A DNA stretch of 64,000 nucleotides from assembly GCA_963971405.1 (NCBI GenBank), contig OZ020490.1:16331464-16395463 (forward strand), read 5' to 3'. Position numbers and translations under genes: made by a program. The stretch is from Psococerastis gibbosa (Eukaryota; Arthropoda; Insecta; Psocodea; Psocidae). The notes below the pieces were generated by a model that was not told where the DNA came from, did no database searches, and was given only the letters and a program-made list of their open reading frames with translations. This document shows positions 1 through 64,000 of the stretch, in pieces; the first letter of the stretch is position 1; every line of letters begins with the position of its first letter.

Positions 1-186
1 GTATTCCACTGGGCAATTTTACTTCAAATTTGATTTTGTCATTGACGTTTGTTTTGTTTTAAGGGGACTATTATGTAGATACTTGTCTATTATAACTTAA
101 TTTATAATCTACGGTACCTACATAATAAAAACCAACGTCAATGACAAAATGAAATTTGAAGTAAAATCGCCGGTGGAATACCCGCC
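1..186. mobile_element. Palindromic MITE, GGCGG/ATTCCAC family, left edge cut by window
   Basis: The two arms are inverted copies of each other: 1-50 reads GTATTCCACTGG through a CATTGACGTT core, and 134-186 is its reverse complement ending GTGGAATACCCGCC. The right flank is TTA (187-189). The same TIR and 3 bp TTA/TAA flank recur at 7261, 7406, 9755, 62942 and 63165, which is the pattern of PIF/Harbinger MITEs. No coding capacity. Confidence 0.8.
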
Positions 187-190
187 TTAA

Positions 191-581
191 GAGGACATGC
201 AACGTAGAAAATGAGCACCCCAAAATTTGTTGTTTTTATTGACTTTTTATTTTTTTATTTAATTAACAAAGCAAGTCATTAAAGATTTGGCTCAGTTGTA
301 GAAGACTACTTCATGCATCATTTAATTGGAAATATTAAATTTTTGGTACCTTATTTCTTCCATAAATACCAGAACAGACAGGACAGGACTAAAATTTCGC
401 GTATTCTTGGATTTTTGGAAGAACTACAAAACCGAAAAGTAGAAATACCCGATTATATGATGCACGAAGTAGTCTTCTACAACTTCCATGAGCCAAATTT
501 TTAATAACTTGCTGAGTTAATTAAATAAAAATGAAAAGTATTTAATTTTGGGGTGTCTTGTTTTCTACGTAGCATATCCTC
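191..581. mobile_element. TTAA-flanked palindromic MITE, copy 1
   Basis: A 391 bp near-palindrome flanked by TTAA at 187-190 and 582-585. Arms start GAGGACATGC.ACGTAGAAAA and end with the reverse complement. Each arm carries the motif GTAGAAGACTACTTCATGCA. TTAA duplication is typical of piggyBac-type insertion, although the TIR itself does not match a piggyBac end that I know. The ORF at 313-504 lies wholly inside the palindrome and is not a gene. Confidence 0.8.
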
Positions 582-593
582 TTAATGGATATT

Positions 594-1160
594 GTTTACG
601 ATTCTACGATCAATATTTCCTGGGAAAATCGACTTCGTACAAAATACGCAATGAGGTAGGTACTAGTAGGTACCCCGACTTGCTCTTCACAAGATGTAGA
701 ATGTACCACCTAACCTTTCTGAAATTTCTATTGCAGAACAAACACTGTGATATTAGTTGACGGCCGTGATAACATTGACTTCTTTGAGTGGTCTCACGAC
801 ATGGATGCGACTTCTCCAAACCACTTTTCATTTACGAGGAATTCGTAATAACAACATTCCTATCGTGGAACTAGTCTAATAACAAAAAATGCGAAATCAA
901 CAGGGATAACGATATAGTCTGATGACGACTATTGAATAAATTTAGTTATTTTTTCGATTAATTAACTAGGAATAACGTGGCTGTGTGTGAAAGGACTACG
1001 GCCTGAATTTCACAACCTGAGAGTTGAGTCTGAAGGTTCCAATGTATCCACTACAAATTTCCGCGCCAATTTAAAGAGTACCTTAACTATGCTGTGCACT
1101 TCTTTAATAAAATATATACACTATGTACATTTTGTAGGCTACATTGTATAATGAAATGGC
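594..1160. other. Intergenic, nothing recognised
   Basis: AT-rich sequence downstream of RpS3A. I see no ORF of note, RNA gene or clear repeat. The short ORFs at 548-831 overlap the end of the MITE and show no domain. Confidence 0.4.
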
Positions 1161-1162
1161 TC

Positions 1163-1340
1163 ATACCCGCACTTCTTGGTTAAGTCAAGCTTACGCCTGT
1201 AACAATGTCAGTGGCATGCGGAATTTAGTCAAATTAAACTGATACCGTACTGACTTTTAGAAGAGCAGCCGTCTCCACGGTCTAAATTGCCATGATGATC
1301 GCCATTCTTCGATAGAAGAGACATTTAAAAAATAAAATTT
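1163..1340 (+). repeat. Dispersed repeat F fragment followed by LINE 3' tail
   Basis: 1163-1225 matches a dispersed family (ACTTGGTTAAGTCA-type core) also seen at 15890-16015 (inverted), 19185-19380 and 34275-34480. 1254-1335 matches 35505-35612, a non-LTR retrotransposon 3' end encoding a degenerate stretch ending in CGATAGAAGAG plus an A-rich tail; the 35.5 kb copy ends in (GAA)n. Confidence 0.5.
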
Positions 1341-1584
1341 ATAAATATATATTTCTATTATAACCTTAGGGCAGTTCCGATGGATTGCCCATCCTTTGGA
1401 TAGGGTGAACCATCGCAACAGATGAATCTATTAGTTAGGCACTCTTCTACAAATTCGAATGCTTTGTGACACCCAATATTATTATTTCACTTAGCAAAGC
1501 GTGTTTCGTAAGTGACCGATTTGACTCTTAGGTGAAATTTGTTGGAATCACAAACGAAAAAAACAGTAATTAGTACAGACACTG

Positions 1585-1590
1585 TTTATT
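1585..1590 (-). terminator. RpS3A: Polyadenylation signal of RpS3A
   Basis: On the minus strand the canonical hexamer AATAAA begins only 3 nt after the TAG stop of RpS3A, so the 3' UTR is expected to be very short, as is usual for ribosomal protein mRNAs. Confidence 0.75.
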
Positions 1591-1593
1591 AAA

Positions 1594-1734
1594 CTAGACA
1601 GCCTCCTGTACGGGAGGTTCGTATCCCTCCGGCCGGTCAACAGACGCTCCTGGCTCATCAGATGGTCCTTTGCTGTCACCATGTAATTCCAACAGTCGCG
1701 AAAGGTCAAAACGAGGCTTCTTCAGTACCTTCAC
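1594..1734 (-). CDS. RpS3A: RpS3A exon 6 (C-terminus)
   Basis: 47 codons including TAG. Acceptor TTTCTAG precedes GTG AAG GTA. It encodes [20 protein letters not shown], then the acidic and glycine-containing tail and the conserved GYEPPVQ end. It lies 2.3 kb from exon 5 because intron 5 has been enlarged by repeats. Confidence 0.95.
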
Positions 1735-4700
1735 CTAGAAATAAAAACAAAATGCCATTAGATGTAGCCTACTACAAAACCAGGCAGGGCAGAACATCCC
1801 TGCAACGAATGCCAGAGAAAAGTGACCATGGTCAACACCAGAGGTCTCACAGACTGGGATGCCCGTGGAATCCAGAGAGAACCGTTTTAGGACGACACGG
1901 GACAGCTGGACGTCGGGGGATAGCTGTATCATGCGAGATATTATTATTTAGTGCAGGGGTTCCCAAACTGATGGACCACCGGTGGTCCACAGTCATATAT
2001 CAGGTGGTCAGCAAGAAATAAGAAAAGAAAACAGCTGAGTTATTGGAAATTAGAAATAAAATACAGTAAGTCTTGGCACTGAACTACAAAATCCGCTCGA
2101 TACCAGTTCTGAACATTTAATTTAATATTAAAATCACAAGCTACATAATCTTGGTCCTAGAATTTAACGATTTTCCCACACAGCCATGGGGGTCCACGGA
2201 AAATAATAAAATAATCTAGTGGTCCACGGACAAAAAAGTTTGGGAACCCCTGATTTCGTGCATCCGATCCCCTTGAGGATTCGAACAACACTTCTCCGAA
2301 TTAAAATGCAAACTCTAACCACTCGACCACGGCCCTCTCCAGAGTATACTAGTTTGAAACTTCTACTTGAACTTCACCGTTTTCCTAACAAATAGCAACC
2401 ATACCGTGTCTAATGCTGGGCTGGCTTATGGGATCAGTATTCATAATATTTATTAGAGAAATCAGATCGTCCTGAATACTGAATCCATAAACAAGCATGA
2501 CATTGGACACGATATGGTTGCCATTAGGGAAAAAGTGAAGTTCAAGTATAAGTTTCAAACTAGTATAGTCCACGCAAAATGAGAAAAGTATGGACATGGA
2601 ATGTTTTGATCCTGTGCAACACTGGAAAAATATTCTTTGCACAATTTTTGTTATGCCTTGCATCCAATGCAACAAGGTAACACAAAATGGTGCAAATAAT
2701 ATTTTTATAGTGTCGTACAGGATCAAAACATTCCATGTCCATACTTTTCTCATTTTGCGTGGACTATACCTATACTCAGACGAGGGCCATAGTCAAGTGG
2801 TAAGAGAGCTTGCAATTCAATCGGGAAAACGGTAGTTCGAATCCTCAAGGGGAACGGATTTACTGGGTAACTCAGAAAATTTACAGGGAAATTGTAATTC
2901 TTGCAGAAACCTTCAGTGTTTCTCAGGACGAAACCTGATGATGGGATTAGCACCCACTGTCGAAACACCACCCCCTTCCCTGGACAACTGAGGCCCCAGC
3001 CTCTAATGACTATTAACACAGCACGCAATGTTAGTCCAACTAACCCTCTGTTTAACTTAGTTCGAAGGGTTTATTTTAATTAACAATCCTTTACAAAATT
3101 ATTAAAATGCTAAATGGGGTATACAAGTGATAGCGAATAGTAGGAGTCTAGTCTTTGTTACGTTCCTTGTAATTTTAGATGAATTACTGTTAATTTGACA
3201 CAATATTGAATTATTTATAGATTAAAAAACATTTTAATTATTTTTTCTAATTTTTAATATGCATATATCTATTCGGAACCTTCGTCATATTGACAACGAT
3301 CTGCAGCTCCGCGATTGGGTAAACGTAAAGGCAAACCAAAACGTCCTCGTCATAGCGTACGAATTTGAAGCTCTTTACAAATAAGAAAAATATAATTAAA
3401 ATATGAATTATTGATACAATATTTATATTTATGTACATTGAAAAAATCACTTGTACGCCCCATTATTAATGTAATTAAATTTATTATAAGACACATAAAC
3501 AATGGAAAACTTGAACAAGTTTTCGTTCATAATTTTTTTTTGTTTTAACTATGTTTTATTGAATACTCTGTATCACGCATAACAAATTAAATTAGTTCTT
3601 GTATCTGCCCTTTCCATCTGATAAACTACATCAGCTTTCAGAAGGATATTGAACAGAAATATTGCTTTACCAACAAAGAACCCCTATGTCGGACATGCTG
3701 GACCGAGTCAGGCCTTTGTTGGCATATTAATTCCTTACAGTGATGAATAAAACGTTAGGGATATGGCAAACATTTTAACTGTTGAAAAAAATTGTGAAAA
3801 AATGTGAAACATGGAGTCAAGATTAGGCAGACATATTGAAGATAAAGAAATAAAAAATATATACATTTTACATTTCGGAACTAATAATTTTTTACCATCT
3901 GATAATTATCCTTCTTAATATCTGTGCGTATAATACTGGTTAACTTCAATAGTCAACTGGGGAATGTTGTGAGATATTAGGCGGTTTCTTATAAATAAAT
4001 AATGTAATTATTACTGCACTGCTTACCTTTCGGATATACACGTCGTGAAGGGGATAGATACCACGGCACTTCTTCTCAATTTCCTGACCAATGTCTCCAG
4101 GAATTAGTTTCTGGACAAAATTCTTTACTTCGGTTTCTGAAACCTCCTTAGTGATCATATCTACCATCTTCTTACGGATAGCTCTTACCTAAAAGTAAAC
4201 GATAAGTACGTGAATTTATATAAGTTTTGGTGGAATTCGTAACAAAGGTAGAATCTATTACTTCACAAAGTAGGAGGTTTTGCTTCAAGGAGTAAATGGT
4301 GGTTCTGTACTTAGGCAAATGAACAGGTTATACATTTTTAATTATTTTACTCAAATACTTTTATATTTATATATTTATATTTATATTATATATATATATA
4401 TATTATATATTTATATTTCATGAAACTATCGTCAATTGTTTCAGCCTGTTCCATCTGATAATCTACAATAAGAATTCAGAAGGATATTAGACTGAAAAGT
4501 TAATATGCCAACATATTAGTAGAAACATGACATGAATAGTCCGCTTCTGGCAATGTTGGCTTTTAATACAAATAGGCTACACTTAGACTGAGACCCTGTC
4601 CCGAGGGTTTTTAGCATGGGGCATGTTTTTAATCTGTAATTTCCGAGCCCATACACCTCCGTATGATTTGCTTGTGGAAGCAGGGGAGCAATAGAAAAAC

Positions 4701-7700
4701 GCCATATTTAGGCCTTAAACTTTCGCGCCAAATGAAACTCAATAGTTTTCTTATGGTACCTAACCCAAGATTTTTAAAACTAAAAAAAAATGTGTCTATA
4801 TTAAATATTTAGGTTCTCTAACTTCACTATTATGATAAATATGCTTTCCCAAAATAACTGGAAATTATGTGGATTAAAAAGAAACAATAGCATCAAATTA
4901 GTTTAATCATCCAAAACAGTAACTGTACCCTATGAAATTTCAATGTAGCAAATGCAAAATTAAATTATAGGCAATAATGAGGGCAACAAAAAGGCAGTTT
5001 CTAAATAAAATACAGAATACCCCCTGCTGTGAGCCCAAAAATGGCGGAAGTCAAATGACCAAGCGACACGAGCGCCAATGGTTCTTCTAGTGTATTCTAT
5101 ATGTGCTTTGGTAATTTCAACAAGAGAGAAAACAATGGCCGAGCTCAAGGGGTTTGCTTCCGACCGGGGCGAGTTCAAGAAATGGGTACGGGGTGACCCC
5201 CTCACGCTGCGTACGCGGTACTGAGAGGGAAGAGAATAATTTTAACAATTGGCTACACACACTGGTCTCAATTTGCTACTTACTTGTTGATGCTGAGCGT
5301 AGCAGGTTTTCCTCTGCGACATTTGGTCTTTCTTAGTAAATCCAATGCAGAAGACTCTTAATAAATAACCATCAGTTGTTTTTACATCTACATGGGCTTC
5401 GATAAGAGTCTGAAAGCAACAATTATTCATTTATAATATTGCAAACCAAATATCCACCTTGATCAGAATTGAAGTAACATTCCACCAACTTCAATGTTTT
5501 AAAAAAATGTTTATATTTTATGATTTCTAGTGTTCTTTCCTCTTATGTTGAATTGTTTGAGGCAAACTAAATTAAGTAATAAGCGGGACAGAAATCGTTA
5601 GAAGTAAAATGTAAAATGATCAAATATATCAGAACCACTGCATCATACAGTCATAAAAGGCTGTTAGAATAGAAAGACTTGGTCTGAAATTAATTTCCCA
5701 ACGTATTAGAGAAAGGGATACATACAGTATCAAATTCAACGAGACGCTGGCTTAAACTACTCAGTATAGAATTACTTTTATAAGCACCTTTCAAAAGTAG
5801 TAACCAAACGGCCCAATTTGAAACTAGGCCTAGCACCTCTTGGCTGACTTGCCTTAAATTTAATTTTCAAATATTACTTTTCAAATTCTATCATTGAAGG
5901 AGTGCTGCAATAAAATATTTTACAACAGGTTGGCTTCGAAATATAGGCAAAAATACAAACCTGCCATTTCTTGACCATGCTTCTAAGTTTATCCGTTGTA
6001 AGATCCATTCCGTGGAAGTTTGTCAAGACATTCCTGCCCTGGACATCTTCAGCAATAAGCCTAAATTTACGGAAGCAACGCTCCGCATCGGAATCGTTCT
6101 GCAGATCAGCGCACGACACTTCAAACACGCGACCCTTCAAACCTTCGGATGCGATTTCTGAAACAAAATTTAGTTCACTTAATAACATACATTCAATACC
6201 AAATTATACAATAGTGAAAATGCTCTACCACCTGCAGACTTTAAAATGGTTGTACCATTTTAAGCTTCGATACGTGAGCAAAACATTCAGTAAGTTTTCA
6301 AGACGGTCACACGGTATCCAGCCAATTTAACATTTTCTTGGAGCTGATTAGCTGTTATATATACATATATCTAATTAAGTTATATATTAGTGAACAGCCT
6401 GATGATGTGAGTTGTTTCAGCCTGTTCCATCTAAAGCACTACAACATTGGTACTCAGAAGGATATTAGACTGTAAATTGATATATACCATCAATCACACG
6501 AGAGTAGACACATGACATACCCTCAGACATTATGATGGAAAAACCTTTTTATGGCATTGCATTGGATTAAACAGATTACGCAAGTCTCATGTCAAACATA
6601 ATAGTCCAGCATTATGAAATCAAAAATGAGACAATACCATACGCCATATGCTTAAGCATTATTAGAACCAGCGATGAAAACGAACGAAACCACCGAAGAT
6701 TTTGTTCACTTTTATAAATGCATGCTTATGAAAATATTGTAAGAATCAACGTGTTCCTTAAAATTTCTACAATTTTAAGTATGATGAAGTTCCACGAAGT
6801 CACTTTGGAGAATCTCACTATGATTCAATGTGTTTCGTTCGTTTCGAAATTGCTGGACGATCACTACAGCAGGCAAATAGCCTCTCCCTCTTGTTTTAAA
6901 ACACACAAGGGAAAAGCTGGCTTGTATTGGCTAATTAAAGTACTACCATACTACAGTCTGCAGCTAGGCCACGAGCAACACAGACCCAGACGGGGAGACA
7001 TTGTCACGGCGGGTATATAGAATCTGATCCACACCATTTCAATACAATAGGCCACATTTTAGCTAAAATTCCTTTTTGGCTTGCCAGCAAATTTGAACGC
7101 TCACGATTTGGGACATGTATGTATGTAAGAACCACGAATCTGGAATAAAACTGCCGGCACCCGGCAAGTTCAAAGCCAAACCACATTTTTGTTATATTTG
7201 ACTGTCGCATGCTCATTTAAGTTTTCAATAGAACGCACAAAAAATGCCATATTTCGCTTAGGCCCCCATGCCACATACGTACAACGTCAATGAAAATTAT
7301 GAAATTGATGGTGGCAGCAGAATTTTTAGTATGTAAAAATGTCTGCTGCCACCATCAATTTCATAATTTTCATTGACGTTGTACGTATGTGGAATACCCC
7401 CCTTAGGTGCCCATTCCACATACGTACGTCAATGAAAATTATGAAATTGAAGGTGGTAGCAGACATTAAAGACATACTAAAAATTCTGCTACCACCTTCA
7501 ATTTCATAATTTTCATTGACGTTGTACGTATATGGAATACCCGCCTTAGCTCAATGGATCCAATTGTTCCATTGCCAAGAAAAATCAACCTAATAACAGA
7601 GGATCATATTCGGTACTTACTTGTGCCTTGAGTCCTATTAACCAATGTTTTGCCAATCTGGCGGTTGGTAAATGTAGAAGGGGCTTTGACATCGTACCAA

Positions 7701-7924
7701 TCCTTCCTTGTAAACGGATCTATACTGAAAAATAAGTAAACACACATGTAACGACACGTACGCACCAAGTTTTTATCCTATTACATCTCAGCCATCTGCC
7801 TATATATTGGTAAATTTGATTGTTTTGTAAAAATGTATTCAATTTAATCATTAAATACTTACATCTTCTTCTTTGCACCTTTCTTTCCGCCTTTTGACAA
7901 ACCTTTATTCTTGCCTACTGCCAT
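1594..7924 (-). CDS. RpS3A: 40S ribosomal protein S3A (eS1), six-exon gene
   Basis: Structural protein of the small ribosomal subunit (eS1, platform side near the mRNA exit). The coding exons on the minus strand are 7924-7863, 7724-7621, 6157-5961, 5409-5284, 4188-4027 and 1734-1594. They sum to 792 nt, that is 263 residues plus stop, against 264-268 in human and fly. All junctions are GT-AG with matching phases. Hallmarks seen: a lysine-rich N-terminus [20 protein letters not shown], then [46 protein letters not shown]-like CYAQHQQ, IYPLHDV and the C-terminal [13 protein letters not shown]. The start is fixed by homology and by the only ATG in the first exon. A pyrimidine-rich leader precedes it. 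Introns 2, 3, 4 and 5 each carry an H/ACA snoRNA-like sequence on the same strand; intron 5 (2.3 kb) also holds several transposons. Confidence 0.97.
1954..2252. mobile_element. hAT-type MITE with 8 bp target-site duplication
   Basis: 299 bp bounded by the inverted repeats CAGGGGTTCCCAAACT and AGTTTGGGAACCCCTG, the classic hAT terminus. It is flanked by 8 bp duplications ATTTAGTG (1946-1953) and ATTTCGTG (2253-2260), one mismatch apart. The interior has a second inverted motif (GGTGGTCCAC / GTGGTCCACG). It sits in RpS3A intron 5 and is non-coding. Confidence 0.9.
2265..2345 (-). repeat. tRNA-like SINE head (SINE-C), truncated
   Basis: Read on the minus strand this has a tRNA-like arrangement: an A-box-like TGGTCGAGTGGTTAG and a B-box GTTCGAATCC about 35 nt later, then CTCAAGGGG. 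It matches the head of the longer copy at 2783-3080. No stable full cloverleaf or usable acceptor stem is seen, so it is not called as a tRNA gene. Confidence 0.6.
2349..2563. mobile_element. Inverted-repeat MITE, abutting a second one
   Basis: Arms CTAGTTTGAAACTTCTACTT and its imperfect reverse complement near 2545-2563, flanked by TATA on both sides. It directly abuts the mariner-type MITE at 2566-2766. Non-coding, in RpS3A intron 5. Confidence 0.6.
2564..2768. mobile_element. Mariner/Tc1-type MITE with ~50 bp perfect TIRs
   Basis: Arms beginning AGTCCACGCAAAATGAGAAA and continuing for about 50 bp are perfect inverted copies (to the CTTTTCTCATTTTGCGTGGACT at the right end) and are bounded by TA/TATA. 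The long, identical arms suggest a fairly recent insertion. The three ORFs found here on both strands are the palindrome read twice, not genes. Confidence 0.8.
2783..3080 (+). repeat. tRNA-like SINE (SINE-C), near full length
   Basis: Head GAGGGCCATAGTCAAGTGG then GTAAGAGAGC, with B-box GTTCGAATCC at about 2837, followed by a ~220 bp unrelated body. The same head occurs inverted at 2265-2345. The body's region of CTGATGATGGGATTAGCACC has no counterpart elsewhere in this window. Confidence 0.6.
3081..3596. other. RpS3A intron 5, AT-rich filler
   Basis: No recognisable element. A 70-codon open stretch at 3247-3450 contains a GC-richer core (3290-3370) open on both strands but matches no family I know. 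Confidence 0.4.
3597..3724 (-). ncRNA. H/ACA box snoRNA-like, RpS3A intron 5 (copy A)
   Basis: Read on the host strand: a 5' hairpin closed by GCCAACAAA / TTTGTTGGT, an H box AAAGCA (ANANNA), then a 3' hairpin closed by CTGTTC / GGGCAG, and ACA exactly 3 nt from the proposed end (ATACAAGA). The 3' pocket contains AATATCCTTCTGA and TCAGATGGAA, shared with copies B and C. Length 128 nt is typical. H/ACA RNAs guide pseudouridylation, usually of rRNA; the target here was not determined. It is intronic and would be released by splicing and trimming. Confidence 0.8.
4027..4188 (-). CDS. RpS3A: RpS3A exon 5
   Basis: 54 codons, phase 0 at both ends. Acceptor CTTTTAG, donor AAAG|GTAAGC. Encodes [16 protein letters not shown] through [15 protein letters not shown] and [11 protein letters not shown], aligned without gaps to the human protein. 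Confidence 0.97.
4375..4420. repeat. AT dinucleotide-rich microsatellite
   Basis: Runs of TATATTTATATT and (TA)n immediately downstream (host strand) of snoRNA copy B in RpS3A intron 4. Confidence 0.6.
4434..4560 (-). ncRNA. H/ACA box snoRNA-like, RpS3A intron 4 (copy B)
   Basis: The 5' hairpin is closed by a perfect 8 bp stem GCCAACAT / ATGTTGGC. The H box is ATATTA. The 3' hairpin is closed by CAGTCT / AGGCTG, and ACA lies 3 nt from the end (GAAACAATT). The upper 3' stem CTGA / TCAG separates the two guide arms AATATCCTT and ATGGAA, identical to copies A and C (C keeps the arms with a changed loop). 127 nt. This is the best-formed copy. Confidence 0.85.
5284..5409 (-). CDS. RpS3A: RpS3A exon 4
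   Basis: 42 codons, phase 0 at both ends. Acceptor GCTTTCAG, donor CAA|GTAAGT. Encodes [18 protein letters not shown] through CIGFTKK and CYAQHQQ. Confidence 0.97.
5622..5751 (-). ncRNA. H/ACA-like RNA candidate, RpS3A intron 3 (copy D)
   Basis: Hairpin-hinge-hairpin layout of about 130 nt: 5' stem CCAGCG / CGTTGG, hinge AAATTA (fits ANANNA), 3' stem TCAGA..CCA / TGG..TCTGA. The terminal box reads ATA rather than ACA, a variant known for some snoRNAs. The pockets differ from copies A-C, so it would have another target. It is weaker than the other three because of the ATA box and an imperfect 3' stem. Confidence 0.5.
5961..6157 (-). CDS. RpS3A: RpS3A exon 3
   Basis: 197 nt; the first two bases complete a Lys codon begun in exon 2. 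Acceptor TTTCAG, donor CAG|GTTTGT. Encodes [19 protein letters not shown] through [15 protein letters not shown] and MVKKWQ. Confidence 0.97.
6410..6538 (-). ncRNA. H/ACA box snoRNA-like, RpS3A intron 2 (copy C)
   Basis: 5' hairpin closed by CCATCA / TGATGG, H box ATATCA, 3' hairpin closed by CAGTCT / AGGCTG, ACA 3 nt from the end (GAAACAACT). Guide arms AATATCCTTCTGA and AGATGGAA match copies A and B; the 5' hairpin shares only ATGTCATGT.TCTACT with copy B. 129 nt. Confidence 0.82.
7261..7402. mobile_element. PIF/Harbinger-type MITE, first of a tandem pair
   Basis: 142 bp near-perfect palindrome; arms contain CCACATACGTACAACGTCAA and GATGGTGGCAGCAG. Flanked by TTA (7258-7260 and 7403-7405). 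Shares the right TTA with the next element. Confidence 0.82.
7406..7545. mobile_element. PIF/Harbinger-type MITE, second of a tandem pair
   Basis: 140 bp palindrome of the same family, flanked by TTA at 7403-7405 and 7546-7548. It differs from its neighbour mainly in GAAGGTGGTAGCAGA versus GATGGTGGCAGCAGA, so it is a separate insertion into the neighbour's target duplication rather than a copying artefact. Confidence 0.82.
7621..7724 (-). CDS. RpS3A: RpS3A exon 2
   Basis: 104 nt. Acceptor TATTTTCAG, donor CACAA|GTAAGT. Encodes [16 protein letters not shown] through [11 protein letters not shown]. Confidence 0.96.
7863..7924 (-). CDS. RpS3A: RpS3A exon 1 with start codon
   Basis: ATG at 7924-7922 followed by [20 protein letters not shown], then AT|GTAAGT donor. 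Intron 1 is only 138 nt and too short for a snoRNA. Confidence 0.96.
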
Positions 7925-7949
7925 GTTTACATTCAAAGAAAACAGAAAT

Positions 7950-7985
7950 TTGAAAGGTTAGGAAAGGAAGATGGCGGCGATGATG
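7950..7985 (-). promoter_or_regulatory. RpS3A: TOP-like leader / promoter of RpS3A
   Basis: Upstream of the ATG the minus strand reads GCCGCCATCTTCCTTTCC then TAACC. A C followed by a pyrimidine run is the 5'-TOP start of ribosomal protein mRNAs, and GCCGCCAT is a common core motif of such promoters. The exact start site is inferred, not shown. Confidence 0.6.
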
Positions 7986-7989
7986 TTAT

Positions 7990-9750
7990 TACCAACGTTA
8001 CCAACATGATTTGTATTTATTTGGGGTGGTTGCCTGTTTATAAAAAAAACGCGCCTTTTTCAAAGTATTCAAACTTTTTTTTCACAATGATGGTACATTT
8101 GTAATTTTCAGCACATTTTCCATAATTCAATCAAATTTAGTTTTATATTTTAAGCGTTCCGCCAAATAACGAATAAAACCCGATATACCGCTAACTTACA
8201 GTAGCAGAGTTGTAATATCAATATTACTATTCAGTCATAGCAATGATACGTCTTGGGAACTGTCAACAGGTGAAGGCTATATTATCAACGTCATATTTTT
8301 GGCAGTTACACGGGTATCGCTTTACCACTTGACCCAAAGGCTAGCCTGCAATTTCCTAATTATCTCCGCCTAAGTCCTTAAGGATTATAAAACTTTGATT
8401 TTCTGTGCGTCGTGTAAAGAAACTACCTACTATAATGAGAGAGGGGGGGGGGGGGGTAAATAAATTATTACCAGCAGTGCACTGCTGTTTTATATTACTA
8501 TAGACTACCCTTTGGCTGACTAGTCGAATGTTGATTTGATTCTATTAATGAAATTGTCAAAAGTAGACATTGTAAGAAACAATCGAAGGTTTCGCCTTAT
8601 AAGTGTAACAATAAAATATCTCATGAAATATCAATCATGGAGTTGCCAAAAATATCATGACAAACAGAAATGTTATATGTAATGTATTTTTATTTACTGT
8701 ATATTTATAATGTGACTTAATGTTTATAACTTGCACTTACTTATTTTGATTTTAAGTTTTATCTGCTCACTTATGAATGACAATCTGTCGAAACCGGTCG
8801 TGACGTTATTTTAATGTTTCATGTGATATTTTACAAAGTTAACTCTCATTATAATAAGAAGAAATGTTTCTTTGCATTATTATATGCACCACTTTCCAGG
8901 CGCGAATCTAGAATGAGACCAAGGAAGGGGCTAAGATTAAATACGATTTTTTTAAAAATAGGGCTGAACTATTGGAGTTTTACGGTACGCATTTTCAGAG
9001 CAATAAGGGTTCTATATTGCAGGTAATTAATACAATCGAGCAAAAGGGGGGCCCGGGGGGTCTCCCCCGCGAGAAAATGTGTGAAAAATAGGACTGAAAT
9101 AGTGGGGTTTTATGCATTTTTAAGGAACCTAATGGGCCCCCCCCTCCGCGCCTGCCTCTTTCTAACACAGATTGGCCACAATTAAATTATTGAAATTGAA
9201 TTGTACAAAAAACGATTGGTGTGGTATGGCCGAGGAAAGAGTTCAAGTGCGGTCTAATTGGTATTAGTGGAGGTATGTCATATATCCAAATGTAGAGTCC
9301 ACTAAGGAACATAAAGAATCATAGCCAGCTTTATACTTTGCAAATGTATATTTCATCAAAAGAAAACTTGAATGTAACAAAGACAATTAAGCATATAACA
9401 AGGACGCTTGCTCCCACAAAAATAACAGTTTGCAATAAGATATAAAGGCTAACAGTTATGCACTTGGTAGAATAATGCTAGTAACCTGAATTGCAATAAA
9501 AAATATCGTAAACAGCTGCCTCAAAGGAAATAAGAAGGCAAGTCACTATGCAATAAAATCGTTAAAAATTGTAAAATTAAAGTTAATATTGGTTGCGAGA
9601 AATGACAGGCACATCTAGGTTGGTTTAGCAATAGAACAATAAGCCAATACTTCCCTACTGACAGAGACAGAGTTTGCCAGAGGGCCCAAGTTATAATACT
9701 CAGACCATAGAATATTATCATGATGCTTCAAATCCACAACCAAGGCAATG
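7990..9750. other. Intergenic between RpS3A and the RabGAP gene
   Basis: No gene recognised. It has a G13 run at 8443-8456 and a diverged tandem duplication: 8940-9030 and 9070-9135 share AAAATAGG.CTGAA.TA.TGG and the GGGGGGCCCGGGGGGTCTC block. ORFs here carry no domain. Confidence 0.4.
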
Positions 9751-9754
9751 CTTA

Positions 9755-9894
9755 GGCGGCTATTCCACCGACCTCGTTTTGCAGTGTGAGCGTGACATTG
9801 ACGTGGTATTCAATATTAAAGACTTATTAATAATATCTGCTACCACGTCAATGTCACGCTCACGCTGCAAAACGAGGTCGGTGGATTAGCCGCC
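9755..9894. mobile_element. PIF/Harbinger-type MITE
   Basis: 140 bp palindrome flanked by TTA (9752-9754, 9895-9897). TIR GGCGGCTATTCCACCGACCT, sub-terminal GTGAGCGTGACATTGACGTG. The right end has GTGGATTAGCCGCC, one deletion off. Confidence 0.85.
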
Positions 9895-10009
9895 TTACAA
9901 AAAAAAAGTACGTGCCTTATGTTACTTAACCATCAGGCACTGGCGGATGCCATTCGCATAATCTAAACAGAAAATGAGAAAAGTTTAAAAAAGTTTAAGG
10001 GTGCTCGTC

Positions 10010-10207
10010 GCGACTATGTTTTGGGTATGTATGGTGTACTAAATGGTCTGTTTAATTTAATTTTTGAATATTTACTTTTTTTTTTTTCACTTAAATTTTT
10101 ATATTTTATTGTAAAACATTGTATAATTTATTATGGGTTAATTGTAAGTGGGCCGAAAGGCTCAAAATTTGCCCATATGGAAAATAAAGACAATTTGTTT
10201 TCTTTCT
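10010..10207 (+). repeat. Probable non-LTR retrotransposon 3' end
   Basis: AT-rich stretch ending GGGCCGAAAGGCTCAAAATT then GCCCATATGGAAAATAAAGA. This paired GGGCC...GGCTC...GCCCATATGG layout plus AATAAAG is typical of LINE 3' UTRs. No coding part remains. Confidence 0.4.
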
Positions 10208-10975
10208 AGAACCAAATACTATTACGATAGGAAGTGACTCGCCTTCCAGCTATGCACGGGGCTAGCTTACAGACTAATATCCATGCAGACCTGGGCTAAA
10301 ACTATGGGTACAGCTACGGTATTGGCTCAATATTATTAAAACTAGATAAGAGTTTGTAAAATACATATGGAAATACAACAATTACTGTCCTAACGCTAAA
10401 CACTAAACTATATCACAATATTTTGAAATTAATACGTATTTCAGTAATAATAAGGCACTTGATTATGAATAATTCTTCAAAAGTAAAGATCCTCCATTGG
10501 CAAGGAACTGTCCACATTTTTAACTTGTTAGCGAGTTAAGTTTTTACTAGGATATTTAAATTGGTCAAAATTGACTTCCATCGAAAACTACAATACATTG
10601 TAATTTTCTAAAGAATTTTGCAAATAATAATAGAGCACTTTCATATTGACCAAATATGCATTACCTCGTACTTCACAATCAAAAACATTTATGGTTATGC
10701 TACACTCACTGCATGGAGTTGTATAGCGCAATAATTTAAGGCTATGTCGACCCACTGGCTCAATATAAACAAACTGCAGGAATGAGGCCCAGCCAAATTC
10801 TTTTATTATGTAAGGAAGGACTGACACCGCCTAAATAAGAGCGAATGAAGGCAAGAACGTGAATAGAACTACATACAATATCTTTCAAGAAAATTACCTT
10901 CCTCGAGGAGTCCCATTAACGGACTATATGCAACCCCGAGGAGACAAATCTCTAATATAAGTTTGGGATATAATT

Positions 10976-11066
10976 CCATAGGCTTTCACGGCCGGAAATA
11001 TAGACGTAGCGTACTTCCAAGTTAGAAGTACGCATTCAGAACGACCACGGCCTATCATCCCGGATT
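10976..11066. repeat. Short dispersed repeat of unknown type
   Basis: CCATAGGCTTTCACGGCCGG ... AAGTTAGAAGTACGCATTCA ... ACGGCCTATCATCC is conserved in tone with arthropod repeats, and starts and ends with imperfect inverted ATAGGC..CGGCC / ACGGCCTAT. Only one copy in this window. Confidence 0.35.
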
Positions 11067-11214
11067 CTACTGCTTTGTTTTGGGGTATTTCTTAATATGT
11101 AGCCTACTGCAGCAATATTTATTATCATTATTTTATGAAATTAAATGTTCAAGATACTGGTATACAGCTTCTCAATATAAAATCCATAAAAACATTTAAT
11201 GCCTACATTAAGTT

Positions 11215-11420
11215 ATAGTAACTTGCGATGGCTTGGGCACGTAAAGCGAATGGATAACAGAAATGTCTGAAGGAAGAAATAGAGGGAACTGGAAGAAAAG
11301 AAAGAGCAAAGAAGAGATACAGAAACCTGATTGAGGACGATGTCAGAAAAGTCGGACCGATACAGGAGTGTTAAATAGTCAGCAGTGGAGGTACAGGAGG
11401 GAGTGGAGGAGGCTCACATA
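11215..11420 (+). repeat. RTE-type LINE 3' end, degenerate
   Basis: Encodes a broken version of the RTE reverse-transcriptase tail: LRWLGHVKRMDNRN, then a lysine-rich stretch and RDTET. Several stops. Compare 55045-55385, where the same C-terminal region is better preserved. Confidence 0.55.
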
Positions 11421-11429
11421 TTACACCCG

Positions 11430-12006
11430 GGAAACTGATGTGATTATTGTAACTTATTGTACAGTTTACTAGTTCGAATTGGCACCTTCTAGATAAAATT
11501 AGGCTGTGTAGGATAAGCGTGAATCCTCAACAGTGATCTACAGAATAGATAACCACCATAGCCAGAAGATTACAATAATACGACAATAAATTGTTGCGGT
11601 AGCGCATTGCCAATTGGCAATGTGAAATAGTAAGCGACAAATAGCACACTGCATTCATAAGGGTAGTTTTTAAGTACTGTACTGCCTGCCTTCATGCAAC
11701 AAAATAACATGGCATCTGCGAATACTTTCAACACATAGCTCATAGGCAACGTTTCCGCACCCAAGACACACAGCCAATAAAGCCGGGCCAGCAAAACTAA
11801 TAGAATAACCAGAACCACATTGACGCGGGTTCATGGTCTGTGGTCTGAAATTCCGGCAAGGAATGACATTCTTGGTTAGCAACACCATCGATTCCCCGCT
11901 CGCCAACAAAACGCCTGGTACAGACCACGTCCCATCAGACCGAATCTATGAAGTTCTCTAGACTCCAACAGCGCAACTCTTTGGATTCATGCAATGCCAT
12001 AATTTA
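11430..12006. other. Region 3' of the RabGAP stop codon
   Basis: Presumably the 3' UTR of the TBC1D1/4 gene and flank. No AATAAA is seen on the minus strand close to the stop; the nearest is at about 11117-11122. Two overlapping minus-strand ORFs (11570-11909) match no family. Confidence 0.35.
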
Positions 12007-12972
12007 TCAAAACTTCTCCGTGACAGGATTAAACATTTTTGGATCCAATAGCTTTTTGCCATTTTTACAATCTAAATATTCCTCATTCACCTGCAGCAAA
12101 TCACTACTTAAACCAATTAAATCAATATTTTGATTCTTGGACTGCCTTATAATTGGTTTAAGCGTTTTCAGCTTCGTTACCCCGTTATACGTAACATTTA
12201 CGTCATTACACGAGTCAAGCGGATGCATGGGCGGCGGTCGTATACTCAGCTCCGAATGAGCTTTCACCAATTTCTTATTATTCACAACAGTTTCTCTCAA
12301 ATTAATAGAACCTATTTCACCAGAAAATTTTCTAAGTGGAATATCCTGAAACTCAGATTCGTCGTCGAGCATAAAACTATCATTGGTTTTGCCAGCCAAA
12401 TTCGTAGTGTCACTAAGGGCTTTCTTATTCTTTTGGTTCTTTTGCTGCGCTGAATTAAAAAACGAGCTAACACCAAATGTAATTTTAGAAAAATTAGAGG
12501 GACTTGGCGGTGAGCGTCGTTCGTCATCTTCGTCTACAATAACCCTGAGCGGAACGCCCTTCAAAACAGGTCTGGGCATCCCCTCTGGAGTATTTTCTCT
12601 TTTGGCACTAAATTTGGTACCGACGGGTAAGTCTTCGGGGGTGAATAACTCCTCGAGGTTTGGCCTATCATAGAAACCCATACTAGTTTTGCTACGTTTC
12701 AAAAAGGAAGACTTGTCTATTTTTTGCTTTGTGTTTAGTTCAGTTCGGAGTAATTTGGAGCTTCTCTGCTCAGCTAATTCGAGGTTTGCAATGAGCCGGC
12801 GGATGTCCCCGGGAATATCAATGTCTTGGTGTTCCTTGGCGATGTCTTCAATGAATTCGGCTAATGTGGAAATGGTTAGCTCGAGGTTGCGGACTTGTGT
12901 TTCCAGACGGTTTATGCTCGACTGTTGATTGGCGCGCGCTCTTTCTAATCGGTTTGCAGATTGGTTCACGAC
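12007..12972 (-). CDS. TBC1D1/4: RabGAP exon 16: coiled coil and C-terminal tail
   Basis: 321 codons plus stop. Acceptor GTTACAG then GTC GTG AAC. The first ~90 residues continue the coiled coil ([20 protein letters not shown]). The rest is polar, low in secondary structure, with [19 protein letters not shown] and basic/acidic patches, ending in FNPVTEKF. Vertebrate TBC1D1/4 stop shortly after the coiled coil, so this tail appears to be lineage-specific. Confidence 0.93.
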   Translation of the reverse strand, partial: VVNQSANRLERARANQQSSINRLETQVRNLELTISTLAEFIEDIAKEHQDIDIPGDIRRLIANLELAEQRSSKLLRTELNTKQKIDKSSFLKRSKTSMGFYDRPNLEELFTPEDLPVGTKFSAKRENTPEGMPRPVLKGVPLRVIVDEDDERRSPPSPSNFSKITFGVSSFFNSAQQKNQKNKKALSDTTNLAGKTNDSFMLDDESEFQDIPLRKFSGEIGSINLRETVVNNKKLVKAHSELSIRPPPMHPLDSCNDVNVTYNGVTKLKTLKPIIRQSKNQNIDLIGLSSDLLQVNEEYLDCKNGKKLLDPKMFNPVTEKF

Positions 12973-13357
12973 CTGTAACAAAATAAAAGGCAGAATTGTT
13001 AAGTTGCATGCCGGTTTAATTTAATAAAGAAATCGTTTTGGAAAAGCAAACATTTTGATTAATCACTCTAAATCTGGGCTAAAAAAATATTCGATGGGTG
13101 GGTAAACAGCAGGGAAGTTCCGCTCTTTGAAATGAACTGCATTGATTGCAATTAATATTCCTCTACACTTTGATAACTTTATGTACCTGTCACTTAACAC
13201 AAATCGGCACTTGCACTTGATTTGTAAAAATTAACTGTCAATTATTGGTATTAGTTACATCCACATACTAATATCAAAATTATGAGGAACATTTCTTCTA
13301 CTTTGTGAAATCTAATTTATGACTACGATTGAAATTTCATGTGAAATTTAACTTTCA

Positions 13358-13395
<38 letters not shown>

Positions 13396-16300
13396 TTGAT
13401 GCGAGGGTCTGCTAAGCTAGCTAGCTAGCACAACAACGCCCCAGGCTGTTAATTGCATATGGAACCTTTCATCTCACAAAAAACCTTCCGGAATGGACGA
13501 ACGGATTTAGTGAATCAGGTATATATTAGTAGGTTAACATAGAATTATCAGTACGTAGAAGAACCCAAAGCAAAGGCTTATGCGGAGGCGACTCTGGTCT
13601 CAAGCCCTATCGACAGAAATCTGCCATGAGCAACATTAGTTGCAGTCTTCTTTACAACCAGACCAAACCTACTGGCTGCCCATCTCAACAGAATAGGCAT
13701 CCTGGAGTCACCGGCGTGTGGCTTCCAAGCCATTGCTGCTGCCCATCTGTACAGCTGCCTAATTATTACTGAGGGAAGGCTGATGCTATCTCCAAACGGG
13801 AGCATCGCTCATGGCAAGCCTTTACAGGTCAGCCCGGCGCCTAGGGCGCACATTGACTAATAAGAAAGTTAACGGGTATGCCTGGGAAGGCTTGAGGGTG
13901 AAATAGCGAACGGTAAAAACTTCAAATCAAATCAAATTTATTAAATTAAAACAACATTTAAATAACTTGCAATATAACAAATGGAAGGGGGCCCAAAGGA
14001 CAAGTCACGTCCCCCCTTTAGAAATAAAAAAGTAAAAGTAAAATTAGTGTCTAAACAAATAAAAAATTAAGAATTAATTAAAAATTAAAATTTAACAAAA
14101 ATAATTGTGCAGGCAGATAACTAAAGTAATGTAGGCTAATAATAAAATATTGGTTGACAATCGACACTGAGAGAACATCCACTTTACAGGTCTCCCAATT
14201 TGCATTAAGTCTAGTTGCCAAGTAAGGACTTACCTCTAATTGCTCGATGAGCGCAAGATTTTGGTCGGTGAGACGTTGATTTTCCAGCTGCACTCTCTTC
14301 AGTTGCTCAATCTCAGGTTTCGTAGAGGACATTTCTTCCTGTAGTACGTGGTACTCTACTTCATACTCGTGCAATTGCTTTGAAATGTCCATAGTCAGAA
14401 CCTAGAGAAGAATATTGACTTTACATAATTGTTGTCAGGTAAAATCGAAGTGATATCTCATTACCAATGTCAACACTTAGGAATTTGCCAATGGATTTAA
14501 TTACCATGCTTAGTGGCTAATTTAACTGATTTTTTTAACAATAACTTTCCAACACGTCATGATTCGTTCTACAATATACAATATGATAACGTTAATGCAC
14601 GACAGCTTCAACATTCGACTAGCTTTGAGCATTGTAAGGGAAGGCAAGGGCTCAACTGGTTTTCCGTCGAGATATAGGAGAGATGAGCTATGTGAGATAA
14701 TTAGAAACTGACCTCTCAAGGCTAATGGCGCGGCATAAATCAGCCAATAATTCCTACTCCTTGTGAAAAAATTAATACCTTTTACAGTTTTACGTAATAA
14801 AATAATATATATATATTTTTTTTAAACAAATAAGTGACAGCAAGTTTTACAAAGTTACTAAGGAGACTATTATGTATACAATAATTCCTAAATTTTCTTA
14901 TGAAAAGACGTCAAAAATTTGCTCTGACACTTATTGGTCCAAGAAAGGATTTGAAAGACATGGCTACACTATCATTGCTCACCTTTTTCATAACCTTTTC
15001 TAAAGTACAGCCATCAATGGAAGGAACAGTTGTCTTGAGATAGTCCATTATGTCTTCAAATGAAGTTAGTCGCATTACATGTTCTCTGTGCTCGCTCAAA
15101 AGTGCAAGAATTACACGGAATATAATATCAGTTGTGCTTTCTAGAAACAGTAAATCTAAAAAAAAGAAAAAAAAAAAAGAAAAATTTCACATGGGTAGGT
15201 CAACTCCATGCTTAAACAAACTACATGACAAGATTGTAACAGAATATAATAATTCCATGCTAATTAGCCAGAATAGCAATAAAGTAGGCGGCCAACTTAC
15301 CAAAAACACGTGTTACAAATCCTAAGGGGAACTGGCTAGCGAACAAAGTAAGCATCCATGGCGCAGCATACAGTGTAGGGGCGATTTCGTTGGTATCCAA
15401 ATGTTGGTACATCTTGGGGTAGTGATCGTGCAGCAGTCGCGACAGTTGGTACAACTGCACCTGCAAGGCCGCCATGTCTGGCAAGTATTGTCTTCGGAGA
15501 CCACGTCGGAACATCAGGTGCCGCAGCAGGAGGAAAGCGGCGTCCTCTGGCATCTGCGAAAAAATTCACACACATGATTTCAATTCTGAGATATTAAACA
15601 AAAAAATAAATAAATAAATCGCATACAAACAATTTAATGAATGTATCCGATTAACCTCTTCAATCGCCCCACTAAGTCACATAATAGGCACTTGTGTCGA
15701 GTTACGACACGTCTCGGACGGCAAGGTGTGTAGAGACTCGCACAAACAAGCACGCTACCACCCTGTCACCGAAGTCGCTCAAATGGACCTAGGACTACTT
15801 AAAAGACCCTTGTCCAATGCCAACAACCCCATGAATTTCGGACATTATTTATATTATTTCCGTAAGAATTTTGGGCCATTAGACAACTAGTATACGGCCT
15901 CGATGTCAAACTACACTGGCTACAAGCGATAATGGACGAGCTGGCACAAGCTTACCATTTATGCAATGAAACAGGTGAATGCATGACTTAACCAAGTACA
16001 GATACGAGTCTAAGAGATACACAATATCGCATTATGCCCAAGGACGGGGGGGGGGGGGGGGGGGGCAATATTTGGTAAATTAATTTATTACGCTCTGATT
16101 TAATCACGATCCTACGTATGTTTTTCCTATTAGCCTTATTAGCCTTATAGCCTATTAGCCTTAAGCAATTATGGCGGATTTTCCAATAGGAAAGTTGTCC
16201 ATTGTACAAGGACAGACTTACATGAAGGAGTAGAACACCCGCAACAAAGCTCAGCCCCTGACAGTAGCCAACTTCAGGATCCAGCAGCGAGTAGGCCTTC

Positions 16301-19300
16301 AGCAGGTTGAACAGCGACAACTGACCGGGCCCCAGCGGAGAGGCGAAGTACGGGTGGTTCGGGAAAGTTCTCCCCAGGTCAATCAGGATGGCATGTTGGC
16401 AGGACGTTAACTTCTTCAACAGCTCCTCGTAGGGGACGTCGTAGTAGGGGAAATTGGACGAATCAAAGGGAGGCTGCTTCATACAAAATTGACCGGCCAA
16501 GAAGTGCCAAACATCACCGCGTTTTCCCTTAGGAACTCCTTAAAAAAGGAATATAATTATTTTACTGTGTGACGAGGGAACGGATTTAGTTTTTCCTTGA
16601 CACCCTATTTTGGATATAATGTCCAAACGTAGCCTCTTCAACCAAATGTCAATTCATATTTAAAATTGATAATGTAATGAAAGCTTTCTGAGGGATTTTT
16701 TCCCCCAGTTTTCTAGCCAACATTTGAAAATTGAGATGAATTACCTTGTCTAATAGCTTGCAGTAGCATCTGAGCGTCACATTTAGATGAAGAGATGCGG
16801 CTATCTTTGGCTATGAGATCCCAAATGCCCATATAGGCTTTACTAGACAAACTCAGCTCGTCGTATTCAAGCTTAATGCGCTTTACAGTTGCCTCCTCCT
16901 GGCGTGCTACAATCAGAAGTAGTAAATTTTAAGACATTCTAGCAACTCAAAGCAAGCCGTTTTTTTTTTGACAAGATCAAGAAGAGCTAATCAATAATTA
17001 CGTATAAAAATTTAACAAAACTTTTAAAAGGAAAACAACAGAGAAGCTGACAAAGGAGACTGATATGGCAAGAAAGAGATAGTCGCTCCGATGACTTTTT
17101 TATGGCGCTTATTCCACCTACGTCAATAGTCTACAGTAAATGTGGTATTGACGTGGTAGCAGACTTTTTTAGACTGCCTTTAATGTCTGCTAAAACGTCA
17201 ACACCACATTTACTATTGACGTTGGTGGAATAAGCGCCTTCGGGACACCCCATATAGGTGTAAAAAATCAAATCTCACAGAAAATATCGTTCGTCCGTGA
17301 AAAATTGACACGATTCCATAAATTGGTATACAAATATTGGTATGCATAGGTATTTCCCCAAAAATCTGAGGTAAACCACGGAATGTGGCAGCCCTGAATA
17401 GAGTACTAATATATAATTATACGATGTTCTGTGGTTGAGTCCACGAGCATGCGCAGTGCAAACGAATGGTGGAAACACAGGTGTTACGCTGACCGACTCG
17501 TCATGGCTTCAGTCTTCCAGCACAGGCGAAATACAACATGGTGACTCCATAGTTTTATTAGCTCCATGGTTTGTCTACAGGTTGGCAACATTTAAACCCT
17601 ATAGAACATGATTTGTGCATTAACAATTAAAAATAAACGGAAACTGATGTCTGCCCAGTGGTAGGATTAACATATTATAATTGCGAACAATCCATGCAAG
17701 CGTTTTTATGATGAGTTCTCACCTCTCAGTCTAGCGTTCTCTTTTTCCATTCTAATAAGAAGAACCTGTTGGTTTATGGCCTTTTTCCACAGACCCCGAT
17801 ACACTTCCGAAGTCTTCTTCATATTGCTATCCTCCCCGTCTTCTGGTTTGCCAGGGGTCACCACCCTGTTGAAAATGGCCTGTCTCCACGAAGCTGAGGG
17901 CGTCCGGTTGGGCGTTTCTGGGTCATCTGACTTTGGAGTACTGCCCACCTTCAAGAACCTGTCAAAAATACAATAGGAATAGGTAATATAAGTGTTATTA
18001 GGTTAGTACAATAGTTAGTAAATTTTTTATTGCATAATAATCAGCATTTAGCAGTAGGTTTATACAGTACTTACATGTTCATCATTGGCGTTTTTTGTAC
18101 TTCAGTGCTACCAGCATCACTCTCTACAGAGCTACGAAGATTTTTCTCCAATTTAAGATTGTTGACAGCTTGCGCTGCAATGTCAGACAAGCTCTGCTTT
18201 TTGTGCGGCGTATAATCATTACTGAAAGGTCAAAACAACAATGATGTTATAACGAATATAATTTAAATAAAAGATGGAATCGAATGTCAGATGCCAGATG
18301 TACTGAGCCGGATCAAGAGATATATATTTTGTGAGTGGGGCGCGAACAGGGTCCCAAGAGGAAGGCAAATTAGCTGGGCCTTCACACAGTGTGAGATCAT
18401 TCTCTAGAAATTAAAATCTACGTAAACGCTCGCGAGGAGGGAAGCTGGAGGTCCTATGGGAGAAAAATTTGAAATAGTAGGTTTTCATCTGGAGAGATAA
18501 TAAAAAAATACCTTTGTTCTCTGTCATATCTTTTGCCCTGCTCAGACTCAGCTTGCATTTGACTTTCCGCCATTTTGAGTTCTCTACGGATTGTCTCAAC
18601 TTCAGTGGTGCCAACTGTTGAAGATCGCCGCCTGGGCTCCTCTGCAAGCTCACCAACAGGTTTCCCCCGATACAATGACTCCTGCAAGATAGGTTATGTC
18701 TAAAAATGATGGTAAAATATTCAAAGAGGTATCAAACAATACAATCAGGACATGTAGGGTAGTGGTACAGACTCGTTTCACCCGAGGGCATGTAAAGCAG
18801 GCGGTCCCGAGTCTTCCTAGTTGAGTGTAAGAGAGGGCTTTATAGCCCTATCTCCGCTAGGATGGCTTAGTAATAGAACCAAGAAAGTCAATATTTATTT
18901 AGAATAAATGTGAAAATAAACTTGAAATTGCGTGGGATACTGACAGAAAACACAGGAAATGAGCGCACTTCCAGTTAGTTCGCACCCCATCCAAAACTTT
19001 GGACAATCTGTGCCCATGATCGCATGTAATGTCTAGATTAGGAATACTGGACGGCTACGCCATGCATTGGGACATGTACCATCCAGTATTCCTCACTGAG
19101 ACTTGAAATACAGAAATACACAGGAACTGAAGAGGAAATGAAACACAGAGGAAAATTTCCTTTAACGTGTAACTGATACGGTAGACTCGTATCTGTACTT
19201 GGTTAAGTCATGCTTTCGCCTGTTGTATTGCGTCAATGATGAGCTTGTCTCAGCTTGGTCAATATCGCTTGTAGTCGGTGTAGGTTGACATCGAGGACAT

Positions 19301-22300
19301 ATACCAGATTGCCAATGGTCAAAATTCATACGGAAACAATGTAAATAATGTCTGAAATCCATGGGGTCGTTGGCAAATTCCACCGGCCTCGTTTTTGATA
19401 GTGAGCATGACATTGACGTGGTTGCAGACATTAAAGACAGTCTAAAAATGTCTGCTACCACGTCAATGTCATGCTCACTGTAAATGTTAATTATCGACCT
19501 TACATTTATATTAAATTTACCTTAGAGTTTGACGCAGAGGTTGACATATCGTTCTGAGAGCCTTTCCGTTTAAGAAGTTGGTCGAAAGAACTGGTTAATG
19601 AACGTTTGGCTTTCATAAATATAGTGCTGCCTCCTAGGTATTGGTTCAGAAACTCAGATCTGAAGAAAAACAAACAATTACATTTTGCAAAGCAACATAT
19701 GCTGAATTCGCTTTAGTACTTTTTATGTGTAAAGAACATAATACTTTTTCCAAAAATCAGTAAACCATTCTGACTGTACAGAAACCATTAAATATATATT
19801 TATATTCTTTCTTTCCGTGACACCAGAGAGAACTTTAAGAGGAAGCTTACCGTTCACCACCCCTGGTTCCCACCAAAATAGTTTATTTTTTCATTTTTTA
19901 TTTAAGTTAATACTTACGTTACACAACCTTGGTCCATTCAAGTGGTAGAGGACTATATAGGGGTGGCAAATGAAAAATTATACTAGTGTCTCCCATTTGC
20001 ACTTACAAAAATTATTACCTGTTCTCCACGGTATCATGCAAGTGTTTCGACTGCTTCGCCTCACAGTGCGCTCGCAGCAAAATCATGAGAAACTCCACTT
20101 GGTCCTTGATTTCCGAAGAATCAGCGCCCAGCAGTTTTGTGTGTATTATTTCCTGCTCCTCGTCCGGCAGACTTTCAATCCGCTTCAGAATCGTCATTTG
20201 ACATTTCTTTTCGCTCTGCCCTGAAACGGAGCTACAATGAAAACAAACATGGTAGCAGCTGCTGTAGGTGACATATTCCCAGAGTACGAGATTAGTGCAG
20301 AGGCTAGCACACTTCTTCGGCTTAGGCGAAGCCTAGGTGGAACCTCACCCCCGTTTAATTATTTATGTCCTCCTTTCTCTACCTCTCTCTACCTACAGAG
20401 ATTCTGTTATTATTAAGTTGGCATAAATTTATGTAGACTGATCCTGGGGGTAATGAGAACGAACGCTAGGCTATCTAGCAAGATATCAGATAGCAGATCA
20501 GCAGCCAGGAGGAACACCTGGCCGCCCGATAAAAATTTGGCTGGACGAACAGGGAGCAAGGTTTCGCCTACCTTAAAAAACTCCCGATTGAACTGATAGC
20601 GGCGAGAAATACTACTAGTAGTAGTTTGGTTGGACACAGTCCCAGGCCACGGTGTGGGCCCATTGGACAGTGGACCTCCTGATTATAGTGGATTCCGAAC
20701 CACTTGGGAAACACAGTGAAGTCACACGATTAGTTCGGAGGTGACCAGGACAAGTCCTACCATGTTTCCCTACCGGCACTGTGCATACGACCAAGTTACC
20801 TGCAGCTTTGAACCTGCTCTGGTCCGCTGGATTCAGCTTGGTATGGCGGCCGGCATAAATGCTACTAACTTCCCTAAATTGCTTAGAGACCATCTCTTAG
20901 AGAAAGCTCTCTACACTGTCACAGAGGCAGTAGCACAATGACAATGACAGAACTGCCTGATTTTGACGATTTTACCTTAATACTTTCTTGTCGATTACTT
21001 GGTTGTATAATTTAACAGAAATATATATTTATTTCGACTGACGGCAGAAGAGCAAGACAGGAACAAACGGGGGAAGGGAGGCTTCTCGAGGAAGGAACAC
21101 TTGGTTTATTTGCAGTCTTGGTACACTACGGCAAGTTTGGTGTTGAGACTTACTTACCATCGATATCAGCACACAGCTTATGGTACCACAGCATAGGACA
21201 GTGCTCACAGGACAGGACGGGCTGTCTGACAGGCTTGTGGTCCCGGATGTAGTTGAAACTCTGGTTAATAGCCGCACAGACATCCTCAGCTATCGACTCC
21301 GACTCGCAGCGAAATACGTAGCCGACAAACACGTCCACTTCCCGGCTCACCAGCCCAAAATGTTCTGCGTTTTGAATGCCCTGCAATGCAAATTAGACGA
21401 AACTGTAGATGACGACGCCTATTGCCAGGACATGTAGAGTAGTGATACAGACTCCGACTTTCCCCCGAAAGGTTGTTGGTTCGAGTCCCGCACTTGCTAC
21501 ATTTCCTGGCCATGATTCGGAGGGCATGTAAGCAGGCGGGCCTTCACAGTTGAGTGTAAGAGAGGGCTTTATAGCTGTAACTCAGCAAGGTTGGCTTAGT
21601 AATAGAACAAAAAAAGTCAATATTTATTTATTTATTTATTAACTGCAAATGTTGGTTTTATGGGCCATTTAGCTGAAAAACAGGTTGATCGCAATTCTGT
21701 ATAAGAATTGCATTTTATAGGACATTTAGGTTTGCTTGCAAATAAATCCTTATTTATTTTATTGTCCTTACAGGGTGTCTTGACTTAAAGTTGCCATGCT
21801 GCGCGGTAGCATTATGTGTATGTACACTCAAGCATATACTCGCCATCATTGGGACGAGTGACGACATTGGGTTTGAGCATAGGGCGATTGTCTATTTGTC
21901 TTTGTAAAAGAAAATAATGCCTCAAGTAATGGCCACGGAAAGATGACAGAAAGATTGCTGACACTGAGTCGCATGCCAGATAGTGTTGTTGCAGGAGCTG
22001 AAGAAGGAGTCCAGAAGAAGATTTTTTACAATATTCGTAGTAATTAAAATTGAGGAGCATGAATGAAAAGGGCGTTTTGTCACACATAATTTTTTTGGAG
22101 TTGATGGTATCACTGGAGCCGTCGCAGCGACTGCTGAAAAAAATTAATAAAAAGTCTAATGCGATTCCTATGCAGATATAATCAAATAATAGTAATTAAA
22201 ATATTACAGTCCATAATGTAGAAGGATATAGATATTAAAAGTTTTTTGCATCTGCTGCATTTACAGTTTCAAGTGACAAATCGCCTTTTGCATACGTGTT

Positions 22301-25300
22301 CCTCAAACTATTGTAATCATGCATGTGATACTATACTAATGTAAAACTGTACTTCACCATGTATTTTAACCTTACAATCCAGAATGCATAATTTGCTTAT
22401 GATGTTCTTACGTTAGGCACTGAACAGGTATTCATTACCGTAAATAAAGCACCAGTTCATGCAAATCATGCGGAATTCCATGCAAATTTTATGCATCTTT
22501 AAAAGTCTACAGGTTATCCATGACCGTCAACAAACTGCTCTTGTTATTACCACAATATTATGGGAAAGTTATTTTTACAGTTACTGATGAACCAGCCTAA
22601 GGTCAAAGTTGACATACCTGGGTGCAAGTGGTGATGTCTTTGAGAAGCTTGTGCAATAGAACCTGTTTTCGGTCAGGACTAATGAGCTTGATATCATTCC
22701 TGCCGACGTAAAACAACATGGTTCTATTGTGATTCGCATCTTCAGGCTTCTTCACTTTCATTGTCTCAATAACGCCTAACGAACCGGCGCGATTTCTTCG
22801 GATTCCAGGTTCTGAACCTAAAAATATCCAGATGTTCATATGAAGAACATAAAACACAAAGTACAGATATTGCCTGTTCTAACACATGCTCTGCACGTGA
22901 GAACAATCGCCAATAGTGGTATCTAGTGGTCACACTACTCCTACTACGACGCTTATTCCACCTACGTCAATAGTCAATAGTAAATGTGGTATTGACGTGG
23001 TAGGAGACATTTTTAGACTGTCGCCAACCCAAATAATGTCTCTACAAGCTTTTCCTTCGTTGTCATGCATGCTAGAGCCGCAATCTTGGCATCGACGCCG
23101 GTGAGTACATCTACAAAGCACATTTATCGTACTACCGAAGTTAAAGAGACCTTGCCGAATTTGCTTACTTCTCCCTATAAACGCTACTACTTTGCAATAC
23201 TTCTATCGGTGCAGTATTGTCAAGCGCGTGTCAGGACTCAGATGCATCTATAACAGCTTCTTATCAATACCACCGCTTTTTGGGGCACATTTCCTAGTAT
23301 TGCAGTTTAATGTATGTTAGAGCCACCTGAGTTCAGTGATTCTGACTAATTGGCTTACTTCTCCTGACCACCGCAACCATTATTAACAGATGCGACAGTG
23401 GGTGCAGCTATAACGTTGGCGCCATAGTAGTTCGTCTGGTTTTGGGCATGTCTACCAGGGTCTCATATGGCTGGCCAGGGTTGCAGTTAAATGTATGTTA
23501 GAGTCACTGAACTCTAATGCCACTGCAAATTTGCTCCCTTCGACTTGTCAACTCCGACATACCTGTATTAGTAGCAGTATTAGCAGGGGTGAAAGTTGCC
23601 ACACCTACCAGTGGCTGAGACTTAATGTCTCTATAGTCACAGTTCAGCGACTTTGACCAATTCGCTCCCTTTTCCTCATCAACTTTGACATACCTGTATT
23701 AGGTGCAGTATTAGCAGGGGCGACAGTTGGCACATCTACCAGTGGCTGCGGCTTAACGCCAGAGTTCAGTGTTTCTGACGAATTCGCTCCCTTCTCCTTT
23801 TCTCCCGCAGTGCCTTTAACAATTTCACCAGTTTCGCTAACGCGTCCGCCCATCTCGAGACTCCTCGACTTGCAGTAGTCATTCTCCACGGCCAGCTGCT
23901 TCTTCTTCTTGTCCAGCTCATGCTGCTGAATTTTCTCCAAAGCATCGTCGATGAATGTGTCAGGGACATGTCTGTGCGATACCTAAAACAATAATAACTA
24001 ATGTAACTTTGATTGTTTGGCTTGAAAATAACGGCTTCTTCTATTTTCTGAATGCATGCATATTCAGGCGTTGGAATAAACGAAATATTTCACTTCTTTC
24101 CTTCCCTGGATAGACATTACAATTACAAAATACCATTCTATACCCAACTGTAAAGTTTCCATTATACCTGCATTAACTTTACAACCACAAACCATTAATC
24201 ATAATCTGCAAACAAAAAGACACTAACGCAACCTATCATTACCAACACTAGCTCAACAGGTCAAAAACATAAGCAGATTCGGCGAAGGTCGCCTTATTCA
24301 CTTTAGGCTATTCGTTATTTAAAGTTTAATAATGCTAAAGGCCCGCTAGAATGAAATCTGCCCAGTTAATGGCTAGATAAACATATTAGCATTGTCTATA
24401 CGCTTATCCGACCACTACCACAAACAAATACCATATCTAACCATTAAAATAAAATAAATAAGGACTTTTTGTTCTATTACTAAGCCAACCTAGCGGAGTT
24501 AGGGCTATAAAGGAAGGCCCGGGACCACCTGCTTTACATGCCCTCCGAAGCATGGCCCGAAAATGTAGCCAGTGTGGGACTCGAACCAACAACCTTTCTG
24601 GTGAAAGTTGAAAGATTGTTCGCATACGAACAAGTCAATGAATGTATCCGAATAACCTCTTCATCGTCTCTGGGTAATACCTGTGTTGAGTTACGACAGG
24701 TCACCGATCGAATGATGTGTAGAGACTGGCACAAGTACGAACAAGCTACCACTATACCATCGAAGGCCGAATAGCATTATAACTCCTTATGGCCACAATG
24801 GTTAGCAATTTTCCATTGCAGCGGTGTGAAGTGCTTCAGTGGATAAATTAAAACACCATACCGATTGACTAAAAACTATATTATGGGCTGAAATAAAGGG
24901 TTAATCTGTCCCCAGAAATATTTTTTTGCTTAAACCATAATATTACAAGAGTATATAAAAAACCGGTCCGAGTTTACTCGAACATGCTTTCCAATTTATC
25001 GATTAGTAGAGAGAAAATTATTAATTTCATGGTAAATATTTTTCCTATGGTTAAATTTCGGATATCACGGGGGGGGGGGGGGCGTCGTCCACTTGACGTC
25101 ACTGAAGGTGACGTAAATTCTAGATAGGTCAGACCAACACATTACCAGACAGCAATAATGGCAGGGCACGCAATGCATTACAGTGTGAATTTGCTTTCAT
25201 TTTTCATTTTTTTTTTTTTTTGCACAAAACCCAATAGTTTTTTGGGAAAGCAAACTGTCCTGTTTCGTTACTCAATTTAACACCTAAAACAAGCCTGAAG

Positions 25301-28300
25301 TTAGAAATCATCGGTAGAAAGGTTTCACAGAAAAATTATTTTTTAGTCATTTTTCATTAAAATTTAGTTATTTTTATTTTTTTACCCCCAGAAGCAAACT
25401 ATCAAGGGGCAAGCGACCCCCCGCATTTTATCATCATTAATAACGACTGCAATATATGTGAATTTAAAAGAAATCGTTGGAGCCGTTTTTGAGATATATT
25501 TTTTTTAGACGTTTTTTTGGAGTTTTTTGAGAATGAAACCCCCCCAAATTTTGATGATTTTTATAAATCTACATGCCAAATTTCATTCAAATCCACCGAG
25601 TAGTTTGTCTGGAAATCGATGAACAGACAGACAGAGCGACAGACAGACAGACATTTCGTAAAAACCAATTTTTTGGGTTTCTGGGACCTCAAAACGTGTA
25701 AATCCGTTGAAATCTCGGAATCGAAAATTTCGACCATCACAAAGCTTTCCTTATACTACGTATAAATTGGAAAGCAAATGGTAATGAATTAAACTACACC
25801 ATTTCCTCCAGCTGATTTAACCATAAGGTCCTCGTTGAGAATCAAGTGATGTGAAGTCATTACCCAGTGAAATAAGGGCATTCTTAAGGTGACCAACCAG
25901 GGTTAACAATGGCTGTTCACAATATGAACAAAACGATTTTGAACACACTTTGCAATCTAAAATTATTTTCATCCCAGTATAAGTTATTCTAAACACCATA
26001 GTACGCTTGCTGATGCCAAAGTAATTAGCGAATAGGGAAAAGATTAGAAAAGCAAATAATTCAATATAGTACAAGAATAATCTTGTAATATTACATGATA
26101 AAACATACGCATACTTGCTTATATTTTAAATGTTTCCCCGCTAAGGAGACATTTCGTAAAAACCACTTTTTTTGTTTCCTGGGACCTCAAAACGTGTAAA
26201 TCCATTGAAATCTCGGAATCGAAAATTTCGAACATCACAAAGCTTTCCAGCTTTCCTTATACTAACGTATTTATAAATAATAAATAGGAAAGCAATAAAT
26301 GGTACCTCGACAAGTTTGATTGAAAAAATATCTATTAAACATGATCCTCTTATTTTGAAACATGTTGCATTTATTGGTAATAAATTCACATTATACCACA
26401 CGTGCGTAGCTACCAAGAAAAATAAACAAGAGTTTGTTGCGGGTGCAAAAGCTGTCATTAGCTGCTTTTTGTTACAAAATTACTTAAATTAGCCTTAGTT
26501 TCCTCCTCAAAGTTTTTACCCAGGCTTAATGGATTCCATTAGGTTGACTTTAAATCAAGTTTACTGGCCTTGGAAGATTTACGAGCAGGATTAGTGAGTT
26601 CGTGAGTAGGAGTCACAAGTTTCGAGTTTTCTTTATTTTTCACAGTGAAATAAAAGTTTTAATCATTATTTTTATATGAATAATTAATTTATAATAATAA
26701 TAACCGTCTTATTTACGGGGCGAGACTTAAGACTAGAAAGTATTTTACCGTCTAACTCGCATCCAAAAAAAAATACAGTTTCACAAATATATAGTGTACA
26801 TAACAAAAAACACTTAACTTAAACAATCTTAATCCAAAGGTTTTTATAAAAAGACATAAATTGAAATAATAATATTTTATATTATTTTTTATTTTCCTTC
26901 GTCCGTTACTCCACGGACCAAGGGCATATAATCAACAGAAACTACAATACAAGGCATAATAATAATAATAATAATAGTAATAGTAGCATATGACTAACGA
27001 ATAAATTTTTATTTTGATAACCCTAAAGCGACCTACTTGGAAGCAAGTGTCACCTCAGATCGGTCACAGTCGTCACAAAACAACGGCTCCTCTGTCAACT
27101 AATTATAGTTTCACTCATTAGTTTTGCTGTCTTTCAAATCGAACAACGAAAAATTCAAATATTTTTAGGATTCTGTTAAAAGCTATTTACAGGTATCTCC
27201 TTAAGAGTGTACAGCCCGTAGGATATTGGCAACCAGAAATTTATTACTTTTTATTTTTTATTTAATTAACTAAGCATGGTATTAAAGATTTGGCTCATCA
27301 AAGTTGTAGAAGACTACTTCATACATCATATTATAAGATATTTTTAATTTTCGAAATTGTAGTTTTTTTATAAACATGCAAATATTTTATATTGTTTATA
27401 AAATATTTGCATGTTTATGAAAAAAATACAATTTCGAAAATTAAAAATATCTTGTAATATGATGCATGAAGTAGTCTTCTACAACTTTGATGAGCCAAAT
27501 CTTTAATAATATGCTTAGTTAATTAAATAAAAAATAAAAAGTATTACATTTCGGGCTGCCAATTTCCTACGGGCTGTACACTCTTAAGTATGCATTTTTA
27601 GACGAAAGTTTTCAATACATCTTGGACCAGCTCAATTGGAGCTTTATGAAATGACTGATATTTGGTATGAATTAGGGTTGCCAACTTTTTTTTTCCACCT
27701 AATATAGTAATAGCTATGCCAATACGTCTAAGAATATAGTAGATCGTGCACATGTCTAAAAAATATAGTAGGATAATTTATAATAATTTTTTATTAAATT
27801 GGCTTATCCATATTACTTATTGTACCTTTTTTTAAATTTTACTTTAAATATATTTCTTCTGCTTGCTGCTGGACGTAACAGGTTTTTATATGTTATGAAA
27901 AATTCAAAGCTTCCCTGGCATGTCTCATTCACATAGCAATTAATCAATAAATCAGCTTTTATTATGTCAATGCTGGCCCAAAGACTCAAAAATATAGTAC
28001 TAGATTAAAAAAAAAAAACTCTAGTAAACCCTAGCATGAATGTAGTTTATTTTAGGTAGGCTATACAGTGTACAGTTTGCTGTAAGAGAGGGCCTTAGGC
28101 CCTAATATCGCTGTTTCTATACTTATTTATTTACTATTATTAAAATATATATATATATATATTATAGGTCCACTGGTTTTGGAACGCCGGAATTTTGAAA
28201 ATATACATTTTTTTAAAAAAGTGAAACAGCAAATATTAAAAGTAAAGGTGCGCAAAGTTTATTTTTAAGCAGCATACTTGGATTTGTATTGGCAACACCT

Positions 28301-31300
28301 CTAGGTCCCCCACTCAGTTCCAAGATAAAAGTACTGCGTATATACAATAACAGGCAACCGGGCAAACGATTACTAATGGATAGGACCCCTCAGGCACCCG
28401 AATGCCTAAGATGGGTGCAAGTTTTTAGGGTAACTAATTATGATAATTACCCAGCATTGGTAGGCTAGTATTTAAAGTAAGAAAGTGTATAATTGAAACA
28501 TTAGAAGACCTTAGGATACGGAAATTTGGCCAAAATAATAGTAAAAATTATATCTACGGGCGTATTGGCGCTAAACCGTGTAATTATCTTACGCTGAAAT
28601 GTCGACATGCCAAATTTCTGTGCATCACATACTTTAAAAGTAACTTCTCCCAACTCACTAATGTGAGTGATTATCAATTTAAACACTAAATTGACTTTAC
28701 GGTGGATATGCAACATCCTTAAGACCCCAAATTCTAGATAGGTCAGACCAACACATTACCATGCAGTAATGTCACGGCAGGCAATGCATTTGACCGTGAA
28801 TTTTCTATCATTTTTTTCCATAGAAAATTTTTTCACCAAAACCAAAATGTTTTTTGCGAAAGCAACCTGTCCGGTTTCGTTACTCAATTTAACATCACCT
28901 AAAACATGACTGAAGGTAGAAATCAGCGATCGAAAGGTTTAGCAGATAAATTATTTTTTAGTCACTTTTCATGAAAATTGAGTTATTTTTATTTTTTTAC
29001 CCCCAGAAGCAAACTATCAAGGGGCAAGCGACCCCCCGCATTTTGTCAACATTAATAACGACTCCAATATATGAGAATTTAAACGAAATCGTTGGAGCCG
29101 TTTTTGAGAAATAATTTTTTTTTAGACGTTTTTTATGAGTTTTTTGAGTATAAAACCCCCCCAAATTGAGCTAGCCCAAAATAAAAAAAAATGGTCCCGA
29201 GGTATGATTTTTGTGAACCTAAATACCGAATTTCATCAAAATCGACAGAGTAGTTTGTCTGGAAATCGACGAACAGACAGACATAGAGACAGACAGACAG
29301 AGCGTAAAAATCTTTTTTTTGGGTTCCTGGGACCTCAAAACGTGTAAATCCTTTGAAATCTCGAAATCGAAAATTTCGACCATCACAAAGCTTTCCTTAT
29401 ACTACATATAAATTGGAAAGCAGAAATACATGGCAAAAGAATAAATAAATAAATAAGGACTTTTGTTGTTTCTTTACTAAACCAACCTAGCGGAGTTAGG
29501 GCTATAAAGCCCTCTCTTACACTCAACTAGGATGGCCCGCAACCGCCTGCTTTGCATGCCCTCCGAAGCATGGCCAGAAAATGCAGCCAGTGTGGGACTC
29601 GAACCAACAACCTTTCGAGTTAAAGTCAGAGTCCGTACCACTACGCTACATGCAGTATCCATTGGATTCCACTTACAATAGGTTTACTAACACTTTAGAG
29701 GATATGCTACGTAGAAAATTGGCACCCCAAAATTGAATACTTTTCAATTTTCATTTCATTAACTCAGCAAGCTCATCTAAATTGTAGAAGACTAATTTGT
29801 GCATCATATAATTGGGTATTTTTACTTTTCCGTTTTGTAGTTCTTCCAAAAAACCCAGAATACGCGAAATTGTAGTCCTGTCTGGCATTTATGAAAGAAC
29901 TAAGGTGCCAAAAATTTAATATTTCCTATTATGTGATGCATGAAGTAGTCTTCTACAACTTCCATGAGCCAAATCTTTAATGACTTGATTTGTTAATTAA
30001 ATAAAAAAATAAAAAGTCAATAAAAGCTCATTTTCTTCGTAGCATGTCCTCTTAATCAGTGGCAGACACAGCTTTTTATTTTGGGGAGGGTCATCCCTCA
30101 AAATGCCGCCTCAGGTATAAACTGAGAATAAAAACAATACGGTATTTGATTTAAGTTGATTTCATTTTTCCGGACAATACTGGTTGGTACCTATAAAACC
30201 ATTAAAGATGTATTATTATAAGACTTCTCATATTTCATGTTTAAAAAAAAAAAAAAAAAAAGTTGTCATTTTGCCGCCTTTTTCAAATTTTTTGAGGATT
30301 TTTCATGACCTCCCTTTGTGTCCGCCACTGCTCTTAATGTGATTGGTCCTTCTTACCTTAATTTTTCCGACATAAAGAACTTCAAAAAACTGTGAATTAC
30401 TGGGCGAGATATCGGAGCAGAGGGAAGTCAGAGAGAGAGATGCGGCACTGCTGTGTGATTTCTGCGGATGTAGTCCCTCCTTCATCGTCTGGAAGATTTC
30501 CACCACCTGCAACAAATTAAGAAGTGACAGCTTTGTAACATCTAGTACTACTTAACACTATGATAGAAGGCAACAATGAAGACAAAAAAAAACCAAATGA
30601 CCAAAAATAAGATGGAATCCTTTGAGATGTGGTGTTATAGATGAATACTAAAAATACCATGCAGAGATCACAGCATAGCAAACGAAGAGGAAGGTCCCAA
30701 TGAGAAGAGCTACAGAACGCACCCTTCAGGTACAACCAGTGCTACGAGTCGACCAAGTTAGGCATAAGACCTGAAGCAAGGTATGGGATGCGGACCTTAG
30801 TTGGAACTCAAGAGATCGGCCCAGGACAGGGATGAATACAGTATGCTATAATTTTAAGTGTAAAGAATTTTAATGTAAATAATAAAGTTATTGTTTTTGT
30901 ATTGTAATGGAGTAAGGGAATCAATAGGTTGCGCCTAAATAAGAGCTGCGTAAAGGATCCGGTCAGACGGACGATGGTCGAAAGAAAGATCGATGCAGAC
31001 GCTTCGTCTACAACTGGGGCAGATATCGCTAGTGGTGGTGTTAACAGCGAAAGTTGTTCACTGACGGAGGCTCGGCAGTTCTCGGCTGTTTGAATAAAAA
31101 AAAAATCCCTTTTGGCTTTGGCCGATCAGGTGTAGGGAGATTCCGCAGAGCGTGCTTTTCCTCTACGCTACCTACGATATGTACACACAGTATGTAATAA
31201 AAAATAAAAATGCTTCATTATTTTCCCGACCACAACATCAACACAAAAAACACTCTTGTGTTCCAAACAGTAACGACTATGAACTTTTACTTATTAAATT

Positions 31301-34300
31301 ATTTTTACTTTGACTGGACGTCATCTTGAAATCGTTGATTTGTCTTAAAAAGTGTTGATCTCCATTATTGTAGATAATAGTACGGGCTTTCAGTCAAATT
31401 TATTCCTCTGTGACCAATATTGACTGAGATATCAATAATATAAGGTTTAAATCGGCCGCCATCGTGTAACTAAATAGTGGATCTAGCCGGTTATCGAACT
31501 CGATCATGACATTTGTATGATCAATTTTTGTGCCATGTTTCATCAAAATCAGATATACTATACATAAATAAATACATACACATCTTAATATATATATTTC
31601 GACTGTCCGTGTGTATGAATCCAATCTCCTCTAAAACGACTGGACCGATTATGATGAATATTGTTGTGTGTGTTCAAGGAGATTCGAAGATGGTTTAGAT
31701 TAACACTTTCGTCCACTGGAGAATGTTATTATAATTTGATTTTGGAATATTTTACATTGGTGCGTGTACATGGCTGCTGGTACTGCCGACATCAACCGAC
31801 ATCTAGCGGCTAACTGCGCTACATTTAATTTTCGTTTATCCCGACAGTTGGTGCTGCGTGTGCACAACCCATGGAGCTAATAAACTATGCAGTCACCGTG
31901 TTGTATTTCGCCTGTGCTGCAAGACTGAAGCCATGACCACGCCTACTTATAGGGGCATTTTGGCGCGAAATTCAAATTTAATAGATTTATTAAATGTTTT
32001 CTTTATTGTTTTCTTTGTTGTTTCATATTATTATACAATATTTATTATTTTCACAGAATCAAATGGCAAAAGGCTCAATCTGCTCCTATACTACGGAAAT
32101 AGCCGAAGTCGGGTGGCTTCAATCCGAATGTTTACGATGAGTCTATAGTTTTACTATGTCTATGGCGTGGCCACAATTAATTTACATGAGCAGTGGGCGC
32201 GAGGCCGAAGGCCGAGCTGCCGCTCGCGGCAGGCGCAAGCGGTAGAACCAGCCGAAGGCTGCGCCGGGAACCGCTTGTATATATATATATATATATAACA
32301 TTTTGAACGGAGGGTGGTTTTATGGTTTTAGGTTCAGGGGGCATGAAATGAAAAGTTGTGAAGAAATTTTCCGAAAGTCGAGCATTGGTCGCCATCTCAA
32401 TAGGTAGATGAATCTCCCTAAAAGTCTTTAAGTTCGGAGCAGCAGCCCTAGCCTGGCCCTAAGTCATCAACTGGCATGCGGCGGTGATTCACCCAAAGGC
32501 GGGTTGATATGACAGCTGCACGGTATTTATGGCCCAGACCACAGAGACAAATAGTTCCTAGAGCATTAGTGACGAAGTAACTGTATAAAACTGATACTAG
32601 TGAATGAATGAATGAATAAAATGTACTGTCAACGCATAATAGAAGTACAAGGAAATAGATTCACCACTAAGTACCCAGAGGGACTTGTGTTGCTGAATGA
32701 CATAAGTATGATAGTAATGATATGGTACAGGCCTCTGACCTAACTAATACGTGGAGAAGATTGCTAACAACCAGCACACGGAGCTGGGACCACAGAAGAC
32801 TTTAATCTGGGTTAGCAGAGGAACAAACGCCTCCACAGCAGAATCGTTTAAGATTGGAAGCATGAGGATAGCCATAGCGTATTGTTCATCAACCTGTTCA
32901 ATGTCACGGCTGACCAGTCAAGCCCAGTCACCAGGCAACATTTCTTAATCACGATCGCTCTTATCAGTAGGAAGAGCAGGAAGTCCGCTCAACGTGTCCG
33001 CAATGCAAGTGTAAGAAGACTTCCTTGACTTGCGCAAAACTAAATGCCTGCTTTTTGTAAATACGAGTATACAGGATAATTTAGAGGACAACTCGCTTGA
33101 TTTGGTAATTTCATTGTCGGCTGTATTTTTGAAAGAATTATCGTCAGACGAAGCTATGGAAGGGCGAAAACGGTGTCTGGTCACTCCGGTGAAGGACAAC
33201 TACAGTTTTCATAAGGCAGACATTGAACCCATAGCCAAATCTCAAAGAATCTCATGGGTTGGGCATGCAGTGATGCGGAACGAAAGACACTACTACTACG
33301 TACAGCCCTTGATGAGCTTTGGCCTGGTCGATAACACTCCTTCAGTGATCTCGTCACCATCGACGGACGCCGCAGCTCAGTCAATCAATTGTAACCCAGC
33401 GTAAGAGGGTGATTTTCACTATAAGCCCAATGCAGTAAAAATAAAGAATACTGGCCATCTGAGGCCCAGAAAATCAACAATTGCCGCAGCTGTCACCAAA
33501 CAGCAAGTGCGCAGAAGATTTCTGTTGTCATTTTTGTATGAGCAAAAGAAAAATTCAAACCGGGTCAAATTACTTTCACGATGATTTGACTATTGCTAAC
33601 TGCGTTTGCCCGCTTGTGGCTATACTTAGCTTATGGGTAGGCGCGATGAATTCTATTTTATTATCCTTGGATTATACTGTGATTAGGACGTTGCATAGAA
33701 TTTGATGGGGTCCTACTTATTGGTTACGCGGCGAATTAATAATAGAAAAAAGCTTACTTCCATAGCATGTAACAACCACAGTATTTTTACCGATCCCAAG
33801 CAAAATACGGCAGATCCTTTCCTAACACTTTCTTGTTTTTTCACTATAGTTTGCATTAGTTATAAATACACTGAATTTGGGAATGCCAGTATGTTGTGTG
33901 TCGTTTAATTAAAATATATACCAGGCCCAATATCAAATTAGTCAAAGCGGCTGTCCCATTTTGCATCATAATACGGGACATGCGTGGGAACAAGTAATAA
34001 AAAAGGCCCCACTCACCGAAAACCACAAATTTTGCTTCGACGACATACTCACGGAAACAAACAATAGAATCTACGAAAGGAAGTTGGACAAGCTATGAAG
34101 TCTTATCAGCAATTTAACACATTTGTTTTAATCTTAAATAGGTGATATTTCCTAAAACTGCAATAGATGTATACGTATCGGATAAATATTTGTAATGACG
34201 TCTGTTAGATGCAAAGACAAAAGCAGTAGACAGTTTGCGAGATAATCTCATCTTTCATATAAGTCTTATACTGTATGCAGACTCGTTCCCACACTTGGTT

Positions 34301-37300
34301 GAGTCAAGCTACCGCTTGTTACCAATGTTAAGAATCTCTAAGCTTGCCCATTGGGACTTGTAGTTAGTGCGGGTTAACTAAAGGATTGACCCAGTTTGCC
34401 AGCGGCAAGAAATTCATATGGATACCAACAATGCCCGCAAAACTGATGGGGTCGTTGGCAGGGCAACCTTCAATGGACGCCTACAAGTGAGACTTTCAAA
34501 AACCCTTCAATTTTTTTTATTAATACAAAAAACCTGTGGGCCCCCAAGTTCATAAATTTTTCGGGGGCTCACACAGTAAATAAGAACCGGTCCGAGGTTA
34601 CTCGAACATGCTTTCCAATTTATCAATTAGTAGATAGATAAAATTAGTAATTTCATGGTAAATTATTTTCCTATGGTTAAATTTCGGATGTTTCGGAGGG
34701 GGGGGGGTTGCCCACCTGACGTCACTGGAGGTGAGGTAAATTCTAGATAGGTCAGACCAACACATTACCACACAGTAATAATGGCAGGGCACGCAATGCA
34801 TTTGACCGTGAATTTTCTATCATTAAAAAAAAAAAAAAAAATATTTGCCGAAACCAAATAGTTTTTTGTGAAAGCAACCTGCCCGGTTTCGTTACTCAAT
34901 TTAACATAAACATGCCTGAAGGTAGAAATCATCGATAGAAAGGTTTCGCAGAAAAATTATTTTTTAGTAATATTTCATTAAAATTTAGATATTCTCATTT
35001 TTTTACCCCCAGAAGCAAACTATCAAGAGGCAAGCGACCCCTACATTTTATTACCATTAATAACGACTACAATATACTGTATATATGTGAATTTAAAAGA
35101 AATCGTTGGAGCCGTTTTTGAGAAGTAATTTTTATAGACTTTTTTTGGAGTTTTTTTTAGCATAAAACTCCCCCAAAGTTAGCCGAAAATAATAAAAAAA
35201 GCTCCCAAGGCATGATTTTTGTAAACCTACATGCAGAATTTCATCAAAATCGACAGAGTGGTTTGCCCGGAAATCGATGAACAGACAGACAGAGCGACAG
35301 ACAGACATTTCGTAAAAACCACTTTTTTGGGTTCCTGGTACCTCAAAAATCCGTTGAAATCTCGGACCATCACAAAGCTTTCCTTATACTACGTATAAAT
35401 TGGAAAGCAATAAATAAATTAAAAATCAAATGGTGACTGCAGGCGCCAGATATCGGTCGCAGGAAGAACATGAGGCAGTGGTTTGGCAAGAGCACGACTT
35501 CCCTTTTCAGAGCAGCAGTCTCCTAGGTCTAAATTGCCATGGTGATTGATCGCCAATCTTCGACAGAAGAGGCACTAAAAGAAGAAGAAGAAGAAGAAGA
35601 AGTTAAGCTGTGGGGAACGCTACGAGTTTATGGGGGCAGTTAGTTGAATCGGACACATGTTTTAATGGAGAATAGAAGCGATTGGGTACACGAAGTGAAC
35701 AATAATGATATAGGGAGCATACTAGAATCCGCCATTAAGCAAATAAAGTTCCCTATAACTGTAACCAATCGGTGTGCGTGATGGCCACATACTATTCATA
35801 AAAATTCAGTCGAACGACAAGGGTGGAGGGAACAGCCAGTTCAAGTCGCATCGACAGGTGGAACAACTCTAAACATCCAGGAAAAATAGCGCCTGGAGCC
35901 CAACTGCCGTACCCTGCATGGCGGAGACCGAGTCTCAATAGGCTAAGAACGGGGGTCACAAGATGCCGCGCGAACTTGTGTAGGGGAGGACTGGCGGAAG
36001 ACCCGACTTGCGCATGCGGACAACTACAAGACAACAGCCACCTTCTGGTTTGTCCGAGACTAGGAGAAGCTGTGTCCCAGATAGATGATAGATTTCTGAG
36101 ACGCCAATGACAAGGCCATCCAGACCGCAATGTTTTGGAACCACGTGTTCTACGCCCGGACAAATCCATTAAGTAAGTAAGTAAGTATTCATAAAAATGG
36201 AGATAAACATTTATTCCATTTCCAAATTTCTCTACGACAGCTCTACTATCGATGTATCCTCTGCAATTTGCTTTTGTTAACTCAAATGCTTTCCCCCCTC
36301 CTCTTCTCTTAAATCCAACTCTGAATCACACTATCACTGTGTTCATGCCAACGGCCATACCAAGTAGAACCCACCGGAACAGAGCCTGTTCAAAACTGCG
36401 GCATACTTGGTAGTGTGCCCAGGGGAACATGGTGGGACATGATAACGTGCTGAGACTAGTTAATTGCGTACAAACAATTTAATGAATGTATCCGATTAAC
36501 CTCTTTAATCGCCTCACTAAGTGACCTTATAGGTACTTGTGTCGAGTTACGACACGTCTCCGATCGCAAGGTGTGTAGAGACTCGCACAAGTATAAGCAT
36601 GCTACCACCTGGCCACCGAAGTCGCTTAATCGTGTGACTTTACTAAGTTCCCCAAGTGGTTCGGAATCCACTATAATCAGGAGGTCCACTCTGTCAGTCA
36701 ACTCCCCGAGGTGAAGGAGTCTGCCCATAGGGTGCCTCAATTTCATGAAGACTCACTCCCCCCGCCAGGCTGACAGGGTTGCTTAAAGCAGAAATGCTGA
36801 AAGCAGGTGTGGGAAAACAAACAAACAAGCCACTGTGTCCCTTTATTATTAATTAATGCGGAAACCAAACGATTACAGGCTAATGAACCAACATTGGCAA
36901 CGGGAACTCATTTTCCAGCACAAAGGAAGTCAAATGAAGAAATAAGCCTAATGGAACTGACAGCAAGTCGAATCTACGTCACATGAACAACCTACGTCAA
37001 GGACTCGAGTTCACCTTTCCTTCGTCATAGACATTAAGATAGGTACTCACATTGTTTTTGCGAACCTGTGGGATGTACCTATACGCTTGAGTGTGACCCC
37101 TTGCATACCTATTGTATGTAATACATATGAGTAGGTACTGCAAGATATACCCGGCCGATTGTAGAATGCACATGTTCAGTTAGCACGCATTTTATAACAC
37201 AATCAGCCAAATTCATAAAAAGAAGCATAAGCTTATACTTCTAATAATTGGAGCATATGCTCGTGTTCCACACATAAATTTTTCGAGCAAGAGTATTTGC

Positions 37301-40300
37301 TTCAGGAGAAAAAGTTTTTCCTCATGAGTAAAAGGTCGGGGTGTATTAATAATTTGTGGTGAGGTGAGGTAAATTCTAGATTGGTCACACCAACACATTA
37401 CCACACAGCAATATTGACAGGGCACGCAATGCATTTGAGCGTGAATTTTCTAATCATCGATAGAGAGGTTTCGCAGAAAAAATTATTTTTTAGTCATTTT
37501 CATTAAAATTTAGTTATTTTTATTTTTTTACCCCCAGAAGAAAACTATCAAGAGGCAAGCGACCCCCCGCATTTTGTCAACATTAATGGTGACTACAATA
37601 TATGTGAATTTAAAAGAAATCGTTTGAGCCATTTTTGAGAAATAATTTTTTTAGACGTTTTTTTTGGAGTTTTTGATAATAAACACCCCCCCCCCCAATT
37701 GAGTTAGCCCAAAATAAAGGCATGATTTTTGTGAACCTACGAGCAAAATTTCATCAAAATCGACCGAGTGGTTTGCCCGGAAATCGATGAATAGACAGTC
37801 AGAGCGACAGGCAGACATTTCGTAAAAACCACTTTTTTGGTTCCTGGGACCTCAAAACGTATAAATCCGTTGAAATCTCGGAATCGAAAATTTCGACCAT
37901 CACAAAGCTTTCCTTATACTACGTATAAATTGGAAAGCAATAATCATGCTTACTACTTGTAAATAAAACGATACTAACAACCAGGGAAGTTGGGTGCTTG
38001 CAGACGGCCGCATATGTTATATGGAACCGTCTTAATACTTATTAATTAAGAAACCTTGACCGGATTTGGTGTTAAATACCATCATCACAATCATTAAAAT
38101 ATACTAATCAATTACTAAGGTCGCATCAAAATGCAAATGCCGGTCGATTTGGGCTTGGCACAATAGGTTGCCAATACATAATAATACATACGGCATATGA
38201 CTGGGCCACGTCGTAAGAGACCGCAGGCCGATCAAAGCGTACAAAGCAAGCATGACGGGAAGAAGACTGCAGGGACGTCCACGAAGCCATTCTAAGGACA
38301 AAAATTTGTTTAAACAAAAAACTAGTTGAGGGTCCGTAGATTGACTGGAGGAGTGTTATTGAGCAGGCCACAGTCTGTCACGGGCTGTAGGGCGAGAAGA
38401 AGAAGACATAATACGACATACGGCATGTGACTGGGGCACGTCGCAAGAGTGTCAGAGGACCGCAGGCCGATCAAAACGTACAAAGCAAGCATGACAGGAA
38501 GAAGACTGCAGGGACATCCATGAAACTATTCAAAGGACGAAATTTTTTTTAAACAAAAAAACTAGTTGAGAGTCCCTAGATTGACTGGAGGAGTGTTGTT
38601 GAGCAGACCAAAGTCCATCGCGGGCTGTAGGGGCGAGAAGAAGAAGACATAACACGACAAACTGCATATGACTGGGGACGTCATAAGTGTGTCCGAGGAC
38701 CGCAGGCCGATCAAAACGTACAAAGCAGGCATGACAGGAAGAAGACGACAGTCCCTGCGTCAATGAATTCATTCAAATGGCGATATTTTTTTTTAAACAA
38801 AAAAACTAGTTGAGAGTCCGTAGATTGAATGGAGGAGTGTTGCCGAGCAGGCCAAATTCCATCACGGGCTGTAGGGCGAGAAGAAGACATAATACGACCA
38901 AAAATCTAAATACTCCAGCCTGAGAACTAGGCAGGACTTCCAGGTACCCGATTTCACCCTGATAGTCGATTTTTAAATGGTCCGGTAGAAACATTGCCAG
39001 GGTTTGGAGGGTTTTCCCGCAAAAGAATGAGATTTTACTATATTTTATTTATTCAATTAAAATTCAATGGTCAATGAATCAATTATAATATCCCAGTACA
39101 TTAATACAGTTACAAATTTAAACATTCCCCTGTGGGCTAGGCCCGTTTTAGGGTGGATATACTATTGTATATTTTATCAAATAATAATAATTCGGTCGCA
39201 ATGACATTTAAGAGGTTAAGACGACGCACCGGTTAGCAGAGATCGTGGGTTCGAATCCCGCCAAGTCCAGTTTTTCTATATCCTCTAATTTCGGTTAATT
39301 TCGGTAGGCCTGTCTAATTATAAACTTTCTGTTTCCAAATAGTAAAAATAATGGGTTTTCTCATTATGCCATATTACGGGACAGGTTTCAAAATAGTTTG
39401 TTGACAAGGAATAACCATGTACTTTGGACGAAAATAATTAATTTCTCGTTGCACAACCAAAGATATGAAAGTGGTCAGATGAAACATTCATAAATAATTC
39501 AATATTTCTCAAAAATCAGTCTATTTCCACGACTGATTTACAACTATTCTATAAATTTCTATAAAAAAAATGTCAAGCGGAAGCAACATTTCGGTTATTG
39601 ACAATGGAATTGCTGACCTTCATGATTCAAAAAAATACTCCAAGAGGGGCCTTCAATAGCAACAAGCTCCCGAACAATAAATTATCTGCTTAAGTGCAGT
39701 AGAATACTTGGCAAACTCCACCAAGTTTATAAAAATACTCGAGGATGAACAGTGTCAGTATTGCAGCATAATAATATATAGACTGTATATCAAGAAATTT
39801 CAACAAGTACGGTACCGAATTTAGGAGATTTGGAAAACTTTGGACTGGGCGGTATTCGAACCCACGATCTACGCCTAATCGGGACGCCCCGGTTCCATAT
39901 CCAGTAATTCCGGTTATAGCGAGAAGGTTACCTCTTCAACCAAAGTTAATTTAATGTCAGTGTAATATATCATATACGTCATCATTCATTCTTATCGCTG
40001 ATTGGTCAGTTACTGGCGGGCGTTCAGCCTGCATTAACCTTTTTGCTTTCCAATTTATACGTAGTATAAGGAAAGCTTTGCGATGGTCGAAATTTTCGAT
40101 TCCGAGATTTCAACGGATTTACACGTTTTAAGGACCCAGGAACCCAAAAAAGTGTTTTTTACGAAATATCTGTCGTTCTGTCTGTCTGTCTGTGCGTCGA
40201 TTTCCGGGCAAACTACTCTGTCGATTTTGATGAAATTCGGTATTTAGGTTCACAAAAATCATACCTCGGGACCATTTTTTTTTATTTTGGGCTAGCTACA

Positions 40301-43300
40301 TTTGGGGGGGTTTTATTCTCAAAAAACTCCAAAAAACGTCTAAAAAAATTATTTCTCAAAAACGGCTCCAACGATTTCTTTTAAATTCACATATACTGTA
40401 GACGTTATTAATGTTAACGAAATGCGGGGGGTCGCTTGCCCCTTGATAGGTTCCTTCTGGGGGTAAAAAAATAAAAATAACTCAATTTTCATGAAAAATT
40501 ACTAAAAAATAATTTTTCTGCGAAACCTTTCTATCGATGATTTCTACCTTCAGGTTTGTTTTAGGTGTTAAATTGAGTAACGAAACCGGACAGGTTGCTT
40601 TCCCAGAAAAGTATTTGGTTTTGTAAAAAAAAATGCTTTTTTGAAAAAATGATGGAAAATTCACGCTGAAATGCATTGCGTGCCCTGCCAGTATTGCTGT
40701 ATGGTAATGTGTTGGTCTGACCTATCTAGAATTTACCTTACCTCCAGTGACGCTTCTTATTACCCCCTCCCCTCCTTTTTATATATTCTGTGTGTCATTG
40801 AACAAAAAATACGCTTCTCAAATCAAATCAAGCTGGCATGCTGCGTACATTCAACGCTGGTTACATTCATCAATAAGCAATCGCATCGGGTCGAGGAAGT
40901 CCGGCATTTCTGCTGCCCACCCAAGAATTCAGCCATGGCTTTACAACAGCTGCCACAAGAGTAATGAACATTCCCGGTTACCACAATATAAACAATGAGC
41001 AATACATGGCTTGTTTTTTATAGACTACAATTGAGATGAGTGTTTTGTGTTAGCCTTTGGCACGGATTTATAAACAAGCAGCTAGTAGAGGGCAAACTTC
41101 TGATGATAAGTCATATAAATCAGGCATGAAGGACGAGTCGTCAGGCTTAATCAGCCATGGACTGGTGACATTGGCCTCCATTCCTGTCAATTGATGCATT
41201 AAGTAACTTGTAAATATAGTACTGCGGCGCCCACTTTTGACAAATCAAAATTATTCGATCTTTTGGGATAGGATAAATCTTGGCAACAGACAAGCTTTCT
41301 TATTCTGTAGCCCACTGAGCTTACAGAATACTAGTTTCAGATAGAGCTTTAGTGTTCAATTTTTACGAAATAATAATAAAAAAAATATTCTTCTACTTTC
41401 TTTATTTAAAAATATAAACATTAAAATCGGATTTATTATATCTAGTGAAAATTCCCCGCACTTTTTTGTATTGTGTAAATTCATAAAAGAAAAGCCAATC
41501 TTATCTAGTGATAACTAGTCAAATCTTTAGGGGGGCGGAGTGTCTCCCCTACACCTCTATGGCTACGCCCAAGCACGTAACTCATCTCTAATGGAAACTG
41601 TCATATTTATAATTATTACAAATGCTATTTTCCTCTCGTCATAAATTACTCACCGTCGAATTAGACTTGGTCAATTCATGGGTATAACACTTGTCGTTGG
41701 TCACGATTACCGGAATTGACATCATTTTGAGGCCAAAAAGTTATTATCACAACACTATGGCACTATTAATTAAAAAGAACAGTCAGAGTCAGTCTCTCAC
41801 AAAGTCATAAACTATATAACCATAACAAACATAGGTATGTATATTAAGTCGGAATTTGAAAAGGGTACAATAAAGACCACGAGCACATTTTTTTCGTTTT
41901 ACTAAAGGTTCCCTTAAAGACAGATTTAGACTTGTTCACCAATGCTGCAGTTTCCCGTTAGAAAACAAAGTCCATACTGTGTCTTTATATAATATAAAAA
42001 AAGTGTGCGATAAAGGATTCTTTTGCACGCCAAGACTACATAAAGGAGTCTCCCCAAAAAATTTTAAATGATAAAAATGTTCGCATAGGAACTTATTTGG
42101 TCCATGCCAATTAAGAATCCAATTATGTACATTTTTAGGTGACAAAAACATAATATAAACATGTTCTTTGTTCCCTTTCTAAGAGTCCGTTAGAATTCTC
42201 CTAAAAAGACACTTCACACTTTGCATACAAATAAACAGCAAGGTTATCTCGTGTTGTAGTCGCTCAAAAATTAGTTTTGTATAAATAGGCTCTTAAGTAG
42301 TATATACTCGCCCAAAGCACTTGGTACAAAAAGATACTTAGAAAAAAAAGTACAAGGACATGCCTATACCCACATATACCACTAACAACTAACCTCAATC
42401 CATACTGAATGTGGTACGTTAAGACGAACAATATGCCTTTAATTAGGGCAATGGATTAAAATCATTTGCAACATTTCCCTTAAGGACGATTCACACTAAT
42501 TCTTTTCATACAAGAGCCACCTCTCTCTTACAAAAATCTCTTTTTAACACAATTATTTTCTGGGCACCACCTCAAGGCAGAACTTTACAAATTCTTTGTA
42601 AACAAAGCGAAGCCATTAAGTCAGGACATATAGAGTAGTGGTACGGGCTCTGACTTTCACCCGAAAGGTTGTTGGTTCGAGTCCTACACTTCCTACATTT
42701 TCTCGTCATGCTTCGGAGGGCATGTAAAGCAGGCGGTCCCGGGCTTTCTTAGTTGAGTGTAAGAGAGGGCTCTATAGCCCTAACTCCGCTAGGTTGGCTT
42801 AGTAATAGAACAAAAAAAGTCCTTATTTATTTATTAATTAACAAAATTAATTAATTTCAAGAAAAACCTGGTATTTACTCCATTAATAATATATCAGGAA
42901 AAATGTAATTTACTGAGAAAGCTTTTTGTATTTATTAAAAATTAATTAAGTATAAAGCCAGTTTTATTATTACTTGCAGCTGGATGAGAATTTATTTAGA
43001 TTATTAAGAAATGATGCGGTAGCACTTTGCTTACAAAAGTTAGGAAAACTGCCTAACAAATAAGAAAATAATAAATTAACAAATGAATAAAAACTAAGAC
43101 TAATGCTGGCTGCTGGGTCAATAGCCTAATGCATATTAAAATTAATTTAAAAATAAAAAAATCAACTTTTTATGCCAATACGCTCACTTTTTGCAATCAT
43201 GATTTTTGTTTGTCTCCTAGCGACTACTATGACCTCTATCACAGAATACAAAAGATTTGAACTTGACGGCTTATAGCCTTGACGTAGGCGAGACACAGCA

Positions 43301-46300
43301 TGGGTATAAGTCTAAACCACAAATCGCAAACTCACTTAGCTAACAACTGTCATATGCCTAGAAACACAACCAAACTGAAACCTAACACTTTCAAAACAAA
43401 AACAAAAAAGAAACAAAAATTTCACAGTATCATGAACTTCCGAGCTGGGACGACAACCTCGCGTCGTCAAGTACGAAGGAACGAAAACGAGCCAGAACGT
43501 CAGATCAGCCGAAAAACGCGTGATCGAGACACGATTGTATTTTTAAAACTAAACCGAGAGGTCGCCATCTCGCTAACACCGAGTTTCCGTGCCAAAATTT
43601 AACAACTGCTAATGAGGGTGCCCAAAATTTATCTTATATACTATATTGTTTTAAAATTGATTTTCCACAAGTACTGTATATGCGACTGGGGGTAGAAAAA
43701 TAAGTCAGTAAACTTCCAAAATACCAGGACCCCAAAAGCTATAAGATATTAATATTCATGATTGCAGTTCAATTTCAAACAGAAATATTGGCAAAAGAAC
43801 AGTCCGAACTCCGAAATTGTCAACATAATATATTAAAACAGTCGATTTTTTTTTTAAAATTATTGTTATGCTCTGAAAAGAAACATTCGTATTTTTAATT
43901 ATTGGGGCATGTAATGCATTACATTGTAGTATTATATGGTATATATGTAACACTGACATTAAATTAACTTTGGTTCAAGAGGTAACCAGTTTTTTCCATA
44001 TCCTCTAATTTCGGTCATGTAATGCATGCGGTCCTGGGCCTACGTAGTTGAGTGCAAAGGAGAAAATTAGGGCCCGAACTCCCCTAAGTAATAGAACAAA
44101 AATTTAATATAAATTTGATGTATTTTGTCACCAATGCCCTATTTAGAGTCTTGTGGTTAGTTGCAAAACATCGCCGACAGTATTATTTCTCTACTATCGA
44201 CAATATTAAGATTGGGCTGTTTGAGAAAATAGGCATCATCAATAAATAAATACAATATGTTACTCTGTTAAATTATACAATCAAGCAATCTACAAGAAAT
44301 TATAAAGAAAAGTCGTCAAAATCAGGCAGTTCAGCCAGTCACAGTGGTAGTGCCTCAGTAACAGTATAGAAACCTTCCCCTAAGAGATGGTCTCCAAGCA
44401 ATTTAAGGAAGTTAGCAGCATTTCTCACCATCTCAGTTCACTTGAGTTTTCTAAGGCAGACGAATCCTTGTAGTATGGGATCCAGTCGCTGACACTAGAC
44501 TGTGCGTGGTGCTGGCCTCGCAAGGTCTCCCTTTTGCCTGGTGTTGTAGGTCTGCGTGTCCCCAATTTGTTTGAATTTCGCCCACACCTCAGGCCTTAAG
44601 ATATGCAAAATGCATCTACAGTGTGTCTGAAAAGTATCCGTACACCCACTGTTTTTCAAAAGAAAAATCTAAAACTACCATTAGAATAAGAGCTACGTTT
44701 CTGAAAAAAAATATCATAGATTCTTTAAATATTCAGGTTTAATTCCCAAAGAAAAAACAGAGAAAATCCATCAAACAGAAGCCACAAAAAAATTAAACAT
44801 GTGGAGGAGTATAAATTTGAGCACGCAAAAGTATCCGTACACTCAACAATTAACGGACCATAATTTAAATTAAAGCATGATTAATACTTTGTTGGGAAGC
44901 CTTTTGCATTTATGACACCTTCTAAGCGGCGAGGCATCGAATCCACCAACTTTGCACATAAGGAAACGGGTATATTCGCCCATTTTTGCTGGAGAATCCG
45001 TTTCAGCTGTTCGCGGCAGGATATTTCATGTTTTCTCAGCTGACTCTCCAGGTAGGCCCATTAATTGTATACCTACAGCGGCATATTGCGTATCATGTAT
45101 TACTTACTGTAAACCACCTATTGTATATTATTCCGTGCCGAATGTAAGGCTGTGTGTGCACCCGAACTACACACATGGGGCACCCACACGTTTCTTAGAG
45201 CCCCAGGAATACGCCAAACCTACTCATAAATAAATAAATATTGACTTTTCTGTTCCATTACTAAGCCAAACTAGCGGAGTTAGGCCTATAAAGCCCTCTC
45301 TTTACACTCAACTAGGAACTGGGAAGACCCGTGTCCGCCTGCTTTTCTTACCCGAAGCATGGCCAGAAAATACCCTGTTTAAATGCTTCAGATATAATTA
45401 AATAATTTAAAACGTATCCTTAGCTGTAAAATTATGCGAATGTTCGCACGGCGCCACTAGTCATTACTTGTATATATATGCATGTTTATGAATTATCTTT
45501 CAATCGAAGAAAGACGAATGTGGCAAAAATCCAAAAGGTCAACGAATTGGAGCCCAAAAATAATAACTACACATGACAGATAAATCTGTTTTATCTTCAA
45601 ACATACTTTTAACATCCGAATAGCCATACTGTCGTGAAGCTCGCAAGGAAAATAGTAAAATGGAATTGTTGTTGCGTAAAGCGAAGAGCACAAGGATCAG
45701 CAACATCAGGCTCGTGAGTCGTATGTGGCTCTTCCTTGGCTCATTGGGTGCGGCTTTTCCATATATATATTAATTCCATATCTATATTGATTAAATAGGT
45801 AATGAATATACAGATAACTACCTAAGTTTTATAGTGCATTCGTAATTTAAAAATACCTAATAACCTATTAATTTCTATAATTTCATGGTTTCTATCATAT
45901 CTACAGTATAGCCTATACCTGGTTATTCCGAAATTTGGCTCAGCTGCAAAACAGGTTGCCGACCCCTGGTATAACATGATGAACGCCAATAAAAAGAACC
46001 GGTCCGAGTTTACTCGAACATGCTTTCCAATTTTTAAATTAGTAGATAGGCATAATGTGTAATTTCATAGTAAATAATTTCCCTATGGTTAAATTCCGGA
46101 TCCCTTGGGGGGGGGGGGGGGGGGTCCACCTCAATACATTAAAAACCCCTTAAAACTCAATTGCATATTCTGGAACGAACAGACCAATACATTGTAACAG
46201 TAGTAACAATGACAGGGCACGCAATGTATTGGAGCGTGAATTTTCCATAATTTATTTTAATATTTTTTTTTTTTTTTGGCATAGAACCAAATATTTTCTT

Positions 46301-46699
46301 TGGGAAATCAAACTTTTAGGTTTTGTTACTCTATTGAACACCTAAAACCTACCTGAAGGTAGAAATAATTGAGAGAAAGGTTCCGCAGAAAAATTGATTT
46401 TTTAGTCATTTTTCATGAAAATTGAGTTAGTTTAGTTAGTTTAGTTTATCCAACGCCCACTCTTGACTTTTGAGTCATGCGGTGCCGCGCCAGCCAGTAG
46501 AGCGATGAGAATTGAGTTAATTTTATTTTTTTACCCCCAGAAGCAAACTATCAAGGGCCAAGCGTATTTGGTTAACAATAATAACGGCTACAATATATGT
46601 GAATTTAAACGAAATCGTTGGAGCCGTTTTCGAAAAATAATTTTTTTAGACGTTTTATTGGAGTTTTTTGAGAATAAAACCCCCCCAAACTGAGTTACC

Positions 46700-46731
<32 letters not shown>

Positions 46732-49700
46732 TCTCCAGGTATGATTTTTTTTTCTGAACCTACATGCCAAATTTCATCATAATCGACCGAGTAGATTGCC
46801 CGCAAATCTACTCACAGACAGACAGACATTTCGTAAAAACCACTGTTTGGATTCCTGGGACCTCAAAACGTGTAAATCCGTTGAAATCTCGGAATCGAAC
46901 ATTTCGACCATCACAAAGCTTTCCTTATACTACGTATAAATTGGAAAGCAATCAGTACTGTACTGTAGGTACAATCTGTAGAGGCTAAGTTGCAGAAGGG
47001 GTAATCATCAAACAGGAGCGTAATTTCAAGTATTTTCTTGGTGAGATGGGGGGGGGGGATAGCCTATATTAATGCTTGTATTTAATAAGTTTTCTAAAAT
47101 CCATGACACCATTCAGATAAGAAGAACTTTCCACTTCTTTAAATTTTAATTCTATCATTATTTTTTTCATTAATTAAATTATTCTGACCCAAGGTCTTAA
47201 GACAGATTTCCAAATATTTTGTGAACAAAGCAGGCGGGGGCATTTTTTGACTATATTAAGTTTATTATTTATTCGTTTCACAGTTGCTAAGAGAAAAAAA
47301 TGGTCTCATGCAAAAATTCGTAAATAAATTCGAACTTACTAAAAAATTAGACTATTTACCCGTCTGATTTACAGCTACTCCATAAAATCGATTAAGCAAT
47401 ATATCACGTTTTTCTATAACAATAATAATTTAATATTTATTGCTTTCCAATTTATACGTAGTATAAGGAAAGCTTTGTGATGGTCGAAATTTTCGATTCC
47501 GAGATTTCAACGGATTTACACGTTTTCAGGTCCCAGGAACCCAAAAAAGTGGTTTTTACGAAATGTCTGTCTGTCTGTGCATCGATTTCCGGGCAAACTA
47601 CTCGGTCGATTTTGATGAAATTCGGCATGTAGGTTCACAAAAATCATACCTCGAGACCATTTTTTTTATTTGGGGCTAACTCAATTTGGGGGGGTTTCAT
47701 TCTCAAAAAACTCCAAAAAAACGTCTAAAAAAATTATTTCTCAAAAACGGCTCCAACAATTTCTTTTAATTCACATATATTCTAGTCGTTCTTAATGTTG
47801 ATAAAATGCGGGGGGTCGCCTACCCCTTGATGGTTTGTTTCTGGGGGTAAAAAAATAAAAATAACTTAATTTTAATGAAAAATGACTAAAAAATAATATT
47901 TCTGCGAAACTTTTCTATCGATGATTTCTACCTTCAGGCATGTTTTAGGTGTTGAGTAACGAAACCGGACAGTTGGCTTTCCCAAAAACCTATTTGCTGT
48001 TGCGCAAAAATGTTTTTTTTTTTTCTAAAAATGATAGAAACTTCACGTTGAAATGCATTGCCTGCCCTGCCATTATTACTGTGTTGTAATGTGTTTTAAA
48101 TATATTGAGGTTACCTCACCTCCAGTGACGTCAGGTGGACACCCCCCCCCCCCCCCCGAGATATCCGAAATTTAACCGTAAGAAAATTATTTACCATGAA
48201 CTTATTCATTTTCTCTCCCTACTAATTGATAAATTGGAAAGCATGTTCGAGTAAACTCGGACCGGTTCTTTTAATACAATTTTAATAACTATTTTGGTCA
48301 GAAATATCCACGCTTGGTTTGTTTACAAAATATTTGGAAATCTCCGCCTTAACTCCCTTGGACTGAGATTAATGAGAACATATTCAAAAGCTTGGTAGGT
48401 AAATAATTGACCTCCAAAAGGACTTACTCCTTAACTTAAAATTTAAGCATCAGGAAAATAACATACACCTTTTCAACGTATTCCAATCAGCAAATAGCCA
48501 GAAGCCGTTGTGTAACTAACGAGGAAATCGGTAAACAAAATTGCTGTTTCGTAAAGGAATCGTGTACCGGATGGATTAAAATAATGGACACTGAACGCCA
48601 ACGAAAATAAAATCTTCTTCTTCGTCTGGCTCTACAGCCCTTGATGAGCTTTGGCCTGCTCGACAACACTCCTCCAGTCATCTCGGTTTTGTATAACGCT
48701 CCACAACTACGGACTCCCAGCTCACGAAGGTCAGTTTACAACTCATCCGTCCAGAAAATAAAATGTATCTGATAAAAATTTCTTCAAACACAACTTAAAG
48801 TTCCAGTGCTGACACCCTTTTCCCACGTAACTATCCAGAACTTAAACGTTGGCGTCACTAGTGATTGGTTTAAAAAAGTGCTAGAAATGCTGGACACTCA
48901 ACGCCAACGAAAATAAAATTCTGCAGATAAAAATTATAAGCCACGGCGAGGCAAATCTTCAATCGCAACTTTAAGTTCCAGTACTTACACCTTTTCCACG
49001 TAACTAGCCACAACTTAAACCGTTGCGTAACTGACGAGGAAATAGGTTAAGAAAATTGCTGTTGCGTAAAAGCATGGTAGAGACTAAAGAGGAGGGATTG
49101 GATAAACCCCAACGAAAATAAAATACTTCAGATAAAAATTGTAAGGGCAAAGCTGCAGCGCAACGAGGCAAATCTTCAAACACAACTTAAGCGCCCGAAA
49201 ATTACCTTACTTACACCTTTTTTCCACGTAAAACACTCAACAACTAGCCACAACTTAAGCTGTCGCGTAACTGAGGAGGAAACTGGTAAACAGAATTGTT
49301 GTTGCGTAAAAGCATGGCATAGAGGATGGATTGATGAACGCCAACGAAAATAACTAAGCTCTTGGTAAAAATTGTATGGGCAAAGTCGCGGTGGAGGCGA
49401 CAATCTTTTAAAGACAAGCTGTCTAAATTCAAGGAAAGCAAAACAGCAGTGACGTCATCCCGGTGAAAGCGCAGAGGCGTTCGGTCAAATTCAAAACAGA
49501 ATGCTAATGGTATTGCCAAGCCCCCTATTCATGAAAACGATCAGTCCAAATGACTAAAAATTAGGATTAACTCCATAGTAATTGATGGACCCGGTGGAAG
49601 AGGCGTTAAGTCGCCACATACTTTATCGTGGAAGAAGGAGTTATTATACTGTAAATCTGAAGGGTCCCGCAGATGAAGAAGGCAGAAAGTACATAAAAAA

Positions 49701-52700
49701 AAGTACATAAAAAGTTAACCGGACGTAATTCGAACGGAGCAGTAGTAGCTCTGGTTAGTCTCTTGATTCTTATTGCAGACCAGGGACGGATGCAGCCAAT
49801 TTTTTTCGGAGGGGGATTTTGGGTCAAAATAGAACACAAATATATATAGTATCGATTAAGCTAGAGCGTAAGAAATTAACTTACAACAAATTTACTAAAT
49901 TTCGGGGGGGGGGGGCAGCTACCCCCCTGTATCCGTCCATGCTGCAGACACAGTAGTTCATGGGGGGAGGGAGGTTGTTTTTTACGTTTCGTGAGCTTCT
50001 GGATGGAACGAACCGCCCCTGATTAAATAAGTTGTCCCCTTAATTAACATGGAAATTGTTACAAACACAATGCAAGCACGTAATAAACTCCAGCAAAACA
50101 ACCCTGACGTCACTCACTGAGATTAATCTTCCAGGGGAGCCAAGCGCAATTTCATTAAATTCATTATTATTTTGTCTCAAACATCTAATGATGAAGTTAC
50201 CAGCAAAAGATAAGAGTATAATTCATGGATTATTCAAGCACGGCAGCGAGGGTTGAGGCTAATGGGGCCGCAAAAGCTTGGTTAAAAAATAAATAGTGTG
50301 TTCAAAGCTAATGCATAAAAATAAATAGTGTTTAAAACTAATACATAAAAATACTCTTATTTTTTTTTTTTTTTTTAAATGACAAGTATAAATTTTGAAT
50401 TAGTTGTTCAAGAACTCCAAAATAATTTCTTGCCTAGTTTTTTCCAGTGCACAGCTAGAAAGGCTCAGCCATTGAAAATAACTTCTAAGTTTTTTATTCA
50501 TTGTAGGTAACAAATGTAAAAATGCATTGGTGCAATATTTTGTAGTTAGCTTAAGAGTGTACGTCCCGTAGGAAATAGGTACCCCTAAATCCGTTGTATT
50601 TCCAGACTTCTTATTTTTTATTTAATTAACAAAGCAAGATATTAAATATTTGGCTCATTTCTGTTGTAGAAGACTACTTCATGCATCACATAATAGGGTA
50701 TTTTTACTAGTAATTTTTGGCACCGTAGCGTTTTCATAAAAATGATTGAGGGCTAAAATTTCACGTAAAATATACTGTATACCAAGAAAAAAATACAAAA
50801 CCTAAAATTAATAATACCCTATTAGATTATGCATAAAGTAGTATTCTACAACTTAAATGAACCAGCAATATTTTAATAACTTGCTTCGTTAATTAAAAAT
50901 AAGAAGTACAACATTTTGGGCTGCCAATTTCCTACGGGACGTACGCTCTTAAGTCAAAACCAGTATAGGCCCCTCATAAGCATGGCCGTGCCCAGGGGGT
51001 GGTCGATCGAAATAAATTTTTGTATGTAAACCTGTATGGTTTGAAGAATTTATCCATTAATTCATTAATAAATTACTTAAAAAACATTTTTGGACCCCCA
51101 CGAAATCAAAACCTGGGCACGGCCTTGCTCATAAGCATTACGCCTACAGGCCCTCACAACTGTAGATCCGGTATTGTAACTACACTACACATAGTCTGTA
51201 CTTATAATATCGTGTAATCGATAGGCGTAACAGCTGACAAATACAACAATAATATGGGGTTTCACGATGATCACTCCGCCACTTCATGGGCGTGAATCAT
51301 TATGACGAAAGCTGCGGGCAACACAAATTGTCTAGTCCTCGAAAATTGGCAGCCAACAGCCCCGCTGCCATCATCTGTCCACGTGCACGGGGGTCCTTCC
51401 AAAACCATTGTTCGCAAAGGTCAAAGGGCAGGCAATAAGTCACCAATAATATTATTTCAGACAGCTACACTTAAATCAGTTACTTTAATTCAGCCACTTC
51501 TTCGTTTGTATCGTCGTACACCAAATAATCAATAGCCCATCGCATCTTCTGTTACTTCTCTTTAAGGATGACCTTACCTAAACAGGAAGGAGCCCAGTCA
51601 TTGACGGTTCTCAAAACCTTTCACCCTTCTTCCATGCCTACCTCCATTAGCACCAACGTGCTAAGTCAATACGCTGTACTTGAAGTCAACTCCAATGCAA
51701 ATGTATTGGAATACGCCAAAATGGCTAAGAGTCCCACCAGGTTTTATGTGAACGTGTGTGCTTTAGAAATTTAAGACAGGTTCGTTGGCCTTGTGTGTTT
51801 ATACTGGAAGATTTTGCGAAGGCCTACACAATTAAGCATCGCTCCCTCAATCCTCAAGTAAATCATTGTCAATTATACCCAAACAAATTATTTACACGAA
51901 AGTAGGGCTCTATATTAGATAGGTATTGTCATCCGCCATTTTTTATCCATTTTAAGTCTGGTGTATAAGCCAAGCATTGGGTGTTTACCTATTTATTATT
52001 AGAAATTTATCGCTGTTTATTTATTGTTATTTAAAAAACGTTCTGCCAATTAGGGAAGTGTTTAATAAAAAAAATACTAAAACGTGTTTTCGTTTTTTTC
52101 AATCTTTTACTTTTCGTACAATACTTACCATGTAGGAAATATAGGATATAGGGTATATAGTGCCTTACACGAAAGTGTAGCCGATAAAATAAATTTACCG
52201 TACCTACATACTGTAATTTTTCAACACAAAATGAATAATTTATATCAAGTACAGTTTTATGCCTTGAAAAGGTGATTACCTAATATTTATACTACCGAGA
52301 TGGAATAAGACGTAAGCTATGTATTAGTGGAACTGTTTTCAACTGTTATTGCTTACTGTTTGTGCTTAAGAAGATATGCTAAGTAGAAAATTGGCACCCA
52401 AAAATTAAATACTACTCATTTTTTATTTCATTAACTCAGCAAGTTATTACAAATTTGGCTCAATTAAGTTGTAGACGACTACTTCGTGCATCATATAATC
52501 TGGTATTATTACTTTTCGGTTTTGTAGTTTTTCCGAAAATTCTAGAAATTTTAGTCCCCACTGGTTTGTATGAAAGAACTAAGGTACCGTACAAAAAATT
52601 TAATATTTCCTATTATATTATGCATTAAATAGTCTTCTACAACTTACATGAGCCAAATGTTTAATAACTTGCTTTGTAAATCAATTAAAAAATAAATAAA

Positions 52701-53867
52701 TAAATCAATAAAAATAACAAGTGTTGGTGTGCTAATTTTCTACGTAGTACGTCCTCTTAAAACAGGCGAAAATACGTGGGAAAATCTGTTTGGCTTATGG
52801 CTAGAACCTCCCAAAAAACTAAGTCACCACTGTGGAGTCGTTAATTGACTTGGCCGCAGATGCTCACCTTACCCGCCTGGTCCTGTTTGAGGGGATTGAA
52901 CCTTCTAGGAGTATTTGCATCAAAGTACCCAATCTTTCAAAGGGAAAGACAGTGCGTTGGAAGTATCTTGGTTTTAGCGTAGAAAAGCACAGATTTGGGA
53001 GAAAAAAAAGTAAGCCAATTCCCCTTATTACACATTCAAATACTGGAAGAATATTGTTCCAATATTCGATCCAATAAATATGTGCCCATTATAAAATGCC
53101 TAGAGGAGTGTATGGAAATGGAAAGCAAGGGCAAAACCATTATTATCTATACAGACTCGCAGGCAGCGATTAAGGCTGTGGAGGCTATAAAGATCACATC
53201 AAAAATGGTGTGGCACTGCATCAACCTCCTAATAAAGGTGTGTCGGGAAAACTCAGTCTCGCTGATTTGGGTCCCGGCTCACTCGAACTTTGATGGGAAT
53301 GAAAGAGCCGACGAGCTGGCTCGAAAAGGTGCAGAAACGCCATTCATTGGTGCAGAACCTAAGTATGGGATGGCTTATTGCCAGGCCCGTACTTCTGTAC
53401 AAAAATGGGTGCAGAGAAAAACTGCAGAGGAATGGAAGAAAGTCCCGGAAAGCAGATTTGCTAAGAAGGTTATTCCGGGTCCTAGTAAAAAGCTCACCGA
53501 TCAGCTTCTCTCTTTAAGTAGAGAGCAAGCTAGAAGGGTGGTTGGCACGCTTACGGGCCACGGCCACTTCAACAAACACATGCATAGGGTTGGCGTGAAA
53601 AACGACAGTAGATGCAGACTGTGTGAAGTTGAAGAAGAAACAGCTGAACACATTCTCTTTGAATGTGAAGCGCTGGGAAAAACTCGATACCAAACTCTTG
53701 GCCACCCTAGGTCTGAAGAGGAAACCATCCGATCTAATCCCATCACAAAAACACTAGAATTTATCCAAAAAGACTGGTGTTATAAGATGGGCGTAGACGG
53801 CAAACGTGGAAGCAAAAGACCTTCTAGGTCGACGCTTATAGGAACTCAAACGAGTAGGCCCCACGAA

Positions 53868-53903
<36 letters not shown>

Positions 53904-55680
53904 TGCCCAAGAAAAATTCGAAAGTGTAATACCTTGACGTAATTAGCCTGAGTTAGCCTATATACGAACCAATACAATGATAATAACAAGACAAGCGTCA
54001 CTTTAATGTTATGGCGCTTATTCCACATACGTCAATAGTCAATAGTAAATATGGTATTGACGGACATTTCAATTTTACTCTATGCCATTGTTAAAATTGA
54101 TCAATGATCATAGAGTAAAATCACGCGCTGCAAACAATAACAGACTAAAATGGCGTCATGGAATATGCTAAGTACAAACATTTTAATAGATGTTTTATAA
54201 AACAGTTTTCATCCATTAAACAGATCGGTGAAGGTCGATCTTACTTCGGATCTCCTACTTTTATTAGGTTTTATTAAAAATAATAAGGGTACGAAGAAAA
54301 CAAATACAAACAAAATTTCTTAAAACAAATGCAAACAAATTTCAAAAATTTGGCGCACACGTGCCAATAGAAGAAAAGTGATCAATAGTTGAAAAAAACA
54401 TGTGGAATGTAGTGTATTAATGAAAAATTGAAATTTCCGTCAATACCATATTTACTATTGACTATTGACGTATGTGGAATAAGCGCCTAAGTATTAGTCG
54501 TCGGAACGGGTCCTAACCCAGATTTAAATCATATACTTCAACATAAACATTCCAAAGATTTCTTCGATCGAATAAATATTGGGTCGAGTGTGTAATCAGG
54601 GCCATTGGTCTGAAATTAGATTCGCATAGCCGGATTTTCGATTTTCCTGGCTTAATAACCAAAGTTATTTCGTATTTCCTACTAGTACTAGCTGATTAAG
54701 ACAAGCGATACGATTTTAGACGTAATGCATATTGCAAAAAAACAGCGTTCAAGGAGAACATAAGGTCAGTCACCGAGTACCATTTGGATACAATAACGCC
54801 GTGTGTCAGGGGGCAAAGTCTCACTGGTTTGGGGCTGACAGTATGAGCCGCTAGTTCAAGGCTGCGTGCTGAACAATTTTAACCAAGTTCAACAGGTCAA
54901 ATGCCGTGTAAACGGAGAAGGTTGGTCGTAAAACTTGAGAAGTTGAGGAGGAAAAAATGGTACGAGTACATATTATCATCCAACAACTATTCCACCTAAA
55001 TAAGGGAGAGAGGGAGGGACAGAGAGAGAGACATAGAGAGACATAGAGAGAAAGTGGCATATCCGTGGAAATGATGAGATCTACGGGATATACCAAGAAC
55101 CTAATACAGTAGCCGAAATCAAGAGAGCCCACATCAGGTGGCTAGGGCACGTGGAACGAATGCCAGACAAGAGCAGTCTTACAGAAGGTGTCCCAAGGGA
55201 GAAAACGAGTGGGACGACCACGGATGCGATGGCTGGACGACGTCGGGAGGGATCTGGTGACCCTTGGCGTTGATGACTGGCGAAGGAGAGCGCAGGACCG
55301 CACAGGCTGGCCCGTTGTGGCAGAGCTTCTCGCCAGCTTGCGAAATCGTCAAGAAATTCATCTTCTGCTAGCCCTATGGCTGCAATGGAAAAGACGTCGG
55401 CAAATCGATTGCAAGAGTTATCCTTATGTACTGGGCCTTAACTAAAAACGGAATCAAATTAATCCATATAACTACCGGTACTTACGTCCTCGAACTCCTT
55501 GGCGCGGAAGACATGACATTGGAGTCCGTCGCTGTTGTCACCCCGAATCACATACATAAAGGTTCTAATATTATTGCTCTCATGGCATACCCGCACTATG
55601 TTCGCCAACTCGTGTTCGAAAAGCACTTGGTCGTCCACAGATCTGGCGATAACATGACCCGCACACACCCGCGCTGTGAT
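12007..55680 (-). CDS. TBC1D1/4: RabGAP of the TBC1D1/TBC1D4 (AS160, pollux) family, 5' end missing
   Basis: GTPase-activating protein for Rab GTPases; in vertebrates it links insulin/Akt and AMPK signals to vesicle traffic. Sixteen minus-strand coding exons (55680-55486, 30506-30357, 23982-23694, 22817-22618, 21380-21158, 20220-20019, 19659-19521, 18681-18512, 18221-18075, 17958-17723, 16906-16745, 16538-16222, 15553-15301, 15155-14983, 14401-14234, 12972-12007) sum to 3990 nt with every phase matched: 1329 residues from the first visible codon plus stop. Order: PTB1 (1-100), PTB2 (about 105-350), linker with Akt-type site PRRRSST, coiled coil, TBC domain (about 705-950) with arginine finger IDLGR (~761) and glutamine finger YCQG (~798), coiled coils, and a ~230-residue unique tail. 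The first part of PTB1 and the initiator are not visible, so the gene continues above 55680. Closest to TBC1D1/TBC1D4 rather than other TBC families because of the paired PTBs and the YEVEYHVLQ-type segment after the GAP. Confidence 0.95.
12973..13560. other. RabGAP intron 15, part; poly(A) run
   Basis: Contains an A34 run at 13360-13393 after CTTTCAC, which may be the tail of a retrotransposed fragment, and a GCTAGCTAGCTAGC repeat at 13416-13430. Otherwise nothing recognised. Confidence 0.4.
13561..13865 (-). repeat. GC-richer repeat-like block, unidentified
   Basis: Base composition changes sharply and the minus strand is open for 75 codons (13805-13578). No domain is recognised; it may be a LINE coding remnant, since a LINE-like tail lies just next to it at 13920-14060. 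Confidence 0.3.
13915..14060 (-). repeat. LINE 3' tail ending in TTTGA repeats
   Basis: Minus strand reads GGGGGGACGTGACTTGTCCT then TTGGGCCCCCTTCC and ends AATAAATTTGATTTGATTTG. Paired G/C blocks with a short tandem tail are typical of jockey/CR1-like 3' UTRs. Confidence 0.5.
14234..14401 (-). CDS. TBC1D1/4: RabGAP exon 15: start of coiled coil
   Basis: 56 codons, phase 0 at both ends. [20 protein letters not shown] is the diagnostic TBC1D1/4 segment just after the TBC domain. Confidence 0.96.
14983..15155 (-). CDS. TBC1D1/4: RabGAP exon 14: end of TBC domain
   Basis: 173 nt. The true acceptor is the AG at 15157-15156 after a long T-rich tract, not the AG at 15143; the upstream choice restores [20 protein letters not shown], which aligns without a gap to the vertebrate DIIFLQGTEVIFKVALSLL. 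Donor AAAAAG|GTGAGC. Confidence 0.95.
15301..15553 (-). CDS. TBC1D1/4: RabGAP exon 13: TBC domain, middle
   Basis: 253 nt. Acceptor TTTCGCAG, donor GTTTTTG|GTAAGT. Contains [39 protein letters not shown] and TRVF. It is the most conserved stretch of the GAP after the finger motifs. Confidence 0.97.
15622..15792 (-). repeat. SINE-B copy 1
   Basis: ~170 bp repeat with copies at 24614-24765, 36464-36640 and 61390-61567. On the minus strand it starts with a tRNA-like segment (GGTGGTAGC... then GTGTGTAGAGACTCGCACAA in reverse) and ends TGGATACATTCATTAAATTG-like. Probably tRNA-derived, but its B box is diverged. Confidence 0.6.
15890..16018 (-). repeat. Dispersed repeat F, inverted copy
   Basis: Minus strand carries AGACTCGTATCTGTACTTGG then TTAAGTCATGC, matching 19183-19230 and 34275-34310. 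Confidence 0.45.
16222..16538 (-). CDS. TBC1D1/4: RabGAP exon 12: TBC domain, catalytic fingers
   Basis: 317 nt. Starts [18 protein letters not shown], with [29 protein letters not shown] (arginine finger in IDLGR) and [20 protein letters not shown] (glutamine finger in YCQG). Both catalytic residues are intact, so the GAP should be active. Donor CTTCAT|GTAAGT. A G17 run lies 160 bp downstream in the intron (16048-16064). Confidence 0.98.
16745..16906 (-). CDS. TBC1D1/4: RabGAP exon 11: pre-TBC linker
   Basis: 162 nt. Acceptor GATTGTAG, donor ACAAG|GTAATT. Encodes [20 protein letters not shown] and [11 protein letters not shown], the helical lead-in to the GAP domain. Confidence 0.93.
17104..17238. 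mobile_element. PIF/Harbinger-type MITE, GGCGCTTATTCCAC subgroup
   Basis: 135 bp palindrome with arms GGCGCTTATTCCACCTACGT and the reverse complement. Flanks TAT and TTC are no longer identical. Same subgroup as 22950-23028 and 54013-54487. Confidence 0.75.
17723..17958 (-). CDS. TBC1D1/4: RabGAP exon 10: TP-rich linker and helix
   Basis: 236 nt. [20 protein letters not shown] is a Ser/Thr-Pro-rich linker; [14 protein letters not shown] aligns with SWRQQIFLRVATP of TBC1D1. Ends in [13 protein letters not shown]. Confidence 0.95.
18075..18221 (-). CDS. TBC1D1/4: RabGAP exon 9: linker
   Basis: 147 nt. Acceptor CTTTCAG, donor AACAT|GTAAGT. Polar linker [20 protein letters not shown]; phases join exon 8 and exon 10 exactly. 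Confidence 0.88.
18512..18681 (-). CDS. TBC1D1/4: RabGAP exon 8: Akt-type phosphosite
   Basis: 170 nt. Contains [26 protein letters not shown] fits the Akt consensus RxRxx(S/T) and lies where TBC1D4 has its insulin-responsive Thr in an RRRAHT context. Acceptor CTTGCAG, donor CAAAG|GTATTT. Confidence 0.92.
18746..18905 (+). repeat. tRNA-Glu-derived SINE, internally deleted
   Basis: CAGGACATGTAGGGTAGTGG head, then a deletion removing the B-box, followed by the standard body GGCATGTAAAGCAGGCGGTC and AGTGTAAGAGAGGGCTTTAT with an A/T-rich tail. Confidence 0.8.
19183..19362 (-). repeat. Dispersed repeat F
   Basis: Shares AGACTCGT.TCTG.ACTTGG and the GGGGTCGTTGGCA end with 34275-34475. Unknown class. 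Confidence 0.45.
19363..19486. mobile_element. PIF/Harbinger-type MITE, right end decayed
   Basis: Left arm GGCAAATTCCACCGGCCTCG; inner arms GTGAGCATGACATTGACGTG are inverted copies. The terminal part of the right arm is lost. Confidence 0.7.
19521..19659 (-). CDS. TBC1D1/4: RabGAP exon 7
   Basis: 139 nt. [20 protein letters not shown] followed by [25 protein letters not shown] is a TBC1D1/4 signature. Donor CTAAG|GTAAAT. Confidence 0.93.
20019..20220 (-). CDS. TBC1D1/4: RabGAP exon 6
   Basis: 202 nt. [20 protein letters not shown] then [11 protein letters not shown] and a helical stretch to HDTVEN. Donor AACAG|GTAATA. Confidence 0.94.
20600..20980 (-). repeat. Dispersed repeat E (LINE-like tail), full copy
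   Basis: 380 bp; homologous to 58385-58630 (plus), 44325-44430 (plus) and 36361-36445 with 36632-36710. Core CAGCGGACCAGAGCAGGTTC, later AACTAATCGTGTGACTTCAC, ending in a short (CTA)n tail, as non-LTR elements do. Confidence 0.65.
21158..21380 (-). CDS. TBC1D1/4: RabGAP exon 5: PTB2, C-terminal half
   Basis: 223 nt. [34 protein letters not shown] (the PTB C-terminal strand and helix) and [18 protein letters not shown]. Acceptor TTGCAG, donor GATG|GTAAGT. Confidence 0.96.
21425..21642 (+). repeat. tRNA-Glu-derived SINE, full length
   Basis: Head with A-box GTAGAGTAGTGATACAGACT and B-box GGTTCGAGTCCC, body and (TTTA)n tail. Also at 42622-42838 and inverted at 29440-29652. Confidence 0.85.
21643..22610. 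other. RabGAP intron 4 remainder
   Basis: No exon or known repeat. A 91-codon minus-strand ORF (22087-21812) is open but matches nothing I know; it may be a transposon remnant. Confidence 0.35.
22618..22817 (-). CDS. TBC1D1/4: RabGAP exon 4: PTB2, core strands
   Basis: 200 nt. [20 protein letters not shown] then [17 protein letters not shown], matching NRTMLFTIGQSEVYLISPDT of TBC1D1. The acceptor is TTTTTAG|GTTCAG; the alternative AG 6 nt inside would break phase with exon 3. Confidence 0.95.
22950..23028. mobile_element. PIF/Harbinger-type MITE, left half only
   Basis: CGCTTATTCCACCTACGTCA to GGAGACATTTTTAGACTGTC. The right arm is missing; it abuts the exon-derived tandem array. Confidence 0.65.
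23098..23679 (-). repeat. Decayed tandem duplications of the end of RabGAP exon 3
   Basis: Four further copies of the exon 3 end plus donor lie downstream: 23549-23679, 23364-23548, 23174-23363 and 23098-23173, progressively more diverged and longer. Shared landmarks on the plus strand: AATTCGCTCCCTT, GTTCAGTG..TCTGAC, GCAGTATTAGCAGGGG and CATACCTGTATTAG (the donor). Copy 2 keeps an identical AATACAG|GTATGTC donor. Confidence 0.75.
23694..23982 (-). CDS. TBC1D1/4: RabGAP exon 3: PTB2 start and variable insert
   Basis: 289 nt. [20 protein letters not shown] completes the first strand and helix of PTB2, followed by a charged, low-complexity insert ([40 protein letters not shown]). Acceptor GTTTTAG, donor AATACAG|GTATGT. 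The last ~115 nt are the founder copy of the tandem array next to it. Confidence 0.95.
24450..24608 (-). repeat. tRNA-Glu-derived SINE, head cut by another SINE
   Basis: Body and B-box (GGTTCGAGTCCC on the minus strand) present; the A-box end is replaced at 24610 by SINE-B copy 2. Confidence 0.8.
24610..24768 (-). repeat. SINE-B copy 2
   Basis: Matches SINE-B at 15622 and 36464: AATGAATGTATCCGAATAAC, GTTGAGTTACGACAGGTC, GTGTAGAGACTGGCACAA. Confidence 0.6.
24961..25775 (-). mobile_element. Helentron/HINE-like element, copy 1, full length
   Basis: Defined with GCTTTCC as 5' end. The 5' end folds as GCTTTCC / GGAAAGC. An inverted copy of GCTTTCCAATTTAT occurs near the 3' end, followed by the hairpin CGAGT-AA-ACTCG and GGACCGGTT. 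The interior holds a (CTGT)n microsatellite. Sub-terminal inverted repeats, microsatellite and 3' hairpin match the HINE plan. Non-coding. Confidence 0.75.
25780..26145. other. Intron filler
   Basis: AT-rich sequence between two copies of the HINE-like family; the 85-codon ORF at 25817-26074 has no recognisable domain. Confidence 0.3.
26146..26293 (-). mobile_element. HINE-like element, copy 2, 5' end only
   Basis: 150 bp from ACATTTCGTAAAAACCACTT to GGAAAGC; the rest is deleted. Confidence 0.7.
26294..27200. other. Intron filler with ATA microsatellite
   Basis: (ATA)n at about 26960-26985. No gene or known transposon seen. Confidence 0.35.
27205..27583. mobile_element. TTAA-flanked palindromic MITE, copy 2
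   Basis: Flanked by perfect TTAA (27201-27204, 27584-27587). TIR GAGTGTACAGCCCGTAGGA; second subfamily, with GTAGAAGACTACTTCAT in both arms. Centre is an AT palindrome (AAATATTTTATATTG). Confidence 0.85.
27588..28730. other. Intron filler with SINE tail
   Basis: 28075-28130 is a tail fragment of the tRNA-Glu SINE (TGTAAGAGAGGGCCTTAGGC) and 28143-28165 a (TA)n run. Otherwise unassigned. Confidence 0.4.
28731..29421 (-). mobile_element. HINE-like element, copy 3, 3' end truncated
   Basis: Starts inside at ATTCTAGATAGGTCAGACC and runs to the GGAAAGC hairpin end. The 70-codon ORF at 29135-29347 is part of the repeat. Confidence 0.75.
29440..29652 (-). repeat. tRNA-Glu-derived SINE, full length
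   Basis: Minus strand: A-box region TGTAGCGTAGTGGTACGGAC, anticodon-arm region CTTTAACTCGAAAGG, B-box GGTTCGAGTCCC, body, (TTTA)n tail. Confidence 0.85.
29698..30051. mobile_element. TTAA-flanked palindromic MITE, copy 3
   Basis: Left flank TTTA (one change), right flank TTAA 30052-30055. TIR GAGGATATGCTACGTAGAAAA as in copy 1. Confidence 0.8.
30357..30506 (-). CDS. TBC1D1/4: RabGAP exon 2: end of PTB1, start of PTB2
   Basis: 50 codons, phase 0 at both ends. [12 protein letters not shown] is the last PTB1 helix; [11 protein letters not shown] is the first PTB2 strand (TBC1D1: FEVLFCGRVTV). Acceptor TTGCAG, donor ATTAAG|GTAAGA. Phase 0 start lets either the 55.5 kb exon or the 41.7 kb exon splice in. 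Confidence 0.93.
30900..31380 (+). repeat. Degenerate retroelement fragment
   Basis: GC-rich stretch with RRNA/rRNA-unlike sequence ending in GAATAAAAAAAAAATCC at 31094, consistent with an old poly(A) retroelement end; family not identified. Confidence 0.3.
31385..32300. repeat. Non-coding dispersed-type element with GC-rich end
   Basis: 31590-31700 holds TTTCGACTGTCCGTGTGTAT and AACGACTGGACCGATTATGA, a motif style shared with the HINE-like family (GTCGATTTTGATGAAAT). 32188-32275 is GC-rich with GCGAGGCCGAAGGCCGAGC followed by a (TA)n run. Looks like one insertion of a separate non-autonomous family. Confidence 0.4.
32440..32625 (+). repeat. LINE 3' tail with (TGAA)n
   Basis: Ends GTGAATGAATGAATGAATAA after a GC-balanced block; tandem short tail is typical of non-LTR elements. 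Confidence 0.4.
32626..34270. other. Intron filler with ORFs of unknown origin
   Basis: 32751-32948 and 33030-33404 are open on the plus strand. The second contains [20 protein letters not shown], close to the RTE-type C-terminal motif (LRWLGHV.RM), and 33300-33350 matches the 38 kb and 48.6 kb RTE-tail units. Likely a decayed LINE. Confidence 0.4.
34275..34480 (+). repeat. Dispersed repeat F
   Basis: CAGACTCGTTCCCACACTTG through GATGGGGTCGTTGGCA; same ends as 19183-19375. Confidence 0.45.
34585..35408 (-). mobile_element. HINE-like element, copy 4, full length
   Basis: From AACCGGTCCGAGGTTACTCG to TATAAATTGGAAAGC. All family landmarks present. Confidence 0.78.
35440..35612 (+). repeat. LINE 3' tail ending in (GAA)n
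   Basis: CTTTTCAGAGCAGCAGTCTC ... GAAGAGGCACTAAAAGAAGA then (GAA)n. Related to 1254-1335. Confidence 0.55.
35816..36180 (+). repeat. Non-LTR retrotransposon 3' end, R1/jockey-like C-terminus
   Basis: Plus strand encodes [20 protein letters not shown] then [20 protein letters not shown] and LVCPRLGEA: the cysteine-histidine C-terminal motif CxC..H..C of non-LTR ORF2 proteins. Ends in (TAAG)n at 36170-36186. 5'-truncated. Confidence 0.75.
36361..36710 (+). repeat. Dispersed repeat E split by SINE-B copy 3
   Basis: 36361-36445 and 36632-36710 are the two halves of repeat E (GTGTGCCCAGGGGAACATGG; AATCGTGTGACTTTACTAAG). 36464-36640 between them is SINE-B on the minus strand. Confidence 0.6.
37361..37938 (-). 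mobile_element. HINE-like element, copy 5, internally deleted
   Basis: Lacks the 3' hairpin end and a ~120 bp internal block after GCGTGAATTTTCTA. 5' hairpin intact. Confidence 0.72.
38185..38900 (-). repeat. Tandem array of three ~240 bp RTE-tail units
   Basis: CCGCAGGCCGATCAAA recurs at 38221, 38460 and 38700 (period 239-240). Each unit includes GACTGGAGGAGTGTTGTTGA, GCGGGCTGTAGG and a GAAGAAGAAG tract, the usual end of RTE-type LINEs. Related single pieces at 33310-33350 and 48640-48690 (inverted). Confidence 0.75.
39205..39950. repeat. Pair of inverted tRNA-like repeats (SINE-D)
   Basis: 39210-39290 has B-box GTGGGTTCGAATCCCGCC in plus orientation; 39840-39950 has the same head inverted (GGTATTCGAACCCACGAT). 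The 550 bp between them is unassigned. A further tail fragment is at 43975-44010. Confidence 0.5.
40045..40750 (+). mobile_element. HINE-like element, copy 6, 3' truncated
   Basis: 5' hairpin GCTTTCC...GGAAAGC at 40045; stops after CACCTCCAGTGACG-type sequence, replaced by CCTTTTTATATATTC. Confidence 0.75.
40751..41640. other. Intron filler
   Basis: Two overlapping plus-strand ORFs (40671-40998), partly inside the HINE-like copy, have no known domain. Nothing else recognised. Confidence 0.3.
41654..41725 (-). CDS. TBC1D1/4: Candidate alternative first exon of the RabGAP gene
   Basis: On the minus strand two adjacent ATGs open a 24-codon reading frame, [20 protein letters not shown] then SNST, ending exactly at a strong donor ACG|GTGAGT in phase 0. 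Exon 2 (30506) starts in phase 0, so the splice would give a protein that begins just before the last PTB1 helix and keeps PTB2 and the GAP. No in-frame stop follows within the exon. The joining is an inference; no transcript evidence is available here. Confidence 0.5.
41726..41860 (-). promoter_or_regulatory. Possible promoter/5' UTR of the alternative first exon
   Basis: The 130 bp upstream of the ATG pair are unique sequence between repeats and contain ATGGTTATATAGTTTATG about 90-110 bp upstream, a TATA-like element. Position of the start is not determined. Confidence 0.3.
41861..42620. other. Intron filler
   Basis: AT-rich; one minus ORF (42151-41936) with no domain. No repeat recognised. 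Confidence 0.3.
42622..42838 (+). repeat. tRNA-Glu-derived SINE, best-preserved copy
   Basis: Head TATAGAGTAGTGGTACGGGC, anticodon-arm region CTGACTTTCACCCGAAAGG, B-box GGTTCGAGTCC, body, then AACAAAAAAAGTCC and (TTTA)n. CTTTCACCC..AAGG is the tRNA-Glu(TTC) anticodon arm. Confidence 0.88.
42839..44014. other. Intron filler with a CpG-rich island-like block
   Basis: 43430-43600 is unlike its surroundings: many CpGs, ORFs open on both strands, and on the minus strand a possible donor CTAA|GTGAGT at about 43335. It could be a non-coding first exon or promoter; no protein is recognised. Confidence 0.3.
44015..44102 (+). repeat. tRNA-Glu-derived SINE tail fragment
   Basis: GCATGCGGTCCTGGGCCTAC then GTTGAGTGCAAAGGAG; head missing. 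Confidence 0.6.
44325..44440 (+). repeat. Dispersed repeat E, 5' part
   Basis: CAAAATCAGGCAGTTCAGCC ... AAGAGATGGTCTCCAAGCAA; matches the reverse complement of 20860-20980. Confidence 0.55.
44619..45055 (-). mobile_element. Tc1-like transposon, 3' end
   Basis: Terminus CAGTGTGTCTGAAAAGTATC next to TA (44617-44618), with an inner repeat AAAAGTATCCGTACAC at 44829. Only the right part of the element survives. Confidence 0.8.
44881..45050 (-). pseudogene. Tc1-like transposase, C-terminal fragment
   Basis: Minus strand in one frame to a TAA stop: [39 protein letters not shown] and [31 protein letters not shown] is the usual C-terminus of Tc1/mariner transposases. The catalytic DDE part is gone. 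Confidence 0.85.
45226..45378 (-). repeat. tRNA-Glu-derived SINE, body and tail
   Basis: (TTTA)n tail and body as elsewhere; head replaced after GGCCAGAAAATAC. Confidence 0.75.
45998..46949 (-). mobile_element. HINE-like element, copy 7, with an insertion
   Basis: Full length, 952 bp because of an ~86 bp insert at 46427-46512 and an A31 run at 46698-46728. Ends as in other copies. Confidence 0.75.
46427..46512 (-). mobile_element. Short LINE tail inserted in HINE-like copy 7
   Basis: Flanked by copies of AATTGAGTTA. On the minus strand it reads GTCAAGAGTGGGCGTTGG then a TAAACTAAAC repeat tail, as expected for a severely 5'-truncated non-LTR insertion with target duplication. Confidence 0.6.
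47452..48268 (+). mobile_element. HINE-like element, copy 8, full length
   Basis: GCTTTCC...GGACCGGTTC, 817 bp. C16 tract near the 3' end (48143-48158) where other copies also have C/G runs. Confidence 0.78.
48480..49420 (-). repeat. Degenerate tandem array, about four units
   Basis: Landmarks recur: CACGTAACTAGCCACAACTT (48815, 48990, 49240), GAGGAAAT.GGTAAACA..ATTG (48528, 49038, 49275) and ACGCCAACGAAAATAAAAT (48595, 48900, 49110, 49338). Spacing 170-240 bp. No coding potential; a piece of RTE-type tail (48635-48700) is embedded. Confidence 0.65.
49421..50550. other. Intron filler
   Basis: No gene recognised. Plus ORF 50056-50256 is of unknown origin. G9 run at 49905-49914. Confidence 0.3.
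50555..50948. mobile_element. TTAA-flanked palindromic MITE, copy 4
   Basis: Perfect TTAA flanks (50551-50554, 50949-50952); TIR GAGTGTACGTCCCGTAGGAA, like copy 2. Confidence 0.85.
50953..52365. other. Intron filler with unidentified plus-strand ORFs
   Basis: 51302-51535 and 51568-51774 are open and of balanced base composition, so a decayed coding sequence is possible, but I recognise no family. The rest is AT-rich. Confidence 0.3.
52370..52756. mobile_element. TTAA-flanked palindromic MITE, copy 5
   Basis: TTAA at 52366-52369 and 52757-52760; TIR of the copy 1 subfamily with a few changes. Confidence 0.83.
52770..53901 (+). mobile_element. 5'-truncated non-LTR retrotransposon with poly(A) tail
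   Basis: Carries the 3' end of ORF2 and an A30 tail (53871-53900). Plus orientation, opposite to the host gene. The 5' part (52770-53060) is in other frames, so at least one frameshift separates it from the RNase H region. Confidence 0.8.
53100..53870 (+). pseudogene. Retrotransposon ORF2 remnant: RNase H domain and Cys-His tail
   Basis: RNase HI-like domain: [16 protein letters not shown] (D of YTDS), [20 protein letters not shown] (H and D of the active site) then RKGA. It is followed by a C-terminal knuckle [18 protein letters not shown]. No reverse transcriptase remains. The frame has no own stop and runs into the A tail, so the end is damaged or relied on the tail for its stop. Confidence 0.85.
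54013..54487. mobile_element. Long PIF/Harbinger-type MITE (475 bp)
   Basis: TIR GGCGCTTATTCCACATACGT, extended arms through CAATAGTAAATATGGTATTG. Inner arms TTTTACTCTATG / CATAGAGTAAAA form a second hairpin around 54075-54120. Related core to the inner element at 56067. Confidence 0.8.
54490..55040. other. Intron filler
   Basis: Nothing recognised apart from a (GA)-rich stretch at 55005-55050. Confidence 0.3.
55045..55400 (+). repeat. RTE-type LINE 3' end
   Basis: Plus strand, two frames: [16 protein letters not shown] then, after a frameshift, [20 protein letters not shown] and [20 protein letters not shown]. This is the conserved C-terminal end of RTE-clade reverse transcriptases. It ends only ~90 bp from the RabGAP PTB1 exon. 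Confidence 0.8.
55486..55680 (-). CDS. TBC1D1/4: RabGAP exon 1 visible: PTB1 core
   Basis: 65 codons, phase 0 at both ends. Acceptor GGTTGCAG, donor [32 protein letters not shown] then [20 protein letters not shown] is a PTB/PID strand pattern ending in the CHVFRA strand; the final helix is in exon 2 ([11 protein letters not shown]). It has an acceptor, so at least one upstream exon with the initiator must exist above 55680. Confidence 0.9.
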
Positions 55681-55995
55681 CTGCAACCAAACAATAGATA
55701 TTTATTATTTATATTAAACATTTCTAAATTTTATTTAGAAAAAAGTCTGACTGTCACGGGTCCCATTCCGTCACCGATTCACCTCTGTCAAATTCGATAT
55801 TCACGTGGGAGGCTGAAGGGTTCGGAATCCACTATAACAGGAATTTAATTTAAAATACATCGTTTGAGCCGTTTCGGAAAAATAATTGTTTAGCCATTAG
55901 CTAGGGTGCATATCGTGCTTCACCATTTCAACTTTACTTTCGTAGAAGGAACCCTTGTTTCTCACCCATATAAAACTGAAGCCACAGCCATCTTA

Positions 55996-56390
55996 GGCGA
56001 GGATTCCACCGACCGGCTAGGGCTAAATACAAAAACGGTGACGTGGTAGCAGACATTCAAGACATAGGCGGGGTTTCCACCGACCTCGCATTGCAGAATG
56101 CAAATGACATTGACGGAAATTTTTGTTTTACTCTACGCCATAGTTAAAATTGATCAATGATCATACAGTAAAATCACAAACAAACGAACTAAAATTAAAA
56201 AATGGCGTCATGGGATATGATAAGTACAAACATTTAAATAGATTTCTATAAAAAGAAAAATTCAAATTTCCGTCAATGTCATATGCATTCTGCAATGAGA
56301 GGTCGTCGGAAACCCCGCCTAAGTCTAGAATGTCTGCTACCACGTCACCGTATGTGTATTTTGCACTTAGAGGTCGGTGGAAACCGCGCC
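55996..56390. mobile_element. PIF/Harbinger-type MITE, host of a nested MITE
   Basis: Outer arms GGCGAGGATTCCACCGACCG and AGGTCGGTGGAAACCGCGCC, with GTGACGTGGTAGCAGACATT inside. Removing the inner element restores a ~140 bp palindrome like the one at 9755. Confidence 0.82.
56067..56319. mobile_element. PIF/Harbinger-type MITE nested inside another
   Basis: Arms GGCGGGGTTTCCACCGACCT and the reverse complement, flanked by ATA and TAA. Centre shares TTTTACTCTA.GCCAT.GTTA with 54075-54110. Confidence 0.82.
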
Positions 56391-56394
56391 TAAT

Positions 56395-56930
56395 AGCAAG
56401 GTCAAACACGTCCCCATTCCCAAAAATCGCGCGAACAATCATATCGAATGTGTTATGTATGAATTGAGAGTCGCTTGACGCCATAAAGGGGGTATTAATA
56501 AGGTAGATAAAGAAGACGTGCGACTGCAAATTCTGGTTCCTGTATTGGTCAGTCCCCAGAAGCTGCTATTTCATGACATGATAGTGACCGCCAAAAACCT
56601 GCTAGATTGGGCAAGTACTTGTGTTTCTGAAAGTTGTTTGCAAGTTTTAGAGACGGTTGTTGAGTGGCTACGCTTAAGCGGCCCCTACACGGGCAATAAT
56701 AACATTGTCAGCAATGTCATTACTATTGAGTAATGATGGAGCTGTCATCAGAAAATCCGGACCCACATCATTATTTTTGGTCATTCAAACTTTGTCCACC
56801 TTACACGATCATTATTACTGTCATCTTGATACTGCCCGTGTAGGGGCCGCTTTAGGAACGAATGTTACCCGAACTATAGCGAAGCAAAAACAGGATTTAG
56901 TCCAGGTGCAGACACAGCCATACCGGAACT
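56395..56930 (+). other. Unidentified ORF remnant interrupted by MITEs
   Basis: After removal of the MITE at 56677-56851 the plus strand has one frame from about 56485 to a TAA at 56930, including VRLQILVPVLVSPQKLLFHD and SCLQVLETVVEWLRL; upstream the same frame continues past one TGA to about 56400. On the minus strand the same DNA has an acceptor-like TTTGCAG at about 56530 and an open frame with ATG at 56484. Strand and family are undecided. Confidence 0.3.
56677..56851. mobile_element. MITE with AGCGGCCCCTACACGGGC termini
   Basis: 175 bp, TIR AGCGGCCCCTACACGGGCA, perfect TTA duplication (56674-56676, 56852-56854). Same 3 bp TTA habit as the Harbinger-type family, but a different TIR. Confidence 0.85.
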
Positions 56931-56934
56931 AAGG

Positions 56935-58384
56935 GAAAGTGTGACCAGAGGAACACATTGTGAAAGCTCAGGTTACAAAAAGGAGGGGAACCAACCTCTA
57001 CAATAAGCCAAAGGCTGCAGTGAGGGAACCTACAGGATTCGACACAAAAAAACAACCCTGGTACATGGAAAATCAAGAAAAATTTCGCAGATATATAAGT
57101 ATTTCCTAAATTTTAGCAACCAAAACAATAACAAAAGAAATTATATGTAAATTAAAATTGACAAATTAATTGCAATATAATAAACGCGAACAAAATTTTA
57201 AAATGCAAAAAAAGCAGAACACTGACAATCTTCGACACTGTTGTAAAATGTTGGATATTTTCTCCTGAAAATCCTGAGAACTAGAATTTTTGTATTTTCG
57301 GAGGAGTAGGTTGTGGCGTGTTTTTGTTTTATTTTACAAATGTTGTTATACAGGTATATGTACACACTTTAGTTTTGTTTGCCCCCTTCCCCCTGGATTT
57401 CTGCCTTTCGCCAGCCATGCCCCCAGAACCTGACACTATTATTTTATATAGATTTTAGTTCATCAAAGTTGTTGATGACTATTTAATGCATCATACATTC
57501 ACTCACTGTAAGGAGCTGGTGTTAATTTCTTGAGTTATTTCCTATGAGAAAATTCCTGACACTTTTTTTTTTTACTAATGAGAAAATTACCTTGCTTAGT
57601 CTATGTGTGAAATTCACCCGTTTAATTCAAACCCAATTGCATTTAGTCCATAAGATGTATTTAGCTCGCTGTTGGGGCTCCAACTCAACCTTTTTTACCA
57701 TTCCATCAATCGCTCTAATTGGGCAAAGGAAAGACAAGGCATGAAGCATGAGCTCAAGCAGAGAAGCAGACACACCGCATGTGCAGCAAGTCGTGGAACT
57801 ATTTTGTCGTTAAAATGTCATCTATTAAGTATAAAGAAAGACACATCACGTGTAATTGCAGACGAGTAGGAACATCAGAACAAAAAAAAAATACCATTAT
57901 TTTTCCATTGCAAAATTGTCCGATTTCTTCTGTTAGGCCCATTCTAGGTTAAACGTTACATTTAGAGTGGGCCCCAGCAGTCCTATTATGGCGATTTGCG
58001 ATGAACATAATACCGGGGGTTTATTTAATGTTCTTAAACAAATGAGATAATCGATAAATTAATCTTCGACTATATTTTTGATGAGTTTTCAATTTTTTCT
58101 CCCTTAGAAGTGGACACATTAATTAAAATTCTTATTATGCTTCAAAATTCTACCTGTACAGTTTAATGTTTATTAGTATTCCCTTCAATTAAAAAACAAT
58201 GCAACCATTCTCTTGTATTCCAATAATTTATCAATTTGAATTTCCCGCGCATATTTTAACACCGTCACGTGACACCTTACTAATTTGGCATTAAAAATAA
58301 ACCCCGGTATTATGTCAATCCCCAGGACTAAGGCTGTGTGTTATATAAAAAAATTATATTTCTATTTCTATCTATTACTCCTCA
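56935..58384. other. Unassigned
   Basis: No gene or known repeat family recognised; AT-rich with short ORFs (57544-57869) lacking domains. Confidence 0.3.
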
Positions 58385-58635
58385 TCGAGGCCGGCCGCCT
58401 TACCAAGTTGAATCCAGCGGACCAGAGCAGGTTCAAAGCTGCAGATAACTTGGTTGTGTGCACAGTCCCGATAGGGAAACATAGTAGGACTTGTCCTGGT
58501 CACCTCCGAACTAATCGTGTGACTTCACTGTGTTTCCCAAGTGGTTCCACTATAATCAGGAGGTCCCCTGTCCTATGGGCCCACACCGTGGCCTGGGACT
58601 GTGTTCAACCATACTACTACTACTACTCCTCACCG
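58385..58635 (+). repeat. Dispersed repeat E
   Basis: GAGGCCGGCCGCCTTACCAA to a (CTA)n tail; matches 20600-20870 inverted. A 4 nt loss (GTTC|CAC) removes GGAA present in the other copy. Confidence 0.65.
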
Positions 58636-58639
58636 AGAC

Positions 58640-59810
58640 TTTTCATGCGGTGGTGGGACCGGGCCTTAACGAAGGTTTGGTATATGTTTCCAAACCAAAC
58701 TTACCTAATTTCTTGCAAACCAAGACCAATTTTGTGGTGTTTCACCAACCAAAAACTTAATAAAAACGACTAATTTTTTTTCTTCTTCTAAAAAACGTCT
58801 CCAACGATTATCTTTAAATTCACACATATTGCAGTCGTTAGTAATGCAAACAAAATCCACTAGGTCACTTGCCCCTTGATAGTTTGGTTCTGAGGACTGA
58901 CCAAGGCGATATAGTCCAACACGTGCGTTGATTTAATAGGGGTCATGTTAAAATTCTAAGTTACTGATGATTTTTGAATTAGGCTGGAAGACGAAGGCAT
59001 TAACGTCATTTTATCTTGGAAGAAAGTCTGATACCCCACTCTTTTATGTAACATTTCTTCCATTTGCGTACTACCTTTTCCTTCTATAGCACCCTTCACA
59101 CGTAAGTAGGTTACAACATTTTCTTCCATGATAAAATATGAAGTTTTTGAAAAGGCAGCTAATGCGACACCTTCCACCGAACCCTTCAATTCAGATATAG
59201 GTATGCTACAAAACTATACGGAAACCTTTTAGAATTATTAAAACCACGATACACGTTAAAGAAGTAGCGTCCATAAGATAAGCATTGCATGGAACTCCTT
59301 TTTGCATAATATCGTTTACTTCTGGCATTTTATGTGCATGTGAAGGTAGCCTCTAGCCTGCAGGCTAATAATGCACGTAATTTAGCTGCAGCATTACAGT
59401 GGGTATACAGGTGCAGGTACCTTGACCCATTGGCAATTCATAACCGAAATTCAGTTAGAAAAGTCTATAGCCTCTCAAGTTATAGCTGCTATAAATTAAA
59501 CATAGCAATAAAGGACCTCAATGAGTATGTTCAAGGTTGACACTTGAAAGGTAGATAGGTGGATCTAGGTCCCAGTAGTCATAGCACCAACGTTAACGTA
59601 TATAATATAATATAATTTACAGCAGTCAGCAGCATTAGGGGTCTTCAGTGTTGGGGTTATCGAGTTAGATGTGCTATCCAAGTTAACACACAATCGTGAG
59701 TGTACCTCGGGAGTGTGTTATCATGCTATATTTAACAACGTGGCAGTAGTCAGACGTTCGTGGCACGGTTTTAAAGAAAGTGGCAGAACTCTATTCTAGT
59801 GCCACCACAT
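58640..59810. other. Unassigned; a small HINE-like remnant and one ORF
   Basis: 58785-58895 is a diverged piece of the HINE-like interior (AAAACGTCTCCAACGAT; CTTGCCCCTTGATAGTTTGG). The minus ORF 59189-58956 is open for 77 codons with no family recognised. Confidence 0.4.
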
Positions 59811-59815
59811 TTGTT

Positions 59816-60649
59816 GCTTTCCAATTTATACGTAGTATAAGGAAAGCTTTGTGATGGTCGAAATTTTCGATTCCGAGATTTAAACGGATTTACACGTTTT
59901 GGGGTCCCAGGAACCCAAAAAAGTGTTTTTTACGAAATGTCTGTCTGTCGGTCTGTCTGTTCGTCGATTTCCGGGCAAACTACTCGGTGGATTTGAGTGA
60001 AATATGGCATGTAGGTTCACAAGAATCATACCTCGGGACAATTTTTTTTTATTTTGGGCTAACTCAATTTGGGGGGGTTTTATTCTCAAAAAACTCCAAA
60101 AAACGTCTAAAAAAATTATTTCTCAAAAACGGCTCCAACGATTTCTTTTAAATTCACATATATTCTAGTCGTTCTTAATGTTGATAAAATGCGGGGGGTC
60201 GCTTACCCCTTGATAGTTTGCTTCTGGGGGTAAAAAAATAAAAATAACTTAATTTTAAGGAAAAATGACTAAAAAATAATATTTCTGCGAAACTTTTCTA
60301 TCGATGATTTCTACCTTCAGGCATGTTTTAGGTGTTAAGTTGAGTAACGAAACCGGACAATTTGCTTTCCCAAAAACCTATTTGCTTTTGCGCAAAAAAT
60401 TTTTTTTTTTTGAAAAAATGATAGAAACTTCACGCTGAAATCCTGCCCTGCCATTATTACTGTGTTGTAATGTGTTTTAAATATATTGAGGCTACCTCAC
60501 CTCCAGTGACGTCAGGTGGACACCCCCCCCCCCCCCCCGAGATATCCGAAATTTAACCATAGGAAAATTATTTACCATGAAATTATTCATTTTCTCTCCC
60601 TACTAATTAATAAATTGGAAAGCATGTTCGAGTAAACTCGGACCGGTTC
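59816..60649 (+). mobile_element. HINE-like element, copy 9, full length
   Basis: 834 bp, closest to copy 8 (shared TTTAAATATATTGAGG in place of the GGTCTGACCTATCTAGAA of other copies), so copies 8 and 9 form a subfamily. Confidence 0.8.
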
Positions 60650-60765
60650 TTTTATTTTTTGTTCATTTTGGTTATTATAATTTTTAGTATTTACGGTAAT
60701 TGCTTGTGATAATAGATTATACAAATAAATTTAGATACTACAAAATTTTAAACGCGTGTTTCAAA

Positions 60766-61157
60766 CATAGATTTTAATAATAATACTAGATAACGAACTC
60801 CCCTGCACATTTTGAAGCCAGCCGCCATTGCTATAAGTGGATAGAAAACGTTGTTTACATTCATTTACACCTTGAGTTCTTATGAGATTTCCTAACATTT
60901 TCTGTGAAAATTACTTTCAAAAGTTCAATCTTTCAGTTTATTTTCAGTGGATTTTGATCAATAGTTACATGAAAGACAATATTAACTGAAATTAAATCAA
61001 GATAAAATTTATTTCGTCGAGAAGTACCCATTTAAGAACAGGTACTTTGCGTTCTTTCCGTTCTTTTTATCCGCTTATAGCAATGGCGGTTGGCTTCACA
61101 ACACTCCCTACAGAGAGCATGGGAGTTCGCTATCTAGTATTATTATTAAAATCTATG
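60766..61157. mobile_element. Inverted-repeat element, 392 bp
   Basis: Left arm CATAGATTTTAATAATAATA and then CTAGATAACGAACTCCC; right arm is the reverse complement with one change. Inner GCCGCCATTGCTATAAG pair also inverted. Class unknown. Confidence 0.7.
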
Positions 61158-61389
61158 GTTCCAAATCAACAAAAACAAAGATGGCGGCGGTCAAACCTGA
61201 GCTACGGTATCGATCGCTAAAGCTAAAGCTAAATAGCACGTTAACCAACTTGAAAGTGCGTTTAGGATAGCACGCTGGTTAGCTTGGTTATCGGGTTATT
61301 GGTGTGTTAACTTAACTTAACGAACACTGTGAAGACCCCTATTATAACAAGTCAACAGCATATTACATTAATTTATAATTAATCGAATT

Positions 61390-61567
61390 CGATGGTAAGG
61401 TGATAGCGTGCTTGTACTTGTGCGAGTCTGAACAAGTCAACAAGCCATGCGATCGGAGACGTGTCGTAACTCAACACGGTACACGAGTACTAACCTACAG
61501 AGGCGACTGAAGAGGTCAATTGGATACATTCATTAAATTGTTTGTATGCGATTAACCTAACCTAAAA
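61390..61567 (+). repeat. SINE-B copy 4
   Basis: GATGGTAAGGTGATAGCGTG head, GACGTGTCGTAACTCAACAC core, GGATACATTCATTAAATTG, A-rich end at 61563. The only copy in plus orientation and with an A tail. Confidence 0.65.
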
Positions 61568-62685
61568 AAAAAAAAATGGTGGTAGTGGGACCCCCAAGGA
61601 TTAATCAGTGCGGGGGGCACTATTAATTTTTAGATAACATTAATAATTGATGAATTTAAATTATCCTAATAAACAGCAATGATTGTAAATTCACATTTAA
61701 GAATTAACGCGGAATAAAAAGCAATTTACAATACATACTGTTTGTCAACAGAGATTAATTGCCGTTGTTGCAAATGGTAGACACAAGCGGAACAATTTTC
61801 TGGGCTCTATCGGGTCCAACATGGCAAAACAGTCGGTTGTCGTCTGCTGTTGAGCGGGTTAGTTTTATTATCGTATTTAAATAATTCTGTGGGAAAAGTC
61901 ATTCTTTTTCGTTTGTGCTATGTCTGGTAGATCAAAATGAAAGTTAATTTGCAGCGTTACAATATTTGGTTTGCAAAATACATTAAAAACGGTGACAAAG
62001 AACACAGACACGCCTGGTTTTGCCCTAAATCCGACACTGTGTTTTATTCAGGATGTGGTGTTCAATTTTTTCTTAACAGATAATTTACAATACAATGGTG
62101 CGTTCTATCCTTTCTATCGGGATGTTGTACGATAATTAACGACCGCTCCCACCACCATGGGTAAAGCTGCGGAAAGTGGAAGCGGTCATCCATTGGGACA
62201 AATAAAAAACATGGCGGCTTTCTTCGGATTCTACTTTTACTAGCTCAACCAATGATGTTGGGACCCACTAGAGTTCTATTTAGGGAAAGATGGGACATTA
62301 AAATATTTTTTGAATCCTGACTTCACCTGGTACGTTTTTTCAATGGCTGGTCATAGGAGACGTATAGCGGAGCAAATAATTCAAAAATATATATTTTTGG
62401 CGGGAAACGAATATCCCATCTGCCCTATATAGAACTCTTGAACCCACCCTAAGACAACACAGATGTAGCGCCTTTACGATAAGTCCCAATAATGGGAGGT
62501 ATTAAATATCGCAGCATGGCCTCAAGACCAGTTCTGATAACGTCACTAAACACTTTTTCGCCCGTAGAACAAGTTTTTATCAAGAGAATATTCAGTCGGT
62601 GTACATGGCACACATACAGTACCTAAGCTGAACTCACTCACGCATTAGCTAGCAATTTATTTCGACACACAGTATCTCATATTTG
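61568..62685. other. Unassigned region with a 48-codon ORF
   Basis: 61937-62083 (plus) is an ATG-to-TAA frame of 48 codons starting MKVNLQRYNIWFAKY, with HRHAWFCP and SGCGVQF. No family recognised. Poly(A)-like run at 61563-61575. Nothing else identified. Confidence 0.3.
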
Positions 62686-62691
62686 AATTAA

Positions 62692-62868
62692 GAGTGTGCG
62701 TCCCGTAGAAAATTGACAGCCCGAAATTTAATACTTCTTATTTGTTATTTATTTGAATAAGCAAGGTATTAAAGATTTGGCTAATTTAAGTCGTAGAAGA
62801 CTACTTTATGCATAATATAATGGGGTATTTTTAATTTTTGGTACCGTATCTTCAAAATCAAATATCAT
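62692..62868. mobile_element. TTAA-flanked palindromic MITE, left half (copy 6)
   Basis: TTAA at 62688-62691 then GAGTGTGCGTCCCGTAGAAA and GTCGTAGAAGACTACTTTAT; right half missing. Confidence 0.75.
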
Positions 62869-62941
62869 GAGTGTGAGTTATTATGCTAAATCGAAAAACA
62901 TTTACACCGTGGTAGTAGACGTTTGTGGCACTTTTGACATA

Positions 62942-63119
62942 GGAGGCTATTCCACTTGTCAATATTCCGTTATTTGTGCATCAATAATTGATGAGATTTT
63001 TGTTTTAAGGAGACTATTATGTAGATACTTAACTTATCTATTATAAATTAAGTTATAATATGGTAGAGACTTATTATTGATGCATAAATGACGGAATATC
63101 GACAAGTGGAATAGCCACC
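62942..63119. mobile_element. PIF/Harbinger-type MITE
   Basis: 178 bp palindrome, TIR GGAGGCTATTCCACTTGTCA, perfect ATA duplication (62939-62941, 63120-63122). Confidence 0.85.
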
Positions 63120-63164
63120 ATAGTACATAATACAAATAAATTTAAATATTAATTCAAATACTAA

Positions 63165-63405
63165 GGCGGCTATTCCACTTGTCAATATTCAGTCATTTAA
63201 GCATCAATAATAAGTTTCTACCATATTATAACTTAATTTATAATTAATAAGTTAAGTATCTATATAATAGTCTCCTTAAAAACTGTATATTAGATCTTGT
63301 AAATACACGTTTATTTTATTATTTATTATTATTATTATTTAAAACAAAAATCTCATCAATTATTGATGCATAAATGACGGAATATTGACAAGTGGAATAG
63401 CCGCC
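63165..63405. mobile_element. PIF/Harbinger-type MITE
   Basis: 241 bp, TIR GGCGGCTATTCCACTTGTCA, perfect TAA duplication (63162-63164, 63406-63408). Contains an extra (TTA)n stretch at 63318-63340 absent from its sister at 62942. Confidence 0.87.
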
Positions 63406-63673
63406 TAAACGCGTGTTTCAACAACTTACGAACCAGCCATACGCATTAGGAATAAATGGTGGAAAAGGAAAAAATCAATGCCAAGGTATGCAATTAAATA
63501 TAGTTTAGGCACAGGCTACACGTCATATGTGCAGTTAAACATAACAAGTCTTCAAATCAGCGACAAAATAACGCATTACCATTTTCAATGCCAATGCCAT
63601 GTTCTACATTACTTACGAATTCGCTACAGAAGAGCTACTGCACGTCCTGAACCCAAAGGGTGTTAAGGTTATT

Positions 63674-64000
63674 GCTTTCCAATTTATACGTAGTATAAGG
63701 AAAGCTTTGTGACGGTCGAAATTTTCGATTCCGAGATTTCAACGGATTTACACGTTTTATGGTCCCAGGAACCCAAAAAAGTGGTTTTTACGAAATGTCT
63801 GTCTGTCCGTCTGTCTGTGCGTCGATTTCCGGACAAACTACTGGGTCGATTTTGATGAAATTGTAGGTTCACAAAAATCATACCTCGGAACAATTTTTTT
63901 TGGGGGGCTAACCTAATTTGCGGGGGGGGGGGGAGGTTTATTCTCAAAAAACTCCAAAAAAACGTCTAAAAAAATTATTTCTCAAAAACGGCTCCAACGA
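63674..64000 (+). mobile_element. HINE-like element, copy 10, cut by window end
   Basis: 5' hairpin GCTTTCC...GGAAAGC then (CTGT)n and the usual interior; the 3' half lies outside the window. Confidence 0.78.

Follow-up and report, generated by a model that had tools for sequence, protein, structure and literature searches.

Four H/ACA-type units in the introns of RpS3A

Introns 2 to 5 of the RpS3A gene of Psococerastis gibbosa each carry one unit of 127-130 nt on the sense strand, and these four units are very probably intron-encoded box H/ACA guide RNA genes. They are unit D in intron 2 (6410..6538), unit C in intron 3 (5622..5751), unit B in intron 4 (4434..4560) and unit A in intron 5 (3597..3724), all on the minus strand; A, B and D are H/ACA snoRNA-like genes, and C is a divergent H/ACA paralog with an AUA box and an altered 3′ hairpin. 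The four are paralogous, carry compensatory changes and show H/ACA anatomy beyond chance. An earlier note had placed one such unit in each of these introns, and both the arrangement and the coordinates were confirmed.

The host gene RpS3A (eS1) is complete in the window (the whole stretch of 64 kb that was analysed) at 1594..7924 on the minus strand, with six coding exons (7924-7863, 7724-7621, 6157-5961, 5409-5284, 4188-4027 and 1734-1594) encoding 263 aa. All five introns have a GT donor and an AG acceptor, and the protein matches Pfam Ribosomal_S3Ae (E 4.4e-82) and, as its best PDB match, the 40S ribosomal protein S3a (4v6w_AB, E 5.9e-130). Intron 1 (7862-7725) is without a claimed unit; a weak match of the anatomy scan (7823-7940, −11.6) spans parts of exon 1 and intron 1.

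Box H/ACA snoRNAs are stable RNAs bound by dyskerin, NHP2, NOP10 and GAR1, and their internal pocket, complementary to a pseudouridylated rRNA or snRNA site, precedes the H or ACA box by about 14-16 nt. With pockets held open, this distance is 14-15 nt in all eight hairpins of the four units, each of which folds as hairpin, hinge, hairpin and tail. The hinge always contains an ANANNA H box (AAAGCA in A, ATATTA in B, AAATTA in C and ATATCA in D), and a terminal box stands 3 nt from the 3′ end in all four, being ACA in A, B and D (tails ACAAGA, ACAATT and ACAACT) and AUA in C (AUAUUU). The two hairpins, the ANANNA hinge and the ACA at this distance in three of the four copies, as described in the earlier note, were all recovered by the anatomy scan. 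Either ACA or ATA is accepted as terminal box in the available passages of PMC2653536. In unit C the 3′ hairpin is weak (−10.3 kcal/mol in the anatomy scan), and the 5′ hairpin has a 7-bp lower stem and a pocket 14 nt from the hinge.

Anatomy scans and folding stability

An initial strict scan, in which the pocket was required in the unconstrained minimum free energy (MFE) structure, gave 15 candidates across the window and, of the four units, recovered C alone; A, B and D were missed because the MFE structure pairs UCC with GGA across their 3′ pockets. These three pockets are shut in the unconstrained fold, and the 5′ pocket of A is narrowed. The pocket-open scan, which was devised only after this outcome was known, searched the whole 64 kb on both strands for joint H/ACA features with the guide pockets constrained open, and gave 31 matches including all four units (B −33.4, A −31.6, D −27.1 and C −26.6). 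The four came up on the host sense strand alone, their 3′ ends being exact and their 5′ ends off by no more than 2 nt.

The chance level was taken by scanning 143 locally dinucleotide-shuffled versions of introns 2-5 under the same relaxed rules, which together gave a single match at or below the weakest unit score (−26.6). The real introns 2-5 gave seven such matches: one each for B, D and C, two for A that differ in their 3′ end, and a further two within a palindromic element. Elsewhere in the window, both strands included and A-D and the palindromic element set aside, three matches reached −26.6, which scaled by length corresponds to about 0.13 expected in 5.4 kb of sense intron. In plain MFE, folding better than shuffled sequence was clear for A (z −3.77, 1/200 as good) and B (z −5.95, 0/200) and was not significant for C (z −1.38, 19/200) and D (z −1.60, 13/200), so the folding test proposed in the earlier note was clearly passed, on MFE alone, by two units of the four.

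Paralogy and compensatory changes

The similarity of the pairs A-B, A-D, B-D and B-C was matched by none of 1000 shuffles, and the flanks of the units stood close to chance in all but one of 12 comparisons. The likeness of B and D extends downstream past the unit into AT-rich sequence (0/200 shuffles as high). Units A, B and D have a common 3′ pocket geometry. Because MAFFT alignments of whole units misplaced the 5′ hairpins, pairing in A, B and D was counted within the 3′ hairpin alone, and C was left out. There, 92.6% of 54 cells are paired and 5 of 18 pairs are altered on both sides, each value being reached by 2/500 shuffles, and slid controls gave 33-48% paired. The 5′ lower stem of A-D has double changes at 3 of 8 positions and no pair broken where letters exist, in an alignment made by hand from the folds, a procedure that favours structure.

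A model of the A/B/D 3′ hairpin found no further such hairpin in the 64 kb (next best E 0.86) and did not find C at E up to 10. The four copies are not equal: A, B and D belong closely together, and C is divergent. The H/ACA identity itself is upheld by the anatomy, by the compensatory changes between paralogs and by a similarity mostly limited to the RNA unit.

Database matches and other RNA classes

Across the whole window, no match to an Rfam family came up to the gathering score. Weak matches were SNORA28 in unit B (22.1 bits, cut-off 65, E 1.7), ceN84 in unit D (20.2 bits, cut-off 80, E 9.2) and SNORA15 overlapping unit D (18.6 bits, cut-off 47, E 7.2); weak matches to microRNA families at 7287-7513 overlap the palindromic element and were taken as artefacts. 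ARAGORN found no tRNA. A strict box scan of the sense strand of introns 2-5 found no C/D snoRNA, and a U73-like C/D cargo was rejected on this result. An H/ACA scaRNA class was also rejected, the CAB box UGAG lying in no terminal loop of the four units and the two UGAG in D sitting in stems.

Guide pockets and predicted rRNA targets

The left guide strand of the 3′ hairpin reads AAUAUCCU in A (3643..3650), B (4481..4488) and D (6459..6466), all on the minus strand, with right strands UGGAAA in A (3611-3616) and UGGAAC in B (4448-4453) and D (6424-6429), the letters of D being as in B. This pocket (UAUCCU with GGAA or GGAAA) is predicted from complementarity, on balance probably rightly, to address 28S GUUUCC-C-Psi-C-AGGAUA, which we take to be the position targeted by yeast snR8 and vertebrate ACA56; the pairing is 6+4 or 6+5 nt with one C unpaired before Psi. 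The 5′ hairpin of C, with left strand CUCGUU (5738..5743, minus strand) and right strand UCUAAU (5705-5710), would by its complementarity (CUCGUU with UCUA) address 28S GAAUGGA-Psi-U-AACGAG, a prediction held with the same somewhat better than even confidence.

The text searched was mostly a provisional rRNA text with a provisional list of Psi sites, used in place of the species' own rDNA; the two named 28S stretches are also present in real sequence. No eukaryotic rRNA was found in viral contigs and plasmids, and a scan of genome contigs gave four that each contain a short piece of 28S but nothing matching Rfam at the gathering score. Three of six independent pockets (A 3′, B 5′ and C 5′) had as their top uridine in the provisional 18S and 28S text a fly Psi site of the provisional list, where shuffled guides do so in 1-3% of cases. 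The known-site score of the C 5′ pocket (26) was the highest of the seven pockets scored and was reached by 1/300 shuffles. For the B 3′ pocket the top score was tied with a non-site, and for the C 3′, A 5′ and D 5′ pockets the top match was not at a listed Psi site. Best target scores did not differ significantly from those of shuffled guides in any 3′ pocket (p = 0.555 for A, 0.79 for B and D, 0.995 for C) or 5′ pocket (p = 0.38 for A, 0.955 for B, 0.13 for C, 0.85 for D). A candidate of the B 5′ pocket is 18S UUAGU-Psi, presumably fly 1377, and one of the D 5′ pocket lies in 5.8S (score 25); neither is claimed as a target, and none is claimed for the C 3′ and A 5′ pockets.

Discussion

Units A-D would derive from intragenic duplication within RpS3A. 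Each would be freed from the spliced intron and pared down to its two hairpins by the bound H/ACA core proteins, and the RNA would lead the pseudouridine synthase dyskerin to an rRNA uridine; expression, processing and RNP assembly are inferred from the known pathway. The units are most likely pseudouridylation guides processed from introns and multiplied within the gene, and such an arrangement is already known. More tentatively, and with rather less than even confidence, one ancestral H/ACA snoRNA may have given rise to the copies in four introns and then split in function, A, B and D keeping the snR8/ACA56-type 3′ pocket and the intron-3 copy losing it and keeping or gaining a 5′ pocket that addresses a second position in 28S, some 60 nt downstream of helix 69.

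It is very improbable that A-D are no RNA genes but descend from a structured repeat, mobile or simple, residing in AT-rich introns. Several palindromic elements do occur in the host introns and one of them (7295-7558) scores high in the pocket-open scan, but A-D lie one per intron and were found on the host sense strand only, no extra A/B/D-type 3′ hairpin occurs in the 64 kb, and a mobile-repeat origin was rejected on this layout together with the unit-bound similarity and the compensatory changes. A different reading accepts A, B and D as working snoRNAs, for which it agrees with the preferred explanation, and regards C as a decaying or orphan copy without rRNA target. The weak 3′ hairpin of C, its AUA box, its MFE z of −1.38 and its absence from the matches of the 3′-hairpin model speak for this reading, whereas its 5′ hairpin retains a pocket 14 nt from the hinge and a 7-bp lower stem that differs from the other units by compensatory changes, this pocket has the top known-site score of the seven, and C alone of the four passed the strict MFE scan; a decaying or orphan C is unlikely.

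Slightly less doubtful, though still rather improbable, is a reading of the units as orphan guides, H/ACA RNAs directed elsewhere (to different rRNA sites, to snRNAs or to mRNAs), which would fit the H/ACA identity and not the target assignments. Every pocket's best score inside the shuffled-guide range and three of seven scored pockets without a known-site top match are in keeping with such targets, but three of six independent pockets top out on Psi sites of the provisional list, and the lack of a CAB motif in any loop speaks against Cajal-body RNAs. On the preferred reading as guide RNA genes, the units add a further host and a set of four paralogs, not annotated by Rfam, to the H/ACA repertoire. 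Should the split of pockets be true, a single host gene would supply guides for two or more sites. The predicted pseudouridines are readily testable, and the set would be a small natural case of guide divergence after intragenic duplication.

Among known systems, Drosophila snoRNA:Psi28S-1135 and snoRNA:Psi28S-2626 presumably address the same predicted 28S positions as the A/B/D 3′ and C 5′ pockets, respectively, and are likened to A-D by predicted target position alone. The likening of A, B and D to snR8 and ACA56 (28S-1612 in chicken numbering) was drawn from complementarity, from yeast numbering and from the distance of 6 nt that separates the site from that of snR43; the predicted site is the same and the pairing similarly short, two of four chicken guides for it pairing by only 6+3 and 6+4 nt in the available part of PMC2653536. 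Drosophila intronic H/ACA clusters, often in ribosomal protein (RP) genes, are like A-D sense-strand units in RP-gene introns. According to the accessible passages, 27 fly RP genes host snoRNAs (PMC2246290) and RP genes are hosts for 73 of 239 snoRNAs in S2 cells (PMC13228274); the passages of both are without the full host lists, RpS3A is not named in PMC13228274, and a limited literature search, on partial texts, found nothing on H/ACA RNAs in insect RpS3A. Vertebrate RPS3A is, as the earlier note had it, a C/D host, with the orphan C/D snoRNA U73b in intron 5 of chicken RPS3A in the passages available of PMC2653536. The different cargo proposed for the insect gene was borne out by the H/ACA units and the empty strict C/D scan; U73 (SNORD73) and A-D share the host gene and differ in class, C/D there and H/ACA here, which suggests that the class of snoRNA carried by one and the same host differs between vertebrates and this animal.

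Host gene and placing of the units

RpS3A is a complete gene of six exons on the minus strand (7924 to 1594), encoding 263 amino acids, with GT donors and AG acceptors in all five introns. The product contains the Pfam Ribosomal_S3Ae domain. Its top PDB match (E 5.9e-130) was the 40S ribosomal protein S3a of a Drosophila ribosome, chain 4v6w_AB. The earlier note had placed one H/ACA snoRNA-like unit in each of four consecutive introns, and this was borne out: unit D (6410-6538) lies in intron 2 (7620-6158, 1463 nt), C (5622-5751) in intron 3 (5960-5410, 551 nt), B (4434-4560) in intron 4 (5283-4189, 1095 nt) and A (3597-3724) in intron 5 (4026-1735, 2292 nt), intron lengths being inclusive. 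The unit ends at 252, 212, 245 and 1862 nt from the intron 3′ splice site in D, C, B and A, respectively. The excess length of intron 5 is partly inserted sequence, comprising a 299-nt element and an inverted repeat (2563-2769) with 86-nt arms of 93% complementarity. The element (1954-2252) has the ends CAGGGGTTCCCAAACT and AGTTTGGGAACCCCTG and the 8-nt flanks ATTTAGTG and ATTTCGTG, identical in 7 of 8 positions, and resembles a small hAT-type element. Elsewhere the window holds an open frame with a Rab-GTPase-TBC domain (15988-16539, minus strand, Pfam E 1.3e-20) and another (52983-53942, plus strand) whose RNase H and zf-RVT domains are like those of a non-LTR retrotransposon.

Folding and chance occurrence

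All four units fold into a hairpin, an ANANNA hinge, a second hairpin and then the box 3 nt from the end. Every box H/ACA structural feature tested was found in A-D, which are predicted guides; the observation is real, and the earlier note read it correctly. The same note's expectation of folds better than shuffled sequence was, by minimum free energy (MFE) alone against 200 dinucleotide shuffles per unit, clearly upheld for A (z -3.77, 1 shuffle as good) and B (z -5.95, none) and not clearly for C (z -1.38, 19 shuffles) or D (z -1.60, 13 shuffles). The MFE fold closes the guide pocket of the 3′ hairpin in A, B and D, and for an RNA of the H/ACA type total energy discriminates poorly.

Both strands of the 64 kb were scanned for the joint anatomy: a box A(C/T)A; a hinge starting 46-80 nt upstream; two hairpins, each with a folding energy no weaker than -5 kcal/mol, a lower stem of at least 4 pairs and an upper stem; and a pocket lying 13-16 nt away from each box. 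In a strict version, where the unconstrained MFE fold itself had to show the pocket (at 12-17 nt), there were 15 matches; C took the second and third places, and A, B and D were missing. A relaxed version holding the pocket open, devised after the strict scan lost three units and applied under the same rules to the shuffles, gave 31 matches in which B ranked 3, A 5, D 8 and C 11. Ranks 10 and 13 are A and C again with other ends, and a nested palindromic element of intron 2 (7268-7558), whose microRNA-family matches were below cut-off, accounts at 7295-7558 for ranks 1, 2 and 4. Ranks 6, 7 and 9 start at 9029, 35902 and 11589; the plus-strand matches 9029-9170, 11589-11704 and 35902-36025 score like A-D. 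Introns 2-5 were put through 143 local dinucleotide shuffles: 142 of these had no match at or below -26.6, the score of the weakest unit C, and the remaining one had a single match. The real introns gave seven, of which two are the palindrome and two are ends of A; the four units remain. Since natural inverted repeats are lost on shuffling, the rest of the window was used as a second control: outside A-D and the palindrome three matches reach -26.6, or about 0.13 expected per 5.4 kb of sense intron.

Relatedness and RNA-level constraint

In local alignments of the unit cores, none of 1000 shuffles scored as high for A-B, A-D, B-D and B-C, 23 did for C-D and 493 for A-C, linking C to the set mainly via B. 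The C-B likeness runs from the latter half of the 5′ hairpin across the hinge into the beginning of the 3′ hairpin. For the 200-nt flanks, 11 of 12 comparisons scored no or little better than chance, being equalled or exceeded by 21 to 161 of 200 shuffles. The exception was an AT-rich stretch in the B-D downstream flanks (0 of 200), which may be a duplication remnant or simple sequence.

In the A/B/D 3′-hairpin alignment 92.6% of 54 cells were paired and 5 of 18 pairs had double-sided changes, values each reached by 2 of 500 shuffles. Three sequences make a small set, and this count should not be read as a probability. Slid controls lowered the paired share to 33-48%. The 5′ lower stems of the four units were aligned manually from the folds and showed double changes at 3 of 8 positions and no broken pairs where letters were present. 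A covariance model built on the 3′ hairpins of A, B and D recovered its own three members and beyond these gave a best E of 0.86; there is accordingly no fifth copy of this hairpin in the window, and the 3′ hairpin of C has diverged.

Predicted targets

The 3′ pocket common to A, B and D has AAUAUCCU on the left and UGGAA(A or C) on the right, 14 nt from ACA. Against Drosophila rRNA, the best predicted site of the A pocket was 28S GUUUCC-C-Psi-C-AGGAUA with 6 + 5 pairs and one C unpaired; those of B and D formed 6 + 4 pairs there, tying with a non-site. We take this site to be Psi960 in yeast numbering. The 5′ pocket of C fits 28S GAAUGGA-Psi-U-AACGAG, presumably fly 2626, forming 6 + 4 pairs that can be lengthened to 8 + 4; in a check of the fly numbering, 8 of 8 positions of the group fell on U at one offset. 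This stretch was found in three contigs of a genome-contig scan (L001, L003 and L004) and as a variant in L002. The title of L001, L002 and L004 is MAG: bacterium endosymbiont of Escarpia laminata, and that of L003 is Planctomycetaceae bacterium MAG. In each of these contigs, all classed as bacterial, a short piece of eukaryotic 28S at the R2 insertion site adjoins other sequence, suggesting that R2-like elements of eukaryotes were binned with bacteria.

Best target scores were for no pocket better than those of shuffled guides (p for 3′ pockets: A 0.555, B and D 0.79, C 0.995; for 5′ pockets: A 0.38, B 0.955, C 0.13, D 0.85). Of the 1661 U, 38 were placed as fly Psi sites. Such a known site was the top match for A 3′, B 5′ and C 5′, and half of a tie for B 3′, compared with 1-3% of shuffled guides; for C 3′, A 5′ and D 5′ the top match was at none of the 38. 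Best known-site scores against 300 shuffles, in seven uncorrected tests, gave 0.003 for C 5′, 0.033 for A 3′, 0.043 for B 3′, 0.073 for B 5′, 0.51 for D 5′, 0.70 for A 5′ and 1.0 for C 3′. We regard the two 28S assignments, of the A/B/D 3′ pocket and the C 5′ pocket, as somewhat more likely than not, and the predicted 18S target of the B 5′ pocket as less so.

Comparison with known snoRNAs

Rfam contained no matching family for the four units. Ribosomal protein gene introns are known to host snoRNAs, and intragenic duplication is known to have placed paralogs in different introns of a single host (PMC2246290, PMC13228274, PMC2653536). A limited literature search, with the main fly surveys outside it, found no report of H/ACA RNAs in insect RpS3A, which given this coverage is weak evidence of absence. 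The units are of a known kind and possibly new in this host, the notable point being that the set numbers four copies, of which one, C, has diverged. The 28S stretch predicted as the A/B/D target is genuine: the sequence GTTTCCCTCAGGATAGCTGG is present in a bovine 28S sequence (PMC1325260) and a bivalve 28S primer (PMC11287081). A chicken table assigns snR8/ACA56 to 28S-1612, with four guides pairing over 3+7, 9+4, 6+3 and 6+4 nt, and snR43/ACA9 to 28S-1618 (PMC2653536). The 6 nt between these chicken positions equals the spacing of the two U in the predicted A/B/D target stretch.
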